A stretch of 48,009 nt of DNA. It comes from an uncultured Lachnospiraceae bacterium (GTDB lineage Bacteria > Bacillota > Clostridia > Lachnospirales > Lachnospiraceae). This document shows, piece by piece, positions 1-48,009 of this stretch. The notes under the pieces are model-generated. The model saw only the letters and a program-made list of their open reading frames with translations. It was not told the origin of the DNA and made no database searches. The translations under genes and the position numbers were made by a program. Numbering within the stretch: position 1 is the stretch's first letter; each line of letters starts with the position of its first letter. The stretch spans positions 1-48,009 of the forward strand of contig CALWLN010000155.1 of the NCBI GenBank assembly GCA_944381535.1. Direction: 5' to 3'.

Positions 1-148
1 TCATGGCGAAGGCCTCCGCCAGCATCCGCTTCCCGGATTTCTCCGGCCCGTTGAAAATGTAGGCGTGGGAAACCTTTCCGTATGAAATTGCTTTCTGTAA
101 ATGCCCGATGATCTGTCTGTGACCGACGATATCTGAAAATCTAGCCAT
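1..148 (-). CDS. holB: DNA polymerase III delta' subunit, N-terminal fragment
   Basis: The gene runs off the left edge, leaving about 49 codons. The reading starts MARFSDIVGHRQIIGHLQ and reaches HAYIFNGPEKSGKR, the start of a clamp-loader AAA+ domain with a Walker A-like loop. Delta' is part of the clamp-loader complex that places the sliding clamp on DNA. The start at 148 is set by a good GGGAGGTG ribosome-binding site just upstream on this strand. It is the last visible gene of a minus-strand operon after the decarboxylase-like and guanylate-kinase-like genes, an arrangement resembling yaaO-tmk-...-holB of Bacillus. A general AAA+ ATPase is the alternative, but the opening motif and the neighbours favour holB. 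Confidence 0.75.
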   Translation of the reverse strand, partial: MARFSDIVGHRQIIGHLQKAISYGKVSHAYIFNGPEKSGKRMLAEAFAM

Positions 149-178
149 GAGACACCTCCCTTTTTTGGCCTGTATTCC

Positions 179-769
179 TTAAGAAGAAAATTCCTGTATA
201 TAAGCCGCAATCTCCGCAGTCGTTTCCCCAAGCTCCCGATTCTCAAAAATGCGCATAATTCCCGCGGCCTTTAATTTTTCCGGGGAAAAATCCTGTTCAT
301 CCGCCAGAAAACGCCGGCACATCTCCGCATACCTTGGCTCCTTCTGACTGCGCTCCCGGGCCAGGGCCCTCTCAAGGCGAACGCCATCATCCACGGCAAG
401 GTAGATGGGAACCAGATTTTCCCTGCCAAAGTATGCCTGCATTTTCACATAAGATTCCAGGGTGCCGATGATCAGGTAGCTGTTGCCTGCCAGATCAATC
501 TGGCCGTCGTCCGCCGTAAAATATTTCCACACCCCATGCACGGTATCGTAGGCTCGAAGCTCGATAATTTTTCCCTCCCGCTCCAGGCGGGCAAGTTCTT
601 CTTCCGTATAAAAGAAGTATTCCACCCCGTGAGTCTCTCCGCTCCGAATGGGTCGGGTGGTGCAGGGGATGATAGTGTGCAGCCCTAAGTTTTTTCTGGC
701 CAGCAGATTTTTATAGATCGTGTCCTTGCCGGTGGAGCTTTTGCCCATCAGACAAAATAATTTTCCCAT
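179..769 (-). CDS. Guanylate kinase-like P-loop nucleotide kinase
   Basis: A 196-residue protein beginning MGKLFCLMGKSSTGKD, a P-loop at residues 8-15. A guanylate-kinase-like TTRPIRSGETHGVEYFF segment follows, with the R-x-G-E substrate-binding pattern, and a lid/helical C-terminus. The family transfers phosphate from ATP to GMP in the cytosol. The start at 769 is preferred over the longer possibility at 823 because AAGGAGA lies just upstream of it and the P-loop then falls at the usual place. It lies 29 bp after the decarboxylase-like gene and 30 bp before holB, clearly one operon. This position is held by a thymidylate kinase in Bacillus, so it may be a second, specialised guanylate-kinase-like protein and not the main gmk. 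Confidence 0.75.
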   Translation of the reverse strand: MGKLFCLMGKSSTGKDTIYKNLLARKNLGLHTIIPCTTRPIRSGETHGVEYFFYTEEELARLEREGKIIELRAYDTVHGVWKYFTADDGQIDLAGNSYLIIGTLESYVKMQAYFGRENLVPIYLAVDDGVRLERALARERSQKEPRYAEMCRRFLADEQDFSPEKLKAAGIMRIFENRELGETTAEIAAYIQEFSS

Positions 770-798
770 GGCGGTCTCCTTATAGTATAATATAAAAT

Positions 799-2316
799 TC
801 ATGATTTTACAATGTTTATCCACTTGTTTGTCAAATCGGACAGCCCTTCCAGGGCAAATCCCTCCGCCCGAAGCCGCAAAATGGTTTCAAGGAGGGTTTC
901 GTCAATCCTCTCGCCGGGAGCCAGAAGGGGAATTCCCGGGGGATACGGACAGATATATTCCTGGCTGACGGCCCCGGCGGACTCTTCCAGAGGAATCGAT
1001 TGACCGGGAAGTTCTATGGCCTGGGCTGGGGTCATGGCCAGCCGGGGAATCCGGTAGATATCACCGCCGCAAAGCCCTGTGGTGGCCGGGGCCGCCGGCG
1101 CACCCTGCCGCTCTGTTTGCCGCAAATCTCCTGGGGGCGCTGGAGCACACTGCCCCCTAAGCTGCGCGGCCGCCGGCGCATAGTCTCTCTCTATCTGAAA
1201 CAGCGCCTCTGCCAGCCGTTTGAAGCCTTCGGGCCGGTCCATCAGACTGGTCAGTGCCAGCACATAGTGGCCGGAGGCCATCTCCAACTGCAAATGATAC
1301 TTCTTCAGTAAAATCCGATACAGGTCCTGCCCGGACAGCCCAAGGTCTGAGGCTGAGATAAGAATTTTGGAGTGATCCCAGTCAAAGCAATTTGGCTCTC
1401 CGGCCCCGTCAAAAAGCCGGATATGGGAAAGGCCGCCGCATGTCTCATAAAATTGGTTCAGCAGTCTTTCAAAATCAGCGAACCGCCGGGAACCCTCCCG
1501 CCGGATAAGTTCCATACACTGCTCCATGGAAGCCATCAACAGATAGGAGGGGGAGCTGCTCTGATACATTCCCAGAAACCGCCGGAGGGCCGTCTCATCC
1601 ACAAGCCCCGACTGCAAATGAAGAATGGCGGTCTGGGTGAAGGCGGGCAGCGTTTTATGGAGACTTTGAATCACCACGTCCGCCCTGCGGCAAAGGGCGG
1701 ATTTGGGAAAGAGGTGTCCTTCTCCAAAGGGAAAATGAGCGCCATGGGCCTCGTCCACAATCAAGGGGACCCCGTGCCGGTGAGCGGCCGTTGCGATTTT
1801 CTCGATATCGGACACCACCCCGTCGTAGGTGGGAGACACCACCAGCACCGCCCGGATGTCCGGCTGGGTATCCAGGGTCCTCTCCACGTCCTCCGGGTCC
1901 AAAGAGCCCATAATTCCAAAATCCGTCGGCTTTGGCAGGACATACACCGGCGTAATGTCCCGAAGATATACGGCATGGTAGGCGGCTTTGTGGCAGTTCC
2001 GGGACATAAGCAGCTTCCCGCCCCGTTTTACGCAGGCGCTGACTGCGCTAAGCAGGCCGCAGGTGCTGCCGTTGACCAGGAGAAAGCTTTTTCCAGCGCC
2101 GAACAGGCGGGCCGCCGACTCCTGAAGCTCCTTTAAAATCCCTTCCGGGTGGTGCAGATTGTCAAAGCCCTCAATCTCCGTAATGTCCACCGACCAGGGA
2201 TTTGGAAAATCCAGGTCCGCGCGTTTGTGCCCCGGCATATGAAAAGGATAGAAATCACTCTCACTGTAGGCCGTAAGCCGACCAAGAAGTGAGGAATTTT
2301 GATTGAAATACATCAT
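799..2316 (-). CDS. PLP-dependent Orn/Lys/Arg decarboxylase family protein (YaaO/SpeA-like)
   Basis: A 505-residue fold-type I PLP enzyme. Visible landmarks are PFHMPGHKR near residue 23, VNGSTCG at 81-87 for phosphate binding, IVDEAHGAHF at 186-195 and QSLHKTLPA with the Schiff-base lysine K221. The C-terminal third is the small domain of the short decarboxylases, which decarboxylate arginine, lysine or ornithine in polyamine synthesis; which substrate applies cannot be read from sequence. The segment around residues 385-420 is rich in Ala, Pro and Gln and looks like an inserted linker. It is first in the minus-strand operon with the guanylate-kinase-like gene and holB. The start has two adjacent ATGs and only a weak GGGACAGG upstream. 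Confidence 0.85.
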   Translation of the reverse strand: MMYFNQNSSLLGRLTAYSESDFYPFHMPGHKRADLDFPNPWSVDITEIEGFDNLHHPEGILKELQESAARLFGAGKSFLLVNGSTCGLLSAVSACVKRGGKLLMSRNCHKAAYHAVYLRDITPVYVLPKPTDFGIMGSLDPEDVERTLDTQPDIRAVLVVSPTYDGVVSDIEKIATAAHRHGVPLIVDEAHGAHFPFGEGHLFPKSALCRRADVVIQSLHKTLPAFTQTAILHLQSGLVDETALRRFLGMYQSSSPSYLLMASMEQCMELIRREGSRRFADFERLLNQFYETCGGLSHIRLFDGAGEPNCFDWDHSKILISASDLGLSGQDLYRILLKKYHLQLEMASGHYVLALTSLMDRPEGFKRLAEALFQIERDYAPAAAQLRGQCAPAPPGDLRQTERQGAPAAPATTGLCGGDIYRIPRLAMTPAQAIELPGQSIPLEESAGAVSQEYICPYPPGIPLLAPGERIDETLLETILRLRAEGFALEGLSDLTNKWINIVKS

Positions 2317-2612
2317 AAACCTGTCCCTTTTCTACATATAATGGATGAGATTGTAACAGTTTAAGTATCTGAACTGTTACATGAGACCAGTTTACCACAT
2401 TTCGGGAAAAAATCACAGATACTGTTTGAAAAAAGCAAGCCGGAGCCTCGCTGTTCGTCACTGCTTACAGATCTGGACTCCTTCGTTGTGGCAGATGTCA
2501 CACATTTTAGAATTTCTTTATAATGTTTATAATAACTTTTCTTTCCAAACGGCCCAAAATTCGGTAAAATAAAGACAGAGAAAAGAATAGATGAATCGTG
2601 CGGAGGTGTACC

Positions 2613-3314
2613 ATGGCCTTTATTGATGTGCAGAAAGTAAATAAAATATACCACTCCGGGGATGTGGAGGTTCACGCCTTAAAGGACGCCAGTTTCCAGG
2701 TGGAGAAAGGCGAGATCTGCGTTATCGTGGGTCAGTCCGGGGCAGGAAAAACGACCCTGTTAAATATTTTGGGCGGCATGGACACCGCGACCAGCGGGAA
2801 AATATTCCTGGACGGCGTGGAGGTGTCCGCTTTTCGCAAGAAGCAGCTGGCCGCTTATCGTAGAAATGACATTGGCTTTGTGTTTCAGTTTTACAATTTG
2901 ATTCCCAATCTGACGGCACTGGAAAATGTGGAACTGGCCTCTCAGCTCTGCAAGGACCCGCTGGATCCGGAAGAGGTTCTTTCGGAGGTTGGACTTAAGG
3001 AGCGCAGAAACAATTTTCCGGCCCAGCTTTCCGGTGGAGAGCAGCAGCGGGTGGCTATCGCGAGGGCATTGGCCAAAAATCCCAAGCTTTTGCTGTGCGA
3101 TGAGCCCACGGGAGCCCTGGATTATCAGACCGGAAAGGCTATCTTAAAGCTTTTACAGGACGCCAGCCGAGGGAGTGGTATGACTGTTTTGATCATCACC
3201 CACAACTCTGCCCTGACGGCCATGGCGGACCGGGTGATCCGGGTAAAGAGCGGCACCATCGCGGACCAGCGTCTCAACGAGAAAATCGTGCCGGTGGAAC
3301 AAATAGAATGGTAG
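2613..3314 (+). CDS. ABC transporter ATP-binding protein (LolD/MacB type)
   Basis: A 233-residue ATPase with Walker [11 protein letters not shown]-loop FQFYN, signature LSGGEQQR, Walker [13 protein letters not shown] and a switch histidine in ITHN, all canonical. The family powers FtsX-type permeases that act as mechanical transducers or exporters of lipids, peptides or antibiotics rather than as importers. The start at 2613 follows CGGAGGTG with ideal spacing; an upstream GTG at 2598 has no such site. The stop at 3314 lies 9 bp before the permease start, so the two are co-transcribed. The 296-bp gap before it holds a TATAAT at 2519-2524 but no convincing -35 partner. Confidence 0.93.
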
Positions 3315-3323
3315 GTGGATACT

Positions 3324-6300
3324 GTGAAAAGAGCCTTTCGCAAAAATATTTTTCGGACAATAAAAAAGAGTCTGGGCAGATATATGGCCATTTTTGCCAT
3401 TATCGCTCTGGGTGTGGGGTTCTTTTCCGGACTGAAATCCTCCAAACCGGCCATGATGAAGACCGGACAGGAGTATGTCCGGGAGCAGAACCTGTATGAT
3501 TACCGGCTCATCTCTACCTGGGGGTTTGATGAGGATGAGGTGGAAGCGATAAAAGCGCTGTCCGGGGTTCAAGCCGCAGAGGGCGCTGTCTCGGAGGACT
3601 TTATCTATATCAATGAGGAGGGCGTTGAGAACTGTCTCAAGGCCCTTTCCATCACGGAGGACGTTAATTTCCTTACGGTGGAGGCCGGGCGGCTTCCGGA
3701 AGAAGCCAATGAGTGTGTGGTGGATGCCGCTCTTTTTTCGGAGAGCATCATCGGCCAGGAAATCGTCATTGCTTCGCAAAATGCGCAGGAGACCAGGGAC
3801 AGCTTTGCCTATGAGAGTTATACAGTCACCGGCCTGGCGCGCTCTCCTCTGTATCTGAATATGGAGCGGGGCACCACCACCATCGGCAGCGGTAGGATAA
3901 CGGCCTTTGTGTTTATTCCCCTGGAGGGCTTTTCCTATGAGTATTATGAAGAGGTCTACGTTGACGCGGATATCACGGAGGAGGCCTTTACCGACGCCTA
4001 TGAGGAGATGATAGAAGCACGCGCTGACAGTCTCGAGGAGGAGAGCACCGCTATTGTGGAGGTCAGATATCAGCAGGAGATTGCCGACGCCCAGGAGGAA
4101 ATTGCTCAGGGCCAGGAGGACCTTGACAGTGAGGAGGCCGACGCCCGGCAGGAGTTGGCTGACGCAAAAGCTGAGTTGGAGGACGGACAGCAGCAGCTTG
4201 CGGACGGACAGCAGGAGCTTGCGGATGGAGAACAGACCCTGGCGGAGAAAAAGCAGGAACTTGAGAATGGGGAACAGGAACTTTTAGAGGGCGAGGAAGC
4301 CCTGACCCAGGCTGAGTCGGATTTTGCCGCAGGGGAAGCAGAGCTTGAAGCCGCCGAAGCCGCCTTTGCGCAGGAGGAAGCCAATCTGACCCAGGCCGAA
4401 GCCCAGTATCAGCAGGGGCTTGCGGATTATGAGGCCGGCCTTTTGCGGTACCAGACGGGGAAGGATCAGTTGGAAGCGAACCGGGAGGGCTATAAGCAGG
4501 CCAAGGCTGCCATGGAGCAGATGGAGGAAGCCGGGAATACGGATAATTCCGATTATACTACAGCCAAGACGGTGGTGGAGACGTTTGAGGCCAACGAGGC
4601 GGAGCTTGCGGCGGCAAAGACACAACTTGACGGCACCAAAGCCGTGCTTGACAGTAGTTTTGCGCAGCTTACGGAGGGGCGACAGCAGCTGGAGGCAAGC
4701 CGTACCCTGCTTGCCCAAAGCCGCCAGGAATTAGAGAGCAACCGTGCTGTTCTTGCCGAAAACCGGGCGCAGCTTAACGCAAGCCGCGCCCAGATTGAGG
4801 AGGGTAAGAGTCAGCTTGCGGATGCCGAGGCGGAGCTTGCGGATGCCAGACAGGAAATTGCCGACAGCGAGCAGGAACTCAGTGACGGATGGACAGAATA
4901 CGAGGATGGTCTGGCTGAACTGGATACGAAAATTGCCGATGCCAGGGAGGAGTTGAACAACGCCCGGCAGGAACTGGCTGATCTGGAAACGCCGGAGGTC
5001 TATGTGCTGGATCGGAGTACCAATGTGGGCTATGCCAGCTACGAGGGAGACGTCAGCATTGTGGAAGCTGTGGCAAAAATCTTTCCGGCATTCTTTTTCC
5101 TGATCGCGGCACTGGTGTGCTCCACCACCATGACCCGTATGGTGGATGATGAGCGGACCCAGATTGGTACACTGCGGGCTTTAGGCTACACCAAGAGTGC
5201 CATTCTCACGAAATATATGATTTATTCCGGCAGCGCGGCAGTTTTCGGAGCTTGCGTGGGCTATGTTCTTGGAACACGCCTGTTTCCGCTGGCCATTTGG
5301 ACGGCCTATGGCATGTTGTACGGATTTTCCGATATCATCCTTGTAGATGATTTCCTACTGTTTTTGTTCTCGCTGCTGGTGTCCCTATTGTGTTCCGTGG
5401 GAACCACCTTTTTGTCCTGCCGGATGGAGCTCAGCCATGCTCCGGCACAGCTGATCCGCCCCAAGGCCCCGGCGGCGGGGAAACGGATTTTGCTGGAAAG
5501 GATAACATTTATATGGAAGCGCTTAAAATTCCTCCACAAGGTGTCTGCCCGGAATGTATTCCGTTATAAAAAACGTATGTTTATGATGATTCTGGGAATT
5601 GCCGGCTGTATGGCTTTGGTGATGGCGGGCTTTGGCATCAACGATTCCATCTCCAATATCGTCAATGACCAGTATGACAATATTCTGGTATATGATATCA
5701 GTGCCACTTATTCCCAGGCAGTGACAGAAGACGCGTTACAGGAGATCGAGGAACAATTTGGCCAGGAGATTACCCATCAGGCGGTATTGATGGAAACCTC
5801 CGTGGACGCGCCCTATGACGGAGGAGTCAAGACCGTCACCCTGATGGTGTCCGAAGACGAATCCATTCGGGAGTGTGTGAATTTCCAACTGAATGGGGAG
5901 ACCGTGGATGTTCCGGAAACGGGAGAGATTCTCATTGACAAGCGGCTGGCGGAGATTTACGGAGTGGAAATCGGAGACGAGATTGTCTTAAGAACTGGGG
6001 AAGTTGAGACGGAGCCTTTAACGGTGGCCGGAATTTTTGAGAACTATACCTATTATTACGCTTACGTGACGGCGGAGACCTACGAGCAGTATTTTGGAGA
6101 GCCGTTTGAACCAAGAACCATATATATGGCCCTTTCCGAGGATGCGGACCACTATCAGGTGGCGTCCTATCTGTCGGATATGGACAATGCCTCCAACATC
6201 TCGGTGATAGAAGATATGCGGGTGCGGGTATCCAACACCATGGAGAGCATGAACTACATTGTGGCTCTGATTATCCTGTGCGCGGCGGCACTGGCCTTCA

Positions 6301-6650
6301 TCGTGCTGTTTAACCTGGGAAATATCAATATTTCGGAGCGAATCCGTGAGATTGCTACTCTGAAGGTACTGGGATTTTATCCCAGGGAGGCCGGAGCTTA
6401 TGTGTTCCGGGAGAGCATGGTGCTGTCGATAATGGGTATTGTAGTGGGTATCCCGCTGGGTATCCTGCTTCATCGGTTTGTAATGCTGCAAATCAAGATT
6501 GACATGGTATCTCCGGACATCAAGATACTGCCCTTAAGCTATCTGTATTCGGTATTGCTGGTATTGGCTTTCACTGTCTGCGTGGACCTTATCATGCGGC
6601 GGAAAATAAACCGGATTAATATGGCAGAGTCGCTGAAGTCCATAGAATAG
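3324..6650 (+). CDS. Giant FtsX-type ABC permease with long extracellular coiled coil
   Basis: About 1108 residues. An N-terminal membrane helix (about 20-40) is followed by an extracytoplasmic domain to about 240. Next comes a Gln/Glu/Ala-rich coiled coil of some 310 residues (about 240-555) built from recurring heptad-like units such as QELADG. A first FtsX core has three helices (about 585-700) and a second half has helices near 755, 980, 1040 and 1080, with the FtsX-like EIATLKVLG segment. With its ATPase it would form a MacB-like or FtsEX-like mechanotransmission machine. The GTG at 3324 is preferred because AGGTGG lies 5 bp upstream; GTG 3315 is the alternative. Substrate is unknown. 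Confidence 0.88.
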   Translation: MKRAFRKNIFRTIKKSLGRYMAIFAIIALGVGFFSGLKSSKPAMMKTGQEYVREQNLYDYRLISTWGFDEDEVEAIKALSGVQAAEGAVSEDFIYINEEGVENCLKALSITEDVNFLTVEAGRLPEEANECVVDAALFSESIIGQEIVIASQNAQETRDSFAYESYTVTGLARSPLYLNMERGTTTIGSGRITAFVFIPLEGFSYEYYEEVYVDADITEEAFTDAYEEMIEARADSLEEESTAIVEVRYQQEIADAQEEIAQGQEDLDSEEADARQELADAKAELEDGQQQLADGQQELADGEQTLAEKKQELENGEQELLEGEEALTQAESDFAAGEAELEAAEAAFAQEEANLTQAEAQYQQGLADYEAGLLRYQTGKDQLEANREGYKQAKAAMEQMEEAGNTDNSDYTTAKTVVETFEANEAELAAAKTQLDGTKAVLDSSFAQLTEGRQQLEASRTLLAQSRQELESNRAVLAENRAQLNASRAQIEEGKSQLADAEAELADARQEIADSEQELSDGWTEYEDGLAELDTKIADAREELNNARQELADLETPEVYVLDRSTNVGYASYEGDVSIVEAVAKIFPAFFFLIAALVCSTTMTRMVDDERTQIGTLRALGYTKSAILTKYMIYSGSAAVFGACVGYVLGTRLFPLAIWTAYGMLYGFSDIILVDDFLLFLFSLLVSLLCSVGTTFLSCRMELSHAPAQLIRPKAPAAGKRILLERITFIWKRLKFLHKVSARNVFRYKKRMFMMILGIAGCMALVMAGFGINDSISNIVNDQYDNILVYDISATYSQAVTEDALQEIEEQFGQEITHQAVLMETSVDAPYDGGVKTVTLMVSEDESIRECVNFQLNGETVDVPETGEILIDKRLAEIYGVEIGDEIVLRTGEVETEPLTVAGIFENYTYYYAYVTAETYEQYFGEPFEPRTIYMALSEDADHYQVASYLSDMDNASNISVIEDMRVRVSNTMESMNYIVALIILCAAALAFIVLFNLGNINISERIREIATLKVLGFYPREAGAYVFRESMVLSIMGIVVGIPLGILLHRFVMLQIKIDMVSPDIKILPLSYLYSVLLVLAFTVCVDLIMRRKINRINMAESLKSIE

Positions 6651-6654
6651 GGAA

Positions 6655-6717
6655 CCGGCTGCGAAGGCGCAGCCGGCACCGTGAGCTGTATTTTTGAGCG
6701 CCGCAGAGGAGCGGCGC
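6655..6717 (+). terminator. Tandem GC-rich hairpins after the permease gene
   Basis: Two hairpins follow the stop codon. CCGGCTGCG (6655-6663) pairs perfectly with 6668-6676 around an AAGG loop. GCGCCGC (6698-6704) pairs with 6711-6717 around a 6-base loop and may extend with TTGAGC/GCTCAA. A TTTTT tract at 6691-6695 follows the first after a gap. They probably end or attenuate the ABC operon before the tRNA promoter, though neither has a textbook uridine run. Confidence 0.5.
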
Positions 6718-6746
6718 AAACTGCTCAATAAAGTTTTTCAAATAAT

Positions 6747-6775
6747 TTGACAAACGGAAAGCTTCGTGATATAGT
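6747..6775 (+). promoter_or_regulatory. Consensus promoter for the initiator tRNA gene
   Basis: TTGACA at 6747-6752 and TATAGT at 6770-6775 are separated by exactly 17 bp. The start of transcription would fall near 6782, a few bases before the mature tRNA 5' end at 6788, as expected for a strong stable-RNA promoter. Confidence 0.8.
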
Positions 6776-6787
6776 AGTTAAAGACGG

Positions 6788-6861
<74 letters not shown>

Positions 6862-6865
6862 CTAC

Positions 6866-6904
6866 AGCATTGTCAAGGACAGAAATCTTTGGCAGTGCTT
6901 TTTT
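6866..6904 (+). terminator. Rho-independent terminator of the initiator tRNA
   Basis: An 11-bp stem (6866-6876 with 6889-6899, including two or three G-U pairs) is followed by a run of six T at 6899-6904. It begins 4 bases after the mature tRNA end, so the primary transcript is little longer than the tRNA. Confidence 0.75.
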
Positions 6905-6997
6905 CATCCCACAGGATGATTTTCTAGTGGGCGGACAGCTTGGGCGTAGTATGTCACAGACAGAGAGAAATGTGCTGTAGTGAATGGAGGTATGGTT

Positions 6998-7720
6998 ATG
7001 ACAGAACAGGAAATTTTACAGAGCTGGATAGAAGATTCTGACAATATCGTATTTTTTGGAGGGGCCGGGGTGTCTACGGAGAGCGGAATTCCGGATTTTC
7101 GCAGTGTGGTCGGGTTGTTTTATCAGCAGTATGAATATCCGCCGGAGACCATTCTGAGCCATTCCTTTTATGTGCAGAACCCCAAAGAATTTTACCGGTT
7201 TTACAAGAATAAAATGATCTGTCTGGACGCAGAACCCAATGCGGCCCATCGAAAGCTGGCGGAGCTGGAGCAGGCCGGAAAGTTGAAGGCGGTGATTACC
7301 CAGAACATCGACGGCCTTCATCAGCAGGCCGGAAGCAGAGTGGTGCTGGAGCTTCACGGCAGCGTTCACCGCAATTACTGTCAGAAGTGCCTCCGCCTCT
7401 ACGACGCTAAGTATATCCTGGACTCCGGGGAGATTCCGGTGTGTGAGAATTGCGGCGGCGTTATCAAGCCGGATGTGGTGCTCTATGAGGAGAGCCTTGA
7501 TATGGACGTTATGGGGGCAGCCATCTCTTATATCCGCCAGGCCGAGATACTGATTGTGGGTGGAACATCCCTGGCGGTGTACCCGGCGGCGGGGCTCATT
7601 GATTATTATAATGGAGACAAGCTGGTGCTGATCAACCGGGACGCCACACCCATGGACCGGCGGGCTAATCTGCTGATACAGGGGAATATCGGCCAGGTGC
7701 TGGGCGCACTGGACATATAA
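6998..7720 (+). CDS. cobB: NAD-dependent protein deacetylase, sirtuin family
   Basis: A 240-residue sirtuin. Visible are the NAD-binding GAGVSTESGIPDFRS, TQNIDGLHQQAG, the catalytic-histidine motif ELHGSVHRNYC and a zinc-binding CxxC pair (CQKC then CENC), then the VVGGTSLAVYPA segment. The enzyme removes acyl groups from lysines using NAD+, giving nicotinamide and O-acetyl-ADP-ribose. The start at 6998 follows GGAGG at 6986-6990 with 7-bp spacing; upstream GTG 6980 and ATG 6992 fit less well. It lies 11 bp before the DUF951 gene and probably shares a transcript with it. Length and motifs are typical of class U/III bacterial sirtuins. Confidence 0.93.
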   Translation: MTEQEILQSWIEDSDNIVFFGGAGVSTESGIPDFRSVVGLFYQQYEYPPETILSHSFYVQNPKEFYRFYKNKMICLDAEPNAAHRKLAELEQAGKLKAVITQNIDGLHQQAGSRVVLELHGSVHRNYCQKCLRLYDAKYILDSGEIPVCENCGGVIKPDVVLYEESLDMDVMGAAISYIRQAEILIVGGTSLAVYPAAGLIDYYNGDKLVLINRDATPMDRRANLLIQGNIGQVLGALDI

Positions 7721-7731
7721 GGGGGAGTGGC

Positions 7732-7923
7732 ATGGAAAAGAATATTTCATATGAAATAGGAGATATCGTGCGCCTGAAAAAAAAGCACCCCTGCGGCAGC
7801 TTTGAGTGGGAGATTCTCCGGGTAGGAGCTGATTTCCGTTTGAAATGCGTCGGCTGCGGCCATCAAATTATGATTGCCCGGAAGCTAGTGGAAAAAAATA
7901 CCAGGGAAATCAAGAAAAAATAA
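7732..7923 (+). CDS. DUF951 family small protein
   Basis: A 63-residue basic protein with the family pattern GDIVRLKKKHPCGSFEWEI, then a GADFRLKC segment and a CVGCGH zinc-knuckle-like cysteine pair, ending in a lysine-rich tail. DUF951 (B. subtilis YyzM-like) is widely conserved in Firmicutes near the rpsF-ssb-rpsR locus, and its function is not established. A GGGGGAG ribosome-binding site lies just upstream. The gene ends at the left border of the carbohydrate island and is followed by a strong terminator. Confidence 0.9.
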   Translation: MEKNISYEIGDIVRLKKKHPCGSFEWEILRVGADFRLKCVGCGHQIMIARKLVEKNTREIKKK

Positions 7924-7940
7924 AGCCAGAACGATAGAAG

Positions 7941-7967
7941 AACGGAGTCCTTGTGGGCTCCGTTTTT
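7941..7967. terminator. Strong rho-independent terminator between convergent genes
   Basis: A 10-bp stem, AACGGAGTCC (7941-7950) with GGGCTCCGTT (7955-7964) including one G-T pair, around a TTGT tetraloop and followed by TTTTT. It closes the sirtuin-DUF951 unit. The A residues preceding the stem are few, so activity for the convergent regulator gene is possible but less sure. Confidence 0.85.
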
Positions 7968-7995
7968 CTATGTGATGAAAAGGGAAGAAGTAGGC

Positions 7996-10182
7996 TTAAG
8001 AATCCCCCTCAGCGGATTCCGTTCGATACTGGGTGGGAGTAATCCCCATAGCCTGTTTGAACTTGCGGCGGAAGCTGGAGGGATTCAGATACCCTACTTT
8101 GAGACTGATCTCATCCACAGATAAGTCGGAATTTTTCAAAAGCTCCTGGGCGTATTTCAAACGCAGTTCCCAGAGATAATCCACAAAGTTCATCCCCAGT
8201 TCTTTTTTTGTCAGATAGCTCATATAGGCAATACTCACATGAAAATGTTCGGCCAGGACCGAGATGGAAAAGTCCGGTTGGCAGAAGGAAGCCTTCAGCA
8301 TTTCACGCAAATAATCAGGGTTGACGATTTTGCTGGGAGCGGATTTTTCTTCATAAAAAGCAAGAAGCCGATAAAGGTTATTCGTGATAATCTGATTCTC
8401 CGTTGTATAGGCACGGCTTCTACAGGAGTATAAAGCTTCAAAATATAAGTCAGAATAATCTTTAAATTTGAGATTTGACTCTTCCATGGATTTGCCAATC
8501 TCCGTCAGAATATCCACAAGTACGCAGCGGATAAAGAAGTCCGGAAGCGCACTCTGCATGGACGAAGGGGAATCGATGATGGCGAAGAGGTCGGCAAGAA
8601 CGGCTTTCGCAGCAATAAAATTTTTTGCATTCAAGTACGTGGACAACTGCCCTAGTTTCTCATTGGGATAAGCCAGAGTAGACGGGGTAAGGTTCAGAGT
8701 GGCGTAATCTATAATTATGTGGGAATCATCCCAGTAATTTGCAGCGGTTTTGGCATTTTCGTAAAGGGAGGGAATATCCAGTGGGGAATTGCTGCCATTA
8801 CTGATGGCAGCCAGGTATCCCTTGTCGTCAAGGTAATCTGTCAGTACATCTATCAGAATGTCTGCTTTATTGGGCTCCTGGCCGGTGTAGTTCAGCAAAA
8901 AAACGGCGTCACAGGAAGATTTTTCCATGAGGATACAGGGATTTTCCCCTGGGAAAAACTGAAGAAAATGTTCCAGAATTTCCGAATGGGGAAGCGGTTT
9001 CCTGGCGGAATGGATGCGTATCACATAGATTTCGTTTCCCGCGTCTGTCTCGAAGAACTGGTCAATATCGGCGGTATTTGAACCAATACTGGAATCAAGC
9101 AGGGCTTTTTGCATGGAATGGCGGTAATTGTCCAGTTTGGAACGGAGCGCGATGTTCTCTGCCTTAGATTTCGTAAAGGACTGGTCCAACTGCTCTAAAG
9201 CGCTTTGATTAAAATTTGCCTCCGGCGCAATTTTTTTGGTCAGCTTATGCAGCGGAAACCAGGTAAGCTTTAGAGCAAACAAGATGAGGACAAAGCCAAT
9301 CATGCTTAAGGGCAGGAACAGCCGGTAATATTTTAAGAGCGCAGTGTCTATCTGATTGAGCAGGGAACTGTTGGACAATAGCGCTACCAGCGTAAAATCA
9401 TTGCTGATGCCGGTTTGAATGCATAGGGAGTCAGAGGAGTCCAGCTCATAAAAGCCGTCCTTTAATTCAACGTCGTTCAGATAAGGGGAGAGCAGATCCT
9501 CGTTGACACCAACGGCTATCTGACGCTCAGAGTCTACCAAGGCAATAGCGAGGGTTTCGGAAGAAATGAGATTCCCCAGAGTCTGCCGGATTTCCTCGGT
9601 GTCTAATATATAGAAGATGATATAGGGCTGCGAGGAACTGGTTGCAGGAAGATAAATCAGCATGGATTGGGTGTTGCCGGAAACACAGATAAGCTGATTC
9701 TGCCGGCTGTCCAGATAAGGGGCAGGATCAAATTGCAGGCTGGGCTGTTCATTATAATAAAATTGATAGACGCCGTTTACCTCGGTCAAGGCTACACCCG
9801 TAGAAAGGACGGTATCAGAGGTGTTTTTCTGGTACACAATAGCATTGATTAAAACAGAGGAACTGTCGTACTTTTTCAATTCATTGACAAGCTGATAGTT
9901 ATTCCAGTCTTCCCTTCTATATATGGAAAGAATGACGTTTACATTGGAATTAACGGAGGTATCAACCTGAGACAGGTATAGGATATCCTCATTGAACTGC
10001 TGCATGAGACGGTTAAGCTGCGTCTGTATCTGTTCTTTTCGCTGTTCCTGATATTGTGTGGTCAGTTGGTTTTTGAGGATTACGGTAAAACCTGCAAGTA
10101 GCATAATAAGGATAAAAAAATAGGAAAAGAAATAACGGAGTAACGTGTGATTCCATATTTTTTGAAAAAATGTTCTCATCAT
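7996..10182 (-). CDS. Membrane-anchored AraC-family regulator (YesN-like, sensor fused to HTH)
   Basis: About 728 residues. An N-terminal membrane helix (about 15-38) is followed by a roughly 250-residue extracytoplasmic sensing region of double-Cache style and a second membrane helix (about 290-312). The cytosolic linker leads to a C-terminal double helix-turn-helix AraC domain, with the typical LKVGYLNPSSFRRKFKQ and GITPTQYR ends. Such one-component regulators sit beside sugar importers in Lachnospiraceae and Paenibacillus and activate them on ligand binding outside the cell. It is divergent from the solute-binding protein gene, fitting control of the 10537-29748 run. The ATG at 10182 follows AAAGGA with 5-bp spacing; a TTG at 10185 directly precedes it. 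Confidence 0.88.
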   Translation of the reverse strand: MMRTFFQKIWNHTLLRYFFSYFFILIMLLAGFTVILKNQLTTQYQEQRKEQIQTQLNRLMQQFNEDILYLSQVDTSVNSNVNVILSIYRREDWNNYQLVNELKKYDSSSVLINAIVYQKNTSDTVLSTGVALTEVNGVYQFYYNEQPSLQFDPAPYLDSRQNQLICVSGNTQSMLIYLPATSSSQPYIIFYILDTEEIRQTLGNLISSETLAIALVDSERQIAVGVNEDLLSPYLNDVELKDGFYELDSSDSLCIQTGISNDFTLVALLSNSSLLNQIDTALLKYYRLFLPLSMIGFVLILFALKLTWFPLHKLTKKIAPEANFNQSALEQLDQSFTKSKAENIALRSKLDNYRHSMQKALLDSSIGSNTADIDQFFETDAGNEIYVIRIHSARKPLPHSEILEHFLQFFPGENPCILMEKSSCDAVFLLNYTGQEPNKADILIDVLTDYLDDKGYLAAISNGSNSPLDIPSLYENAKTAANYWDDSHIIIDYATLNLTPSTLAYPNEKLGQLSTYLNAKNFIAAKAVLADLFAIIDSPSSMQSALPDFFIRCVLVDILTEIGKSMEESNLKFKDYSDLYFEALYSCRSRAYTTENQIITNNLYRLLAFYEEKSAPSKIVNPDYLREMLKASFCQPDFSISVLAEHFHVSIAYMSYLTKKELGMNFVDYLWELRLKYAQELLKNSDLSVDEISLKVGYLNPSSFRRKFKQAMGITPTQYRTESAEGDS

Positions 10183-10536
10183 CAAATTCCTTTCAACGTG
10201 TGTTACTGATTTTTATTCTACCATGGGCAAAAGAATTTATGCAAGGCCAGCGTCTGTGGCAATTTTTTAACGCTGCCTGCAGTTTGGAAAAATTGTATCC
10301 CGCCTTGGCGTCTTTTCCCAATAAAATGGGTTCTTATGAGACGTATCGCATTTTTTTGGACCCGCGGAAAATATGAAATTTGTGTTTCTTGCCTGTGCAC
10401 GTCAGAGAACATACAATAATAACAGCAGCCGGGAAGAACCTGCTGCAAGACTACAGATGATTTCTTTACAAATGGCGCCAATAGGGGGAATCATGAAACA
10501 AAATCTCATGAAGAAAGAGAAGGAGGAAATGAACGT
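10183..10536. promoter_or_regulatory. Divergent regulatory region of the carbohydrate island
   Basis: A 354-bp gap between the regulator and the solute-binding protein gene. A plausible plus-strand promoter is TTGCCT (10389-10394), 17 bp, TACAAT (10412-10417), followed by a weak inverted repeat CAGCA/TGCTG at 10423-10445. GAGAAGGAGG precedes the lipoprotein start. No clear catabolite-repression cre palindrome was seen by eye. The minus-strand promoter for the regulator could not be identified. Confidence 0.45.
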
Positions 10537-12165
10537 ATGAAATTAAAAAGAGTAGTAGCGCTTGGTCTGGCAATGTTGATATCAGCTACTGTATTATTTG
10601 GCTGTGGGGATACGTCAAATGAACCGGATGATACGGGAAACGAACAACCGACGCAACAGGAGCCGGGGACGGACGAACCGGATGAATCGGAAACGGCTGA
10701 TATTGTGTTTCCGCTGGAGGAGCCGGTGTCCTTTACGGGGATGGCGGTTATGAATCAGAGCTATAAACTATCTGAAAGCCTGGCATGGAAGACAATGAAT
10801 GAGATAACAAATGTGGATATTGAATTGATTGGTGAGTTTCAAAATTCGGAAGCAGGCGAAAAGATGAGTTTGATTATGAATGGCGGCGATTACCCGGATA
10901 TGATAATTAAGCCGGCCGGGATAAATTTTTATGAGTTGGGCCAGCAGGGAATCCTTATTCCGCTGGAGGACTTAATCCGGGAGTATGCGCCGAATCTTAC
11001 AGCTATGCTGGATGAGATGGATGGCTGGGATTTGATCAGAGAGTCTGACGGGGAAATTTATGGGCTCCCCTATTTATCAGGTATATCGACTTACAACGGT
11101 GGAGCGCCGCTGTGGATTAATAAGCGCTGGATGGACAACCTGGGGCTGGAAGAGCCAACGAACCTGGAGGAATTGTATCAGGTGCTGAAAGCATTTAAGG
11201 AAGAGGATGCAAATGGAAATGGAGATCCGGATGATGAAGTTCCGTTTACTTTTGCCACGGATCTGTTTACGCCGAACCGGTTCCTTGCCTATATGGAGGA
11301 GGGACTGTTTTATTGCAATATTTACTGTGGAATCCTTGACGAAGGAGAAGAGTTTGTATTCTATCCGTTAACAGATGGATTTAAGGATAATTATCTGACG
11401 TATTTAAAGAGGCTGTACGACGAGGGGATTATCGATCAAAATGCCTTTACCCAGACCTATGACCAGATGTCTGTAAACGGCAAAGCGGCGGATATTCACG
11501 GTATGTTTTTCCGGTCAGGTCCCAATGGCCAGGTGGCGGACGCTTATATCCAGGATTATATTACCTTAAAACCCTGGAGTGACGGACATCTGCCGATGAG
11601 CCAGGGTGTGAGTCTGGGTATGGGAATTACGGATAAATGTGAACATCCGGAAATTCTCGTTGCCTGGGCGGACTATTTTTACACGGAAGAGGGCGCGATT
11701 CTGGCAGATATGGGTGTGGAAGGAGAAACTTACAAAGTGTATGACGACGGCACCTATAGTTGGATTGTGGACGGTACCTACGGAGAGACCCAGACGGAAG
11801 TAAAGAACAGCCAGTGTATGCAGGGAACGACTCCATTCCCCATGTATTTCCCGGATTTCAGATATAACGTAAATGCAGAGGAAGATCCCATTAACGCATG
11901 GATGCAAAAAGAACGTAATTTAACGCTGTATAAAATGGGAACGGTTATGCCGGTGCTGAAGTATACGGAGGAAGAGGCGGAAATCAGGAGCGAAGTGTAT
12001 ACGCAGGTGCAATCCTATATTGAAACTTACACAGCGCAGGTGGTTACCGGACAGGTGGATCTGGAGAGTACTTATGGTGAGTTCCAGGATACTTTGAGAG
12101 AAATGGGCGCAGAGAGACTGTTTGAAGTGGAAAAGGCCGCTTATGAGAGGGCGATAGCCAAGTAA
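10537..12165 (+). CDS. Extracellular solute-binding lipoprotein (family 1, LplA-like)
   Basis: A 542-residue lipoprotein with signal sequence MKLKRVVALGLAMLISATV and lipobox LFGC, acylated at about Cys23. An acidic Pro/Glu/Thr-rich linker (about 25-60) precedes the binding domain. The mature domain has the alternating pattern of large binding proteins that pair with LplB/LplC permeases, with landmarks such as NGGDYPDMIIK and GLPYLSG. It captures a carbohydrate at the cell surface; the ligand cannot be named from sequence. It follows GAAGGAGG and is the first gene of the island's main operon. A hairpin after it may let it be made in excess over the permeases. Confidence 0.9.
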   Translation: MKLKRVVALGLAMLISATVLFGCGDTSNEPDDTGNEQPTQQEPGTDEPDESETADIVFPLEEPVSFTGMAVMNQSYKLSESLAWKTMNEITNVDIELIGEFQNSEAGEKMSLIMNGGDYPDMIIKPAGINFYELGQQGILIPLEDLIREYAPNLTAMLDEMDGWDLIRESDGEIYGLPYLSGISTYNGGAPLWINKRWMDNLGLEEPTNLEELYQVLKAFKEEDANGNGDPDDEVPFTFATDLFTPNRFLAYMEEGLFYCNIYCGILDEGEEFVFYPLTDGFKDNYLTYLKRLYDEGIIDQNAFTQTYDQMSVNGKAADIHGMFFRSGPNGQVADAYIQDYITLKPWSDGHLPMSQGVSLGMGITDKCEHPEILVAWADYFYTEEGAILADMGVEGETYKVYDDGTYSWIVDGTYGETQTEVKNSQCMQGTTPFPMYFPDFRYNVNAEEDPINAWMQKERNLTLYKMGTVMPVLKYTEEEAEIRSEVYTQVQSYIETYTAQVVTGQVDLESTYGEFQDTLREMGAERLFEVEKAAYERAIAK

Positions 12166-12239
12166 ACGCGCCGGTTACCGGACAGGGGCTGTCATGGGAA
12201 ACCAGTTTCTTTAGTTCTCTGAATTACGGAAAAGAAACA

Positions 12240-12275
12240 GAGGCTGCCAGACGAGCAAATTGGTATGGCAGCCTC
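12240..12275 (+). promoter_or_regulatory. Intercistronic hairpin between binding-protein and permease genes
   Basis: GAGGCTGCCA (12240-12249) is perfectly complementary to 12266-12275 with a 16-base loop. No T tract follows, so it is better read as an mRNA-stabilising or partial attenuation hairpin than as a full terminator. Placement after a solute-binding protein gene is common and usually lowers downstream expression. Confidence 0.6.
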
Positions 12276-12305
12276 CGTTGTGAAATGGAAGGTGTGATCA
12301 TATTC

Positions 12306-13283
12306 GTGGCAATGATTGGTGTTAAGAAAAAATCACTGGGCAGAAGCTCCATGACTAGCGTTAAACGAGAAACGCTGGGCAGAAAATTCGCGAAAGATTT
12401 TAAACGAAATTGGATTAAATATATAATGATTCTGCCTGTACTGGTTTATTTTATTATTTTTCATTACGTGCCAATGTATGGCATATTACTGGCTTTTAAG
12501 GATTATAAAATCAAACTTGGGATTTTGGGCAGTCCCTGGGTGGGTTTGAAATATTTTGAGCGGTTTTTTAGTACCTACAACTTTTGGAACCTGATACAAA
12601 ATACCCTGACTCTCAGCGTGTATTCTCTGTTGGTGGGCTTTCCGATTCCCATTATTTTTGCGCTGTGTTTGAATTATTTGAGAAAGCGGCGGTTAAAGAA
12701 AACCGTTCAAATGATTTCTTATGCGCCCCATTTTATATCGACCGTAGTAATCTGCAGTATGATAACCATGTTTACTACCCAGAATACCGGCGTTTTCAAC
12801 GTGCTGCGGGGACTGGTAGGCCTGGAATCCATAGACTTTATGGCGGTCCCGAAGCTGTTCAAGCATATTTATGTATGGTCCGGCGTATGGCAGGGGATGG
12901 GCTGGAGCGCCATTATTTATGTATCGGCTCTGGCTGGCGTGGACCCGGAACTGCATGAGGCGGCTATCATGGATGGAGCCACGAAGATTCAGAGAATGCG
13001 TCACATCGACATACCTTCGATTAAATCCACGATTATTATGCTTTTCATTCTGCGTATGGGCTCTCTGATGAGCGTTGGATTTGAAAAGGTATATTTGCTG
13101 CAGAACAGTCTGAACAGACCAGCCTCTGAGATTATATCCACCTATGTATATAAGGTTGGTCTGATTGACAACGACTATGGCTATTCTACGGCGGTGGGCC
13201 TGTTTAATACCCTCATAAATGTCATTTTGCTGGTGGGGGCAAATGTGATCAGCAAAAAAGTGGCTGATGAAAGTCTGTTTTAA
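12306..13283 (+). CDS. ABC sugar transporter permease, LplB type
   Basis: Around 325 residues with six predicted membrane helices: IMILPVLVYFIIFHYVPMYG near the N-terminus, others around 85-110, 120-145, 170-200, 250-270 and 295-315. The binding-protein-dependent permease EAA loop reads ELHEAAIMDGAT. It forms a heterodimeric channel with the next gene product. The start is uncertain: ATG 12285 has no ribosome-binding site, whereas GGAAGGTG at 12288-12295 points to GTG 12306 or ATG 12312. No ATPase gene accompanies the pair, so a shared MsmX-like ATPase elsewhere is assumed. Confidence 0.88.
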   Translation: MAMIGVKKKSLGRSSMTSVKRETLGRKFAKDFKRNWIKYIMILPVLVYFIIFHYVPMYGILLAFKDYKIKLGILGSPWVGLKYFERFFSTYNFWNLIQNTLTLSVYSLLVGFPIPIIFALCLNYLRKRRLKKTVQMISYAPHFISTVVICSMITMFTTQNTGVFNVLRGLVGLESIDFMAVPKLFKHIYVWSGVWQGMGWSAIIYVSALAGVDPELHEAAIMDGATKIQRMRHIDIPSIKSTIIMLFILRMGSLMSVGFEKVYLLQNSLNRPASEIISTYVYKVGLIDNDYGYSTAVGLFNTLINVILLVGANVISKKVADESLF

Positions 13284-13295
13284 GAGGTGATTGCC

Positions 13296-14210
13296 ATGAG
13301 AAAACAACGTGTAAACAGAGTGAAAGGTTTTAAGTCGGATAAAATATTTGACGGCGTAAATGTGGTTGTCATGCTCGCATTGCTGGTGGTATTCGCCTGG
13401 CCTCTGTGGTTTGTCTTGATTGCGTCTATCAGCGATCCCATTCTGGTAATGTCCGGTAAGGTGTTGCTGATTCCAAAACAGCTTACACTGGAAGGCTATG
13501 AGCAGATGTTGAAATACAAGGAACTGTGGACTGGATACGCAAATACCATTTTCGTTACGGTGGTGGGTACGGTGCTGAATTTGATTACGTCAGTATGTTT
13601 TGCTTATCCGCTTGCTGACAAAAATTTCAAGCCCAGACGGGTTCTGCTGCTGATATTTATGTTTACCATGTATTTCAGCGGAGGTCTGATTCCTGGTTAT
13701 CTGGTGGTAAAGAACGTCGGACTTCTGAATACCCGCTGGGCGATGATTATCCCGTCGCTGGTGTCTGTGTATAACAGTCTGGTAATCCGTTCTTATTTTA
13801 TAAACAGCATTCCGGCGGAACTGGAGGAAGCCTCCTTGCTGGATGGCGCCAACTCTGCCCAGTATTTGTGGCGGGTAGTACTGCCGTTGTCCAAACCGGT
13901 ACTGGCGGTGGTGGGACTTTACTATGCGGTCAGCCACTGGAATGATTATTATACCGCATTGATTTATGTGTACAAAGATGAACTGTATCCGTTGCAGACT
14001 GTGCTAAGGAATCTTTTGCTTTCAACCCAGGCGCTGATGAACGATACGGCGGGAATTGTGGACGCGGCCGCAATGGAGGAAGCCTTTAACCGGGCCATGA
14101 CAATGAAGTACAGCGTCATTATTGTGGCGGCGGCTCCTATGTTGTGCCTCTATCCATTTGTTCAGAAATTTTTCGTAAAGGGCGTCATGGTCGGCGCTGT
14201 CAAAGGCTAG
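13296..14210 (+). CDS. ABC sugar transporter permease, LplC type
   Basis: About 304 residues and six predicted membrane helices. The EAA loop reads ELEEASLLDGAN and the C-terminus ends in KGVMVGAVKG, as is usual for LplC/YtcP-type permeases. It pairs with the preceding permease to import the ligand of the lipoprotein. AAGAGGTG straddling the upstream stop sets the ATG at 13296, 12 bp after the LplB stop, indicating translational coupling. Confidence 0.9.
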   Translation: MRKQRVNRVKGFKSDKIFDGVNVVVMLALLVVFAWPLWFVLIASISDPILVMSGKVLLIPKQLTLEGYEQMLKYKELWTGYANTIFVTVVGTVLNLITSVCFAYPLADKNFKPRRVLLLIFMFTMYFSGGLIPGYLVVKNVGLLNTRWAMIIPSLVSVYNSLVIRSYFINSIPAELEEASLLDGANSAQYLWRVVLPLSKPVLAVVGLYYAVSHWNDYYTALIYVYKDELYPLQTVLRNLLLSTQALMNDTAGIVDAAAMEEAFNRAMTMKYSVIIVAAAPMLCLYPFVQKFFVKGVMVGAVKG

Positions 14211-14238
14211 TTTTCGGAGTACCAGGGGAGGTGATTGC

Positions 14239-15003
14239 ATGCCAGGCATTTTTATTACGGGAGCCGTCAAAAATACAGGCTACGCCATTGCGGAGAAATT
14301 TGCGTCCCGGGGTTATGACGTTGCCATTTCCAGCAGAACGCAGGAACCACTGGAAAAGGCCGTGGGTATGCTGCGTTCAAAGTACCGGGTGAAAGTAAAG
14401 GGATATGTATTAGATTTATCGGATTTGTCTGATATTAAGTCCGTGTTTGAGCAGATCGAACGGGATTTTGGCGGACTTGATGTTTTCGTTCCAAATGCGG
14501 CAAATCTTGGGGTAAATCTCGACATGATGCATGTGACCGAACAGGACTATACGAATGTTATGGATGTGAATTTGAAAGGAACTTTCTTTTGTTGCCAGCA
14601 GGCTGCGCAGATTATGCGAAAGAAAGGAAAGGGTTCTATTGTAATAATAAGCTCCGTACATGCAAAGTCCTGTATTTGGGGGAGGAGCCTTTACACCGCT
14701 TCCAAGGGGGCGCTGAACGCCCTTATGCGGTCCATGGCCATTGAACTTGCACCCTATGGAATCCGCACAAACTGCATTATAGCGGGAGCAATCAAAACGG
14801 ACCGATGGGATAACCTTACGCCGGAACAGATAGAGGAGAAACGTAAAAACTGGCCTGTGGGGCTGGAATCCACCGGAGAAGATATTGCGAATGGCGTTTA
14901 TTACCTGGGAACGGATTTATCGAAAACGGTATCCGGCACGGAACTTACCATAGATTCTGGCGTGCTGATCTCTCTGCTGCCGTATAACGGCGGACGGCAT
15001 TGA
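14239..15003 (+). CDS. SDR-family oxidoreductase (possible aldose dehydrogenase)
   Basis: A 254-residue classical short-chain dehydrogenase. The cofactor loop reads TGAVKNTGYAIA, a spaced variant of TGxxxGxG. The second strand ends ISSR, which favours NADP(H). Catalytic residues are Ser139, Tyr152 and Lys156 (YTASK), and the NAAN motif is replaced by PNAAN at about 84-88. Such enzymes oxidise sugars to lactones or reduce ketones. In this operon it sits between the importer and a sugar-acid dehydratase, which suits oxidation of an imported aldose, but the direction and substrate are inferred. GGGGAGGTG lies just upstream. Confidence 0.85.
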   Translation: MPGIFITGAVKNTGYAIAEKFASRGYDVAISSRTQEPLEKAVGMLRSKYRVKVKGYVLDLSDLSDIKSVFEQIERDFGGLDVFVPNAANLGVNLDMMHVTEQDYTNVMDVNLKGTFFCCQQAAQIMRKKGKGSIVIISSVHAKSCIWGRSLYTASKGALNALMRSMAIELAPYGIRTNCIIAGAIKTDRWDNLTPEQIEEKRKNWPVGLESTGEDIANGVYYLGTDLSKTVSGTELTIDSGVLISLLPYNGGRH

Positions 15004-15034
15004 GAATTTTGCGCAACAGAAAGTGGAGAGAGCA

Positions 15035-16225
15035 ATGAAAATAACAGATGTAAAAATTTATACGCTGGATGCATACAGAACAAACTGGGCATTCATAAAA
15101 GTGGAAACGGATGAAGAAATTTACGGCTGGGGCGAGGCGTCTCTTGGAACCAATGAGCAGGCTCTTGAGGGGATGGTAGCAGATTTGAAACGGCTGATTA
15201 CCGGCAGAAATCCCCTTGAAATTGAAAAAATGTGTTTTGAGGTCTACCGGGATATTTACTGGAAAGGCGGCCCGGTTCTGATGTCTGCCATCAGCGGAAT
15301 AGAAATCGCTATGTGGGATATTGTCGGAAAATATTTTAATACGCCCACCTACAATTTGTTTGGCGGGAAAATGCGCGATAAGGTCAAAATGTACGCAAAT
15401 GCCTGGTTCATAGGGGCAAAAACGCCGGAGGAATTTGCAAGAAAAGCGAAGCGGACGGCAGAACTTGGGATTAAAGCGCTGAAATGGGACCCCTTTGGCG
15501 CATCCCATATGACAATCAGCCGCGAGCAGCTTCATAAAAGCGTGGACATCGTAGGCGCAGTCCGCCAGGCGGTGGGAGATAACGTGGAGCTTTTGATAGA
15601 GTGTCACGGACGTTTTAACCCCACAACCGCCATTGAGATTTCCCGTGAACTGGAGCAATTTAAGCCTATGTTTCTGGAGGAACCCTGTGTTCCCGACAAT
15701 ATGGATTCTACAGCCTATGTACGGGCACGTTCCAATATTCCTATTGCGGCAGGGGAGCGGGGCTATACCAAATACGCGTTTCAAGAAATGTTTTCAAAGA
15801 ATGCGGTGGATTATGCTCAGCCTGACGTGTTCCATACGGGAGGACTGATGGAGGGCAAGAAGATTGCGGCGATGGCTGAGGCGAAACACATTATGGTATC
15901 CTACCACAATCCTTCCGGGCCTGTCTCCAACGCTGCGATTCTGCAGCTTGCGGCGACGGTTCCGAACTTTGTCATACATGAGATTATGCTGACGGACGGC
16001 GCTTTCCGAAAAAAGATAACCAATGAAGAAGTGGGATATGAGGATGGATATATCCTGATTCCCGATAAGCCAGGACTTGGAATCGATGTAAATGTGGAGG
16101 AAGTATTGAAGCGTCCATATACTCCCAGAAATCTGCGTCATTATACTGGCGCAGTGACTGACATCAGACAGAAAAACGATACGTTCTATTATTTTAAAGG
16201 ATTAGAGGATAAGATATATGAATAA
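15035..16225 (+). CDS. Enolase-superfamily sugar-acid dehydratase, DgoD (galactonate dehydratase)-like
   Basis: About 396 residues of the mandelate racemase subgroup, with an N-terminal capping domain (MKITDVKIYTLD, GGPVLMSAISGIE) and a TIM barrel. Putative metal ligands are Glu189, Glu215 and Glu241, and the catalytic histidines are His191 (ECHGR) and His291 (SYHNPSGPV). From memory of E. coli DgoD (Asp183, His185, Glu209, Glu235, His285) every position is shifted by exactly +6, with Asp183 replaced by Glu. The family removes water from an aldonate to give a 2-keto-3-deoxy acid. The start at 15035 follows GGAGAG; an upstream GTG at 15023 is less likely. It overlaps the aldolase gene by 8 bp. 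Other sugar acids remain possible. Confidence 0.85.
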   Translation: MKITDVKIYTLDAYRTNWAFIKVETDEEIYGWGEASLGTNEQALEGMVADLKRLITGRNPLEIEKMCFEVYRDIYWKGGPVLMSAISGIEIAMWDIVGKYFNTPTYNLFGGKMRDKVKMYANAWFIGAKTPEEFARKAKRTAELGIKALKWDPFGASHMTISREQLHKSVDIVGAVRQAVGDNVELLIECHGRFNPTTAIEISRELEQFKPMFLEEPCVPDNMDSTAYVRARSNIPIAAGERGYTKYAFQEMFSKNAVDYAQPDVFHTGGLMEGKKIAAMAEAKHIMVSYHNPSGPVSNAAILQLAATVPNFVIHEIMLTDGAFRKKITNEEVGYEDGYILIPDKPGLGIDVNVEEVLKRPYTPRNLRHYTGAVTDIRQKNDTFYYFKGLEDKIYE

Positions 16226-16922
16226 CTTGATAAAGGAGCATGGCTTGATTGTGATTTTCAGAGGAGTTCCCCTCCACAAAATGGAGGCGTGCGCCAGGGC
16301 GTTGTATGACGGTGGGGCAAGAGTTATTGAAATCGCCTTTAATCCCAGCCATAAGGACACGATTGCCCATACAACGGCGTTGATTCGGCGTGTTGTGGAA
16401 ACGATGGGGAATAAGCTCATGGTGGGAGCGGGAACGGTCATCAGCCCACAGTACGCTGTGGCGGCCTGTAAGGCGGGGGCGCAGTTCCTTTTTTCTCCCA
16501 ACACCAATGTGGAAGTCATAAAACTGACGAAGCAGTTGGGCCTTGTGTCTGTCCCGGGCGCCTTTACGCCCTCCGAGGTCATGGATGCATACGACGCGGG
16601 GGCGGACCTGATAAAGTTGTTTCCCATTACGAAAAACGATATAGATTATGTGGTAGGCATTACGCGTCCTCTCTCTCACATTCCCTTTATCTGTGTGGGT
16701 GGGGTCAATGAAGATACCATAGGACCGTTTATAAAAGCCGGCGCTGTGGGAGTGGGCACCGGAATTTCCATTCTGAAGCCGGAACTGATTGAAACGGAAG
16801 ACTATCAGGAGATTACAAGACTTACAAAATTACATCTGGAAAAAATAAATGAGGCAAAAATGGAGAAGGGTGAGGAAGCGTATGAAAATTACATGGCTCG
16901 GTCAGGCGGGACTTCTGTTTGA
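16218..16922 (+). CDS. eda: KDPG/KDPGal-type 2-keto-3-deoxy acid aldolase
   Basis: A 234-residue class I aldolase of the Eda/DgoA family. It opens with LIVIFRGVP, has VIEIAFN carrying the conserved glutamate, GAGTVISP, and the Schiff-base lysine Lys133 in ADLIKLFP, then a phosphate-loop-like CVGGVN and GVGTGIS. It cleaves 2-keto-3-deoxy-(6-phospho)-gluconate or galactonate to pyruvate and glyceraldehyde (3-phosphate). Its start overlaps the dehydratase stop by 8 bp and its end overlaps the MBL gene by 41 bp, so the three are tightly coupled. The C-terminal 25 residues are longer than in E. coli Eda. No KDG kinase gene lies in the operon. Confidence 0.88.
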   Translation: MNNLIKEHGLIVIFRGVPLHKMEACARALYDGGARVIEIAFNPSHKDTIAHTTALIRRVVETMGNKLMVGAGTVISPQYAVAACKAGAQFLFSPNTNVEVIKLTKQLGLVSVPGAFTPSEVMDAYDAGADLIKLFPITKNDIDYVVGITRPLSHIPFICVGGVNEDTIGPFIKAGAVGVGTGISILKPELIETEDYQEITRLTKLHLEKINEAKMEKGEEAYENYMARSGGTSV

Positions 16923-17550
16923 AACAAATGGGATAAAAATCATCGTTGACCCTTATTTGTCGGATAGCTGCCACAAGGTCAACCAAAAGCTGGTAAGACG
17001 TTACCCGGTGGAGGAGCGCTTTTTGCATGTGGTTCCTGATGTGATAGTTTTAACTCATAATCATCTGGACCATACCGACCCGGAAAGTCTGGGATATTAT
17101 CTGAAAGGTTCTCCGGTTACGGTGCTGGCAAGCCGGAATGCCTGGGAAAATGTAAGAAAAATGGGCGGAGACCACAATTATGTTATGTTTAATTGCGGAA
17201 CGGAATTTACCATCCGTGGGATTACGTTTCGGGCGGTTTATGCAGAGCACTCAGATGAATATGCCGTGGGCGTAGTTTTCCGGGCAAATGGAACGTGCTA
17301 TTATGTCACCGGAGATACGCTGTATAATCAGAAAGTGTTTGATTCCCTAAAGGAACAGGTGGACGTTGTGTTTCTTCCCATCAATGGAAAAGGGAACAAC
17401 ATGAATGCCGCAGACGCTGTTCGTTTTGCAAAAAAAACCGGGGCAAAAAAAGCGGTAGCGCTGCATTTTGGTCTGTTTGATGACATGGACGGCAGCGAAT
17501 TTCATTATGACGGAAAGGTCATCCCGGCGCCTTTTCAGGAAATACGTTAA
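16882..17550 (+). CDS. Metallo-beta-lactamase-fold hydrolase (UlaG-like; candidate sugar lactonase)
   Basis: A 222-residue MBL-fold protein with the metal motif THNHLDHTD (His59, His61, Asp63, His64), a later VTGDT aspartate and a C-terminal ALHFG histidine. The opening MKITWLGQAG is typical of the UlaG/YtkL group, which includes L-ascorbate-6-phosphate lactonase. The start at 16882 follows GTGAGGAAG and lies inside the end of the aldolase gene. In an oxidative sugar pathway it could open the lactone made by the SDR; this role is inferred only from context. No signal peptide, so cytosolic. Confidence 0.82.
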   Translation: MKITWLGQAGLLFETNGIKIIVDPYLSDSCHKVNQKLVRRYPVEERFLHVVPDVIVLTHNHLDHTDPESLGYYLKGSPVTVLASRNAWENVRKMGGDHNYVMFNCGTEFTIRGITFRAVYAEHSDEYAVGVVFRANGTCYYVTGDTLYNQKVFDSLKEQVDVVFLPINGKGNNMNAADAVRFAKKTGAKKAVALHFGLFDDMDGSEFHYDGKVIPAPFQEIR

Positions 17551-17570
17551 GGAAACGGAGGCAAAGAAAC

Positions 17571-19286
17571 GTGGACAGATATTTAAAGGATTATTTATAT
17601 TGTGGGGACAACGGTCTTGCGGTGTCGGAAGCGCTGCGTGATTGCAGGAACGGAGATACCTTACATCTGGGCGGTGGAAAGCTGGAGTTTGACGGTACTT
17701 ATGCAACTCCGGTAAATTACTATCTGCCGAGGTATAGTGACAGAAGCAAGTATTATGCCATTTATGGAGAGGGTTTGAAAAATATCGTGATTGACGGGGA
17801 TGGCGCCAGCTTAATTCTGAAGGGGGATATTTCAGGATTTGGCTTCGACCGGTGTGAAAACCTGACATTGCGAAACTTTAGCATGGATTATGAACTGCCC
17901 TATTACTGGCAGGCAATGATTACAGAGGCAAACGAGAAGTATTTTGAAGTGGAATTTGATGAGACAGAGTATCCCTGTGAATATGATCCGGTCAAGAAGG
18001 TGTATCAATTTAAAAGTAAGAACTCTGATCTTTTCTGGGAGGACGGTGCGCTTCTCGCAAATGAATTTGACCCTTTGGAGAAAAGACCAACCGCAACGAC
18101 GCCGGATTATTTTCTTTGCGCCGGATTGCCCCATCCTGTTTATAGTTTTATGTCTGTATTGGTGGATACGGAATATTTGGATTCCAGTCATTTCCGCTTT
18201 CATTATAAGGACAAGTCTGTTTCGCATACGGCAGGAAATTATCTGGTGGTGGCAAACCATGACAGAAGAAATAACAATATTCATTTTCATAAGTGTAAAA
18301 ACGTCACATTGGAGAACATTGACATGTATAGTTCCGCCTCTTTTGGCGTGATCTCGCTTCTGGTGGAAAATTTAAAAATAAAAAACGTCAATTCGTTACT
18401 GCGTCCGGGTTCAGATAGAATGCTTGCGGTGATAGCAGATATGTTTCACTGTGTAAATTGTAGTGGAAATATCGAAATATCACAGTGCAGAATTGAAAAC
18501 ATGAAAGACGACGGGATCAATATCCACAGTCTGCTGTGCGAGGTTAAAAAGATATTGAATCCGCATACAATGATCGTAGAATTTCCCTACTTTGCCAAAA
18601 GAGCAATCAATTTGTTCCAGACCGGCGAGAAGCTGCATTGCTTGAAAGGGGAAAGCTTTCAAAGAGGCGGGGAGTTGACAGTGCGATCCTCGGAATTTGC
18701 CGGCCAGTATCATCTCCGCATAGAGACTGAGGAGGAAATTTCACCGGAGTTGAAAGGCTATTTCCTGGAATCCTCAGACGCTATGCCCAAGATACATATC
18801 CACGATTGTAGGACGGGAAATAACCGGGGGAGAGGATTCCTTGTTTCCAGCAACAAACCCGCCGTTATTGAAAATAATACTTTTTATAATATGTCCGCCG
18901 GTATTTCTGTCAACGGGGCTTCTGTAAATTATATGGAAGGCGGTGCGGTGGATGGCCTGGTTATCAGAAAGAATTTTTTCGCAGGCTGTGCATACAGGAG
19001 GGGCAGCGCCGTAAATATAAATCCTGCCGCGATAAAAGAGGAATATGCAAAACCCTATCATAAAAATGTGAGTATTGTGGACAATCTGTTTAAATTAACC
19101 GGGAATCCCTTGATTTATGCGCGGTTGGTAAAAGGGTTGTTGATTGAAAATAATCAATATGATAGGGAGGACGGGCAGCAGCCCTTTGAAAAAGCCGGTT
19201 TTGCAGGCGTTGAGGCGCAGCAGTGTGTTGACGTAAGGATGGACCATGCGTTTGTATTTCCAAACGGGATTACATGTAAGGAGTGA
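17571..19286 (+). CDS. GH110-like parallel beta-helix glycosidase (candidate alpha-1,3-galactosidase), intracellular
   Basis: A 571-residue right-handed beta-helix protein with no signal peptide. From N to C: a short helix, KNIVIDGDGASLIL and ENLTLRNFSMDYELPYYW coils (about 72-115), an inserted domain (about 120-230), then KNVTLENIDMYSS, the ADMFHCVNCSG segment and an ENMKDDGINIH aspartate pair at 313-314. More right-handed coils continue to the C-terminus. The overall order and the DD-G-x-N-x-H pattern recall GH110 alpha-1,3-galactosidases (blood-group-B/linear alpha-Gal type), which are normally secreted. It starts 20 bp after the MBL gene in the same operon. Another beta-helix lyase or hydrolase family is possible. 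Confidence 0.65.
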   Translation: MDRYLKDYLYCGDNGLAVSEALRDCRNGDTLHLGGGKLEFDGTYATPVNYYLPRYSDRSKYYAIYGEGLKNIVIDGDGASLILKGDISGFGFDRCENLTLRNFSMDYELPYYWQAMITEANEKYFEVEFDETEYPCEYDPVKKVYQFKSKNSDLFWEDGALLANEFDPLEKRPTATTPDYFLCAGLPHPVYSFMSVLVDTEYLDSSHFRFHYKDKSVSHTAGNYLVVANHDRRNNNIHFHKCKNVTLENIDMYSSASFGVISLLVENLKIKNVNSLLRPGSDRMLAVIADMFHCVNCSGNIEISQCRIENMKDDGINIHSLLCEVKKILNPHTMIVEFPYFAKRAINLFQTGEKLHCLKGESFQRGGELTVRSSEFAGQYHLRIETEEEISPELKGYFLESSDAMPKIHIHDCRTGNNRGRGFLVSSNKPAVIENNTFYNMSAGISVNGASVNYMEGGAVDGLVIRKNFFAGCAYRRGSAVNINPAAIKEEYAKPYHKNVSIVDNLFKLTGNPLIYARLVKGLLIENNQYDREDGQQPFEKAGFAGVEAQQCVDVRMDHAFVFPNGITCKE

Positions 19287-19293
19287 AAAAGAA

Positions 19294-19314
19294 GAGGCTT
19301 CGCAGGGCAGCCTC
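19294..19314 (+). promoter_or_regulatory. Small hairpin between GH110-like and SGNH genes
   Basis: GAGGCT (19294-19299) pairs with AGCCTC (19309-19314) around a 9-base loop, just after the GH110-like stop. No T run follows; it may be a processing or stabilising element. Confidence 0.35.
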
Positions 19315-19359
19315 ACATTAACCGTAACGATATTGTAGCGAAAGGAATTTACTGGACAG

Positions 19360-20214
19360 ATGAGAAGATCAATCGTACTGGAAGACGGGGAAATGGAGCG
19401 GTATGATTTTTATAAATATCCGCTTTTGCCGGCGTGGGGACACGAATATCTGTATTCCTGGTATGAAAAAATCTATGATTCCCGGGATCTTACCATATGC
19501 GCAGAGGGAGATTCCACCACTTATGAGGGTTTCTGGAATCAGGGCGGAGAGCGCAGGACAATGATTGCGAAGCTGCTTGACAGAGCCGGGATTACAAATT
19601 GTACAATAAAAAACTGCGGATATGGGAGCGCCACAACAGGCCATTGGGTAGGTTCCTGGTCGGAGGACAGACTGCAGGAACTGAAAAATCCAGAATGTAC
19701 GAAGGAGCGGTACCCCTGGGGAACGCTGGATTCGGATATGGCATATCAGCCCGATTTGCTGATTTGGTGTTATGGAATCAATGACGCCAGCACAAATCTG
19801 TATCCCGGAGAGACGGTTTCACAGAAGCTGAACCGGTTTGAAAAAAATTTAAGAGAAGGCCTATCCAGGATTCGGGGCGTAGAACCGGTAAACGGAAAGC
19901 CGTGCTATCACAAAAGTGCGGAGGACCTGGCGATTATTCTTTGTACGCCTGTTATGACACATACGGTTTCTCTTGGAAAAACAAGAGATCTGTGGACAAA
20001 ATATACGCGGCGAGTTATTCAGAAAGCCTGCAGGGATTACCAATGCGCTTTCTATGATATAGCCATGCGCCACTACGACCATGCGTTTTCTTTGAAGTGG
20101 AGCGTGTCCACAGACGGATCGACGTGCGACGGAACACACCCGAGACCGGCATGTAACGCCGATTTTATGAGCGGTATGCAGGATTTGCTTGTCCCAATCT
20201 GTCTGTGGAAGTAG
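19360..20214 (+). CDS. SGNH/GDSL-type hydrolase (candidate carbohydrate esterase)
   Basis: A 284-residue SGNH hydrolase. Block I is EGDSTTYEG with nucleophile Ser52, block III is CYGINDAS near 146, and block V is CDGTHP near 255 with the Asp and His of the triad. The family removes O-acetyl or other acyl groups from glycans. There is no signal peptide, so it would act on imported sugars. The start at 19360 is supported because the decayed copy at 23521 begins with the matching reading MRKSIISEGSEME against MRRSIVLEDGEME. It sits 73 bp after the GH110-like gene and 71 bp before GH36. Confidence 0.82.
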   Translation: MRRSIVLEDGEMERYDFYKYPLLPAWGHEYLYSWYEKIYDSRDLTICAEGDSTTYEGFWNQGGERRTMIAKLLDRAGITNCTIKNCGYGSATTGHWVGSWSEDRLQELKNPECTKERYPWGTLDSDMAYQPDLLIWCYGINDASTNLYPGETVSQKLNRFEKNLREGLSRIRGVEPVNGKPCYHKSAEDLAIILCTPVMTHTVSLGKTRDLWTKYTRRVIQKACRDYQCAFYDIAMRHYDHAFSLKWSVSTDGSTCDGTHPRPACNADFMSGMQDLLVPICLWK

Positions 20215-20285
20215 ATTCTGCGGTTTTTACACACGCTGCTGGAGAAGTGCTTCGAAGGTGAAAGTGATATATCAAGGAGGTTTAC

Positions 20286-22439
20286 ATGAGTATTTTTGTT
20301 CATGAACAACAGCACCATATGTTCTGCATCCAGATGAAAACAACAACATATGCGTTTGCTGTCAATGCAGAGGGGAAGCTGGTTCATTTGTATTGGGGAA
20401 AAAAGCTGAATGGGATCGAAGACCTTGCGTTGTTCCAGGATTTACTGGAAGCAGAAACAACAGGGGAGATTCCTGTCCGTATTCTCTCGAATACACAGTA
20501 TGAGTATCAGGCAGGTGAATTTTTCTCTTACCAGGAAAAGGCCATGGAGGTACGGTTTGCGGATGGTGTGACGGGAGCACAGCTGGTATATGAGAATTTC
20601 GTGATTTCCGAAGACCAGAGTCATCTGGAGGTGGTGTTAAAGGAGGAACATTATCCACTGATTGTAACACTACATTATCAGATATATACGGAGCAGGATA
20701 TTCTCGTAAGGCATGCGACGGTTCATAATGTGGGAGAGGAGCCGGTCTTTCTGCGGAAAGTACAGTCCGCAACCTTTCACTTTCCAAGGGAAATACCGTA
20801 TCGTCTGACCCATTACGCCGGAAACTGTGCGGCAGAATACCAGAGAAAGGAGCAGGTTCTGGATGTATGCCGTACCGTGATACAGAATAACCACGGTAAT
20901 ACATCGGGGCCACAGGCGGTTCCTTTTGTCATGCTGGACCCGTGGGCACGGGCATATGAACAGGAGGGTGAAGTTTATGCGATTGCCCTTCAGTGGAGTG
21001 GAAATTTTAAGATCACATGTGAAAGAAATGTGCTTGGTGAGGTCAGTCTGACTGCCGGAATCAATGAAGAGGGGTTTGGAATGATCCTTCATGGGGGTTC
21101 CGTTTATGACACACCAGAGGTTACGGCAGGCTATAGCTGTAACGGATTCGGGGGAATAAGAGAGCGGCTGTATGATTACCAGCTGGATCATCTGCTGCCA
21201 CGGCGGTGTGCCCATACTCCTTTTCCGGTACTGTATAATTCCTGGTATCCTTACCAATTTTCAATAGATGAAGAAAAGATCGCAGGCCTGATCGACCGTG
21301 CGGCCGGGATTGGTGTGGAACTTTTTGTAGTAGATGATGGATGGATGCCCGGGCGCATGGATGAAAGGGCAGGACTGGGAGACTGGTATGCGTGTGAAAA
21401 ACGGTTCCCCAATGGCTTAAAACCGTTAGCGGATCGTGCCCATGAAAAGGGAATGAAATTCGGGCTCTGGATCGAACCGGAAATGGTAAATCCGGACAGC
21501 CGGCTTTTCAGGGAACATCCGGACTGGGTCCTGCAGAGTCCTACCCGCAGACAGACACTCAGCCGTAACCAGCTTCCGCTGAATCTTGCAAGGGAGGATG
21601 TGCTGGAGTATCTGATTGCCACCATCGACCGTGTGATCGAAGAATATGGACTGGACTATCTGAAATGGGACATGAACCGGTATATTTCCGATTCCGGATG
21701 GAAGGATGCCTCACAGGAACAACGGGACAGGCTTCCTGTAACACTGATAGAAAATGTATACCGCATCTGGCAGCATTTAAATGAGAAATATCCGTTTCTT
21801 TTACTGGAAAATTGCGCACATGGAGGCGCACGTGCGGATTATGGCATGCTGCGGTATGCAGACCGCATAAACCGGAGCGATAATGCCCTGCCGCTGGATG
21901 TACTGCTCTTACATGAAGGGTTTACGGATATGATCGTGCCAAAATGCGCGGGCGGAGCCGGAACATTCAGCGGCGCAGGGGAAATTCCCTATACATTCAG
22001 GGAAAATCTGGGTTTTACCGGTTCTCTGAGTATAGGCGCCAATCTGCTTACCTGTACGGAGGAAGAGCTGGAGCGCTATCGTAAGAGCATAGAACAGTTT
22101 AAAAAAGAGAGAGAGGCTCTGCAGGATTCTTATGTGTATCATCTGCTCTCAGCCAGGGAGACACCGTATGCGGTATGGCAGTATGTAAAGCGTGACAGGA
22201 CGGCATTTATGATATTTGGATTCTGTCATGGCAGACATTATCCGGATACACTGATACAGCGGGTAAGACTCATGGGGCTGCCTGCGGGAGCATGCTATGA
22301 GTGTGTGTCAGATGAGCAGTATCCGGAGGAAACAGGAAAGATCTATTCGGCAGAGGCTCTGATGCAGATTGGGATACAACTGCCGTTGAAAAGTAATTTT
22401 TCATCGGTGCGCAGAGTGTTCCGGAGGGTAGGGAATTGA
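20286..22439 (+). CDS. GH36-family alpha-galactosidase, divergent subgroup
   Basis: A 717-residue enzyme with the GH36 plan: N-terminal beta-supersandwich (about 1-300), a TIM barrel opening with VLYNSWYPYQFSI, VVDDGWMPGR and EPEMVNPDS, and a C-terminal beta domain. The nucleophile is Asp462 in KWDMNRY and the acid/base is Asp532 in RSDNALP. They are 70 residues apart, the spacing I recall for Geobacillus AgaA (478/548). The usual CxGGGGR and WTSDNTDA motifs are changed to CAHGGAR and RINRSDNALP, so substrate range may differ from plain alpha-galactosidase. No signal peptide. AAGGAGG precedes the ATG. Confidence 0.9.
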   Translation: MSIFVHEQQHHMFCIQMKTTTYAFAVNAEGKLVHLYWGKKLNGIEDLALFQDLLEAETTGEIPVRILSNTQYEYQAGEFFSYQEKAMEVRFADGVTGAQLVYENFVISEDQSHLEVVLKEEHYPLIVTLHYQIYTEQDILVRHATVHNVGEEPVFLRKVQSATFHFPREIPYRLTHYAGNCAAEYQRKEQVLDVCRTVIQNNHGNTSGPQAVPFVMLDPWARAYEQEGEVYAIALQWSGNFKITCERNVLGEVSLTAGINEEGFGMILHGGSVYDTPEVTAGYSCNGFGGIRERLYDYQLDHLLPRRCAHTPFPVLYNSWYPYQFSIDEEKIAGLIDRAAGIGVELFVVDDGWMPGRMDERAGLGDWYACEKRFPNGLKPLADRAHEKGMKFGLWIEPEMVNPDSRLFREHPDWVLQSPTRRQTLSRNQLPLNLAREDVLEYLIATIDRVIEEYGLDYLKWDMNRYISDSGWKDASQEQRDRLPVTLIENVYRIWQHLNEKYPFLLLENCAHGGARADYGMLRYADRINRSDNALPLDVLLLHEGFTDMIVPKCAGGAGTFSGAGEIPYTFRENLGFTGSLSIGANLLTCTEEELERYRKSIEQFKKEREALQDSYVYHLLSARETPYAVWQYVKRDRTAFMIFGFCHGRHYPDTLIQRVRLMGLPAGACYECVSDEQYPEETGKIYSAEALMQIGIQLPLKSNFSSVRRVFRRVGN

Positions 22440-22537
22440 ATCTACAGGTATGGTATGTATGAAGTAATGCATTTGTATCCTTAAGGGATATTTTAAGAAA
22501 CAGACAGTAGAAAAATGACAGTTATGGAGGAAACGCT

Positions 22538-23500
22538 ATGAAAAAAGATGCGACAAAAATTTTAACCAGATACGAAGCAAATCCGATCATAAAGCCGGAG
22601 GATTATCCCGGAGTGGCCCAGTTTTATAATCCCTCGCCGGTGATGTATGGGGAAGAGACAATTCTCCTGGTGTCAGTAACGGAATACGCAAGTAAGGCGA
22701 GGAATACCGGACGCTGTGGAGATATCCATGGACAGACAAGGATTGCGCGCAGCAGGGATGGCATACATTTTACGGTTGAAGAAGAGAATTTCATTAAAAT
22801 ACCGGAGGATTTCTGCTATTCCGAGAGATTCAACCACTATATTGATAATCGGGTTACGAAGATTGAAGATACCTATTACATCGTAACCCCGGCAATGATT
22901 ATGGGGTTTACAAGTCCATGCGCCATGCTGGGGAAGACCATGGATTTTAAAGCTTATGAGTTTATAGATATCATTGGTGGTCCTATCACCCGCGGCACAT
23001 CCCTGTTTCCCGAGAAGATCAACGGCAGTTACTATAAGCTGGACAGGCCCGGAGCGGGGCGGAATCTTGCGGATATATGGATTTCAGCCAGTCCGGATCT
23101 GCTTCACTGGGGTGAGTTTAAACCGGTGCAGAGCGCGGATTACAGCATGTGGAATTGGAAAAAGATCGGCCCTACGCCTCCGGTTAAGACCCCGGAGGGG
23201 TGGCTTGTGATCGTTCACGGTGTAACAGAAACGCTGGCGAGGCGTTATTCGCTGGGAGCCATACTTCTTGATCTGGAAGAGCCCTGGAAAGTGATCGGAA
23301 AAACGATGAGTCCTCTTCTGAGTCCGGAGAAAGAATATGAGCTTTTTGGCAACGCGCCCAATTGTGTATTCGCATGCGGTGTGATAGACGATGTGGAAAA
23401 GGATGAGTTAAGGCTTTATTATGGCGCGGCGGACGAACGCATCTGCCTGGCAACGGGAAGCCTTTCGGAAATTGTCGATGCCTGTATAGAAGGGATCTAG
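22538..23500 (+). CDS. GH130-type glycoside phosphorylase/hydrolase
   Basis: A 320-residue five-bladed beta-propeller protein. Signs of GH130 are NPIIKP near residue 15, IDNRVTKIEDTYYIV with the likely catalytic Asp103, KIGPTPPVKTPEGWLVIVHG and a C-terminal LYYGAADERI. GH130 enzymes phosphorolyse or hydrolyse beta-mannosides (for example mannosyl-GlcNAc or mannobiose) in the cytosol; the linkage here cannot be read from sequence. It follows GH36 after 98 bp with ATGGAGG upstream of the ATG. Because this gene points to mannosides and its neighbours to galactosides, the imported glycan may carry both. Confidence 0.85.
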   Translation: MKKDATKILTRYEANPIIKPEDYPGVAQFYNPSPVMYGEETILLVSVTEYASKARNTGRCGDIHGQTRIARSRDGIHFTVEEENFIKIPEDFCYSERFNHYIDNRVTKIEDTYYIVTPAMIMGFTSPCAMLGKTMDFKAYEFIDIIGGPITRGTSLFPEKINGSYYKLDRPGAGRNLADIWISASPDLLHWGEFKPVQSADYSMWNWKKIGPTPPVKTPEGWLVIVHGVTETLARRYSLGAILLDLEEPWKVIGKTMSPLLSPEKEYELFGNAPNCVFACGVIDDVEKDELRLYYGAADERICLATGSLSEIVDACIEGI

Positions 23501-23520
23501 AGCATATGTGTAAAAGACAG

Positions 23521-23679
23521 ATGAGAAAATCGATCATATCGGAGGGCAGTGAAATGGAGTGGGATTCTACCACCTATGAGGGTTATTGGAACCAGGGCGG
23601 GGGCGCCGGATCATTCAGAGGGCCTGCAGGGATTACCCTTAGATACTATCCCCGGCATTGCCCGGGAGCACACTCATAA
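23521..23679 (+). pseudogene. Eroded copy of the SGNH hydrolase gene
   Basis: A 52-codon open frame that matches the intact SGNH gene in three pieces. 23521-23559 matches 19360-19398 (MRKSIISEGSEME versus MRRSIVLEDGEME). 23563-23602 matches 19510-19549 (DSTTYEGYWNQGG versus DSTTYEGFWNQGG). 23613-23637 matches 20017-20041 at 23 of 25 bases but in a shifted frame. Most of the gene between the pieces is deleted and block III and V motifs are gone, so no enzyme remains. It sits just after GH130, marking an old duplication or recombination scar at the edge of the DUF5107 segment. Confidence 0.82.
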
Positions 23680-23706
23680 ATCATATAAGAATAAAGAGGT
23701 ATAGCG

Positions 23707-26700
23707 ATGTCAGAAGTAAGCGTTAAAAAGCAAAAACAAATGATACCCACGTATATTCCTAAAAAGGCCCACGAGCTGCCTATGTTCTTTGAGAACAAGC
23801 CCTATCAGGGTGCGTCGGGCAGGGTGTACCCGATACCCTATTGCGATGGGATTTCGGATGAAAAAACAGATGTTGAATATGAGGTATATACCATTGAAAA
23901 CGAGTATGTGAAAACGCAGGTTGTGCCGTCTCTCGGCGGCAAGATACTGCGCGGACTTGACAAGATAGGTAATTACGATTTTATCTATTATAACGAGGTA
24001 GTAAAGCCTGCGCTTGTCGGCCTTGCGGGACCGTGGATTTCGGGTGGCATTGAGTTTAACTGGCCCCAGCACCACAGACCCACCACTTTTATGCCCCTCG
24101 AAGCGGTAAAAGAGGATAATCCTGACGGCGGCAAGACCGTCTGGACGGGCGAGGTAGAGCCCTTCGGCAGAATGAAGGGCATGGCGGGTATCACCGTCGA
24201 TAAGGGCAGAAGCTACATAAAAGCAAAGGTGCGTATTTACAACCGTACTGCTTTCCCACAGGTGTTTATGTGGTGGGCAAACCTTGCTGTTCCGGTAAAT
24301 GACGATTACTGTACGGTCTTTCCGCCCGACTGTGAATGGGTAAATGACCATGACCGCCGCGCCGTGCTTGAATGGCCGATTGCAAAGGGAGTTTATAAAA
24401 CCGCGCGCCCCTATGATTTCGGCAAAGGTACGGACCTCTCCCATTACAGCGCGGTAAAGGTTCCGTCCTCCTATCTTATTTCGCAGGGGCAGTCGGATAT
24501 GGACTTTATTTCGGGTTATGATACAGGAATAAATAAGGGTATCGCAACAGTGGCTAATCACTATATCTCACCTGGCAAAAAGATGTGGCATTGGGGAATC
24601 GGAGATTTCGGCGATATGTGGTGTTCCAATCTGACTGATGAAAACGGTCCGTATATTGAGCTTATGACGGGTGTTTATACCGATAATCAGCCTGATTTTA
24701 CATGGATTGCCCCCTATGAAACAAGAGAATTTGAACAGTATTGGTATCCCGTCCGTGAAATAGGCGAAATAAAGAACGCTACAATCGACGCGGCGGTAAA
24801 CGTTGAGAAGCGCAAGGACGGACTCTATTTCGGCTTTAATGCTACGGGCGTGTTTCATAACAGTACCGTCACGGTAACCGATAACGGCAAGGAAATTTAC
24901 AGCGAAAAAATCAATATAGCTCCCGATAAGGTTTACCAAAAAACTCTTGGCACGGAAATATCTGATATACATCATATTAAAGTATCGCTTACCGATGAAA
25001 ACGGTAAGGTGCTTGTTTCCTACACGCCATATAAGCGCGGTCAGAAACAGCCTGTAAAGGTCAGGAAGCCCGTAAAGCGTCCCTCGGAGTACAAAACGGT
25101 TGAGGAGCTCTACATAAACGGGTTCCATTTGGAGCAGTATAAGCAGCACAATTACAAGCCTGAGGATTATTATCTTGAAGGCTTGCGCCGTGACCCGGGC
25201 GATATTCGCTGTAATACCTCTATGGCAAGAGTCGCTCTTAAAAACGGATTGTTTGAAGATTGCGTAAAATACTGCGACAAGGCGATTGAGCGGCTTTGCG
25301 ATCGCAATGAGCACCCGTCCGACACCGAAGCCTTTTATTTAAAGGGCGTTGCGCTTGAGTACCTCGGCGAATACGACAAGGCCTATGACATTTTATACCG
25401 CGCCGCATGGAACTATCCGCACAGGAGTGCGGCTATGTTCGAGCTTGCCTGCATTGACTGCCGCAGGGGTGACTTTGACGCAGCGCTCGAAAAGCTTGAC
25501 GAGTCTATCGGTTTAAATAAGGGACACAATAAGGCGCATAACCTTATGACGGCGATTCGCCGAAAATCAGGCTGTGCATGTGCAAAGCAGAGTGCAACCG
25601 ACGGTATAAACGACGATAAGTTGGATTTGTTTGCGCTTATAGAGTATTCACATTTTGCAGATGTGAAAGATAAAATCACGCAATTTGCCCTAAAGCCCGA
25701 AAATATGCTTGACGTCGCCCGCGACTATATGAAGGCGGGACTTTACGAGGATGCGGTTTATACCTTAAAGCTGGTCGGTGATAATTCACCTCTTGTAAAT
25801 TACTATTTAGGCTTCATTACAAAGGATAATTCGTATATCGAAAAGGCAGAAAAAGCGGATATGGGCTATTGTTTCCCCTCAAATGTTGAGGATATTGCGG
25901 TGCTTAAATACGCTTGTGAAGCGGTCGAAAACACGGCAAACGCCGATTATTACCTCGGCTGTCTCTATTATGACCGTTTCCGTTATACCGAGGCGGCGGA
26001 ATGCTTTGAAAGCTGCGTCCGCAAAAATCCCGAACACGGCAGAGCGTGGCGCAACCTCTCGCTTTACCGGTTCGACAAGGCGCATGACGGCAAAAAAGCG
26101 CTTTACTGTATGGAAAAGGCGCTTAAATACAGACCGGACGACCCAAGACTTTTGCTTGAATACCAGCAGTTACTCAAAAACACCAATGCAAGCATTGAAG
26201 AAAGGCTTGCGGTTTACGACAAATATCCCGAGCTTTTAAAGGAACGCGATGACTGCTATCTTGATAAGCTCATCTTACTGTCACAGCAGGGCAAATATGA
26301 GGAAGCTATAAATATGGCGGCGGTAAAGCACTTCCATATCTACGAGGGCGGCGAAGGCAAGCTTACCAAACAGCATGCCTGGATGCATGTACTCTATGGC
26401 AACGAGCTTGCGGCAAGCGGTAAGACCGAAAATGCAGAGCAGATTTATATGAACGGCATTAATATGCCTAAGTCCTACGGCGAGGCAAAGACCTTCTTCA
26501 ATCAGGAGGCGCATATTTACTACTATTTAAGCAAGCTTTATACAGGTGATAAGCGTACTGCGGCGCTTGAAAAGGCGGCGGAGTACAAAGCGGCGGTTTC
26601 GGAAATATCTCTTTTCCGCGCGTTGGCGCTCAAAGAACTGGGCAGAGATGACGAGGCAAAGGCTGTGCTTGATGAAATGCTTAATAAGGCGCAGAGCCTT

Positions 26701-26925
26701 ATTGATAACAAGGATATGCGTACCTATTATGGCGTAGGCTCGCCGAGTCCTATGCCCTTCGAGCTTGATATTGAAAAGCAGAATCTGCTTACGGGCAACA
26801 CGCTGAAAGCGTTTGCGCTGTACGGGCTTGGTCGGTACAGCGAAGCGGAGGTTTGCATCCGCCGTGCAGCGGAACTTGACCCGAACGACTTTGCGGTTTA
26901 CGCATACAGACAGGTGACAAGATAA
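23707..26925 (+). CDS. DUF5107 domain protein with C-terminal TPR array
   Basis: A 1072-residue protein without a signal peptide. Residues about 50-370 resemble DUF5107, a beta-sandwich reminiscent of galactose-mutarotase-like folds (ENEYVKTQVVPSLGGKI, GPWISGGIEFNWPQHH). Residues about 370-450 form a further beta domain, and about 460-1072 hold many TPR helices (for example NPEHGRAWRNLSLYRFDKA and PNDFAVYAYRQ). Such genes occur in polysaccharide-use loci of gut Firmicutes and Bacteroidota, but their activity is not established; sugar binding plus protein-protein contact is a reasonable guess. Leucine is mostly CTT here, unlike the CTG-rich genes before it, which hints at separate origin. Confidence 0.85.
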   Translation: MSEVSVKKQKQMIPTYIPKKAHELPMFFENKPYQGASGRVYPIPYCDGISDEKTDVEYEVYTIENEYVKTQVVPSLGGKILRGLDKIGNYDFIYYNEVVKPALVGLAGPWISGGIEFNWPQHHRPTTFMPLEAVKEDNPDGGKTVWTGEVEPFGRMKGMAGITVDKGRSYIKAKVRIYNRTAFPQVFMWWANLAVPVNDDYCTVFPPDCEWVNDHDRRAVLEWPIAKGVYKTARPYDFGKGTDLSHYSAVKVPSSYLISQGQSDMDFISGYDTGINKGIATVANHYISPGKKMWHWGIGDFGDMWCSNLTDENGPYIELMTGVYTDNQPDFTWIAPYETREFEQYWYPVREIGEIKNATIDAAVNVEKRKDGLYFGFNATGVFHNSTVTVTDNGKEIYSEKINIAPDKVYQKTLGTEISDIHHIKVSLTDENGKVLVSYTPYKRGQKQPVKVRKPVKRPSEYKTVEELYINGFHLEQYKQHNYKPEDYYLEGLRRDPGDIRCNTSMARVALKNGLFEDCVKYCDKAIERLCDRNEHPSDTEAFYLKGVALEYLGEYDKAYDILYRAAWNYPHRSAAMFELACIDCRRGDFDAALEKLDESIGLNKGHNKAHNLMTAIRRKSGCACAKQSATDGINDDKLDLFALIEYSHFADVKDKITQFALKPENMLDVARDYMKAGLYEDAVYTLKLVGDNSPLVNYYLGFITKDNSYIEKAEKADMGYCFPSNVEDIAVLKYACEAVENTANADYYLGCLYYDRFRYTEAAECFESCVRKNPEHGRAWRNLSLYRFDKAHDGKKALYCMEKALKYRPDDPRLLLEYQQLLKNTNASIEERLAVYDKYPELLKERDDCYLDKLILLSQQGKYEEAINMAAVKHFHIYEGGEGKLTKQHAWMHVLYGNELAASGKTENAEQIYMNGINMPKSYGEAKTFFNQEAHIYYYLSKLYTGDKRTAALEKAAEYKAAVSEISLFRALALKELGRDDEAKAVLDEMLNKAQSLIDNKDMRTYYGVGSPSPMPFELDIEKQNLLTGNTLKAFALYGLGRYSEAEVCIRRAAELDPNDFAVYAYRQVTR

Positions 26926-27066
26926 GGTGGTGTAAAGTTAAAATGAAGAAATAGCTCTGAAAATCAAAGAAAAGCAATCACGCGACGAGTAAAAACTTAC
27001 GTTGCATTTCGGGCATGTAATGATTTAAGTTTACAATACAGCAGTAATTACTGGGAGAGGATTATT

Positions 27067-29748
27067 ATGGAAAAAATATGGTTGGACGCGATGGATTTTG
27101 AGACGAAGGGCGGTTGGCAGACTGAGACGCAGTTTGTAAGGGACGTGGGGCAATCCTATCTTATTGCCTGCGATGTTCCGGGAGAGCCCGTGAGCGATGC
27201 GTCTGCGTCCTTCAGCATCGGTGAGGGCGGCAAATACAGAATATTTGCAAGAACAAAGAATTGGAAATACCCTGAGGCTCCGGGCAGGTTTAATATAATG
27301 GTTGACGGAATTGCACTGCCTAACGTATGCGGAAAAATGCCGAGCCAAAAGTGGTATTGGGAAATAGCAGGAGATATTGACTTAAAGAGCGGAGAACACA
27401 AGCTTTCACTTCATGATCGCACCGGTTGGCTCACACGCTGTGCCGCAGTTGTAATAACAAACGATATGGATTTTATGCCGTCTCCGGAGGTTGAAATGCT
27501 GCAAAGACAACGGCGTGAAATGAAAGGTCTTACGAATGAAATAAAAGACTGCGGTGAATGGGATTTCGTTGTTGTGGGAGCAGGTCCGGGCGGTGTTCCG
27601 GCAGCTATTGCAGCGGCAAGGCACGGACTCAAAACAGCCCTTATAACCGGTAGACCTACTGTGGGCGGCAATGCAAGCCGCGAAGGAACTATAGGCTTGG
27701 ACGGTGCCGCTTCACATCATCTCGGCTATCATGAAACAGGTATTGTAAATGAAATAAAGCGGATAAGGGAATACAAAAAATGTAGCTGGCAGGAGGCAAT
27801 GGAGACACTTATCGCAAGCGAGAAAAATATTACTGTTTTTTGTAATGAATTGTGCATTTCGGCAGATACGCAGGACAGCGTCATTAAATCTGTCACAACG
27901 ATAAACGCGTTGACTCTTGAGAAAAGCTTGTTCAGCGGAAATATGTTTGCTGACTGCTCGGGCGATGCATGGCTTGGATATTACGCCGGAGCTAATTACC
28001 GCATAGGCAGAGAGGCAAAATGGCAATATGACGAAGCATTTGCTCCGGAAGCTCCGGATACGCTTACAATGAGCGGCTGTGTTTGCGCACAGCCTGATCC
28101 AAATGAAAATAAATACAGGGGCTTTAAAGCTATTGTTACCGATAAGCCGCAGCCGTTTACGGCGCCTGATTGGGCGGTTAAGCTGCCTGAGGGCAGTGAA
28201 CTTGGCAGAACCCCGTTTGGTTGCGGTCTCGACGCGCCATGGTGGGTGGAGAACTCAACCGACTATGATGATTTGTGGGATGATGAATTTTGTCGTGACC
28301 AATTGATAAGAATCGTAATAGGATATTTTGACTGGTTAAAAAATTCATGGGAAGGCAGGAATAAGTGCGTAAACTATAAGCTTGTCAGACTGGCTCTGCA
28401 CAATTCAAAAAGAGAAAACCGAAGACTTGTAGGCGATTATGTGTTAAATCAGAATGATTTTGACGGAATGACTGATTTTGATGATGCAGTTACATACGGC
28501 GGATGGTCTATAGATCTGCATAATCTTAAAGGTATTTTTTCAGGGAAGGAAGGTCCGTTTTATGCGAATCAATTTGTTCCTCTCACGCCGATTCCGTTCA
28601 GGTGTCTTTATTCAAAAAACATTAAAAATCTTTTGATGGCGGGACGCTGTATTTCTGTTTCTCACATTGCGCTTGGCTGTACCAGAGTAGAAAGTACTAT
28701 CGCCACGGAAGGGCAGGTTATCGGTACAGCGGCGGCAATATGTGTGAACAAAGGTATCACGCCGCGCGATATATATATAAACGAAATGCAGGAATTCAGA
28801 CAGTTGCTGTTAAAAGATGATATTACGATTTTAGGCTTGAAAAATGAAGATAAAGCCGACTTGGCACGCACAGCCTTTGTTACCGCCGACTCTGTCTCAA
28901 AGAATGAAACGGTATCTGTAATGCCGGGCACATACGATGAATGGCTGACGCTTGAAAATCCGAGAATTTGCGGTCCGAAAAATAAATTTGCGGAGTATAT
29001 ACCCGAATTTTATAGGGTGGAACTTAAAAATGAAACCGGCAGGGAACAAAAAGCTTATGTTAAGCTTATTTTATTAGACTGTTCCTGCGAACCGGCGGAA
29101 TATAAGGTATTACAATCCTCGGAATTTTCCGTCGCACCGGGGGAAGGTTGGGTAACGCTTCCGATTAGGATCATTCCGGAAAACAAGAATTGGGGAATAT
29201 ATATTTCTTCCGTAAAAGGGGTTTATTGGAGAAGTCGGGTACCGATAAATAATAAAATGTATCATTATACAGTGGAAAATAACAGCTTGGTCCTGCAGTC
29301 CGGCGGATGTCAGCTTTCGTTCAGCGATAAGGTTGACATTCCTGCTGACGCGTCTCCCGATAATGTTATAAACGGAATAACACGTTCGGCAAACGGGGTT
29401 TTGAACGCATGGGTTTCCGACAGAACAAAAGGATTACCGCAGAGCTTGACCTTAAAACTTAAAAATGAAGAGGAAATATCCTTTGTACAGGTTGTAGCCG
29501 ATGTCGATCTTGCATATCCTATGTATGCCTTTCAGTATGTGCCGTTAGCTGACAGAACAATTAAGGATCTGAGTGTTTCAGTTCATAACGAAAACGGATG
29601 GACAAAGGTTGCCGATGTGACGGGAAACTTTAACAGATTGATACGCATAAATTTTCCGAAAATAAAGGCCGATGAAGTGAAACTTACAGTGATCGATACA
29701 CTTGGTGCGAACTATGCTAAAATCTATGAAGTGAGAATTTATAAATAA
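27067..29748 (+). CDS. FAD-dependent oxidoreductase with flanking carbohydrate-binding-like domains
   Basis: An 893-residue protein in three parts. Residues about 1-145 form a beta-sandwich of the kind found in golvesin or CBM modules (GKYRIFARTKNW, SGEHKLSLHDRTG). Residues about 165-600 are an FAD_oxidored (PF12831-like) flavoprotein with the dinucleotide motif VVVGAGPGGVPAAIAAARHG and GGNASREG, and a closing MAGRCISVSHIALG segment. The C-terminal region (about 640-893) is beta-rich and discoidin-like. PF12831 proteins are common beside glycosidases, but most lack a known reaction. No signal peptide; ATTGGGAGAGG precedes the ATG. Codon use is closer to the DUF5107 gene than to the upstream operon. 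Confidence 0.85.
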   Translation: MEKIWLDAMDFETKGGWQTETQFVRDVGQSYLIACDVPGEPVSDASASFSIGEGGKYRIFARTKNWKYPEAPGRFNIMVDGIALPNVCGKMPSQKWYWEIAGDIDLKSGEHKLSLHDRTGWLTRCAAVVITNDMDFMPSPEVEMLQRQRREMKGLTNEIKDCGEWDFVVVGAGPGGVPAAIAAARHGLKTALITGRPTVGGNASREGTIGLDGAASHHLGYHETGIVNEIKRIREYKKCSWQEAMETLIASEKNITVFCNELCISADTQDSVIKSVTTINALTLEKSLFSGNMFADCSGDAWLGYYAGANYRIGREAKWQYDEAFAPEAPDTLTMSGCVCAQPDPNENKYRGFKAIVTDKPQPFTAPDWAVKLPEGSELGRTPFGCGLDAPWWVENSTDYDDLWDDEFCRDQLIRIVIGYFDWLKNSWEGRNKCVNYKLVRLALHNSKRENRRLVGDYVLNQNDFDGMTDFDDAVTYGGWSIDLHNLKGIFSGKEGPFYANQFVPLTPIPFRCLYSKNIKNLLMAGRCISVSHIALGCTRVESTIATEGQVIGTAAAICVNKGITPRDIYINEMQEFRQLLLKDDITILGLKNEDKADLARTAFVTADSVSKNETVSVMPGTYDEWLTLENPRICGPKNKFAEYIPEFYRVELKNETGREQKAYVKLILLDCSCEPAEYKVLQSSEFSVAPGEGWVTLPIRIIPENKNWGIYISSVKGVYWRSRVPINNKMYHYTVENNSLVLQSGGCQLSFSDKVDIPADASPDNVINGITRSANGVLNAWVSDRTKGLPQSLTLKLKNEEEISFVQVVADVDLAYPMYAFQYVPLADRTIKDLSVSVHNENGWTKVADVTGNFNRLIRINFPKIKADEVKLTVIDTLGANYAKIYEVRIYK

Positions 29749-29933
29749 AACTCTTTCAGCTTAAAAAAGTCTGAGAAGACAGCTTTTAATATCTGCGGTT
29801 TTGAAATCAGAGCGGACATCCTGAGTCACAATTATTTGTATCTTACATACTCCGATATAATGCTTGATGATATAGCATTGCTTGTGTATGAATCCGCTCT
29901 GTCTCCCGCAAATGCAAATATTACTATTTTTAT

Positions 29934-30149
29934 TTCCTGGACAAAAATTTTCGCTTCATGCATGTAAAACTACAGACCTGGTTCCCTTTTTTGATCCAGG
30001 GCTATATCAATGGCCGGGAAATGATGAAGCACAAGTTTGATGAAAACCATATCTCTTACAAGATGTAAGATAAATTCATCTGCCTCCGTATCGAGAAGAC
30101 CATTAATGACCCGAAGGATTTTAAGATCCTCAAAGAAGTAAAGTTATGA
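29934..30149 (+). pseudogene. Decayed two-piece gene of an uncharacterised family
   Basis: The frame reads FLDKNFRFMHVKLQTWFPF and IQGYINGREMMKHKFDENH, then a TAA at 30066-30068, then IEKTINDPKDFKIL to a TGA at 30147. I recall both pieces from one family of long uncharacterised bacterial proteins in which they lie far apart, so this looks like a copy with a large internal deletion and no start. The surrounding gap from 29749 to 30194 holds no other gene that I can support. Confidence 0.55.
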
Positions 30150-30194
30150 TGATACAATAACATAAGTGGCAAACTCGGGTTATAACATGAAAAA

Positions 30195-30695
30195 TTAACG
30201 ATGTCTTAACGCAGCGATTTCTGCCTCAAGTTTAGAAATCAGAGCATCTTTCTGCGCAATGGCTTTGTCTTTTTGAGCAATGGTATCGTCCATCTGCGCA
30301 ATGGCATTGTCTTTCTGCGCAATAGTATCATCCATTTGTGCGATAGCGCTATCTTTCTGTGCAATAATGTCATCCTTCCTGGCAGCAGCCTCCTGAAGCT
30401 GCGCAATCGTCGCCTGCATATCCTCTATCATCAGTTGCGAGGTGTTCCGGTCTAAAATCAGTAATGCTTCTGAATACATGGAAATCAACTCCTTGGGGTT
30501 TGCACGGAATTTCACAATGTCCTGATAGCAGTCCAGAAATTCCGGGTAAGCATTGACCAGCCGCACAATCTGCTCCGGGTCGTCCGAGCTTAAGAATGTC
30601 AGCCAGGCCTCCAGCGGGTTACTTATATTGTGAACTACCTTGTGAAAAAGTGCAATACAAAAAACAAAAATCAAGAAAAAGCTTGAAATGCCCAA
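30195..30695 (-). pseudogene. C-terminal remnant of an Rpn/PD-(D/E)XK nuclease-family transposase gene
   Basis: The frame encodes 166 residues, but homologous-looking sequence begins only near residue 22 (NPLEAWLTFLSSDDPEQIV). It continues as the tail of Rpn-type recombination-promoting nucleases, with a NPKELISMYSEALLI segment and a long coiled coil at the end. The catalytic PD-(D/E)XK domain is absent. The first 20 residues derive from the rpsF promoter region and no good ribosome-binding site is seen, so expression is doubtful. The coiled-coil end is a 14-residue repeat, IAQKDxAIAQMDDT, made by a 42-bp DNA repeat. It lies against rpsF, at the right border of the island. Confidence 0.65.
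30253..30378. repeat. Three tandem copies of a 42-bp unit
   Basis: Copies start at 30253, 30295 and 30337, each beginning TGCGCAAT or a close variant. Each encodes 14 residues of the nuclease remnant's coiled coil. The period is a multiple of three and fits two heptads, so copy-number change would keep the frame. Confidence 0.85.
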
Positions 30696-30711
30696 AAAAT
30701 TGTGGTATCAT
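30683..30711 (+). promoter_or_regulatory. Promoter of rpsF-ssb-rpsR
   Basis: TTGAAA (30683-30688), 17 bp, TATCAT (30706-30711), giving a start near 30718 and a leader of about 70 nt before the rpsF start codon. Confidence 0.7.
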
Positions 30712-30742
30712 AGAACTCCGTGATATATTATAGAAATTCCTT

Positions 30743-30763
30743 GCTCCCTGCCAGACAGGGGGC
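30743..30763 (+). promoter_or_regulatory. Hairpin in the rpsF leader
   Basis: GCTCCCTG (30743-30750) pairs with CAGGGGGC (30756-30763), including one T-G pair, around CCAGA, 25 bases before the rpsF start. rpsF leaders in many bacteria bind the S6:S18 complex for feedback control. This hairpin could be that element, but I could not match the full consensus. Confidence 0.4.
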
Positions 30764-30788
30764 CAGAGACCACAAGGAGGTACTGAGC

Positions 30789-31079
30789 ATGAACAAATAT
30801 GAATTAGCACTTGTTGTTAATGCGAAGGTCGAAGATGAAGTAAGGCTTGCCACCGTTGAGAAAGCGAAAGAGTACATTACACGGTATGGCGGCACAGTAA
30901 CCAACGTTGATGATTGGGGTAAGAAAAGACTTGCCTACGAGATTCAGAAAATGCGTGAAGGTTTCTATTACTTTATCCAGTTCGACGCAGAGTCAGATTG
31001 TCCCGTGCAGCTGGAAAGCCATGTTCGCATTATGGACAACGTGATTCGGTTCTTATGCGTTAGACAAGACGAGGCGTAG
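30789..31079 (+). CDS. rpsF: 30S ribosomal protein S6
   Basis: A 96-residue protein starting MNKYELALVVNAKVEDE, with GGTVTNVDDWGKKRLAYEI and a final NVIRFLCVR strand, the standard S6 ferredoxin-like fold. S6 binds 16S rRNA together with S18 in the 30S platform. AAGGAGG stands before the ATG. It is first in a three-gene operon with ssb and rpsR, the usual bacterial order, with a 19-bp gap to ssb. Confidence 0.97.
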   Translation: MNKYELALVVNAKVEDEVRLATVEKAKEYITRYGGTVTNVDDWGKKRLAYEIQKMREGFYYFIQFDAESDCPVQLESHVRIMDNVIRFLCVRQDEA

Positions 31080-31098
31080 ATAGAAAAGAGGAGAACGT

Positions 31099-31575
31099 AT
31101 GAATAAAGTAATACTTATGGGACGTTTAACCAGAGACCCCGAGGTCCGTTATTCTCAGGGGGAGAATTCCACAGCAGTGGCACGTTATACATTGGCGGTT
31201 GACAGAAGATTCACGAGGCGGGACAGCGGCGACCAGCAGACAGCTGATTTCATTCAGTGCGTTGCTTTTGGTCGCTCCGGCGAATTTGCCGAGAAATATT
31301 TCCGCAAGGGCCTTAAGGTGGTGGTGACCGGAAGAATTCAGACCGGCAGCTACACCAATCAGGAGGGTCAGAAAGTTTATACCACCGACGTTGTTGTGGA
31401 GGACCAGGAGTTTGCTGAGAGCAAGGCAGCCAGCGAAGGCGGATATCAGCAGAGCGGTGGATACCAGCAAAGCGGAGGATTTGCGCCTTCAGACCGGCCG
31501 GCGCCCAGCGCGGCAGTTGGGGATGGTTTCATGAATATTCCGGACGGTATCGATGAGGAATTGCCGTTCAATTAA
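31099..31575 (+). CDS. ssb: Single-stranded DNA-binding protein
   Basis: A 158-residue SSB. An N-terminal OB fold ([26 protein letters not shown]) is followed by [13 protein letters not shown], a Gly/Gln/Ser-rich linker with a repeated GGYQQS unit at about 114-128, and the acidic tip EELPFN. The tip binds repair and replication partners such as RecG, PriA and DNA polymerase III chi-like proteins. It coats single-stranded DNA as a tetramer. The tip ends in Asn rather than Phe, a small extension of the usual DDDIPF. Confidence 0.97.
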
Positions 31576-31595
31576 TTGAACAGGAGGAAACAAAC

Positions 31596-31859
31596 ATGCC
31601 TTACAATAAGAGTGAGAAAAGCGACGCGCCCATGAAACGCAGAGGCGGCATTCGCAGAAGAAAGAAAGTTTGCGTGTTCTGTGGTAAGGATAACACCATT
31701 GATTACAAGGACACCAACAAATTAAAGAGATATATCTCTGAGAGAGGTAAGATTCTTCCCAGAAGAATTACCGGCAACTGCGCAAAGCACCAGAGAGCTT
31801 TGACCGTGGCGATCAAGAGAGCAAGACATATCGCTTTAATGCCCTATGTGACAGACTAA
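31596..31859 (+). CDS. rpsR: 30S ribosomal protein S18 (zinc-type)
   Basis: An 87-residue S18 with a basic N-terminus, [32 protein letters not shown] and [17 protein letters not shown]. The CxxC plus C-x-x-H set marks the zinc-binding form, suggesting a zinc-free paralogue might exist elsewhere for zinc starvation. It pairs with S6 on 16S rRNA. It is the last gene of the operon, followed 11 bp later by a terminator. Confidence 0.97.
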
Positions 31860-31870
31860 TAAGAAGTGCC

Positions 31871-31908
31871 AAAGAGACCATGGAGAGATTCTGTGGTCTC
31901 TTTTTTTT
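31871..31908 (+). terminator. Rho-independent terminator of rpsF-ssb-rpsR
   Basis: AAAGAGACCA (31871-31880) pairs with TGGTCTCTTT (31894-31903) around a 13-base loop, with eight T in a row at 31901-31908. Confidence 0.92.
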
Positions 31909-31994
31909 CGGAAAATCCTTTGGACTTCCCGAGAGAATAAAAGCCCTCGGGAAATTTCACACTTTTTTAAGAAAAATTTAGCTGTACGGTAATA

Positions 31995-32066
31995 ATTGTC
32001 CGTTATACTACTGTAAAAGCGTCCTATGCGGGGCCATATTTCACACAAATATTTTTAACGGACAAT
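31995..32066. promoter_or_regulatory. Widely spaced perfect inverted repeat before the alarmone synthetase gene
   Basis: ATTGTCCGTTA (31995-32005) and TAACGGACAAT (32056-32066) are exact 11-base complements 50 bp apart. The left arm runs into TATACT (32004-32009), a likely -10, and the right arm ends 6 bp before the AAAGGAA ribosome-binding site. It could be a paired operator or an mRNA stem that sequesters the start region. No matching -35 was found. Confidence 0.5.
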
Positions 32067-32082
32067 ACTAAAGGAACGAATC

Positions 32083-32820
32083 ATGAATAATATTTTAAAA
32101 AATCTGAAAAACACCAAGGAGGACGATGAACTCATACTGGAGGTGCACATCGAGGAGGAGGACGATAGATTGCTTCCTCGTTCTGCCGATTATCTGGATA
32201 TGGAAAAGCAGTATGATCAGATCATGTTTTTCTATGAGTCGGGCATACGTCAGCTGACGGCCAAGCTGGACATTTTAAACAGAGAATTTCAGTTCTGCAA
32301 CGACCGGAATCCCATCGAGTATGTCAAGAGTCGGATCAAGACCTCGGAGAGTATCCTGAGGAAGATGCGAAAACAGGGGCTGCCCCTGACCTTCAGCTGT
32401 ATGATGAACAACATCCGGGATATTGCTGGGGTGCGGGTGGTATGTCCTTTTATCACCGACGTATACCAGGTGGCCCGGCTGCTGATTGGGCAGCCGGACA
32501 TCGAGCTGGCGCAGATAAAGGATTACATCCGGGAGCCAAAGGAAAACGGTTACCGGAGCCTCCATTTGATCGTCACAGTGGAGGTATATTTTTCAGAACG
32601 GAAACGGAAGGTTCCGGTGGAGGTGCAGCTTCGGACCATCGCCATGAACTTCTGGGCCAGCACGGAACATCAGCTTCGTTACAAGAAGGACAGAACCTTA
32701 ACGGAGGATACCCACCGCCAGCTTAGGGAGTGCGCGGAGTTGATGGCCCAGGCGGACCAGATTATGCAGAAGTTGGCGGAGAATCTGAACGTCTCTGATG
32801 TGGACGATTTATTTTGGTAA
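32083..32820 (+). CDS. relQ: Small alarmone synthetase (RelQ/YjbM-like (p)ppGpp synthetase)
   Basis: A 245-residue single-domain RelA/SpoT synthetase. Motifs include KSRIKTSESILRKMRK, DIAGVRVVCPF, the G-loop-like KDYIREPKENGYRSLHLIV and VEVQLRTIAMNFWASTEHQ. There is no hydrolase or TGS domain. The family makes ppGpp, pppGpp or pGpp from ATP and GTP/GDP/GMP in stress. An acidic N-terminal extension of about 40 residues (EEEDDRL) precedes the core. It is separated from rpsR by a terminator and an inverted repeat, so it is likely a single-gene unit. RelP is the alternative subfamily. Confidence 0.88.
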   Translation: MNNILKNLKNTKEDDELILEVHIEEEDDRLLPRSADYLDMEKQYDQIMFFYESGIRQLTAKLDILNREFQFCNDRNPIEYVKSRIKTSESILRKMRKQGLPLTFSCMMNNIRDIAGVRVVCPFITDVYQVARLLIGQPDIELAQIKDYIREPKENGYRSLHLIVTVEVYFSERKRKVPVEVQLRTIAMNFWASTEHQLRYKKDRTLTEDTHRQLRECAELMAQADQIMQKLAENLNVSDVDDLFW

Positions 32821-32904
32821 GAAAGACTTGCATTTTCCCCAAAAAGCTGTTATGTTATCAAATGTATTTTACATAAGGACGTTTGTATGACTGATAAAGA
32901 CATA

Positions 32905-32933
32905 TTGAAAAATGCGTCAATTCTATTTATAAT
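32905..32933 (+). promoter_or_regulatory. Promoter of the aspartate kinase gene
   Basis: TTGAAA (32905-32910), 17 bp, TATAAT (32928-32933), leaving a leader of only about 20 nt before the ATG at 32961. This short leader rules out a lysine riboswitch or T-box upstream of the gene from this promoter. Confidence 0.75.
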
Positions 32934-32960
32934 ATAAAGAAAAAATTGGAGTGAAGGAAG

Positions 32961-34280
32961 ATGAAAAAGGTTGTAAAATTCGGCGGAAGTTCACTGGCCA
33001 GCGCGGAGCAGTTTAAGAAGGTGGCTGCGATTATTAAGGAGGAGGAATCCAGGCGGTATGTGGTGCCTTCCGCGCCGGGGAAACGCTTTGCGGATGATAC
33101 TAAAGTGACGGATATGCTCTACCAGTGCTATGATCTGGCGGAGCAGGGCAAGGATACCAAAGCCCTTCTTGACAGGATTGAGGGCCGTTACAATGAGATT
33201 ATCAGGGGATTGGGCTTAAAGCTGTCCCTGGATGAGGAATTTAAAGTGATTGCGGAGCAATTTGCCGCCGGGGCGGGCAGGGACTATGCGGCTTCCCGGG
33301 GCGAGTATTTGAACGGCATTGTGCTGGCGGACTATCTGGGCTTTGAATTTGTGGACGCCGCAGAGGTGATCTTTTTCCAGCCCAATGGGATGTTGAATGT
33401 GGATAAGACCAATAAAATGCTCCACGACTGTTTAAAGACAAAGGAATACGCGGTAATTCCCGGATTCTACGGGAGCCTGGATGACGGCACCATCCGTACC
33501 TTTTCCAGGGGAGGCTCCGATGTCACCGGTTCCCTGGTGGCACGGGCCATCCATGCGGATATGTATGAGAACTGGACGGATGTGTCGGGCTTTTTGGTGG
33601 CGGATCCCAGAATTGTCAGCAATCCGGAGGTCATTGAGTCCATCACCTACCGGGAGCTGCGGGAGCTTTCCTATATGGGTGCCGGTGTGCTCCATGAGGA
33701 GGCGATCTTCCCGGTGCGGAAGGAAGGGATTCCCATCAACATCCGCAATACCAACGCGCCGGAGGAAAAGGGAACTCTGATTGTGGAGAGCACCTGCAGG
33801 AAGCCCCGGTTTACTATCACCGGGATTGCCGGCAAGAAGGGCTTTGCGGCCATCAACGTGGATAAGGATATGATGAATTCGGAAATCGGCTTCGGCCGAA
33901 AGGTGCTGAGCGTCTTTGAGGAAAATGGTCTGTCCTTCGAGCACATGCCCTCCGGCATTGATACCATGACCATCGTGGTGCAGCAGGCGGAATTTGTGGA
34001 GAAAGAACAGCAGGTCATTGCGGGCATTCACCGGGCGGTACAGCCGGATATCATCGAGATGGAGTCGGATCTGGCTTTGATCGCGGTGGTGGGCCGCGGG
34101 ATGAAGGCCACCAGAGGAACTGTTGGAAGGATCTTCTCCGCCCTGGCCCACGCCCGGGTGAATGTTAAGATGATTGACCAGGGCTCCAGTGAGCTTAACG
34201 TTATCGTGGGCGTGAAGAGCTGTGATTTTGAGACGGCAATCCGGGCCATCTATGATATTTTTGTGACGTCGCAGTTGTAA
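32961..34280 (+). CDS. lysC: Aspartate kinase
   Basis: A 439-residue aspartokinase. It opens VVKFGGSSLAS, has PSAPGKRFADDTKVTD, GRDYAASRGEYLNG, FSRGGSDVTGSL and GFLVADPRIV in the kinase domain (about 1-290), and two C-terminal ACT domains (about 305-439, with ATRGTVGRIFSALAHARVNV). It phosphorylates aspartate, the first step to lysine, methionine, threonine and diaminopimelate. The standard VVVSAxG element reads VVPSAPG. Which end product inhibits it cannot be told from sequence. A SHINE site GGAGTGAAGGAAG precedes the ATG. It appears to be transcribed alone. Confidence 0.95.
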   Translation: MKKVVKFGGSSLASAEQFKKVAAIIKEEESRRYVVPSAPGKRFADDTKVTDMLYQCYDLAEQGKDTKALLDRIEGRYNEIIRGLGLKLSLDEEFKVIAEQFAAGAGRDYAASRGEYLNGIVLADYLGFEFVDAAEVIFFQPNGMLNVDKTNKMLHDCLKTKEYAVIPGFYGSLDDGTIRTFSRGGSDVTGSLVARAIHADMYENWTDVSGFLVADPRIVSNPEVIESITYRELRELSYMGAGVLHEEAIFPVRKEGIPINIRNTNAPEEKGTLIVESTCRKPRFTITGIAGKKGFAAINVDKDMMNSEIGFGRKVLSVFEENGLSFEHMPSGIDTMTIVVQQAEFVEKEQQVIAGIHRAVQPDIIEMESDLALIAVVGRGMKATRGTVGRIFSALAHARVNVKMIDQGSSELNVIVGVKSCDFETAIRAIYDIFVTSQL

Positions 34281-34370
34281 TTTCTGCCCGGAAGGAGTTT
34301 TGTGGCGTTTCCCCGAATCCTGTTCGGAGGAGGGACTTGAAAAGGGATAATAAGAGAAGGAGAGAAGATA

Positions 34371-35510
34371 ATGGAAAAAAGAAAAATGGAAAAACTGGGG
34401 ATTGAAACCAGCCTGCTGGGGTTTGGCTGCATGCGGTTCCCCACACTTGCGGACGGCGGTATTGACCAGGCTGCCACAGAGGGTATGCTGGACGAGGCTT
34501 ATCGGGCTGGGGTCAATTATTTTGACACTGCTTACGGTTACCACGACGGTGCCAGTGAAGGCACCGTGGGAAGGATTTTGAAAAAGTATGACCGGGATTC
34601 CTTTTTCCTGGCCACCAAGCTGCCCATGTGGCTGGTGGAAAAAGAGGAGGATGTGCCCCGTATTTTTGAGGAGCAGCTTTCAAGGCTATCTATGGATCAT
34701 GTGGACTTCTATCTGCTGCACGCCCTGAACAAAGACAGCTGGGAAAAGGTGAAAAAGCTCCACGTCATCGAAGCCTGCGAGGAATTCCGCAGGCAGGGCC
34801 GTATTAAATACCTGGGCTTCTCCTTCCATGACTCCTATGAGGTCTTTGAGGAGATTCTTACATACTATCACTGGGATTTTTGCCAGATTCAGTACAACTA
34901 TATGGATACCGAAGCGCAGGCCGGCGATAAGGGCTATGCCTTGACGGAAAAGCTGGGGATTCCTATGGTAGTCATGGAACCGGTGCGGGGCGGCAGTCTG
35001 GCCGGATACGCTCCTGAGATCAACGAAAAATTTAAAGCTATGGACCCGGAGGCTTCTATTGCCTCCTATGCTCTGCGGTGGGTGGGAAGCCATCCCAACG
35101 TGAAGGTGGTCCTAAGCGGCATGTCCAATCTGGAGCAGACCAGAGACAACCTTAAGACCTTTGGGGACTTTAAGCCGCTGACGGTGGGGGAGAGCGCCGG
35201 GATTGAGGATGTGGTGAAGTCCATACGGGAGCGGGTGCAGAATGGTTGCACCGGCTGCCGGTACTGTATGCCCTGTCCTGCGGGCGTCAATATTCCGGGA
35301 AGCTTCAGGGCCTGGAATGAGTATCATATGTACGGCAATTACGCGGTGTCCAAAGGCGCATGGGAGGGCGGTATCAAGGAGGAAGAAAAGCCCAAAAACT
35401 GTGTGGAGTGCGGAAAGTGCGAGACTGTCTGCCCCCAGCACATTCATATCCGGGAGGATTTAAAGAAGGTTCAGAAGGATCTGGATGAGGCCGCCGGTAA
35501 GCAGGCATAA
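34371..35510 (+). CDS. Aldo/keto reductase with C-terminal ferredoxin-like 4Fe-4S cysteines
   Basis: A 379-residue protein. The AKR barrel has FDTAYGYHDG with the catalytic Asp and Tyr, LATKLPMW with the Lys and DFYLLHAL with the His. A C-terminal domain follows with CTGCRYCMPCPAGVNIP and NCVECGKCETVCP, eight cysteines in iron-sulfur spacing. This AKR-ferredoxin fusion type is common in Clostridia; the substrate is unknown. GAGAAGGAG precedes the start. It stands 71 bp before the mutarotase gene and may head a small sugar operon with it. Confidence 0.92.
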   Translation: MEKRKMEKLGIETSLLGFGCMRFPTLADGGIDQAATEGMLDEAYRAGVNYFDTAYGYHDGASEGTVGRILKKYDRDSFFLATKLPMWLVEKEEDVPRIFEEQLSRLSMDHVDFYLLHALNKDSWEKVKKLHVIEACEEFRRQGRIKYLGFSFHDSYEVFEEILTYYHWDFCQIQYNYMDTEAQAGDKGYALTEKLGIPMVVMEPVRGGSLAGYAPEINEKFKAMDPEASIASYALRWVGSHPNVKVVLSGMSNLEQTRDNLKTFGDFKPLTVGESAGIEDVVKSIRERVQNGCTGCRYCMPCPAGVNIPGSFRAWNEYHMYGNYAVSKGAWEGGIKEEEKPKNCVECGKCETVCPQHIHIREDLKKVQKDLDEAAGKQA

Positions 35511-35581
35511 TGGAATGAAATATATCGGCAGATGAAAAGAAGTCATGGCGCAGGCAGGCGCGGACATTAAGGAGGAGAACC

Positions 35582-35893
35582 ATGATCAAAGGCTTTAAGA
35601 TGAAGCTCCATCCGGGGCAGGAACAGGAGTATGAGAAGCGGCACAATGAGCTGTGGCCGGAAATGCAGGATATGATTCACGAGTACGGTGGCAGGAATTA
35701 CACCATTTTTCTGGACAAGGAGACCCTCACGCTCTTCGGGTACATTGAGATTGAGGACGAGGAGCTGTGGGCAAAGAGCGCGGATACGCCCATCAACCGG
35801 AAGTGGTGGGATTTCATGGCGGATATCATGGAGGTGAACCCGGACAACAGCCCGGTTTCGGTGGATTTGCAGAAGGTGTTCCATCTGGATTAA
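35582..35893 (+). CDS. rhaM: L-rhamnose mutarotase family protein
   Basis: A 103-residue dimeric ferredoxin-like protein. The active-site Tyr17 and His21 lie in EYEKRHNELWPEM, one residue off E. coli RhaM Tyr18/His22 as I recall them. IFLDKETLTLFGYIE and the RKWWDFMADIM end match the family. It interconverts anomers of rhamnose or related sugars. No rhamnose kinase or isomerase is nearby, so the physiological sugar may differ. GAGGAG lies upstream, and the acetyltransferase follows 12 bp later. Confidence 0.88.
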   Translation: MIKGFKMKLHPGQEQEYEKRHNELWPEMQDMIHEYGGRNYTIFLDKETLTLFGYIEIEDEELWAKSADTPINRKWWDFMADIMEVNPDNSPVSVDLQKVFHLD

Positions 35894-35905
35894 AGGAGAT
35901 TGCGG

Positions 35906-36541
35906 ATGAGAGAAGAAGAAAAAATTTTTGCGGGAGTTTTATTTGCGCCGGGAAAGGAAGAGCTACAGGCAAAAAAGAGAAGGACCCACAACTTGAACAG
36001 GGACTACAATCAGACCCGTGAGGAGGAGACGGAGAAGCGGAATGCTATCATCCGGGAAATCGTGGGCGAAATCGGCGAGGGTTTCTTTTTTCAGGGACCC
36101 ATCTATTTTCACTATGGGTGCCACACAAAAATCGGAAAGAATCTTTTTGCGAACTTTAATTTTACCGTACAGGACGATACCTGGGTCACCATCGGGGACC
36201 GCTGCAACTTCGGCCCCAATGTGACTATCGTTACGCCCATTCATCCCATGATTGCAGAGGAGCGCAGGGAGATGATGGACAAGGACGGCAATGTACTGCG
36301 CATGTGCTATGCCAAGCCGGTCACCATTGGAAATGACTGCTGGTTCGGAGCCAATGTGACGGTCTGTCCCGGCGTGACCATCGGCAACGGCTGTGTCATC
36401 GGCGCCGGAAGCGTCGTCACTCGGGACATTCCCGACAATTCCTTTGCCGCGGGAGTTCCCTGCAGGGTTATCCGGGAGATCACGGAGGCGGACAGCATGA
36501 AGTACAAGCCGGAGATCCTTGGGGATAACCGGGTGATCTAG
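35906..36541 (+). CDS. Sugar O-acetyltransferase (maltose/galactoside acetyltransferase family)
   Basis: A 211-residue left-handed beta-helix acetyltransferase of the LacA/Maa type, with an N-terminal Mac domain and hexapeptide repeats (IGDRCNFGPNVTI, IGNDCWFGANVTV, IGNGCVIGAGSVV). The catalytic histidine is in VTPIHP. It moves acetyl from acetyl-CoA to a sugar hydroxyl, probably for detoxification of excess sugar. The ATG at 35906 follows AAAGGAG; a TTG at 35900 is rejected. It is operonic with RhaM and 21 bp before the MFS gene. Confidence 0.9.
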   Translation: MREEEKIFAGVLFAPGKEELQAKKRRTHNLNRDYNQTREEETEKRNAIIREIVGEIGEGFFFQGPIYFHYGCHTKIGKNLFANFNFTVQDDTWVTIGDRCNFGPNVTIVTPIHPMIAEERREMMDKDGNVLRMCYAKPVTIGNDCWFGANVTVCPGVTIGNGCVIGAGSVVTRDIPDNSFAAGVPCRVIREITEADSMKYKPEILGDNRVI

Positions 36542-36562
36542 GGCAGCGATGGAGGACTTCAT

Positions 36563-37735
36563 ATGTATTCCTTGTTACTGATAATTATCTACCTGGCATT
36601 TATCAGCCTGGGATTGCCGGATTCCCTTCTGGGGTCCGGCTGGCCGGTGATGTATGGGGAGCTGGGGGTGCCCATGTCCTATGCGGGGATCATCACCATG
36701 ATCATTTCCGGGGGGACCATTGTATCAAGCCTGTTGTCCGATAAGATGACCCGCAGGCTTGGGGCTGGGCTTGTGACGGCTGTCAGCGTACTTATGACGG
36801 CGGTGGCGCTGTTTGGATTTTCCATATCCAATTCCTTCATACTGCTCTGTCTCTGGGCGATTCCCTATGGCCTGGGGGCCGGAGGCGTGGACGCGGCGCT
36901 GAATAATTATGTTGCGCTGCATTACACCTCCCGGCATATGAGCTGGCTTCACTGCTTCTGGGGCGTGGGCACGGTCATCAGCCCCTATATTATGAGCTTT
37001 TCCCTGACGAGAGGCTTCGGATGGGGTATGGGCTACCGGTCCGTGGCTGTGGTACAGATGGTATTGACGGTCTGCCTGTTCTTAAGCCTTCCTCTTTGGA
37101 GCCGGAGGAAAACGGATTCTCCGGAGGAGGGAAATGCCAGGGGACTGTCGCTGCCCCAGGTGCTGAAAATCGGCGGGGTGAAATTCGTGCTCCTGACGTT
37201 CTTCGGGTATTGCGCGCTGGAAGGAACGGCAGGGATATGGGCCAGCAGCTATCTGGTGCAGTACCGGGGCATTGATTCGGAGACGGCGGCCATGTTTGCC
37301 TCTCTGTTTTATATCGGCATTACCGCGGGACGGTTTCTTGGCGGCTTCATTTCGGAAAGGCTTGGGGATAAGCGGTTGATCCGATACGGGATCGTAATTA
37401 TCATCGCGGGCGTTCTGCTGGTGGGAATTCCCTTTGACGCTGATTGGCCGGGGTTATTTGGGCTGATTGTCATCGGTCTGGGCTGCGCTCCGGTGTATCC
37501 TTCTATTATCCATGCCACGCCGGACAATTTCGGAAAGGAAAATTCCCAGGCGGTCATCGGCATGCAGATGGCCAGCGCTTATGTGGGGTCTACCTTTATG
37601 CCGCCGCTGTTCGGGCTGATCGCAGGGAACATTTCCATCGGGTTCTATCCACTGTTTCTGCTGGTGTTTGCGGTTTTGATGCTGGTGATGTCGGAGAGTC
37701 TGAACCGGTATAAGGCTCGGAGGAAGGCGGCATAA
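36563..37735 (+). CDS. MFS transporter
   Basis: A 390-residue protein with about 12 hydrophobic helices and the family loop pattern SDKMTRRLGAG after the second helix. The second half contains GGFISERLGDKRLIRYG, the duplicated counterpart. It resembles sugar-type MFS permeases in overall pattern (FucP/YbjJ-like), but no substrate can be named. GGAGGA precedes the start. Gene order with the mutarotase and acetyltransferase suggests sugar uptake or efflux. Confidence 0.88.
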   Translation: MYSLLLIIIYLAFISLGLPDSLLGSGWPVMYGELGVPMSYAGIITMIISGGTIVSSLLSDKMTRRLGAGLVTAVSVLMTAVALFGFSISNSFILLCLWAIPYGLGAGGVDAALNNYVALHYTSRHMSWLHCFWGVGTVISPYIMSFSLTRGFGWGMGYRSVAVVQMVLTVCLFLSLPLWSRRKTDSPEEGNARGLSLPQVLKIGGVKFVLLTFFGYCALEGTAGIWASSYLVQYRGIDSETAAMFASLFYIGITAGRFLGGFISERLGDKRLIRYGIVIIIAGVLLVGIPFDADWPGLFGLIVIGLGCAPVYPSIIHATPDNFGKENSQAVIGMQMASAYVGSTFMPPLFGLIAGNISIGFYPLFLLVFAVLMLVMSESLNRYKARRKAA

Positions 37736-37811
37736 CACAGTTTGGCTGAGTGCCGATGCCAGTCAACGGGCGCTGTAATCTTAGAAAATTTTAGAAAATA
37801 GAGTAATGGCC

Positions 37812-37859
37812 TTGACATAAGAGGTTTATTGTTATAGACTAGGTTTATAATAATAAACC
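37812..37859 (+). promoter_or_regulatory. Promoter with palindromic BlaI-type operator
   Basis: TTGACA (37812-37817), 17 bp, TAGACT (37835-37840). A 14-base arm GGTTTATTGTTATA (37823-37836) matches the reverse complement of 37846-37859 at 13 of 14 positions with a 9-bp spacer. The palindrome covers the -10 and the start site, where a BlaI dimer would block transcription, so autoregulation of the following genes is likely. Confidence 0.78.
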
Positions 37860-37977
37860 ACTTTTGTGTACAGAAAAAGTACCTGGAAATAATAAAACTG
37901 CCGGACGATAGTTTACATAAGATGTATTACCTGACAGAAGCTCAAATTTTTTATTAGGAAAGAAGGGAGTCGTACTT

Positions 37978-38349
37978 ATGGAGATACAGAAAATTGCTGA
38001 CGGAGAATACCGTTTTGCTCAGCTTGTGTGGGAGCAGGAGCCTATCAATTCCACGGCGCTGGTAAAGCTGTCCCAGGAGCGCCTGGGTTGGAAGAAGGCC
38101 ACCACCTACACGGTGCTTCGCAAACTCTGTGAAAAGGGTATTTTACAGAATGAGAATGCCACGGTTACCTCCCTGGTAAAAAAGGAGGAGGTACAGAGAC
38201 GGGAGAGCGAGGCGTTGCTGGAAAGGAGTTTCGGCAATTCTCTTCCGGCGTTTCTGGCGGCCTTTTTGAAGGACAAGAAGCTGACGGAGGCGGAAGCGGA
38301 GGAATTGAAGCAGATGATTGAGGCGGCCAGCGAGAGGCGTGCGAAATAG
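37978..38349 (+). CDS. BlaI/MecI/CopY-family repressor
   Basis: A 123-residue winged-helix repressor with the family features WEQEPINSTALVKLSQ, GWKKATTYTVLRKLCEKG and a helical C-terminal dimerisation part. It represses the operon until the partner sensor peptidase is activated and cleaves it. The usual cleavage region lies in the C-terminal helices, but the exact site is not readable. The operator palindrome lies about 120 bp upstream. It is 78 bp before the M56 gene. Confidence 0.92.
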   Translation: MEIQKIADGEYRFAQLVWEQEPINSTALVKLSQERLGWKKATTYTVLRKLCEKGILQNENATVTSLVKKEEVQRRESEALLERSFGNSLPAFLAAFLKDKKLTEAEAEELKQMIEAASERRAK

Positions 38350-38427
38350 AGGAAGTGGACCGGCGGGGAGACTTTAACCTGTGCAGCATATTGTTCTGCT
38401 AAAGATTAGAATATAGGGAGGTATTTT

Positions 38428-40629
38428 ATGGGTGCTGTTTTTTCGAAAATTCTGAGTATGAGTTTAAGCGCCAGCTTTGTGATTGGGGCGGTGCTTGTGC
38501 TTCGGCTGCTGCTTTGGCGGGCGCCGAAAAAGTATTCTTATATTTTATGGCTGCTGGTGTTCTTCCGGCTGTTGTGTCCTTTCACCATAGAGTCGCCCTT
38601 AAGTCTGGTTCCGGTGAAGGAGGACGCCATTGCCTATCAGGGCGGCGCCGGCGGGGAAAGCATGAAAATCGACACGGGTATCGGCGTTGTGGACAGGCTG
38701 GCGGTGGAGGGGATTACAAAGGCCGGGGATAAAATTTTTCAGTTGAATGGGAACGTGAATGGCGCCGTATCCGGAATCGGTGACCATACTGCGGGAATGG
38801 CTGCGGCAGGGGGAGAGCACAGGAGTCTTACCGGCGTGTTTGTTACAGCGGCAGGATGGATCTGGGTATTTGGCATGGCGGTACTGCTGGCTTATGGTGT
38901 GGCCCAGATACTGCGGCTCCGGTACCGGCTGCGGACAGCGGTCCGGGTCAGCGGAGCGGAGATTGGCCCTTGTCCCATACCGGTCTATGAGAGCGACTCT
39001 CTCAAAACCGCTTTTTTGCTGGGTTTGTTCCGGCCGCGGATTTATCTGCCTCTGGGAATTGAAGAGGAGCAGGGGTATGTGATTGCCCATGAGTGGATGC
39101 ACAGGAAGCGGTTGGACCACATTGTGAAGCCCATCTGTTATCTGGCAGTGGTGCTGCACTGGTTCAATCCACTGGTATGGCTGGCGTTTTGTTTTATGAC
39201 CAGGGATATGGAGATGGCCTGTGATGAACAGGTGCTGGGAGAAGCCATCCGGGATATTCGCAGTGATTACTCCAAAAGCCTTCTGAAGCTGTCGGTGAAG
39301 GGCAGCGGCCTGACGGTGCCCCTGGCTTTTGGGGAGACCAACACGAAGGAGCGTATCAAGCATGCGCTAAACTATAGGAGGCCTTCTGTCTGGATTGGCA
39401 TAGGGGCGATTCTGGTGATAATCATTGCGGCTGTCACCCTGCTGACGGCCGGCCGTGGCGGAAACCGCCTTTTCGGCGGCGGGGACGACGGGAGCGGCTT
39501 GTCAGGGATTTGGCAGGAACCCTTATCGGAGGAAGAATTTTACAGGCAGCTTTCCGAAAACCGGAACCCTTATATCGGGGACGCCAGCGCCAATGGCCGT
39601 ATCATCGGGCTTTTGCCGGGGCTTGCCGGTTATGCGTACGCCGGAACGGAACTTCAGACAAGCACGGAGCCTTATGAATTAACGATTTTCTATCAACAGA
39701 CGGAACCCATCTCCGTGGAACAGGAGCTTGAAAACGCGGACATTATGGCCCGCAATGCCATGTATTTGTTTGCCGCCATTGAAAATATGGGCCGGTGTCA
39801 ATTTGAACTGGAGCCGGGCGCATGGGCGGATCATACAGGAAGTATCTGCGGTTATGGCCGGGAGGAGATGGAGGCAATTTACGGCCCCCTCTATGAAAAA
39901 TCCGAGACGCCCGAAAGTCTTAGGCAGCTGGCGGAGGATTATGATGCTTATCAGGAGGAGATGAGGGAACTTTTGTCCAGCACGCCTGTGGAAGTGCGTG
40001 AGGAGTATCGGACGGAGGGGGCTGGTTCCGCCGGATCCGGGGAGGAATCAGAGAATCCCGGGCAGGATGCTTCTGCGGAAGAGCAGGATTTAGGGAATAC
40101 GGATGCCGTGCTGGAAGCGTTATTTTCGGAGGCGATTCTCAATGCAACTGCGGATTCGTCTCCGGAGGGGAAACACGTGGAGGTGCATACCATACTGGGC
40201 GGTGAAAGTGCCGTTTTTCGGGAATTGACGCGATCCGACAGGGAGATGGTGTTTTATCTTCTGGTGCGGGAGTTAACCTATGATGACAGCCCCCTGACCA
40301 TTGAGGAAGCCAATGCCGCTTCTTTGGAAGGTGCGGAAGGAGGGCAGACGGGCACGGCGGTTTTGGATTCCCGGGTTATCGCGAACCGGGTGCTGGCGGG
40401 CAGCAGCTTTCCTGCCAGGGTCACCATTTCCAGGGATGAGAGCGGCGCTATGTCGGTGTCGGAGTTCTGGGTTCCCGGAGCTGGTACATGGGAGGAAGAT
40501 ATCCGGGCGGAATTTCCGGAGGAATATTGGAATGCGGCCATCACCATGGAAGGGTATCAGGAAAGCCTGGAGGAGGCAATGCTTCAAAAGATTTCCTCGT
40601 ATTTTATCGCGGAGATGGGGGACTTGTAA
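38428..40629 (+). CDS. M56-family (BlaR1/MecR1-like) sensor peptidase with DUF4825-like domain
   Basis: A 733-residue membrane protein. Four helices in the first 400 residues (about 7-25, 35-50, 145-165 and 310-330) flank the zinc site AHEWMHRKRLDH (His221-Glu222 and His225). The extracellular region starts near residue 350. At 381-460, YIGDASANG and QTSTEPYELTIFY resemble DUF4825, a domain often found after Clostridial M56 proteins. The penicillin-binding SxxK sensor domain of BlaR1 was not seen, so it is unlikely to sense beta-lactams. It likely cleaves the BlaI repressor when the outer domain senses an unknown signal. The last codons overlap the next gene. Confidence 0.88.
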   Translation: MGAVFSKILSMSLSASFVIGAVLVLRLLLWRAPKKYSYILWLLVFFRLLCPFTIESPLSLVPVKEDAIAYQGGAGGESMKIDTGIGVVDRLAVEGITKAGDKIFQLNGNVNGAVSGIGDHTAGMAAAGGEHRSLTGVFVTAAGWIWVFGMAVLLAYGVAQILRLRYRLRTAVRVSGAEIGPCPIPVYESDSLKTAFLLGLFRPRIYLPLGIEEEQGYVIAHEWMHRKRLDHIVKPICYLAVVLHWFNPLVWLAFCFMTRDMEMACDEQVLGEAIRDIRSDYSKSLLKLSVKGSGLTVPLAFGETNTKERIKHALNYRRPSVWIGIGAILVIIIAAVTLLTAGRGGNRLFGGGDDGSGLSGIWQEPLSEEEFYRQLSENRNPYIGDASANGRIIGLLPGLAGYAYAGTELQTSTEPYELTIFYQQTEPISVEQELENADIMARNAMYLFAAIENMGRCQFELEPGAWADHTGSICGYGREEMEAIYGPLYEKSETPESLRQLAEDYDAYQEEMRELLSSTPVEVREEYRTEGAGSAGSGEESENPGQDASAEEQDLGNTDAVLEALFSEAILNATADSSPEGKHVEVHTILGGESAVFRELTRSDREMVFYLLVRELTYDDSPLTIEEANAASLEGAEGGQTGTAVLDSRVIANRVLAGSSFPARVTISRDESGAMSVSEFWVPGAGTWEEDIRAEFPEEYWNAAITMEGYQESLEEAMLQKISSYFIAEMGDL

Positions 40630-41288
40630 TGATTGCGGGGAAAAGGGTATTTTGGATAGGTTTGACATCCGTATGCCTTATTTTGCTGTGTGCGGCATGT
40701 GAGAAAACGGACGGGAAAAAGACACAGCCTGCGGGACGGCTTGCCGGAGGAGCTGTGGGAGGAATCGCGGGGGAAATCCTGGAAAAGACGCCGGTAGATA
40801 CCTGGGAGGAGTTGAGGGAGGAAGTTCTGGGAGAGAGGCCGGAGGAATCGCCGGAGGGGGAGGAAAGTTCCTCATTGGACTGGCCGGAAATTACGGATGA
40901 GGGTGTTGATGAGGCGCTGTTTTTGGAACATTTGGATATAGAGATGCTGGAAGCTGTTGCTTTTGAGCTTCAGACGCTGGTGGATGAGGAGATGGAAGCG
41001 GAGCGGGAGAACCCGGAGATTGTGATTACCGAAGGCTGGGTGAGGGTGTTTGACAGCGACCGGTACAAAAAGGTACTGGGCATGGGAGAGGCGGCTATGA
41101 AGCCCCTGTACTGGATTATTTACAAAAGCCCTGAGGCAGGAATGTATGAATATATCTGCGCTGCGGCTTTGGCAGAGTTGTCCGGGTATCCGCTTGAAAA
41201 TGATGACGGCACGCAGACCTGGACAAATTCCAAAGAATTTTTGGAGAGATTTGATGAGATGGTGCTGGAGCTGCACAGCAGCGAATAG
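40629..41288 (+). CDS. Small lipoprotein coupled to the M56 sensor gene
   Basis: A 219-residue putative lipoprotein with a signal sequence and lipobox LLCAAC near residue 22. The Glu/Gly-rich linker (about 25-85) is followed by a helical C-terminal domain ending in LVLELHSSE. The ATG overlaps the stop of the M56 gene (TAATG), so translation is coupled and the ATG at 40629 is preferred over upstream starts inside the M56 gene. It may be an extracytoplasmic partner of the sensor. No known family recognised. Confidence 0.8.
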   Translation: MIAGKRVFWIGLTSVCLILLCAACEKTDGKKTQPAGRLAGGAVGGIAGEILEKTPVDTWEELREEVLGERPEESPEGEESSSLDWPEITDEGVDEALFLEHLDIEMLEAVAFELQTLVDEEMEAERENPEIVITEGWVRVFDSDRYKKVLGMGEAAMKPLYWIIYKSPEAGMYEYICAAALAELSGYPLENDDGTQTWTNSKEFLERFDEMVLELHSSE

Positions 41289-41450
41289 CCTTCGGAGAAG
41301 GCGGTCTGTGGCTTGCTGTCTGAACTGTTACAACGTGCCGTGTGAGATTTTAGGCAAGGGATAAATTCGCTTGAATGTCAGCCGTAAATATGAGAAAATA
41401 TAACCCAGAGGATATATTCTAGAGGATAGAATCCGGAGGGATGTGATAAA

Positions 41451-42236
41451 ATGACCGATTACGAGAAAGTCGTTACCTGGTGGCGAGAAAAAGGGATAAC
41501 CACAGACGCTGAGCTTGCGGAAGCGCTGAACGGACACAGCATCGCTTTTGCATATCATTCCGGCAAAATTGAAAATGATAATATTACCTATCATGATACC
41601 AGAGAAATTTTTGAGCATGACGGGGTAACATCTTATACCGGGGATTTGCGGACATTGTTTGAGATTCGTAACGAGAAGGATGCCTATGAACTGTTTTTGA
41701 TAGCATTTCGTGAAAAATGGCCTTTCGATGAAGCGCTCATCAAGAAAATGCAAAAGCGTTTGACCCGGAATACCTATGATATACGCAGATGGCAGTTGGG
41801 GGAACGACCCGGAGAATATAAGCATCACGATTATATGACCGGAAAAGAGGAAATCGGAGCCCCGCCGGAGGACGTGCAGGAAGAAATGGCCGAACTGCTG
41901 ACAGAGTTAAAGGAAGTCTCGGACAAAGATGCTTTCACAGCTGCGGCGTGTTTTCAGGCAAAATTTGAAAATATTCATCCCTTGGCGGATGGCAACGGGC
42001 GCACGGGCCGGTTGGCAATGAATTACTTTCTGGTGACGCACAATCACCCGCCTGTGACGATCCATGAGGAGGATCGAAAATTTTACTACGACGCGCTGGA
42101 AGCCTGGGATGTCAGGCAGGAGCTTCGTCCTCTTCTTGATTTTCTGAGGGAACAGACGGAAAAGACATGGAAAAAGCAGGTTTGCAGGAAAGCCGGTTAT
42201 CGTGACGGCACCGGAAGCTGGAGAATCATTCGATGA
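41451..42236 (+). CDS. Fic-domain protein
   Basis: A 261-residue Fic protein with the AMP-transfer motif HPLADGNGRTGR (His176) and, near the N-terminus, SGKIEN (Ser37-Asn42). The latter matches the (S/T)xxxE(G/N) inhibitory helix of class II Fic proteins, so activity is probably held in check by Glu41. Fic enzymes AMPylate or otherwise modify target proteins. The target is unknown. CCGGAGGGATGTG precedes the start. It stands next to a decayed nucleotidyltransferase/HEPN pair, a neighbourhood typical of toxin-antitoxin clusters. Confidence 0.92.
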   Translation: MTDYEKVVTWWREKGITTDAELAEALNGHSIAFAYHSGKIENDNITYHDTREIFEHDGVTSYTGDLRTLFEIRNEKDAYELFLIAFREKWPFDEALIKKMQKRLTRNTYDIRRWQLGERPGEYKHHDYMTGKEEIGAPPEDVQEEMAELLTELKEVSDKDAFTAAACFQAKFENIHPLADGNGRTGRLAMNYFLVTHNHPPVTIHEEDRKFYYDALEAWDVRQELRPLLDFLREQTEKTWKKQVCRKAGYRDGTGSWRIIR

Positions 42237-42255
42237 TGGGTCGGTCTGGGTGTAA

Positions 42256-42519
42256 TGTTATTTTGAAATTATTTTATTTGGCTCTTATGCAAGGGGTGAT
42301 TTTAGAAATGACTCTGACATAGACGTCATGATACTGGTTGACCTGGATGAGACGCAAATGGAGCTGTATCAAAATAAGGTATCCGATATCACCTATGATT
42401 TTAACTGGGAGAACCAGACGGAGATTATGCCTGTGGTTCTGAACGTTGACCATTTTAATTACTGGAAAAATGCGTATATGTTTTATAAAAATGTAGAAGA
42501 AGAAGGTGTGGAGTTATAG
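42256..42519 (+). pseudogene. 5'-truncated MNT-type nucleotidyltransferase (antitoxin of MNT/HEPN pair)
   Basis: The frame opens after a TAA at 42253 and reads ILFGSYARGDFRNDSDIDVMI, carrying the nucleotidyltransferase GSYARG...SDID motif. It continues to NVDHFNYWKNAYMFYKNVEEEGVEL. Roughly the first 28 residues of a normal MNT protein are missing and no start codon stands before the motif. A start at internal ATG 42328 would lose the GS motif. Its stop overlaps the GTG of the HEPN remnant, as in live MNT/HEPN pairs. Confidence 0.72.
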
Positions 42520-42822
42520 TGGAAAAAGAACGGACAGGGAATTATCAGGATGTTGCTAAATATAAGCTGGAGCAGGCTATAGATGATTTTGAGTCAGAAA
42601 ATATAAAGCAGGAAATAACAGAAAAATTATGTTCACACGAATATTTTTTCCAAAGATATTGGCCGTAAGCTGGCAAGATTAGAGGTGATACGCCATAAAA
42701 GCGATTATGATGATTTTTATATTGCCAGTAAAGAGGAAGTAGTAGAACAGGTGGCAACGGCCGAAGAAGTAATTGGAGAGGTGAAGAAGTATATTAAAGG
42801 TAGGATAAGTCGTTCTGTTTGA
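42519..42822 (+). pseudogene. Frameshifted, deleted HEPN toxin remnant
   Basis: A GTG at 42519 opens VEKERTGNYQDVAKYKLEQA, a HEPN-like N-terminus, to a TAA near 42667. In the other frame the end of the gene follows as KLARLEVIRHKSDYDDFYI and ASKEEVVEQV to a TGA at 42820. HEPN proteins carry an RxxxxH motif in the middle, which falls in the lost part. The SDYDDFYIASKEE sequence is typical of the family's C-terminus. The pair appears inactive. Confidence 0.75.
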
Positions 42823-42862
42823 TTACTTACAAAAGAAGATGTATTCTATAACTGGGGTATGT

Positions 42863-42927
42863 GATATGCTCCCTTGTAAGTAGCAAGTTTTTATTATTTC
42901 ACTTGTTTACTTAGAAGGGAGCATATC
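42863..42927. repeat. Long imperfect inverted repeat (hairpin or mini-mobile element)
   Basis: The outer arms GATATGCTCCCTT (42863-42875) and AAGGGAGCATATC (42915-42927) are perfect complements of 13 bases. Pairing continues into GTAAGTAGCAAG (42876-42887) with CTTGTTTACTTAG (42902-42914), with few mismatches. The loop is an AT-rich 14 bases. A run of T follows at about 42944-42951. It may be a terminator, a REP/MITE-like element, or a recombination scar. Confidence 0.7.
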
Positions 42928-43322
42928 AATTTGTGCAGTGGTTCTTTTTTTATCAATTCTATTTTTGGGACATTACAGAAATGTATCACAAAAAAGAACA
43001 GCGTCATGACTATCTGCTTGAAAACCCAAATACCATATAGGTAGATATTTTCCCGTATCCCATTTAATACCCGCCAGCAGTATCTACGGAGAAAAATACG
43101 TCAGATTTGAAGCCAATGACACAAAACAGGATAATCTATTGAAACTGCCAAGGCAATAGGGCAGAAAGTCATAGCGCATTGAAACCGGACCGTTTCTGTG
43201 TGTACTCTTTGCTTGACATTGTAATATGCCGGCGTATAATAAAAATAAAAAAAGAGATTGTAATAGATATTTTTATACACAACAATGCGATACAATGTTC
43301 TGTTTTGGAGAGGAGAGGCGAT
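42928..43322. other. Gap with no supportable gene, ending in a promoter
   Basis: Between the hairpin and the second AraC gene there are short frames with stops (one reads FYFWDITEMYHKKEQRHDYL, then stops). I do not recognise them. The last part carries the AraC promoter at 43213-43240. The stretch looks like decayed DNA. Confidence 0.6.
43213..43240 (+). promoter_or_regulatory. Consensus promoter of the second AraC regulator gene
   Basis: TTGACA (43213-43218), 16 bp, TATAAT (43235-43240). Transcription would start near 43247, about 75 nt before the ATG at 43323, with GGAGAGG just upstream of that ATG. Confidence 0.78.
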
Positions 43323-44180
43323 ATGTTCATTAATTCTTTTGGAGAAAAGATTATAAGTGACGACGTATACATTAATAATATCCTCGAAATCAATCTTGCG
43401 GGGGTGACCAATCCAAATCCGGACTATAGGATGATGCAAAATGTCATCCCTTCCAAGATGAATTACCGTTATTACGTATTCGAGTATGTGCTGGAAGGGA
43501 AAGGATATATCGAGACGCCGGAGAAGAATTATACCGTTTATGCAGGCGATATGTATTTCTTGAATAAGGGACAGTACCATATCTACTATGCCGATCATAA
43601 GAATCCTTTCAAAAAAGAGTTTATTGTGCTGCGCGGGGAATTGGCGGACCGGTTGGCAGCGCTGTATCAGGTGGAGGACAGCGTGATTGTTCGGCAGATG
43701 GATATCCATCCGATTTTCGAACGGATTTTTGCGAATATAGAGAGGGAAGATGTCATTCCCAACGATGAGCTTGAATTGCTTATAGTTCAGCTCTTTCAAC
43801 AGGTGAAGAAGCAGGAGCCTGGAAGGAAAAAAGAGAAAGATCTGGCTGTTCAGATCAAGGATTATCTGTATGACCATATTCGTGAGAATCTGACGGTTGC
43901 GAAGATGATCTCGGATTTGCATATCAGCAAATCGGTGGCACACCGTTTTTTTGCGGAACGGTATGGCATTTCTGTGATGAAATACTATATGACCATCAAG
44001 CTGGATTACGCGAAACAGCTGATCCGACAGACGGATGAGTCCATCGCGGAGATTGCTCATTACCTGTCTTTTGAGGATGAAAAATATTTTTCGAAGTGCT
44101 TCAAAAAAGAATACGGAATGACACCCAGCCAGTTCCGAAAGTATCCGAAGCGGGATAGTACCAGAGAGTATAAGGAATGA
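43323..44180 (+). CDS. AraC-family transcriptional regulator (cupin plus HTH)
   Basis: A 285-residue regulator. The N-terminal cupin-like part (about 45-100) includes VLEGKGYIETPEKNYTVYAGD, the sugar-binding type. The C-terminal double HTH reads LTVAKMISDLHISKSVAHRFF and ends YLSFEDEKYFSKCFKKEYG with the TPSQFRKYPK tail. It would activate sugar genes on binding ligand in the cytosol. The start at 43323 has GGAGAGG upstream; the frame extends to 43179 without support. The next gene, a clan-A glycosidase, is the probable target. Confidence 0.9.
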   Translation: MFINSFGEKIISDDVYINNILEINLAGVTNPNPDYRMMQNVIPSKMNYRYYVFEYVLEGKGYIETPEKNYTVYAGDMYFLNKGQYHIYYADHKNPFKKEFIVLRGELADRLAALYQVEDSVIVRQMDIHPIFERIFANIEREDVIPNDELELLIVQLFQQVKKQEPGRKKEKDLAVQIKDYLYDHIRENLTVAKMISDLHISKSVAHRFFAERYGISVMKYYMTIKLDYAKQLIRQTDESIAEIAHYLSFEDEKYFSKCFKKEYGMTPSQFRKYPKRDSTREYKE

Positions 44181-44241
44181 CGAAGAGAGGGATGCCCCGG
44201 ATGCTTTTTGACTGGAAATTATGATATAGGATAAAGGACAG

Positions 44242-44285
44242 AAAAAAAGAATTTGTCAGCTTTGATAACGGCAGGTTCTTTTTTT
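44242..44285. terminator. AT-rich stem with T run after the AraC gene
   Basis: AAAAAAAGAA (44242-44251) pairs with TTCTTTTTTT (44276-44285) around a 24-base loop. The right arm is itself T-rich and is followed by GTGC and seven more T. It probably ends the AraC transcript; the A/T stem is weak, so efficiency is uncertain. Confidence 0.5.
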
Positions 44286-44353
44286 GTGCTTTTTTTGGGG
44301 GGATACCGTTGAGAACAAGGACGATTTTCCACCTTTTTCGTAAAAAATTCCGT

Positions 44354-44381
44354 TTTTCACAGGTAAGAAAGATTATATAAT
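44354..44381 (+). promoter_or_regulatory. Candidate promoter of the clan-A glycosidase gene
   Basis: TATAAT at 44376-44381 is a perfect -10. The best -35 is TTTTCA (44354-44359) at 16 bp, matching only four of six consensus bases. Weak -35 elements are usual for activator-dependent promoters, which fits the AraC gene upstream. Confidence 0.55.
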
Positions 44382-44421
44382 TTATGTAAAGCTAAGACAC
44401 TGGAAAGGAATGAGGATTGAT

Positions 44422-45528
44422 ATGAAAACACAATGGCCTGTAGAACAGGTCAACGAATGGTATGCAAAATTGCCGTGGCTGCGCGGGTGTAATTTTATCG
44501 GGAGCGATTGCGCCAACCGTTTTGATATGTGGCAGAGCTACCGGGCAGAAGAGAAGCTTGCAACGGCGAGACGGGAGCTTGCATTGTGCGAAGAACTTGG
44601 GTTTAACACGGTGCGGCTATGGATCATATTTGAAGCATGGCTGAATGAACCGGAGTTTTTTATGAATATGCTGGAGGAATATATTACCACGTGCGCAGAA
44701 CATCATCTCTATGTTATGATTTGTCTTACCCATGAGGAAGATCTTCCGCGTGGATCCTTCCAGGATTTTAAGCCCATTTCCATCGGCGAGCAGAAGTACG
44801 CGCTGGGGTATCATCAGGGGCGTTTTCCGTTAGAACCGGAGGAAGAGGCTCTGCCAAGATGGCATTATGCACAATCTCCATTTCTAGCGCCGAAGTTCTG
44901 GCAGATGATTGAGGACATCGTAACGAAGTATGCCAATGACAGCAGAGTGCTGTGCTGGAACATTTATAACGAGCCGGGGGCAGCGCTTCATGAGGCGTGT
45001 GTTCCTATATTGGAGAAGCTGTTCGACGTGGTGCGCTCCTGTGATCCAAGCCAGCCTGTGACAGCAGATATATGGAGAGGTGTGGGAGAAGATGACGCTC
45101 CGGGGACGAAGGAGGAACAGATTGCGTTGGATCATTCGGATGTGATCAGCTTTCACTGCTATTCTTCTTTTGTAAATCTCTGCCGGGAGGTAGATCAACT
45201 GCGCGTCCATCACCGTCCCTTGTTCTGCACGGAATGGCTGCACCGCATCAATCACAACGAGGTACATAATGTCTATCCGCTGTTCTATATGACGAAGGTT
45301 GCCAATTATTGCTGGGGCTTTGTTGTGGGGAAGACTCAGACCAACGAGCCGTGGGAAGACTTCTGGAAACAGTACTATGATCCCAATCTGCATGTGGATT
45401 ATGATTTTACAAAATGGCAGCATGACTTGTATCGTCCAAACCTTCGTCCTTATGATCCGAAGGAGACGGAATTGATCCGGAAGTATAACGATATTGCAGA
45501 TAAACGATTTGCACAGAGGCAATTATAA
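44422..45528 (+). CDS. Intracellular clan GH-A glycoside hydrolase (GH5/GH2-like TIM barrel)
   Basis: A 368-residue TIM-barrel glycosidase without a signal peptide. Landmarks are RGCNFIGSDCANRF near the N-terminus, LGFNTVRLWIIFEAW, the acid/base glutamate Glu184 in WNIYNEPGA, SFHCYS and the nucleophile Glu271 in LFCTEWLHR. This is the retaining clan-A set used by beta-mannanases, beta-glucanases and similar enzymes. Fold family and substrate cannot be fixed. The start at 44422 is preferred because GAGG precedes it; ATG 44410 abuts the AAAGGA site. It is 29 bp before the large surface protein. Confidence 0.85.
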   Translation: MKTQWPVEQVNEWYAKLPWLRGCNFIGSDCANRFDMWQSYRAEEKLATARRELALCEELGFNTVRLWIIFEAWLNEPEFFMNMLEEYITTCAEHHLYVMICLTHEEDLPRGSFQDFKPISIGEQKYALGYHQGRFPLEPEEEALPRWHYAQSPFLAPKFWQMIEDIVTKYANDSRVLCWNIYNEPGAALHEACVPILEKLFDVVRSCDPSQPVTADIWRGVGEDDAPGTKEEQIALDHSDVISFHCYSSFVNLCREVDQLRVHHRPLFCTEWLHRINHNEVHNVYPLFYMTKVANYCWGFVVGKTQTNEPWEDFWKQYYDPNLHVDYDFTKWQHDLYRPNLRPYDPKETELIRKYNDIADKRFAQRQL

Positions 45529-45557
45529 ATATACAAATCAAGGAAGGAGGAAAAAAA

Positions 45558-48009
45558 GTGGAAAATCGTTTGAAGAACAAGAAAAAGCTGATTCTGGCTG
45601 GCACGGGTGTACTGCTATTGATTCTGGCGCTGGCGTTCGGGCTGTGGTTTGCACTGGCAAGAAACGCTGCTGGAGGCAGAAAAGAAATATACAAATTCAG
45701 TCTGAATGAGCGGGATGTAGCGCTGAATGTGGGAAATACGCTGAAGCTTGATGTGATACCGGATCGCGGCAGCAGGGGCCTTAAGCCGGAGTTTTCCTGG
45801 ATTAGCGCAGAGGAAGGGGTTGCCACGGTGGCTGAAGACGGCACCGTGACGGCTGTCGCCGGCGGAGAGACCAGGGTGACTGCAGTCGCAAGGTATGCCG
45901 GGAGCGAATACAGCGTTTCCTGTATGGTGACGGTGAAGGCAGCAGGAATGGAATATTCCGACTACAAGATTCGCTGGTATACACAGAAAAGGGATCGGAG
46001 TGGATATGAGGTCACCGAGGAAAGGTTTGAACGGCTGGTCGGAAGTAAAGTGGAACTGACTGAGGAAGAAGCGCTAAAGCAAGTTCCTGAAAATTATACT
46101 CTGAACCGGGAGAAAGGTGTGTGGAGCGGAACGGTGAAGGAAGCGCTGGGGCAATGTATCCTGGAAGTGTACTTTGATGTGGCAGAGATCGACTACTATG
46201 TGGATTTCTATTATGAATCCGCAGAGAAACTTGGAAGCTACTCGGAAAAAGAGACAAAGAAATTCCAGGCATATGCGTTTTCCGAGGTGCAGGCACCGGA
46301 GAATCATAAGGATGGCTTTACGATGAATCAGGAAATTGGCGACCAAAAGAAGGTTGTGGAGGCCGGATCAAGATTGAAGGTTTATTACGACCGGGTGCGC
46401 ACTGAGATCACCGTTACCTATGAAAGCGGGAAAGAGTCTGCGGTTTATACCAACGTTTATGGCGTGGGACCGGTCGATGCTCCGGCAGACGCATTTGTGG
46501 ATTCGTTGGACGAGTATTTTACAACCTCCGGTTGTTACATTAACGGACAACGTTCTTCGGATGTCCTGGAGGATCTGAAACAAATAGCTTACGACGTCCT
46601 GGTTGAGGTGAAGCTGGAGAATATATCAGGGTGGTTCTACAATTCCGAGGAAGACTGCCTGGAGAATTTGGGAGAAAAAAATTCCACTACATATGCCTAT
46701 CTGAAGGGGAAAGGCAGTACGGTCTACCTGTCCGCGACCTATGACATCACCGGCTCTGAGTCAAACATGTTTGGAATCACGCTGCGCAGCGGCGATACCA
46801 ACCGGCAATTCTGGTTTGCGGATCGGGGCGTCTATGTACGAAAGGATCATTGGTATGATTCCGGCGTCATCGGGGATGCGCAGTTTAAATATAACAACGG
46901 AGGTTCCTGGGAAGGCGGAGCCTTTGTCTGGGCTCAGAATAACGAGGGCGCCTGGGGAACAGAGGTCTCATCTGTGGTAGCGGATATGCTACAGAACAGA
47001 AGCGCCTCCAGCCATGATATGGTATGGGCGGTTTATGAAGGCATTCTCTATGGCAGTGTGGACGGGGAGACCGTGCTTCGGCTCCCGCTGAATCATTTTG
47101 ACGAGACATGGACTGCAGAGAAACAATACGAGATTGGATTTTCTACCTTTGACGGACCAAAGGGATATGATGAATTAAAAATCAGAAATGTGACCGTCTG
47201 CTTCGACGAGGAAGCAGAGAAGAAGCTGCATCTGGAGCAGGAGGTACAGGGAGCGCAGCTTGACGGCGTGGCATATGATGTGCTTACCGGCGTATATCTG
47301 CCGGCCACCAGCTTTGGCTTCTCTACGCTGAGCAATGAAGCAACGGTGAAAAATACAGGTATTTCTGCAGATATCAAGATGCTGGATATGGAGAATTCCG
47401 CCTCCGGGTACGGCGTGACAGTGCGCGTGGGGGATCGTTCCGTACAGTATCTTATGCAGGGCAACGATCAGGCGCGCCGCCAGGACAATTATGGATGGGA
47501 TTCCGTGGCATACCTGCGGACGCTGGATTTGGTAACGCCTTTTGACAGCAATGGGAATTGTCATGTGGAAGCATTTGTGAAGGATGGATATTTCTATATC
47601 CTGTACAATGGAATACAGACTCAGTGTGTCAATATGCTTTCCATGTTCCCGGAATATGACCGGGAGACTTCAGAAGTAGAGGTGGGATTGTGTACCTGTG
47701 ACGCGAATCTGGGGCTTGCCCAATTCCGCAATGTGAAGCTGTTGTCTGAGAAAGAGGTTGACGCGGCTGAATCGGCGCCATGGAGATACTATTCCGAGAC
47801 GCCGGATGCTGACAGCTATGATTTTGCGGAGGGTTCCTTTACGTCAGTCACCCAGTCAAACAAAAAAGTGTCGTTGTATGGCAAGAGCAAGACCTGGCAG
47901 GTGACGGGAACCATGGAGCGCACCAACGATGCGGAGATCGGAATGGGATTTGAGATTCGATCCGGTGAGAAAGTATCGAAGTTTCTAGGCTTTAAGAATG
48001 GAATTCTGG
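45558..48009 (+). CDS. Large membrane-anchored modular surface protein, N-terminal part
   Basis: Open to the right edge with at least 817 codons; no stop before the window ends. Start GTG at 45558 follows AAGGAAGGAGG. An N-terminal positively charged segment and hydrophobic helix (about 10-33) give a signal anchor. Then a bacterial Ig-like (BIG_2) domain (about 50-130, VATVAEDGTVTAVAGGETRVTA), a MucBP-like beta stretch (about 200-300) and at least two roughly 190-residue jelly-roll/LamG-like modules. Each module closes with a similar strand (LKIRNVTVCF, then AQFRNVKLLS), and a third module starts before the edge. It probably binds carbohydrate at the cell surface. No enzyme motif is seen in this part. 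Confidence 0.82.
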   Translation, partial: MENRLKNKKKLILAGTGVLLLILALAFGLWFALARNAAGGRKEIYKFSLNERDVALNVGNTLKLDVIPDRGSRGLKPEFSWISAEEGVATVAEDGTVTAVAGGETRVTAVARYAGSEYSVSCMVTVKAAGMEYSDYKIRWYTQKRDRSGYEVTEERFERLVGSKVELTEEEALKQVPENYTLNREKGVWSGTVKEALGQCILEVYFDVAEIDYYVDFYYESAEKLGSYSEKETKKFQAYAFSEVQAPENHKDGFTMNQEIGDQKKVVEAGSRLKVYYDRVRTEITVTYESGKESAVYTNVYGVGPVDAPADAFVDSLDEYFTTSGCYINGQRSSDVLEDLKQIAYDVLVEVKLENISGWFYNSEEDCLENLGEKNSTTYAYLKGKGSTVYLSATYDITGSESNMFGITLRSGDTNRQFWFADRGVYVRKDHWYDSGVIGDAQFKYNNGGSWEGGAFVWAQNNEGAWGTEVSSVVADMLQNRSASSHDMVWAVYEGILYGSVDGETVLRLPLNHFDETWTAEKQYEIGFSTFDGPKGYDELKIRNVTVCFDEEAEKKLHLEQEVQGAQLDGVAYDVLTGVYLPATSFGFSTLSNEATVKNTGISADIKMLDMENSASGYGVTVRVGDRSVQYLMQGNDQARRQDNYGWDSVAYLRTLDLVTPFDSNGNCHVEAFVKDGYFYILYNGIQTQCVNMLSMFPEYDRETSEVEVGLCTCDANLGLAQFRNVKLLSEKEVDAAESAPWRYYSETPDADSYDFAEGSFTSVTQSNKKVSLYGKSKTWQVTGTMERTNDAEIGMGFEIRSGEKVSKFLGFKNGIL

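Follow-up and report, generated by a model that had tools for sequence, protein, structure and literature searches.

The question raised by this locus is whether a Lachnospiraceae bacterium couples alpha-galactoside import to an oxidative, De Ley-Doudoroff-like route for galactose, as an earlier note had proposed for one run of genes in the window, that is, the whole 48,009-nucleotide stretch of DNA analysed (contig CALWLN010000155.1). The note took the Leloir and tagatose routes to be the usual ones, in line with a survey of human gut genomes that, in the part cited here, lists only these two and scored galactose use by their genes (PMC5583593), so that an oxidative route would be missed by surveys of that kind. 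Our analyses suggest, with a probability of roughly 0.65, that the run is an operon for glycan import, intracellular sugar release and kinase-free oxidative cleavage of an aldose. D-galactose is the leading candidate for that aldose, with about an even chance.

The gene run and its genomic island

Positions 10537-23500 hold a tightly spaced, one-strand run in which every ORF that the note had named (importer, oxidative enzymes and glycosidases) lies at the place and on the strand reported, and in which, as also claimed, there is no kinase. The intergenic gaps are operon-like (in gene order 119, 3, 28, 19, -8, -74, 20, 73, 71 and 98 nt) and the run may extend to 29748. The features are as follows, with Pfam domains in brackets and the two repeats located by blastn to the empty site of the congener G051.

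7907-7919, no strand: left 13-bp direct repeat, in the 3' end of a DUF951 gene
7996-10185, minus: AraC-type regulator, 729 aa, divergent from the operon (HTH_18 at 644-722)
10537-12165, plus: sugar-binding lipoprotein (SBP_bac_1 and DUF3502; N-terminal signal)
12285-13283, plus: ABC permease 1 (BPD_transp_1)
13287-14210, plus: ABC permease 2 (BPD_transp_1)
14239-15003, plus: SDR, proposed aldose 1-dehydrogenase (adh_short; YxxxK at 152-156; conserved partner in relatives)
15023-16225, plus: DgoD-like enolase-superfamily dehydratase (MR_MLE; E193, E219, E245, H195, D268-H295, E320)
16218-16922, plus: KDPG-fold class I aldolase (Aldolase, KDPG/KHG; E38, K133, R15, V160 of KDPGal type, I183 where Eda has its phosphate-binding Ser)
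16849-17550, plus: MBL-fold hydrolase, proposed aldonolactonase (Lactamase_B_2/B_3; HNHLDH at 70-75; true start may be Met12, at 16882)
17571-19286, plus: GH110-like alpha-galactosidase, no signal peptide seen (Beta_helix, with GLAA-B under cut-off; PDB matches, Asp-Asp pair)
19360-20214, plus: SGNH esterase (Lipase_GDSL_2)
20286-22439, plus: GH36 alpha-galactosidase-like protein (Melibiase and GH36N/C)
22538-23500, plus: GH130 mannoside phosphorylase-like protein (Glyco_hydro_130)
23707-26925, plus: DUF5107-TPR protein, on the same island and strand as the operon (domain search)
27067-29748, plus: FAD-dependent oxidoreductase (PF12831), on the same island and strand as the operon (domain search)
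30668-30680, no strand: right 13-bp direct repeat, upstream of rpsF

The enzymes of the run had been described as without signal peptides, and N-terminal hydrophobicity, used here in place of a dedicated signal-peptide predictor, agrees: among the non-membrane proteins it gives an export signal to the binding protein only (KD 2.53 versus 0.02 to 1.47 in eight enzymes). The block 7907-30680 is missing from the same site in the congener and is bounded by 13-bp direct repeats, a sequence with only two copies on the plus strand of the window (0.003 expected by chance over 48 kb, both strands counted). The genes therefore probably sit on an acquired 22.8-kb island, insertion being the presumed direction. 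A plasmid origin was considered and set aside, as no similar plasmid DNA was present in the one collection searched. Distant dehydratase homologues (<60% identity) occur on plasmids.

The oxidative enzymes and their recurrence

Sequence alignments and motifs place the catalytic residues in the SDR, dehydratase and aldolase, and a metal motif in the MBL protein. The dehydratase, 33% identical to DgoD, keeps the DgoD acid/base residues and has Glu instead of Asp at one metal site; we presume that the aligned residues have the same roles as in DgoD. It passes the NCBIfam galactonate-dehydratase cut-off (333 versus 311; E. coli DgoD scores 695), but so did all eight relatives tried, so the family name is not substrate-specific and was dropped as proof of the substrate. 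The SDR stayed below the cut-off of all 25 NCBIfam models shown, the best being a 'glucose 1-dehydrogenase' subfamily (174 bits versus 215), and in the PDB comparison the protein sits with FabG-like and carbonyl reductases. The MBL protein, with a metal motif shared by the MBL superfamily at large, had been called UlaG-like. That label proved loose: against the UlaG model the protein reaches 18 bits (cut-off 306), against PRK00685, a metal-dependent hydrolase model, 76 bits (cut-off 144), and in the PDB it matches UPF0173 proteins.

We compared the best 80 of 101 confirmed relatives, comprising 39 close loci (including L058 which, at 64.96% identity, is just outside the 65% cut) and 41 others. 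Before L058 was added, 24 close loci had 3 kb of sequence on either side; all of these had an SDR (22 of the close kind) and an aldolase within 5 kb, and seven had an MBL gene. Counting L058, an SDR was found in 35 of 39 close loci and an aldolase in 37 (24 and 25, respectively, of the 25 with such flanks); the partner profiles derive from members detected initially by BLAST, and those members match by construction, while five of the 35 SDRs (L042, L045, L048, L052 and L056) are of a more distant kind (82-143 bits versus at least 245 for the rest). A KdgK-like kinase lay within 5 kb in none of the 39 close loci (0/38 without L058), and the cassette loci searched had no DgoK-like ORF except E. 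coli's own. Genes for dehydrogenase, dehydratase and aldolase thus stand together without a kinase, the arrangement expected of a non-phosphorylative oxidative sugar pathway. The gene set is more than a chance grouping, since the three stay together across several phyla and recur in many genomes. The enzymes fit oxidation, lactone opening, dehydration and aldol cleavage, as the note had read them, with galactose the conjectural part of that reading; its statement that they are exactly the four steps was too strong, as the MBL gene is optional in relatives (8/39 close loci).

The phosphate and stereo sites of the aldolase

The cassette aldolase is a TIM-barrel protein with both the catalytic Lys and the catalytic Glu of KDPG/KHG class I aldolases (PF01081). 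Two sites shown to set stereoselectivity in these enzymes, V154/T161 and the beta1 strand (PMC4915726), are both of the KDPGal type, with Val at the former and no Pro in the latter, as in DgoA. In Eda, Ser at S184 and two Gly form the phosphate pocket, and the variants S184L/F favour unphosphorylated substrates (PMC3962226). The window aldolase carries Ile (I183) at that site, and the Ser is kept in 0/40 cassette aldolases, one of which (L097) comes from a broken locus. Among the relatives, L103, L107-L113 and L115-L127 were covered by automatic scan only, and L128-L131 only by the searches that returned them. Unlike in the cassette aldolases, the Ser is retained in DgoA, in Eda, in a kinase-linked Eda at C8 of the same genome, and in Bacteroidota Eda-like enzymes beside related dehydratases (4/4). 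Its loss is not unique to kinase-free loci, because Asp occupies the position in another aldolase of the same genome (C183), which lies ~5 kb away from a kinase of the PfkB type. A Ser stands immediately after I183 in the window aldolase, and through it some phosphate contact may survive.

The stereo-site residue is Val in seven of the 40 cassette aldolases, Thr in 32 and Ser in one. We rejected it as the marker of a pathway-wide sugar switch: in the 14 close loci compared it is tracked by no column of the SDR or the dehydratase, and near-sister dehydratases carry both Val and Thr. Val is therefore weak evidence, and for the window enzyme only. The glycosidase families adjoining near-identical dehydratases differ as well. 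Structure modelling of the aldolase bore out the fold and gave no substrate ranking; by Z score 8di1 (named KDPG/KHG) ties with 2v81/2v82, and Foldseek places several KDPG aldolases ahead of DgoA.

Alternative readings, the sugar and known systems

The earlier note had allowed for either a non-phosphorylating aldolase step or a kinase elsewhere in the genome. A search for the latter gave a divided result: DgoK (PF05035) is absent from the host genome (93% complete), but a KdgK-like PfkB-type kinase with its own Eda lies at C8, unlinked to the cassette. Possibly, as in the classical route, this kinase phosphorylates KDGal or KDG and the KDP-acid is then cleaved, either by the Eda at C8 or by the aldolase of the cassette. 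The kinase does resemble haloarchaeal KDG/KDGal kinases, scoring 252 bits where that model's cut-off is 440, and it reaches 620 of the 700 bits set as cut-off for a KDPG-aldolase/kinase fusion. We nevertheless find the classical route unlikely, given that the phosphate-site Ser is kept in the C8 Eda and lost in the cassette, that no such kinase accompanies close cassettes, and that the pair is near a gene which, by eye, we take to be an IclR-type regulator, presumably of the sort typical of uronate/KDG use. The missing neighbouring kinase and the loss of the Ser in 40/40 aldolases favour a kinase-free oxidative route over the classical De Ley-Doudoroff pathway, and the non-phosphorylating step thereby gains support at the sequence level. 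It is more improbable still that the SDR is no aldose dehydrogenase, the operon importing aldonates or acting on another keto acid and the SDR reducing the aldolase product. Its reductase-like PDB neighbours and sub-threshold model scores would suit that role, whereas its constant company with dehydratase and aldolase in several phyla, and an importer, presumably of the oligosaccharide type, beside intracellular glycosidases, argue against it.

A substantial minority possibility is that a different aldose, such as L-arabinose, L-fucose, D-glucose or some rarer sugar, undergoes this kinase-free chemistry and that the alpha-galactosidases only trim the imported glycan. L-arabinose has the same C2-C4 geometry as D-galactose, and the name of the dehydratase does not discriminate. 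Against a beta-L-arabinopyranosidase model the GH36 protein gives a weak score of 94 bits; a higher one, 208 bits, comes from a GH36-like protein near the Val-type cassette L030, and both stay under the cut-off of 1100. Relatives' cassettes also adjoin GH31, GH42-like, GH43, GH123-like and GH39-like proteins, the last being the commonest of the partners searched (13/39 close loci and 12/41 others among the best 80 of 101). A non-phosphorylated L-fucose route has been proposed in Bifidobacterium (PMC5080750). In addition, the host genome has GalT and a galactokinase fragment cut by a contig end, and galactokinase is over cut-off in 5/8 carriers; galactose thus does not need an oxidative route, and replacement of the Leloir pathway by one was rejected. 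On the other side, the glycosidases of the run are GH36, GH110-like and GH130, with no fucosidase, arabinofuranosidase or xylosidase family among them, and the aldolase Val would suit a galacto/L-arabino configuration at C4 better than a gluco or L-fuco one. The GH110 label is based on PDB matches to GH110 alpha-1,3-galactosidases (E 1.3e-42), beta-helix homology and an aligned Asp-Asp pair that we take to be the catalytic pair. GH36 or GH110 homologues occur in 8/39 close loci versus 1/41 others, the window left out, in a post hoc comparison among the best 80 of 101 whose glycosidase counts, like those above, include truncated loci. Together, GH36 and GH110 would point to galactose.

In the kinase-free pathway that we infer, together with its induction, an oligosaccharide would enter through the ABC system and be cut inside the cell by the GH36, GH110-like, SGNH esterase and GH130 proteins. 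The SDR would oxidise the released aldose at C1, probably with NADP+, the lactone would be opened by the MBL enzyme or spontaneously, and the DgoD-like enzyme would dehydrate the aldonate to a 2-keto-3-deoxy acid. The aldolase would split this acid, still unphosphorylated, to pyruvate plus an aldehyde that likewise carries no phosphate (D-glyceraldehyde in the case of galactose), with no ATP spent on a sugar kinase, as in a De Ley-Doudoroff pathway minus its kinase. More tentatively, and at slightly less than even odds, a KDPG-fold aldolase lineage without the phosphate pocket may cleave free D-KDGal in a bacterial kinase-free De Ley-Doudoroff pathway, spread on islands, by which anaerobic gut Clostridia and relatives in Lentisphaerota and Kiritimatiellota use alpha-galactosides in parallel to Leloir. 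A KDPG-fold aldolase adapted in this way to unphosphorylated acids would be a natural counterpart of the engineered S184 variants (PMC3962226), and the joint absence of kinase and phosphate-site Ser allows a clear and cheap test.

Our literature search, mostly outside subscription journals, returned no title or abstract opening describing this cassette in Clostridia, and the known systems each resemble it in part. The E. coli dgo operon (DgoD, DgoK, DgoA, DgoT) of the De Ley-Doudoroff pathway also pairs an enolase-superfamily dehydratase, whose acid/base residues are the same, with an aldolase of the DgoA fold that carries a V154-type site, whereas the window cassette is without DgoK, has lost the phosphate-site Ser, and has an ABC importer and intracellular glycosidases instead of an aldonate symporter. 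The archaeal non-phosphorylative ED pathway of Sulfolobus cleaves unphosphorylated D-KDGal to pyruvate and D-glyceraldehyde, but with an aldolase of the dihydrodipicolinate-synthase fold, not the KDPG fold. The L-fucose pathway of Bifidobacterium, Campylobacter and Xanthomonas likewise runs through a dehydrogenase, a lactonase and a dehydratase to a keto acid that is cleaved without phosphorylation, and its Bifidobacterium genes lie partly within an oligosaccharide-use cluster; it differs in that the candidate aldolase is annotated as 4-hydroxy-tetrahydrodipicolinate synthase and the glycosidases are fucosidases (PMC5080750). In Zobellia, dauABCD for D-anhydrogalactose attaches an enolase-superfamily enzyme and a KDPGal aldolase to a carrageenan locus, with D-KDGal as an intermediate, but includes a KDGal kinase (DauC), a cycloisomerase and a first enzyme annotated as lactaldehyde dehydrogenase (PMC5698469). 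Aspergillus terreus, although a fungus, has a kinase-free route in which unphosphorylated D-KDGal yields pyruvate and D-glyceraldehyde (PMC11219438), as proposed here.

Gene content of the operon and its surroundings

Analysis of the window confirmed that all of the gene families named in the earlier note for 10537-23500 are present on one strand. The main features, together with those of the island that holds the operon, are as follows.

10537-23500, one strand: eleven genes, in order for a binding lipoprotein, two ABC permeases, SDR, enolase-superfamily dehydratase, KDPG/KHG-type aldolase, MBL-fold hydrolase, GH110-like enzyme, SGNH, GH36 and GH130
23516-23637, between the GH130 and DUF5107 genes: degenerate segments matching parts of SGNH (78% over 50 nt and 83% over 35 nt) at shortened spacing, probably the remains of a second copy
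23707-29748, same strand as the operon: DUF5107-TPR protein and 893-aa FAD-dependent oxidoreductase
7907-7919 and 30668-30680: 13-bp direct repeat, whose left copy falls within the 3' end of a DUF951 gene
30195-30695, minus strand, right island end: 166-aa ORF with a repeated 42-nt unit

The first gap in the operon is 119 nt and all later gaps are <100 nt, with frame overlaps involving the dehydratase, aldolase and MBL genes; translation of MBL may instead begin at the second Met, in which case its overlap with the aldolase gene would be shorter. An AraC-type regulator gene is divergent from the operon, and, judged by hydrophobicity, the binding protein is the only non-membrane protein with an export signal. 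The label UlaG-like fits the MBL protein only loosely: it scores 18 bits with the UlaG model and 76 bits with one for metal-dependent hydrolases (cut-off 144).

The dehydratase keeps all residues aligned with DgoD His185, Glu209, Glu235, Asp258, His285 and Glu310, which we take to be metal ligands and catalytic residues. Its first metal ligand is Glu, as in all 45 aligned family members, versus Asp in DgoD; a broken relative (L097) deviates at the His285 and Glu310 positions. The SDR has YxxxK, the MBL protein HNHLDH, the aldolase Glu38 and Lys133, and the GH110-like protein the Asp-Asp pair seen in GH110 structures.

Recurrence of the cassette and its genomic island

A scan of public genomes yielded 80 loci, the best 80 of 101 confirmed relatives, in Clostridia MAGs (many from ruminant hindgut), Lentisphaerota, Kiritimatiellota, one verrucomicrobial MAG and one spirochaete. 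Among the 38 close loci (dehydratase identity at least 65%, L097 included), an SDR was found in 35 and an aldolase in 36, on the same strand and at most 5 kb away; both occur in 24/24 of those with 3 kb of sequence on both sides, two of these SDRs (L042, L045) being of a more distant kind. A locus slightly below the cut, L058, has the aldolase, and no SDR was found there. The MBL gene is near only 8/38. Thus, of the four-step enzyme set proposed earlier, SDR, dehydratase and aldolase recur and make up the cassette core, and the MBL step is optional. Such variation in the lactonase is to be expected if lactones can open spontaneously as well. Near the close loci with L058 added, DUF5107-TPR homologues occur in 0/39 and FAD-dependent oxidoreductase homologues in 1/39.

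In a congener, G051, the SIR2-type and rpsF neighbour genes (90% and 97% identical) lie ~330 bp apart without the cassette, and at the same place the window has an extra 22.8 kb, flanked by the 13-bp repeat. G+C is 46.1% over 7996-29748 versus 52.6% and 49.5% outside. Dehydratase homologues were detected in 2/150 genomes drawn from the host family (E 1e-100), both of the host genus, and in 12/391 drawn from the host class (E 1e-150), seven at ≥66% identity including the window. From these two genomes, gain by the window's genome seems likelier than loss by G051. The scanned ORFs of the block include no recognisable integrase, and one plasmid collection gave no match. The 166-aa ORF, without a Pfam match at E 1e-5, presumably resembles Rpn-type nuclease tails and could be what is left of a mobile element.

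Other gene sets were also observed. G051 has its own cassette elsewhere (L106:2-1518, contig C290), with an incomplete dehydratase (72%) and an aldolase of the Thr type that lacks the phosphate-site Ser, a few kb from a gene that by eye is rpoB. Contig C32 of the window's genome holds two further oxidative-type sets (L018:552-4788 and 10948-16036), one comprising SDR, 54%-identical dehydratase, MBL and GH39-like genes, the other SDR, another enolase-superfamily enzyme, GH10 and an RraA-like protein, possibly the pyruvate aldolase in another route without a kinase. Beside the cassette of one relative (L024:3170-8236) are an AllG domain protein, an acetate-kinase family protein, an IlvD/EDD dehydratase and another SDR (45% to that of the cassette); ORFs of similar size and order occur at L029.

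Aldolase phosphate site and the kinase

In excerpts from a study of E. coli Eda, phosphate is held by Gly162, Gly163 and Ser184, and S184L or S184F improved the use of unphosphorylated substrates (PMC3962226). In an alignment with E. coli DgoA and Eda, Ile takes the place of this Ser in the window aldolase, and 0/40 distinct cassette aldolases keep the Ser. It is kept in DgoA, Eda, the kinase-linked Eda of contig C8 in the same genome, and four Bacteroidota aldolases beside related dehydratases. At two of these four loci a KdgK-like kinase lies no more than 5 kb away; such a kinase is near 0/38 close cassettes. Caution is needed as most cassette aldolases have Ser or Thr directly after the phosphate site, and Asp occupies that site in a C183 aldolase of the same genome, which lies ~5 kb from a PfkB-type kinase.

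Loss of the Ser and the missing linked kinase suggest, at the level of sequence, a kinase-free route. The genome search for a KDG kinase advised earlier had a divided outcome: DgoK is absent from this genome (4.30 Mb in 241 contigs, the window being contig 155; completeness 93%) and from 6/8 cassette carriers in all, and a PfkB-type KDG kinase is present on C8, unlinked to the operon. That kinase is paired with its own Eda, which keeps the Ser that the cassette aldolase has lost; a phosphorylative route through it is the less likely reading.

Candidate sugar, proposed mechanism and known systems

Whether the sugar is D-galactose is close to an even bet. The operon carries GH36 and GH110-like enzymes, whose homologues are near 8/39 close versus 1/41 more distant cassettes (Fisher p 0.013, post hoc). 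In addition, the aldolase, with Val160 and a Pro-free beta1 strand, is KDPGal-type at both sites that set C4 stereoselectivity according to passages of PMC4915726. Its model gives no decision on type because rankings differ: by Z, 8di1 (named KDPG/KHG aldolase) ties with KDPGal aldolase 2v81/2v82 (29.6–29.8; other KDPG aldolases ≤28.4), whereas Foldseek places KDPG aldolases above 2v81. Other findings are neutral or speak against galactose. Val is found in only 7/40 cassette aldolases, and GH36/GH110 enzymes accompany 4/7 Val-type loci (window included) versus 5/31 others (p 0.04, post hoc). Sister dehydratases are accompanied by either Val or Thr, and across the 14 close loci compared these are tracked by no position of the SDR or the dehydratase. 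Aldolases of near-identical dehydratases differ at this residue (L025 versus L027, window versus L028), as if exchanged or toggled between cassettes.

On the same side, all eight relatives tried passed the galactonate-dehydratase model (325–380 bits; E. coli DgoD 695), and GH39-like enzymes are the commonest cassette neighbours among the families searched. The window's genome has GalT and a galactokinase fragment ending at a contig edge; galactokinase is above cut-off in 5/8 carriers, with a weaker match in G051 and none in genome G161. L-arabinose, which shares the C2–C4 geometry of galactose, is the nearest alternative.

In the proposed mechanism, which is considered fairly likely, an oligosaccharide would be imported, alpha-galactosyl groups removed intracellularly by the GH36 and GH110-like enzymes and acyl groups by SGNH, and a mannoside phosphorolysed by GH130. 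This set would suit an acetylated galactomannan-type fragment; a comparable locus is known in Roseburia. The freed sugar would be oxidised, its lactone opened, and the product dehydrated and split into pyruvate and an unphosphorylated aldehyde, saving the kinase ATP of the classical pathway; the glyceraldehyde would have to be reduced, oxidised or phosphorylated by further enzymes. An 'SSR' motif after strand 2, which goes with NADP+ preference, suggests that the SDR uses NADP+.

No description of the cassette in Clostridia was found in titles and abstract beginnings from an open-access library, and the passages on galactose in a human gut survey name only the Leloir and tagatose routes (PMC5583593). 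The chemistry itself is known from other systems. The De Ley-Doudoroff pathway has the same kind of chemistry but is kinase-dependent, as is the use of D-anhydrogalactose in Zobellia, according to an excerpt from PMC5698469. Non-phosphorylated L-fucose routes have been proposed for Bifidobacterium (in part of PMC5080750), and sections of a review include a kinase in the bacterial galactose route and describe kinase-free KDGal cleavage in a fungus (PMC11219438).
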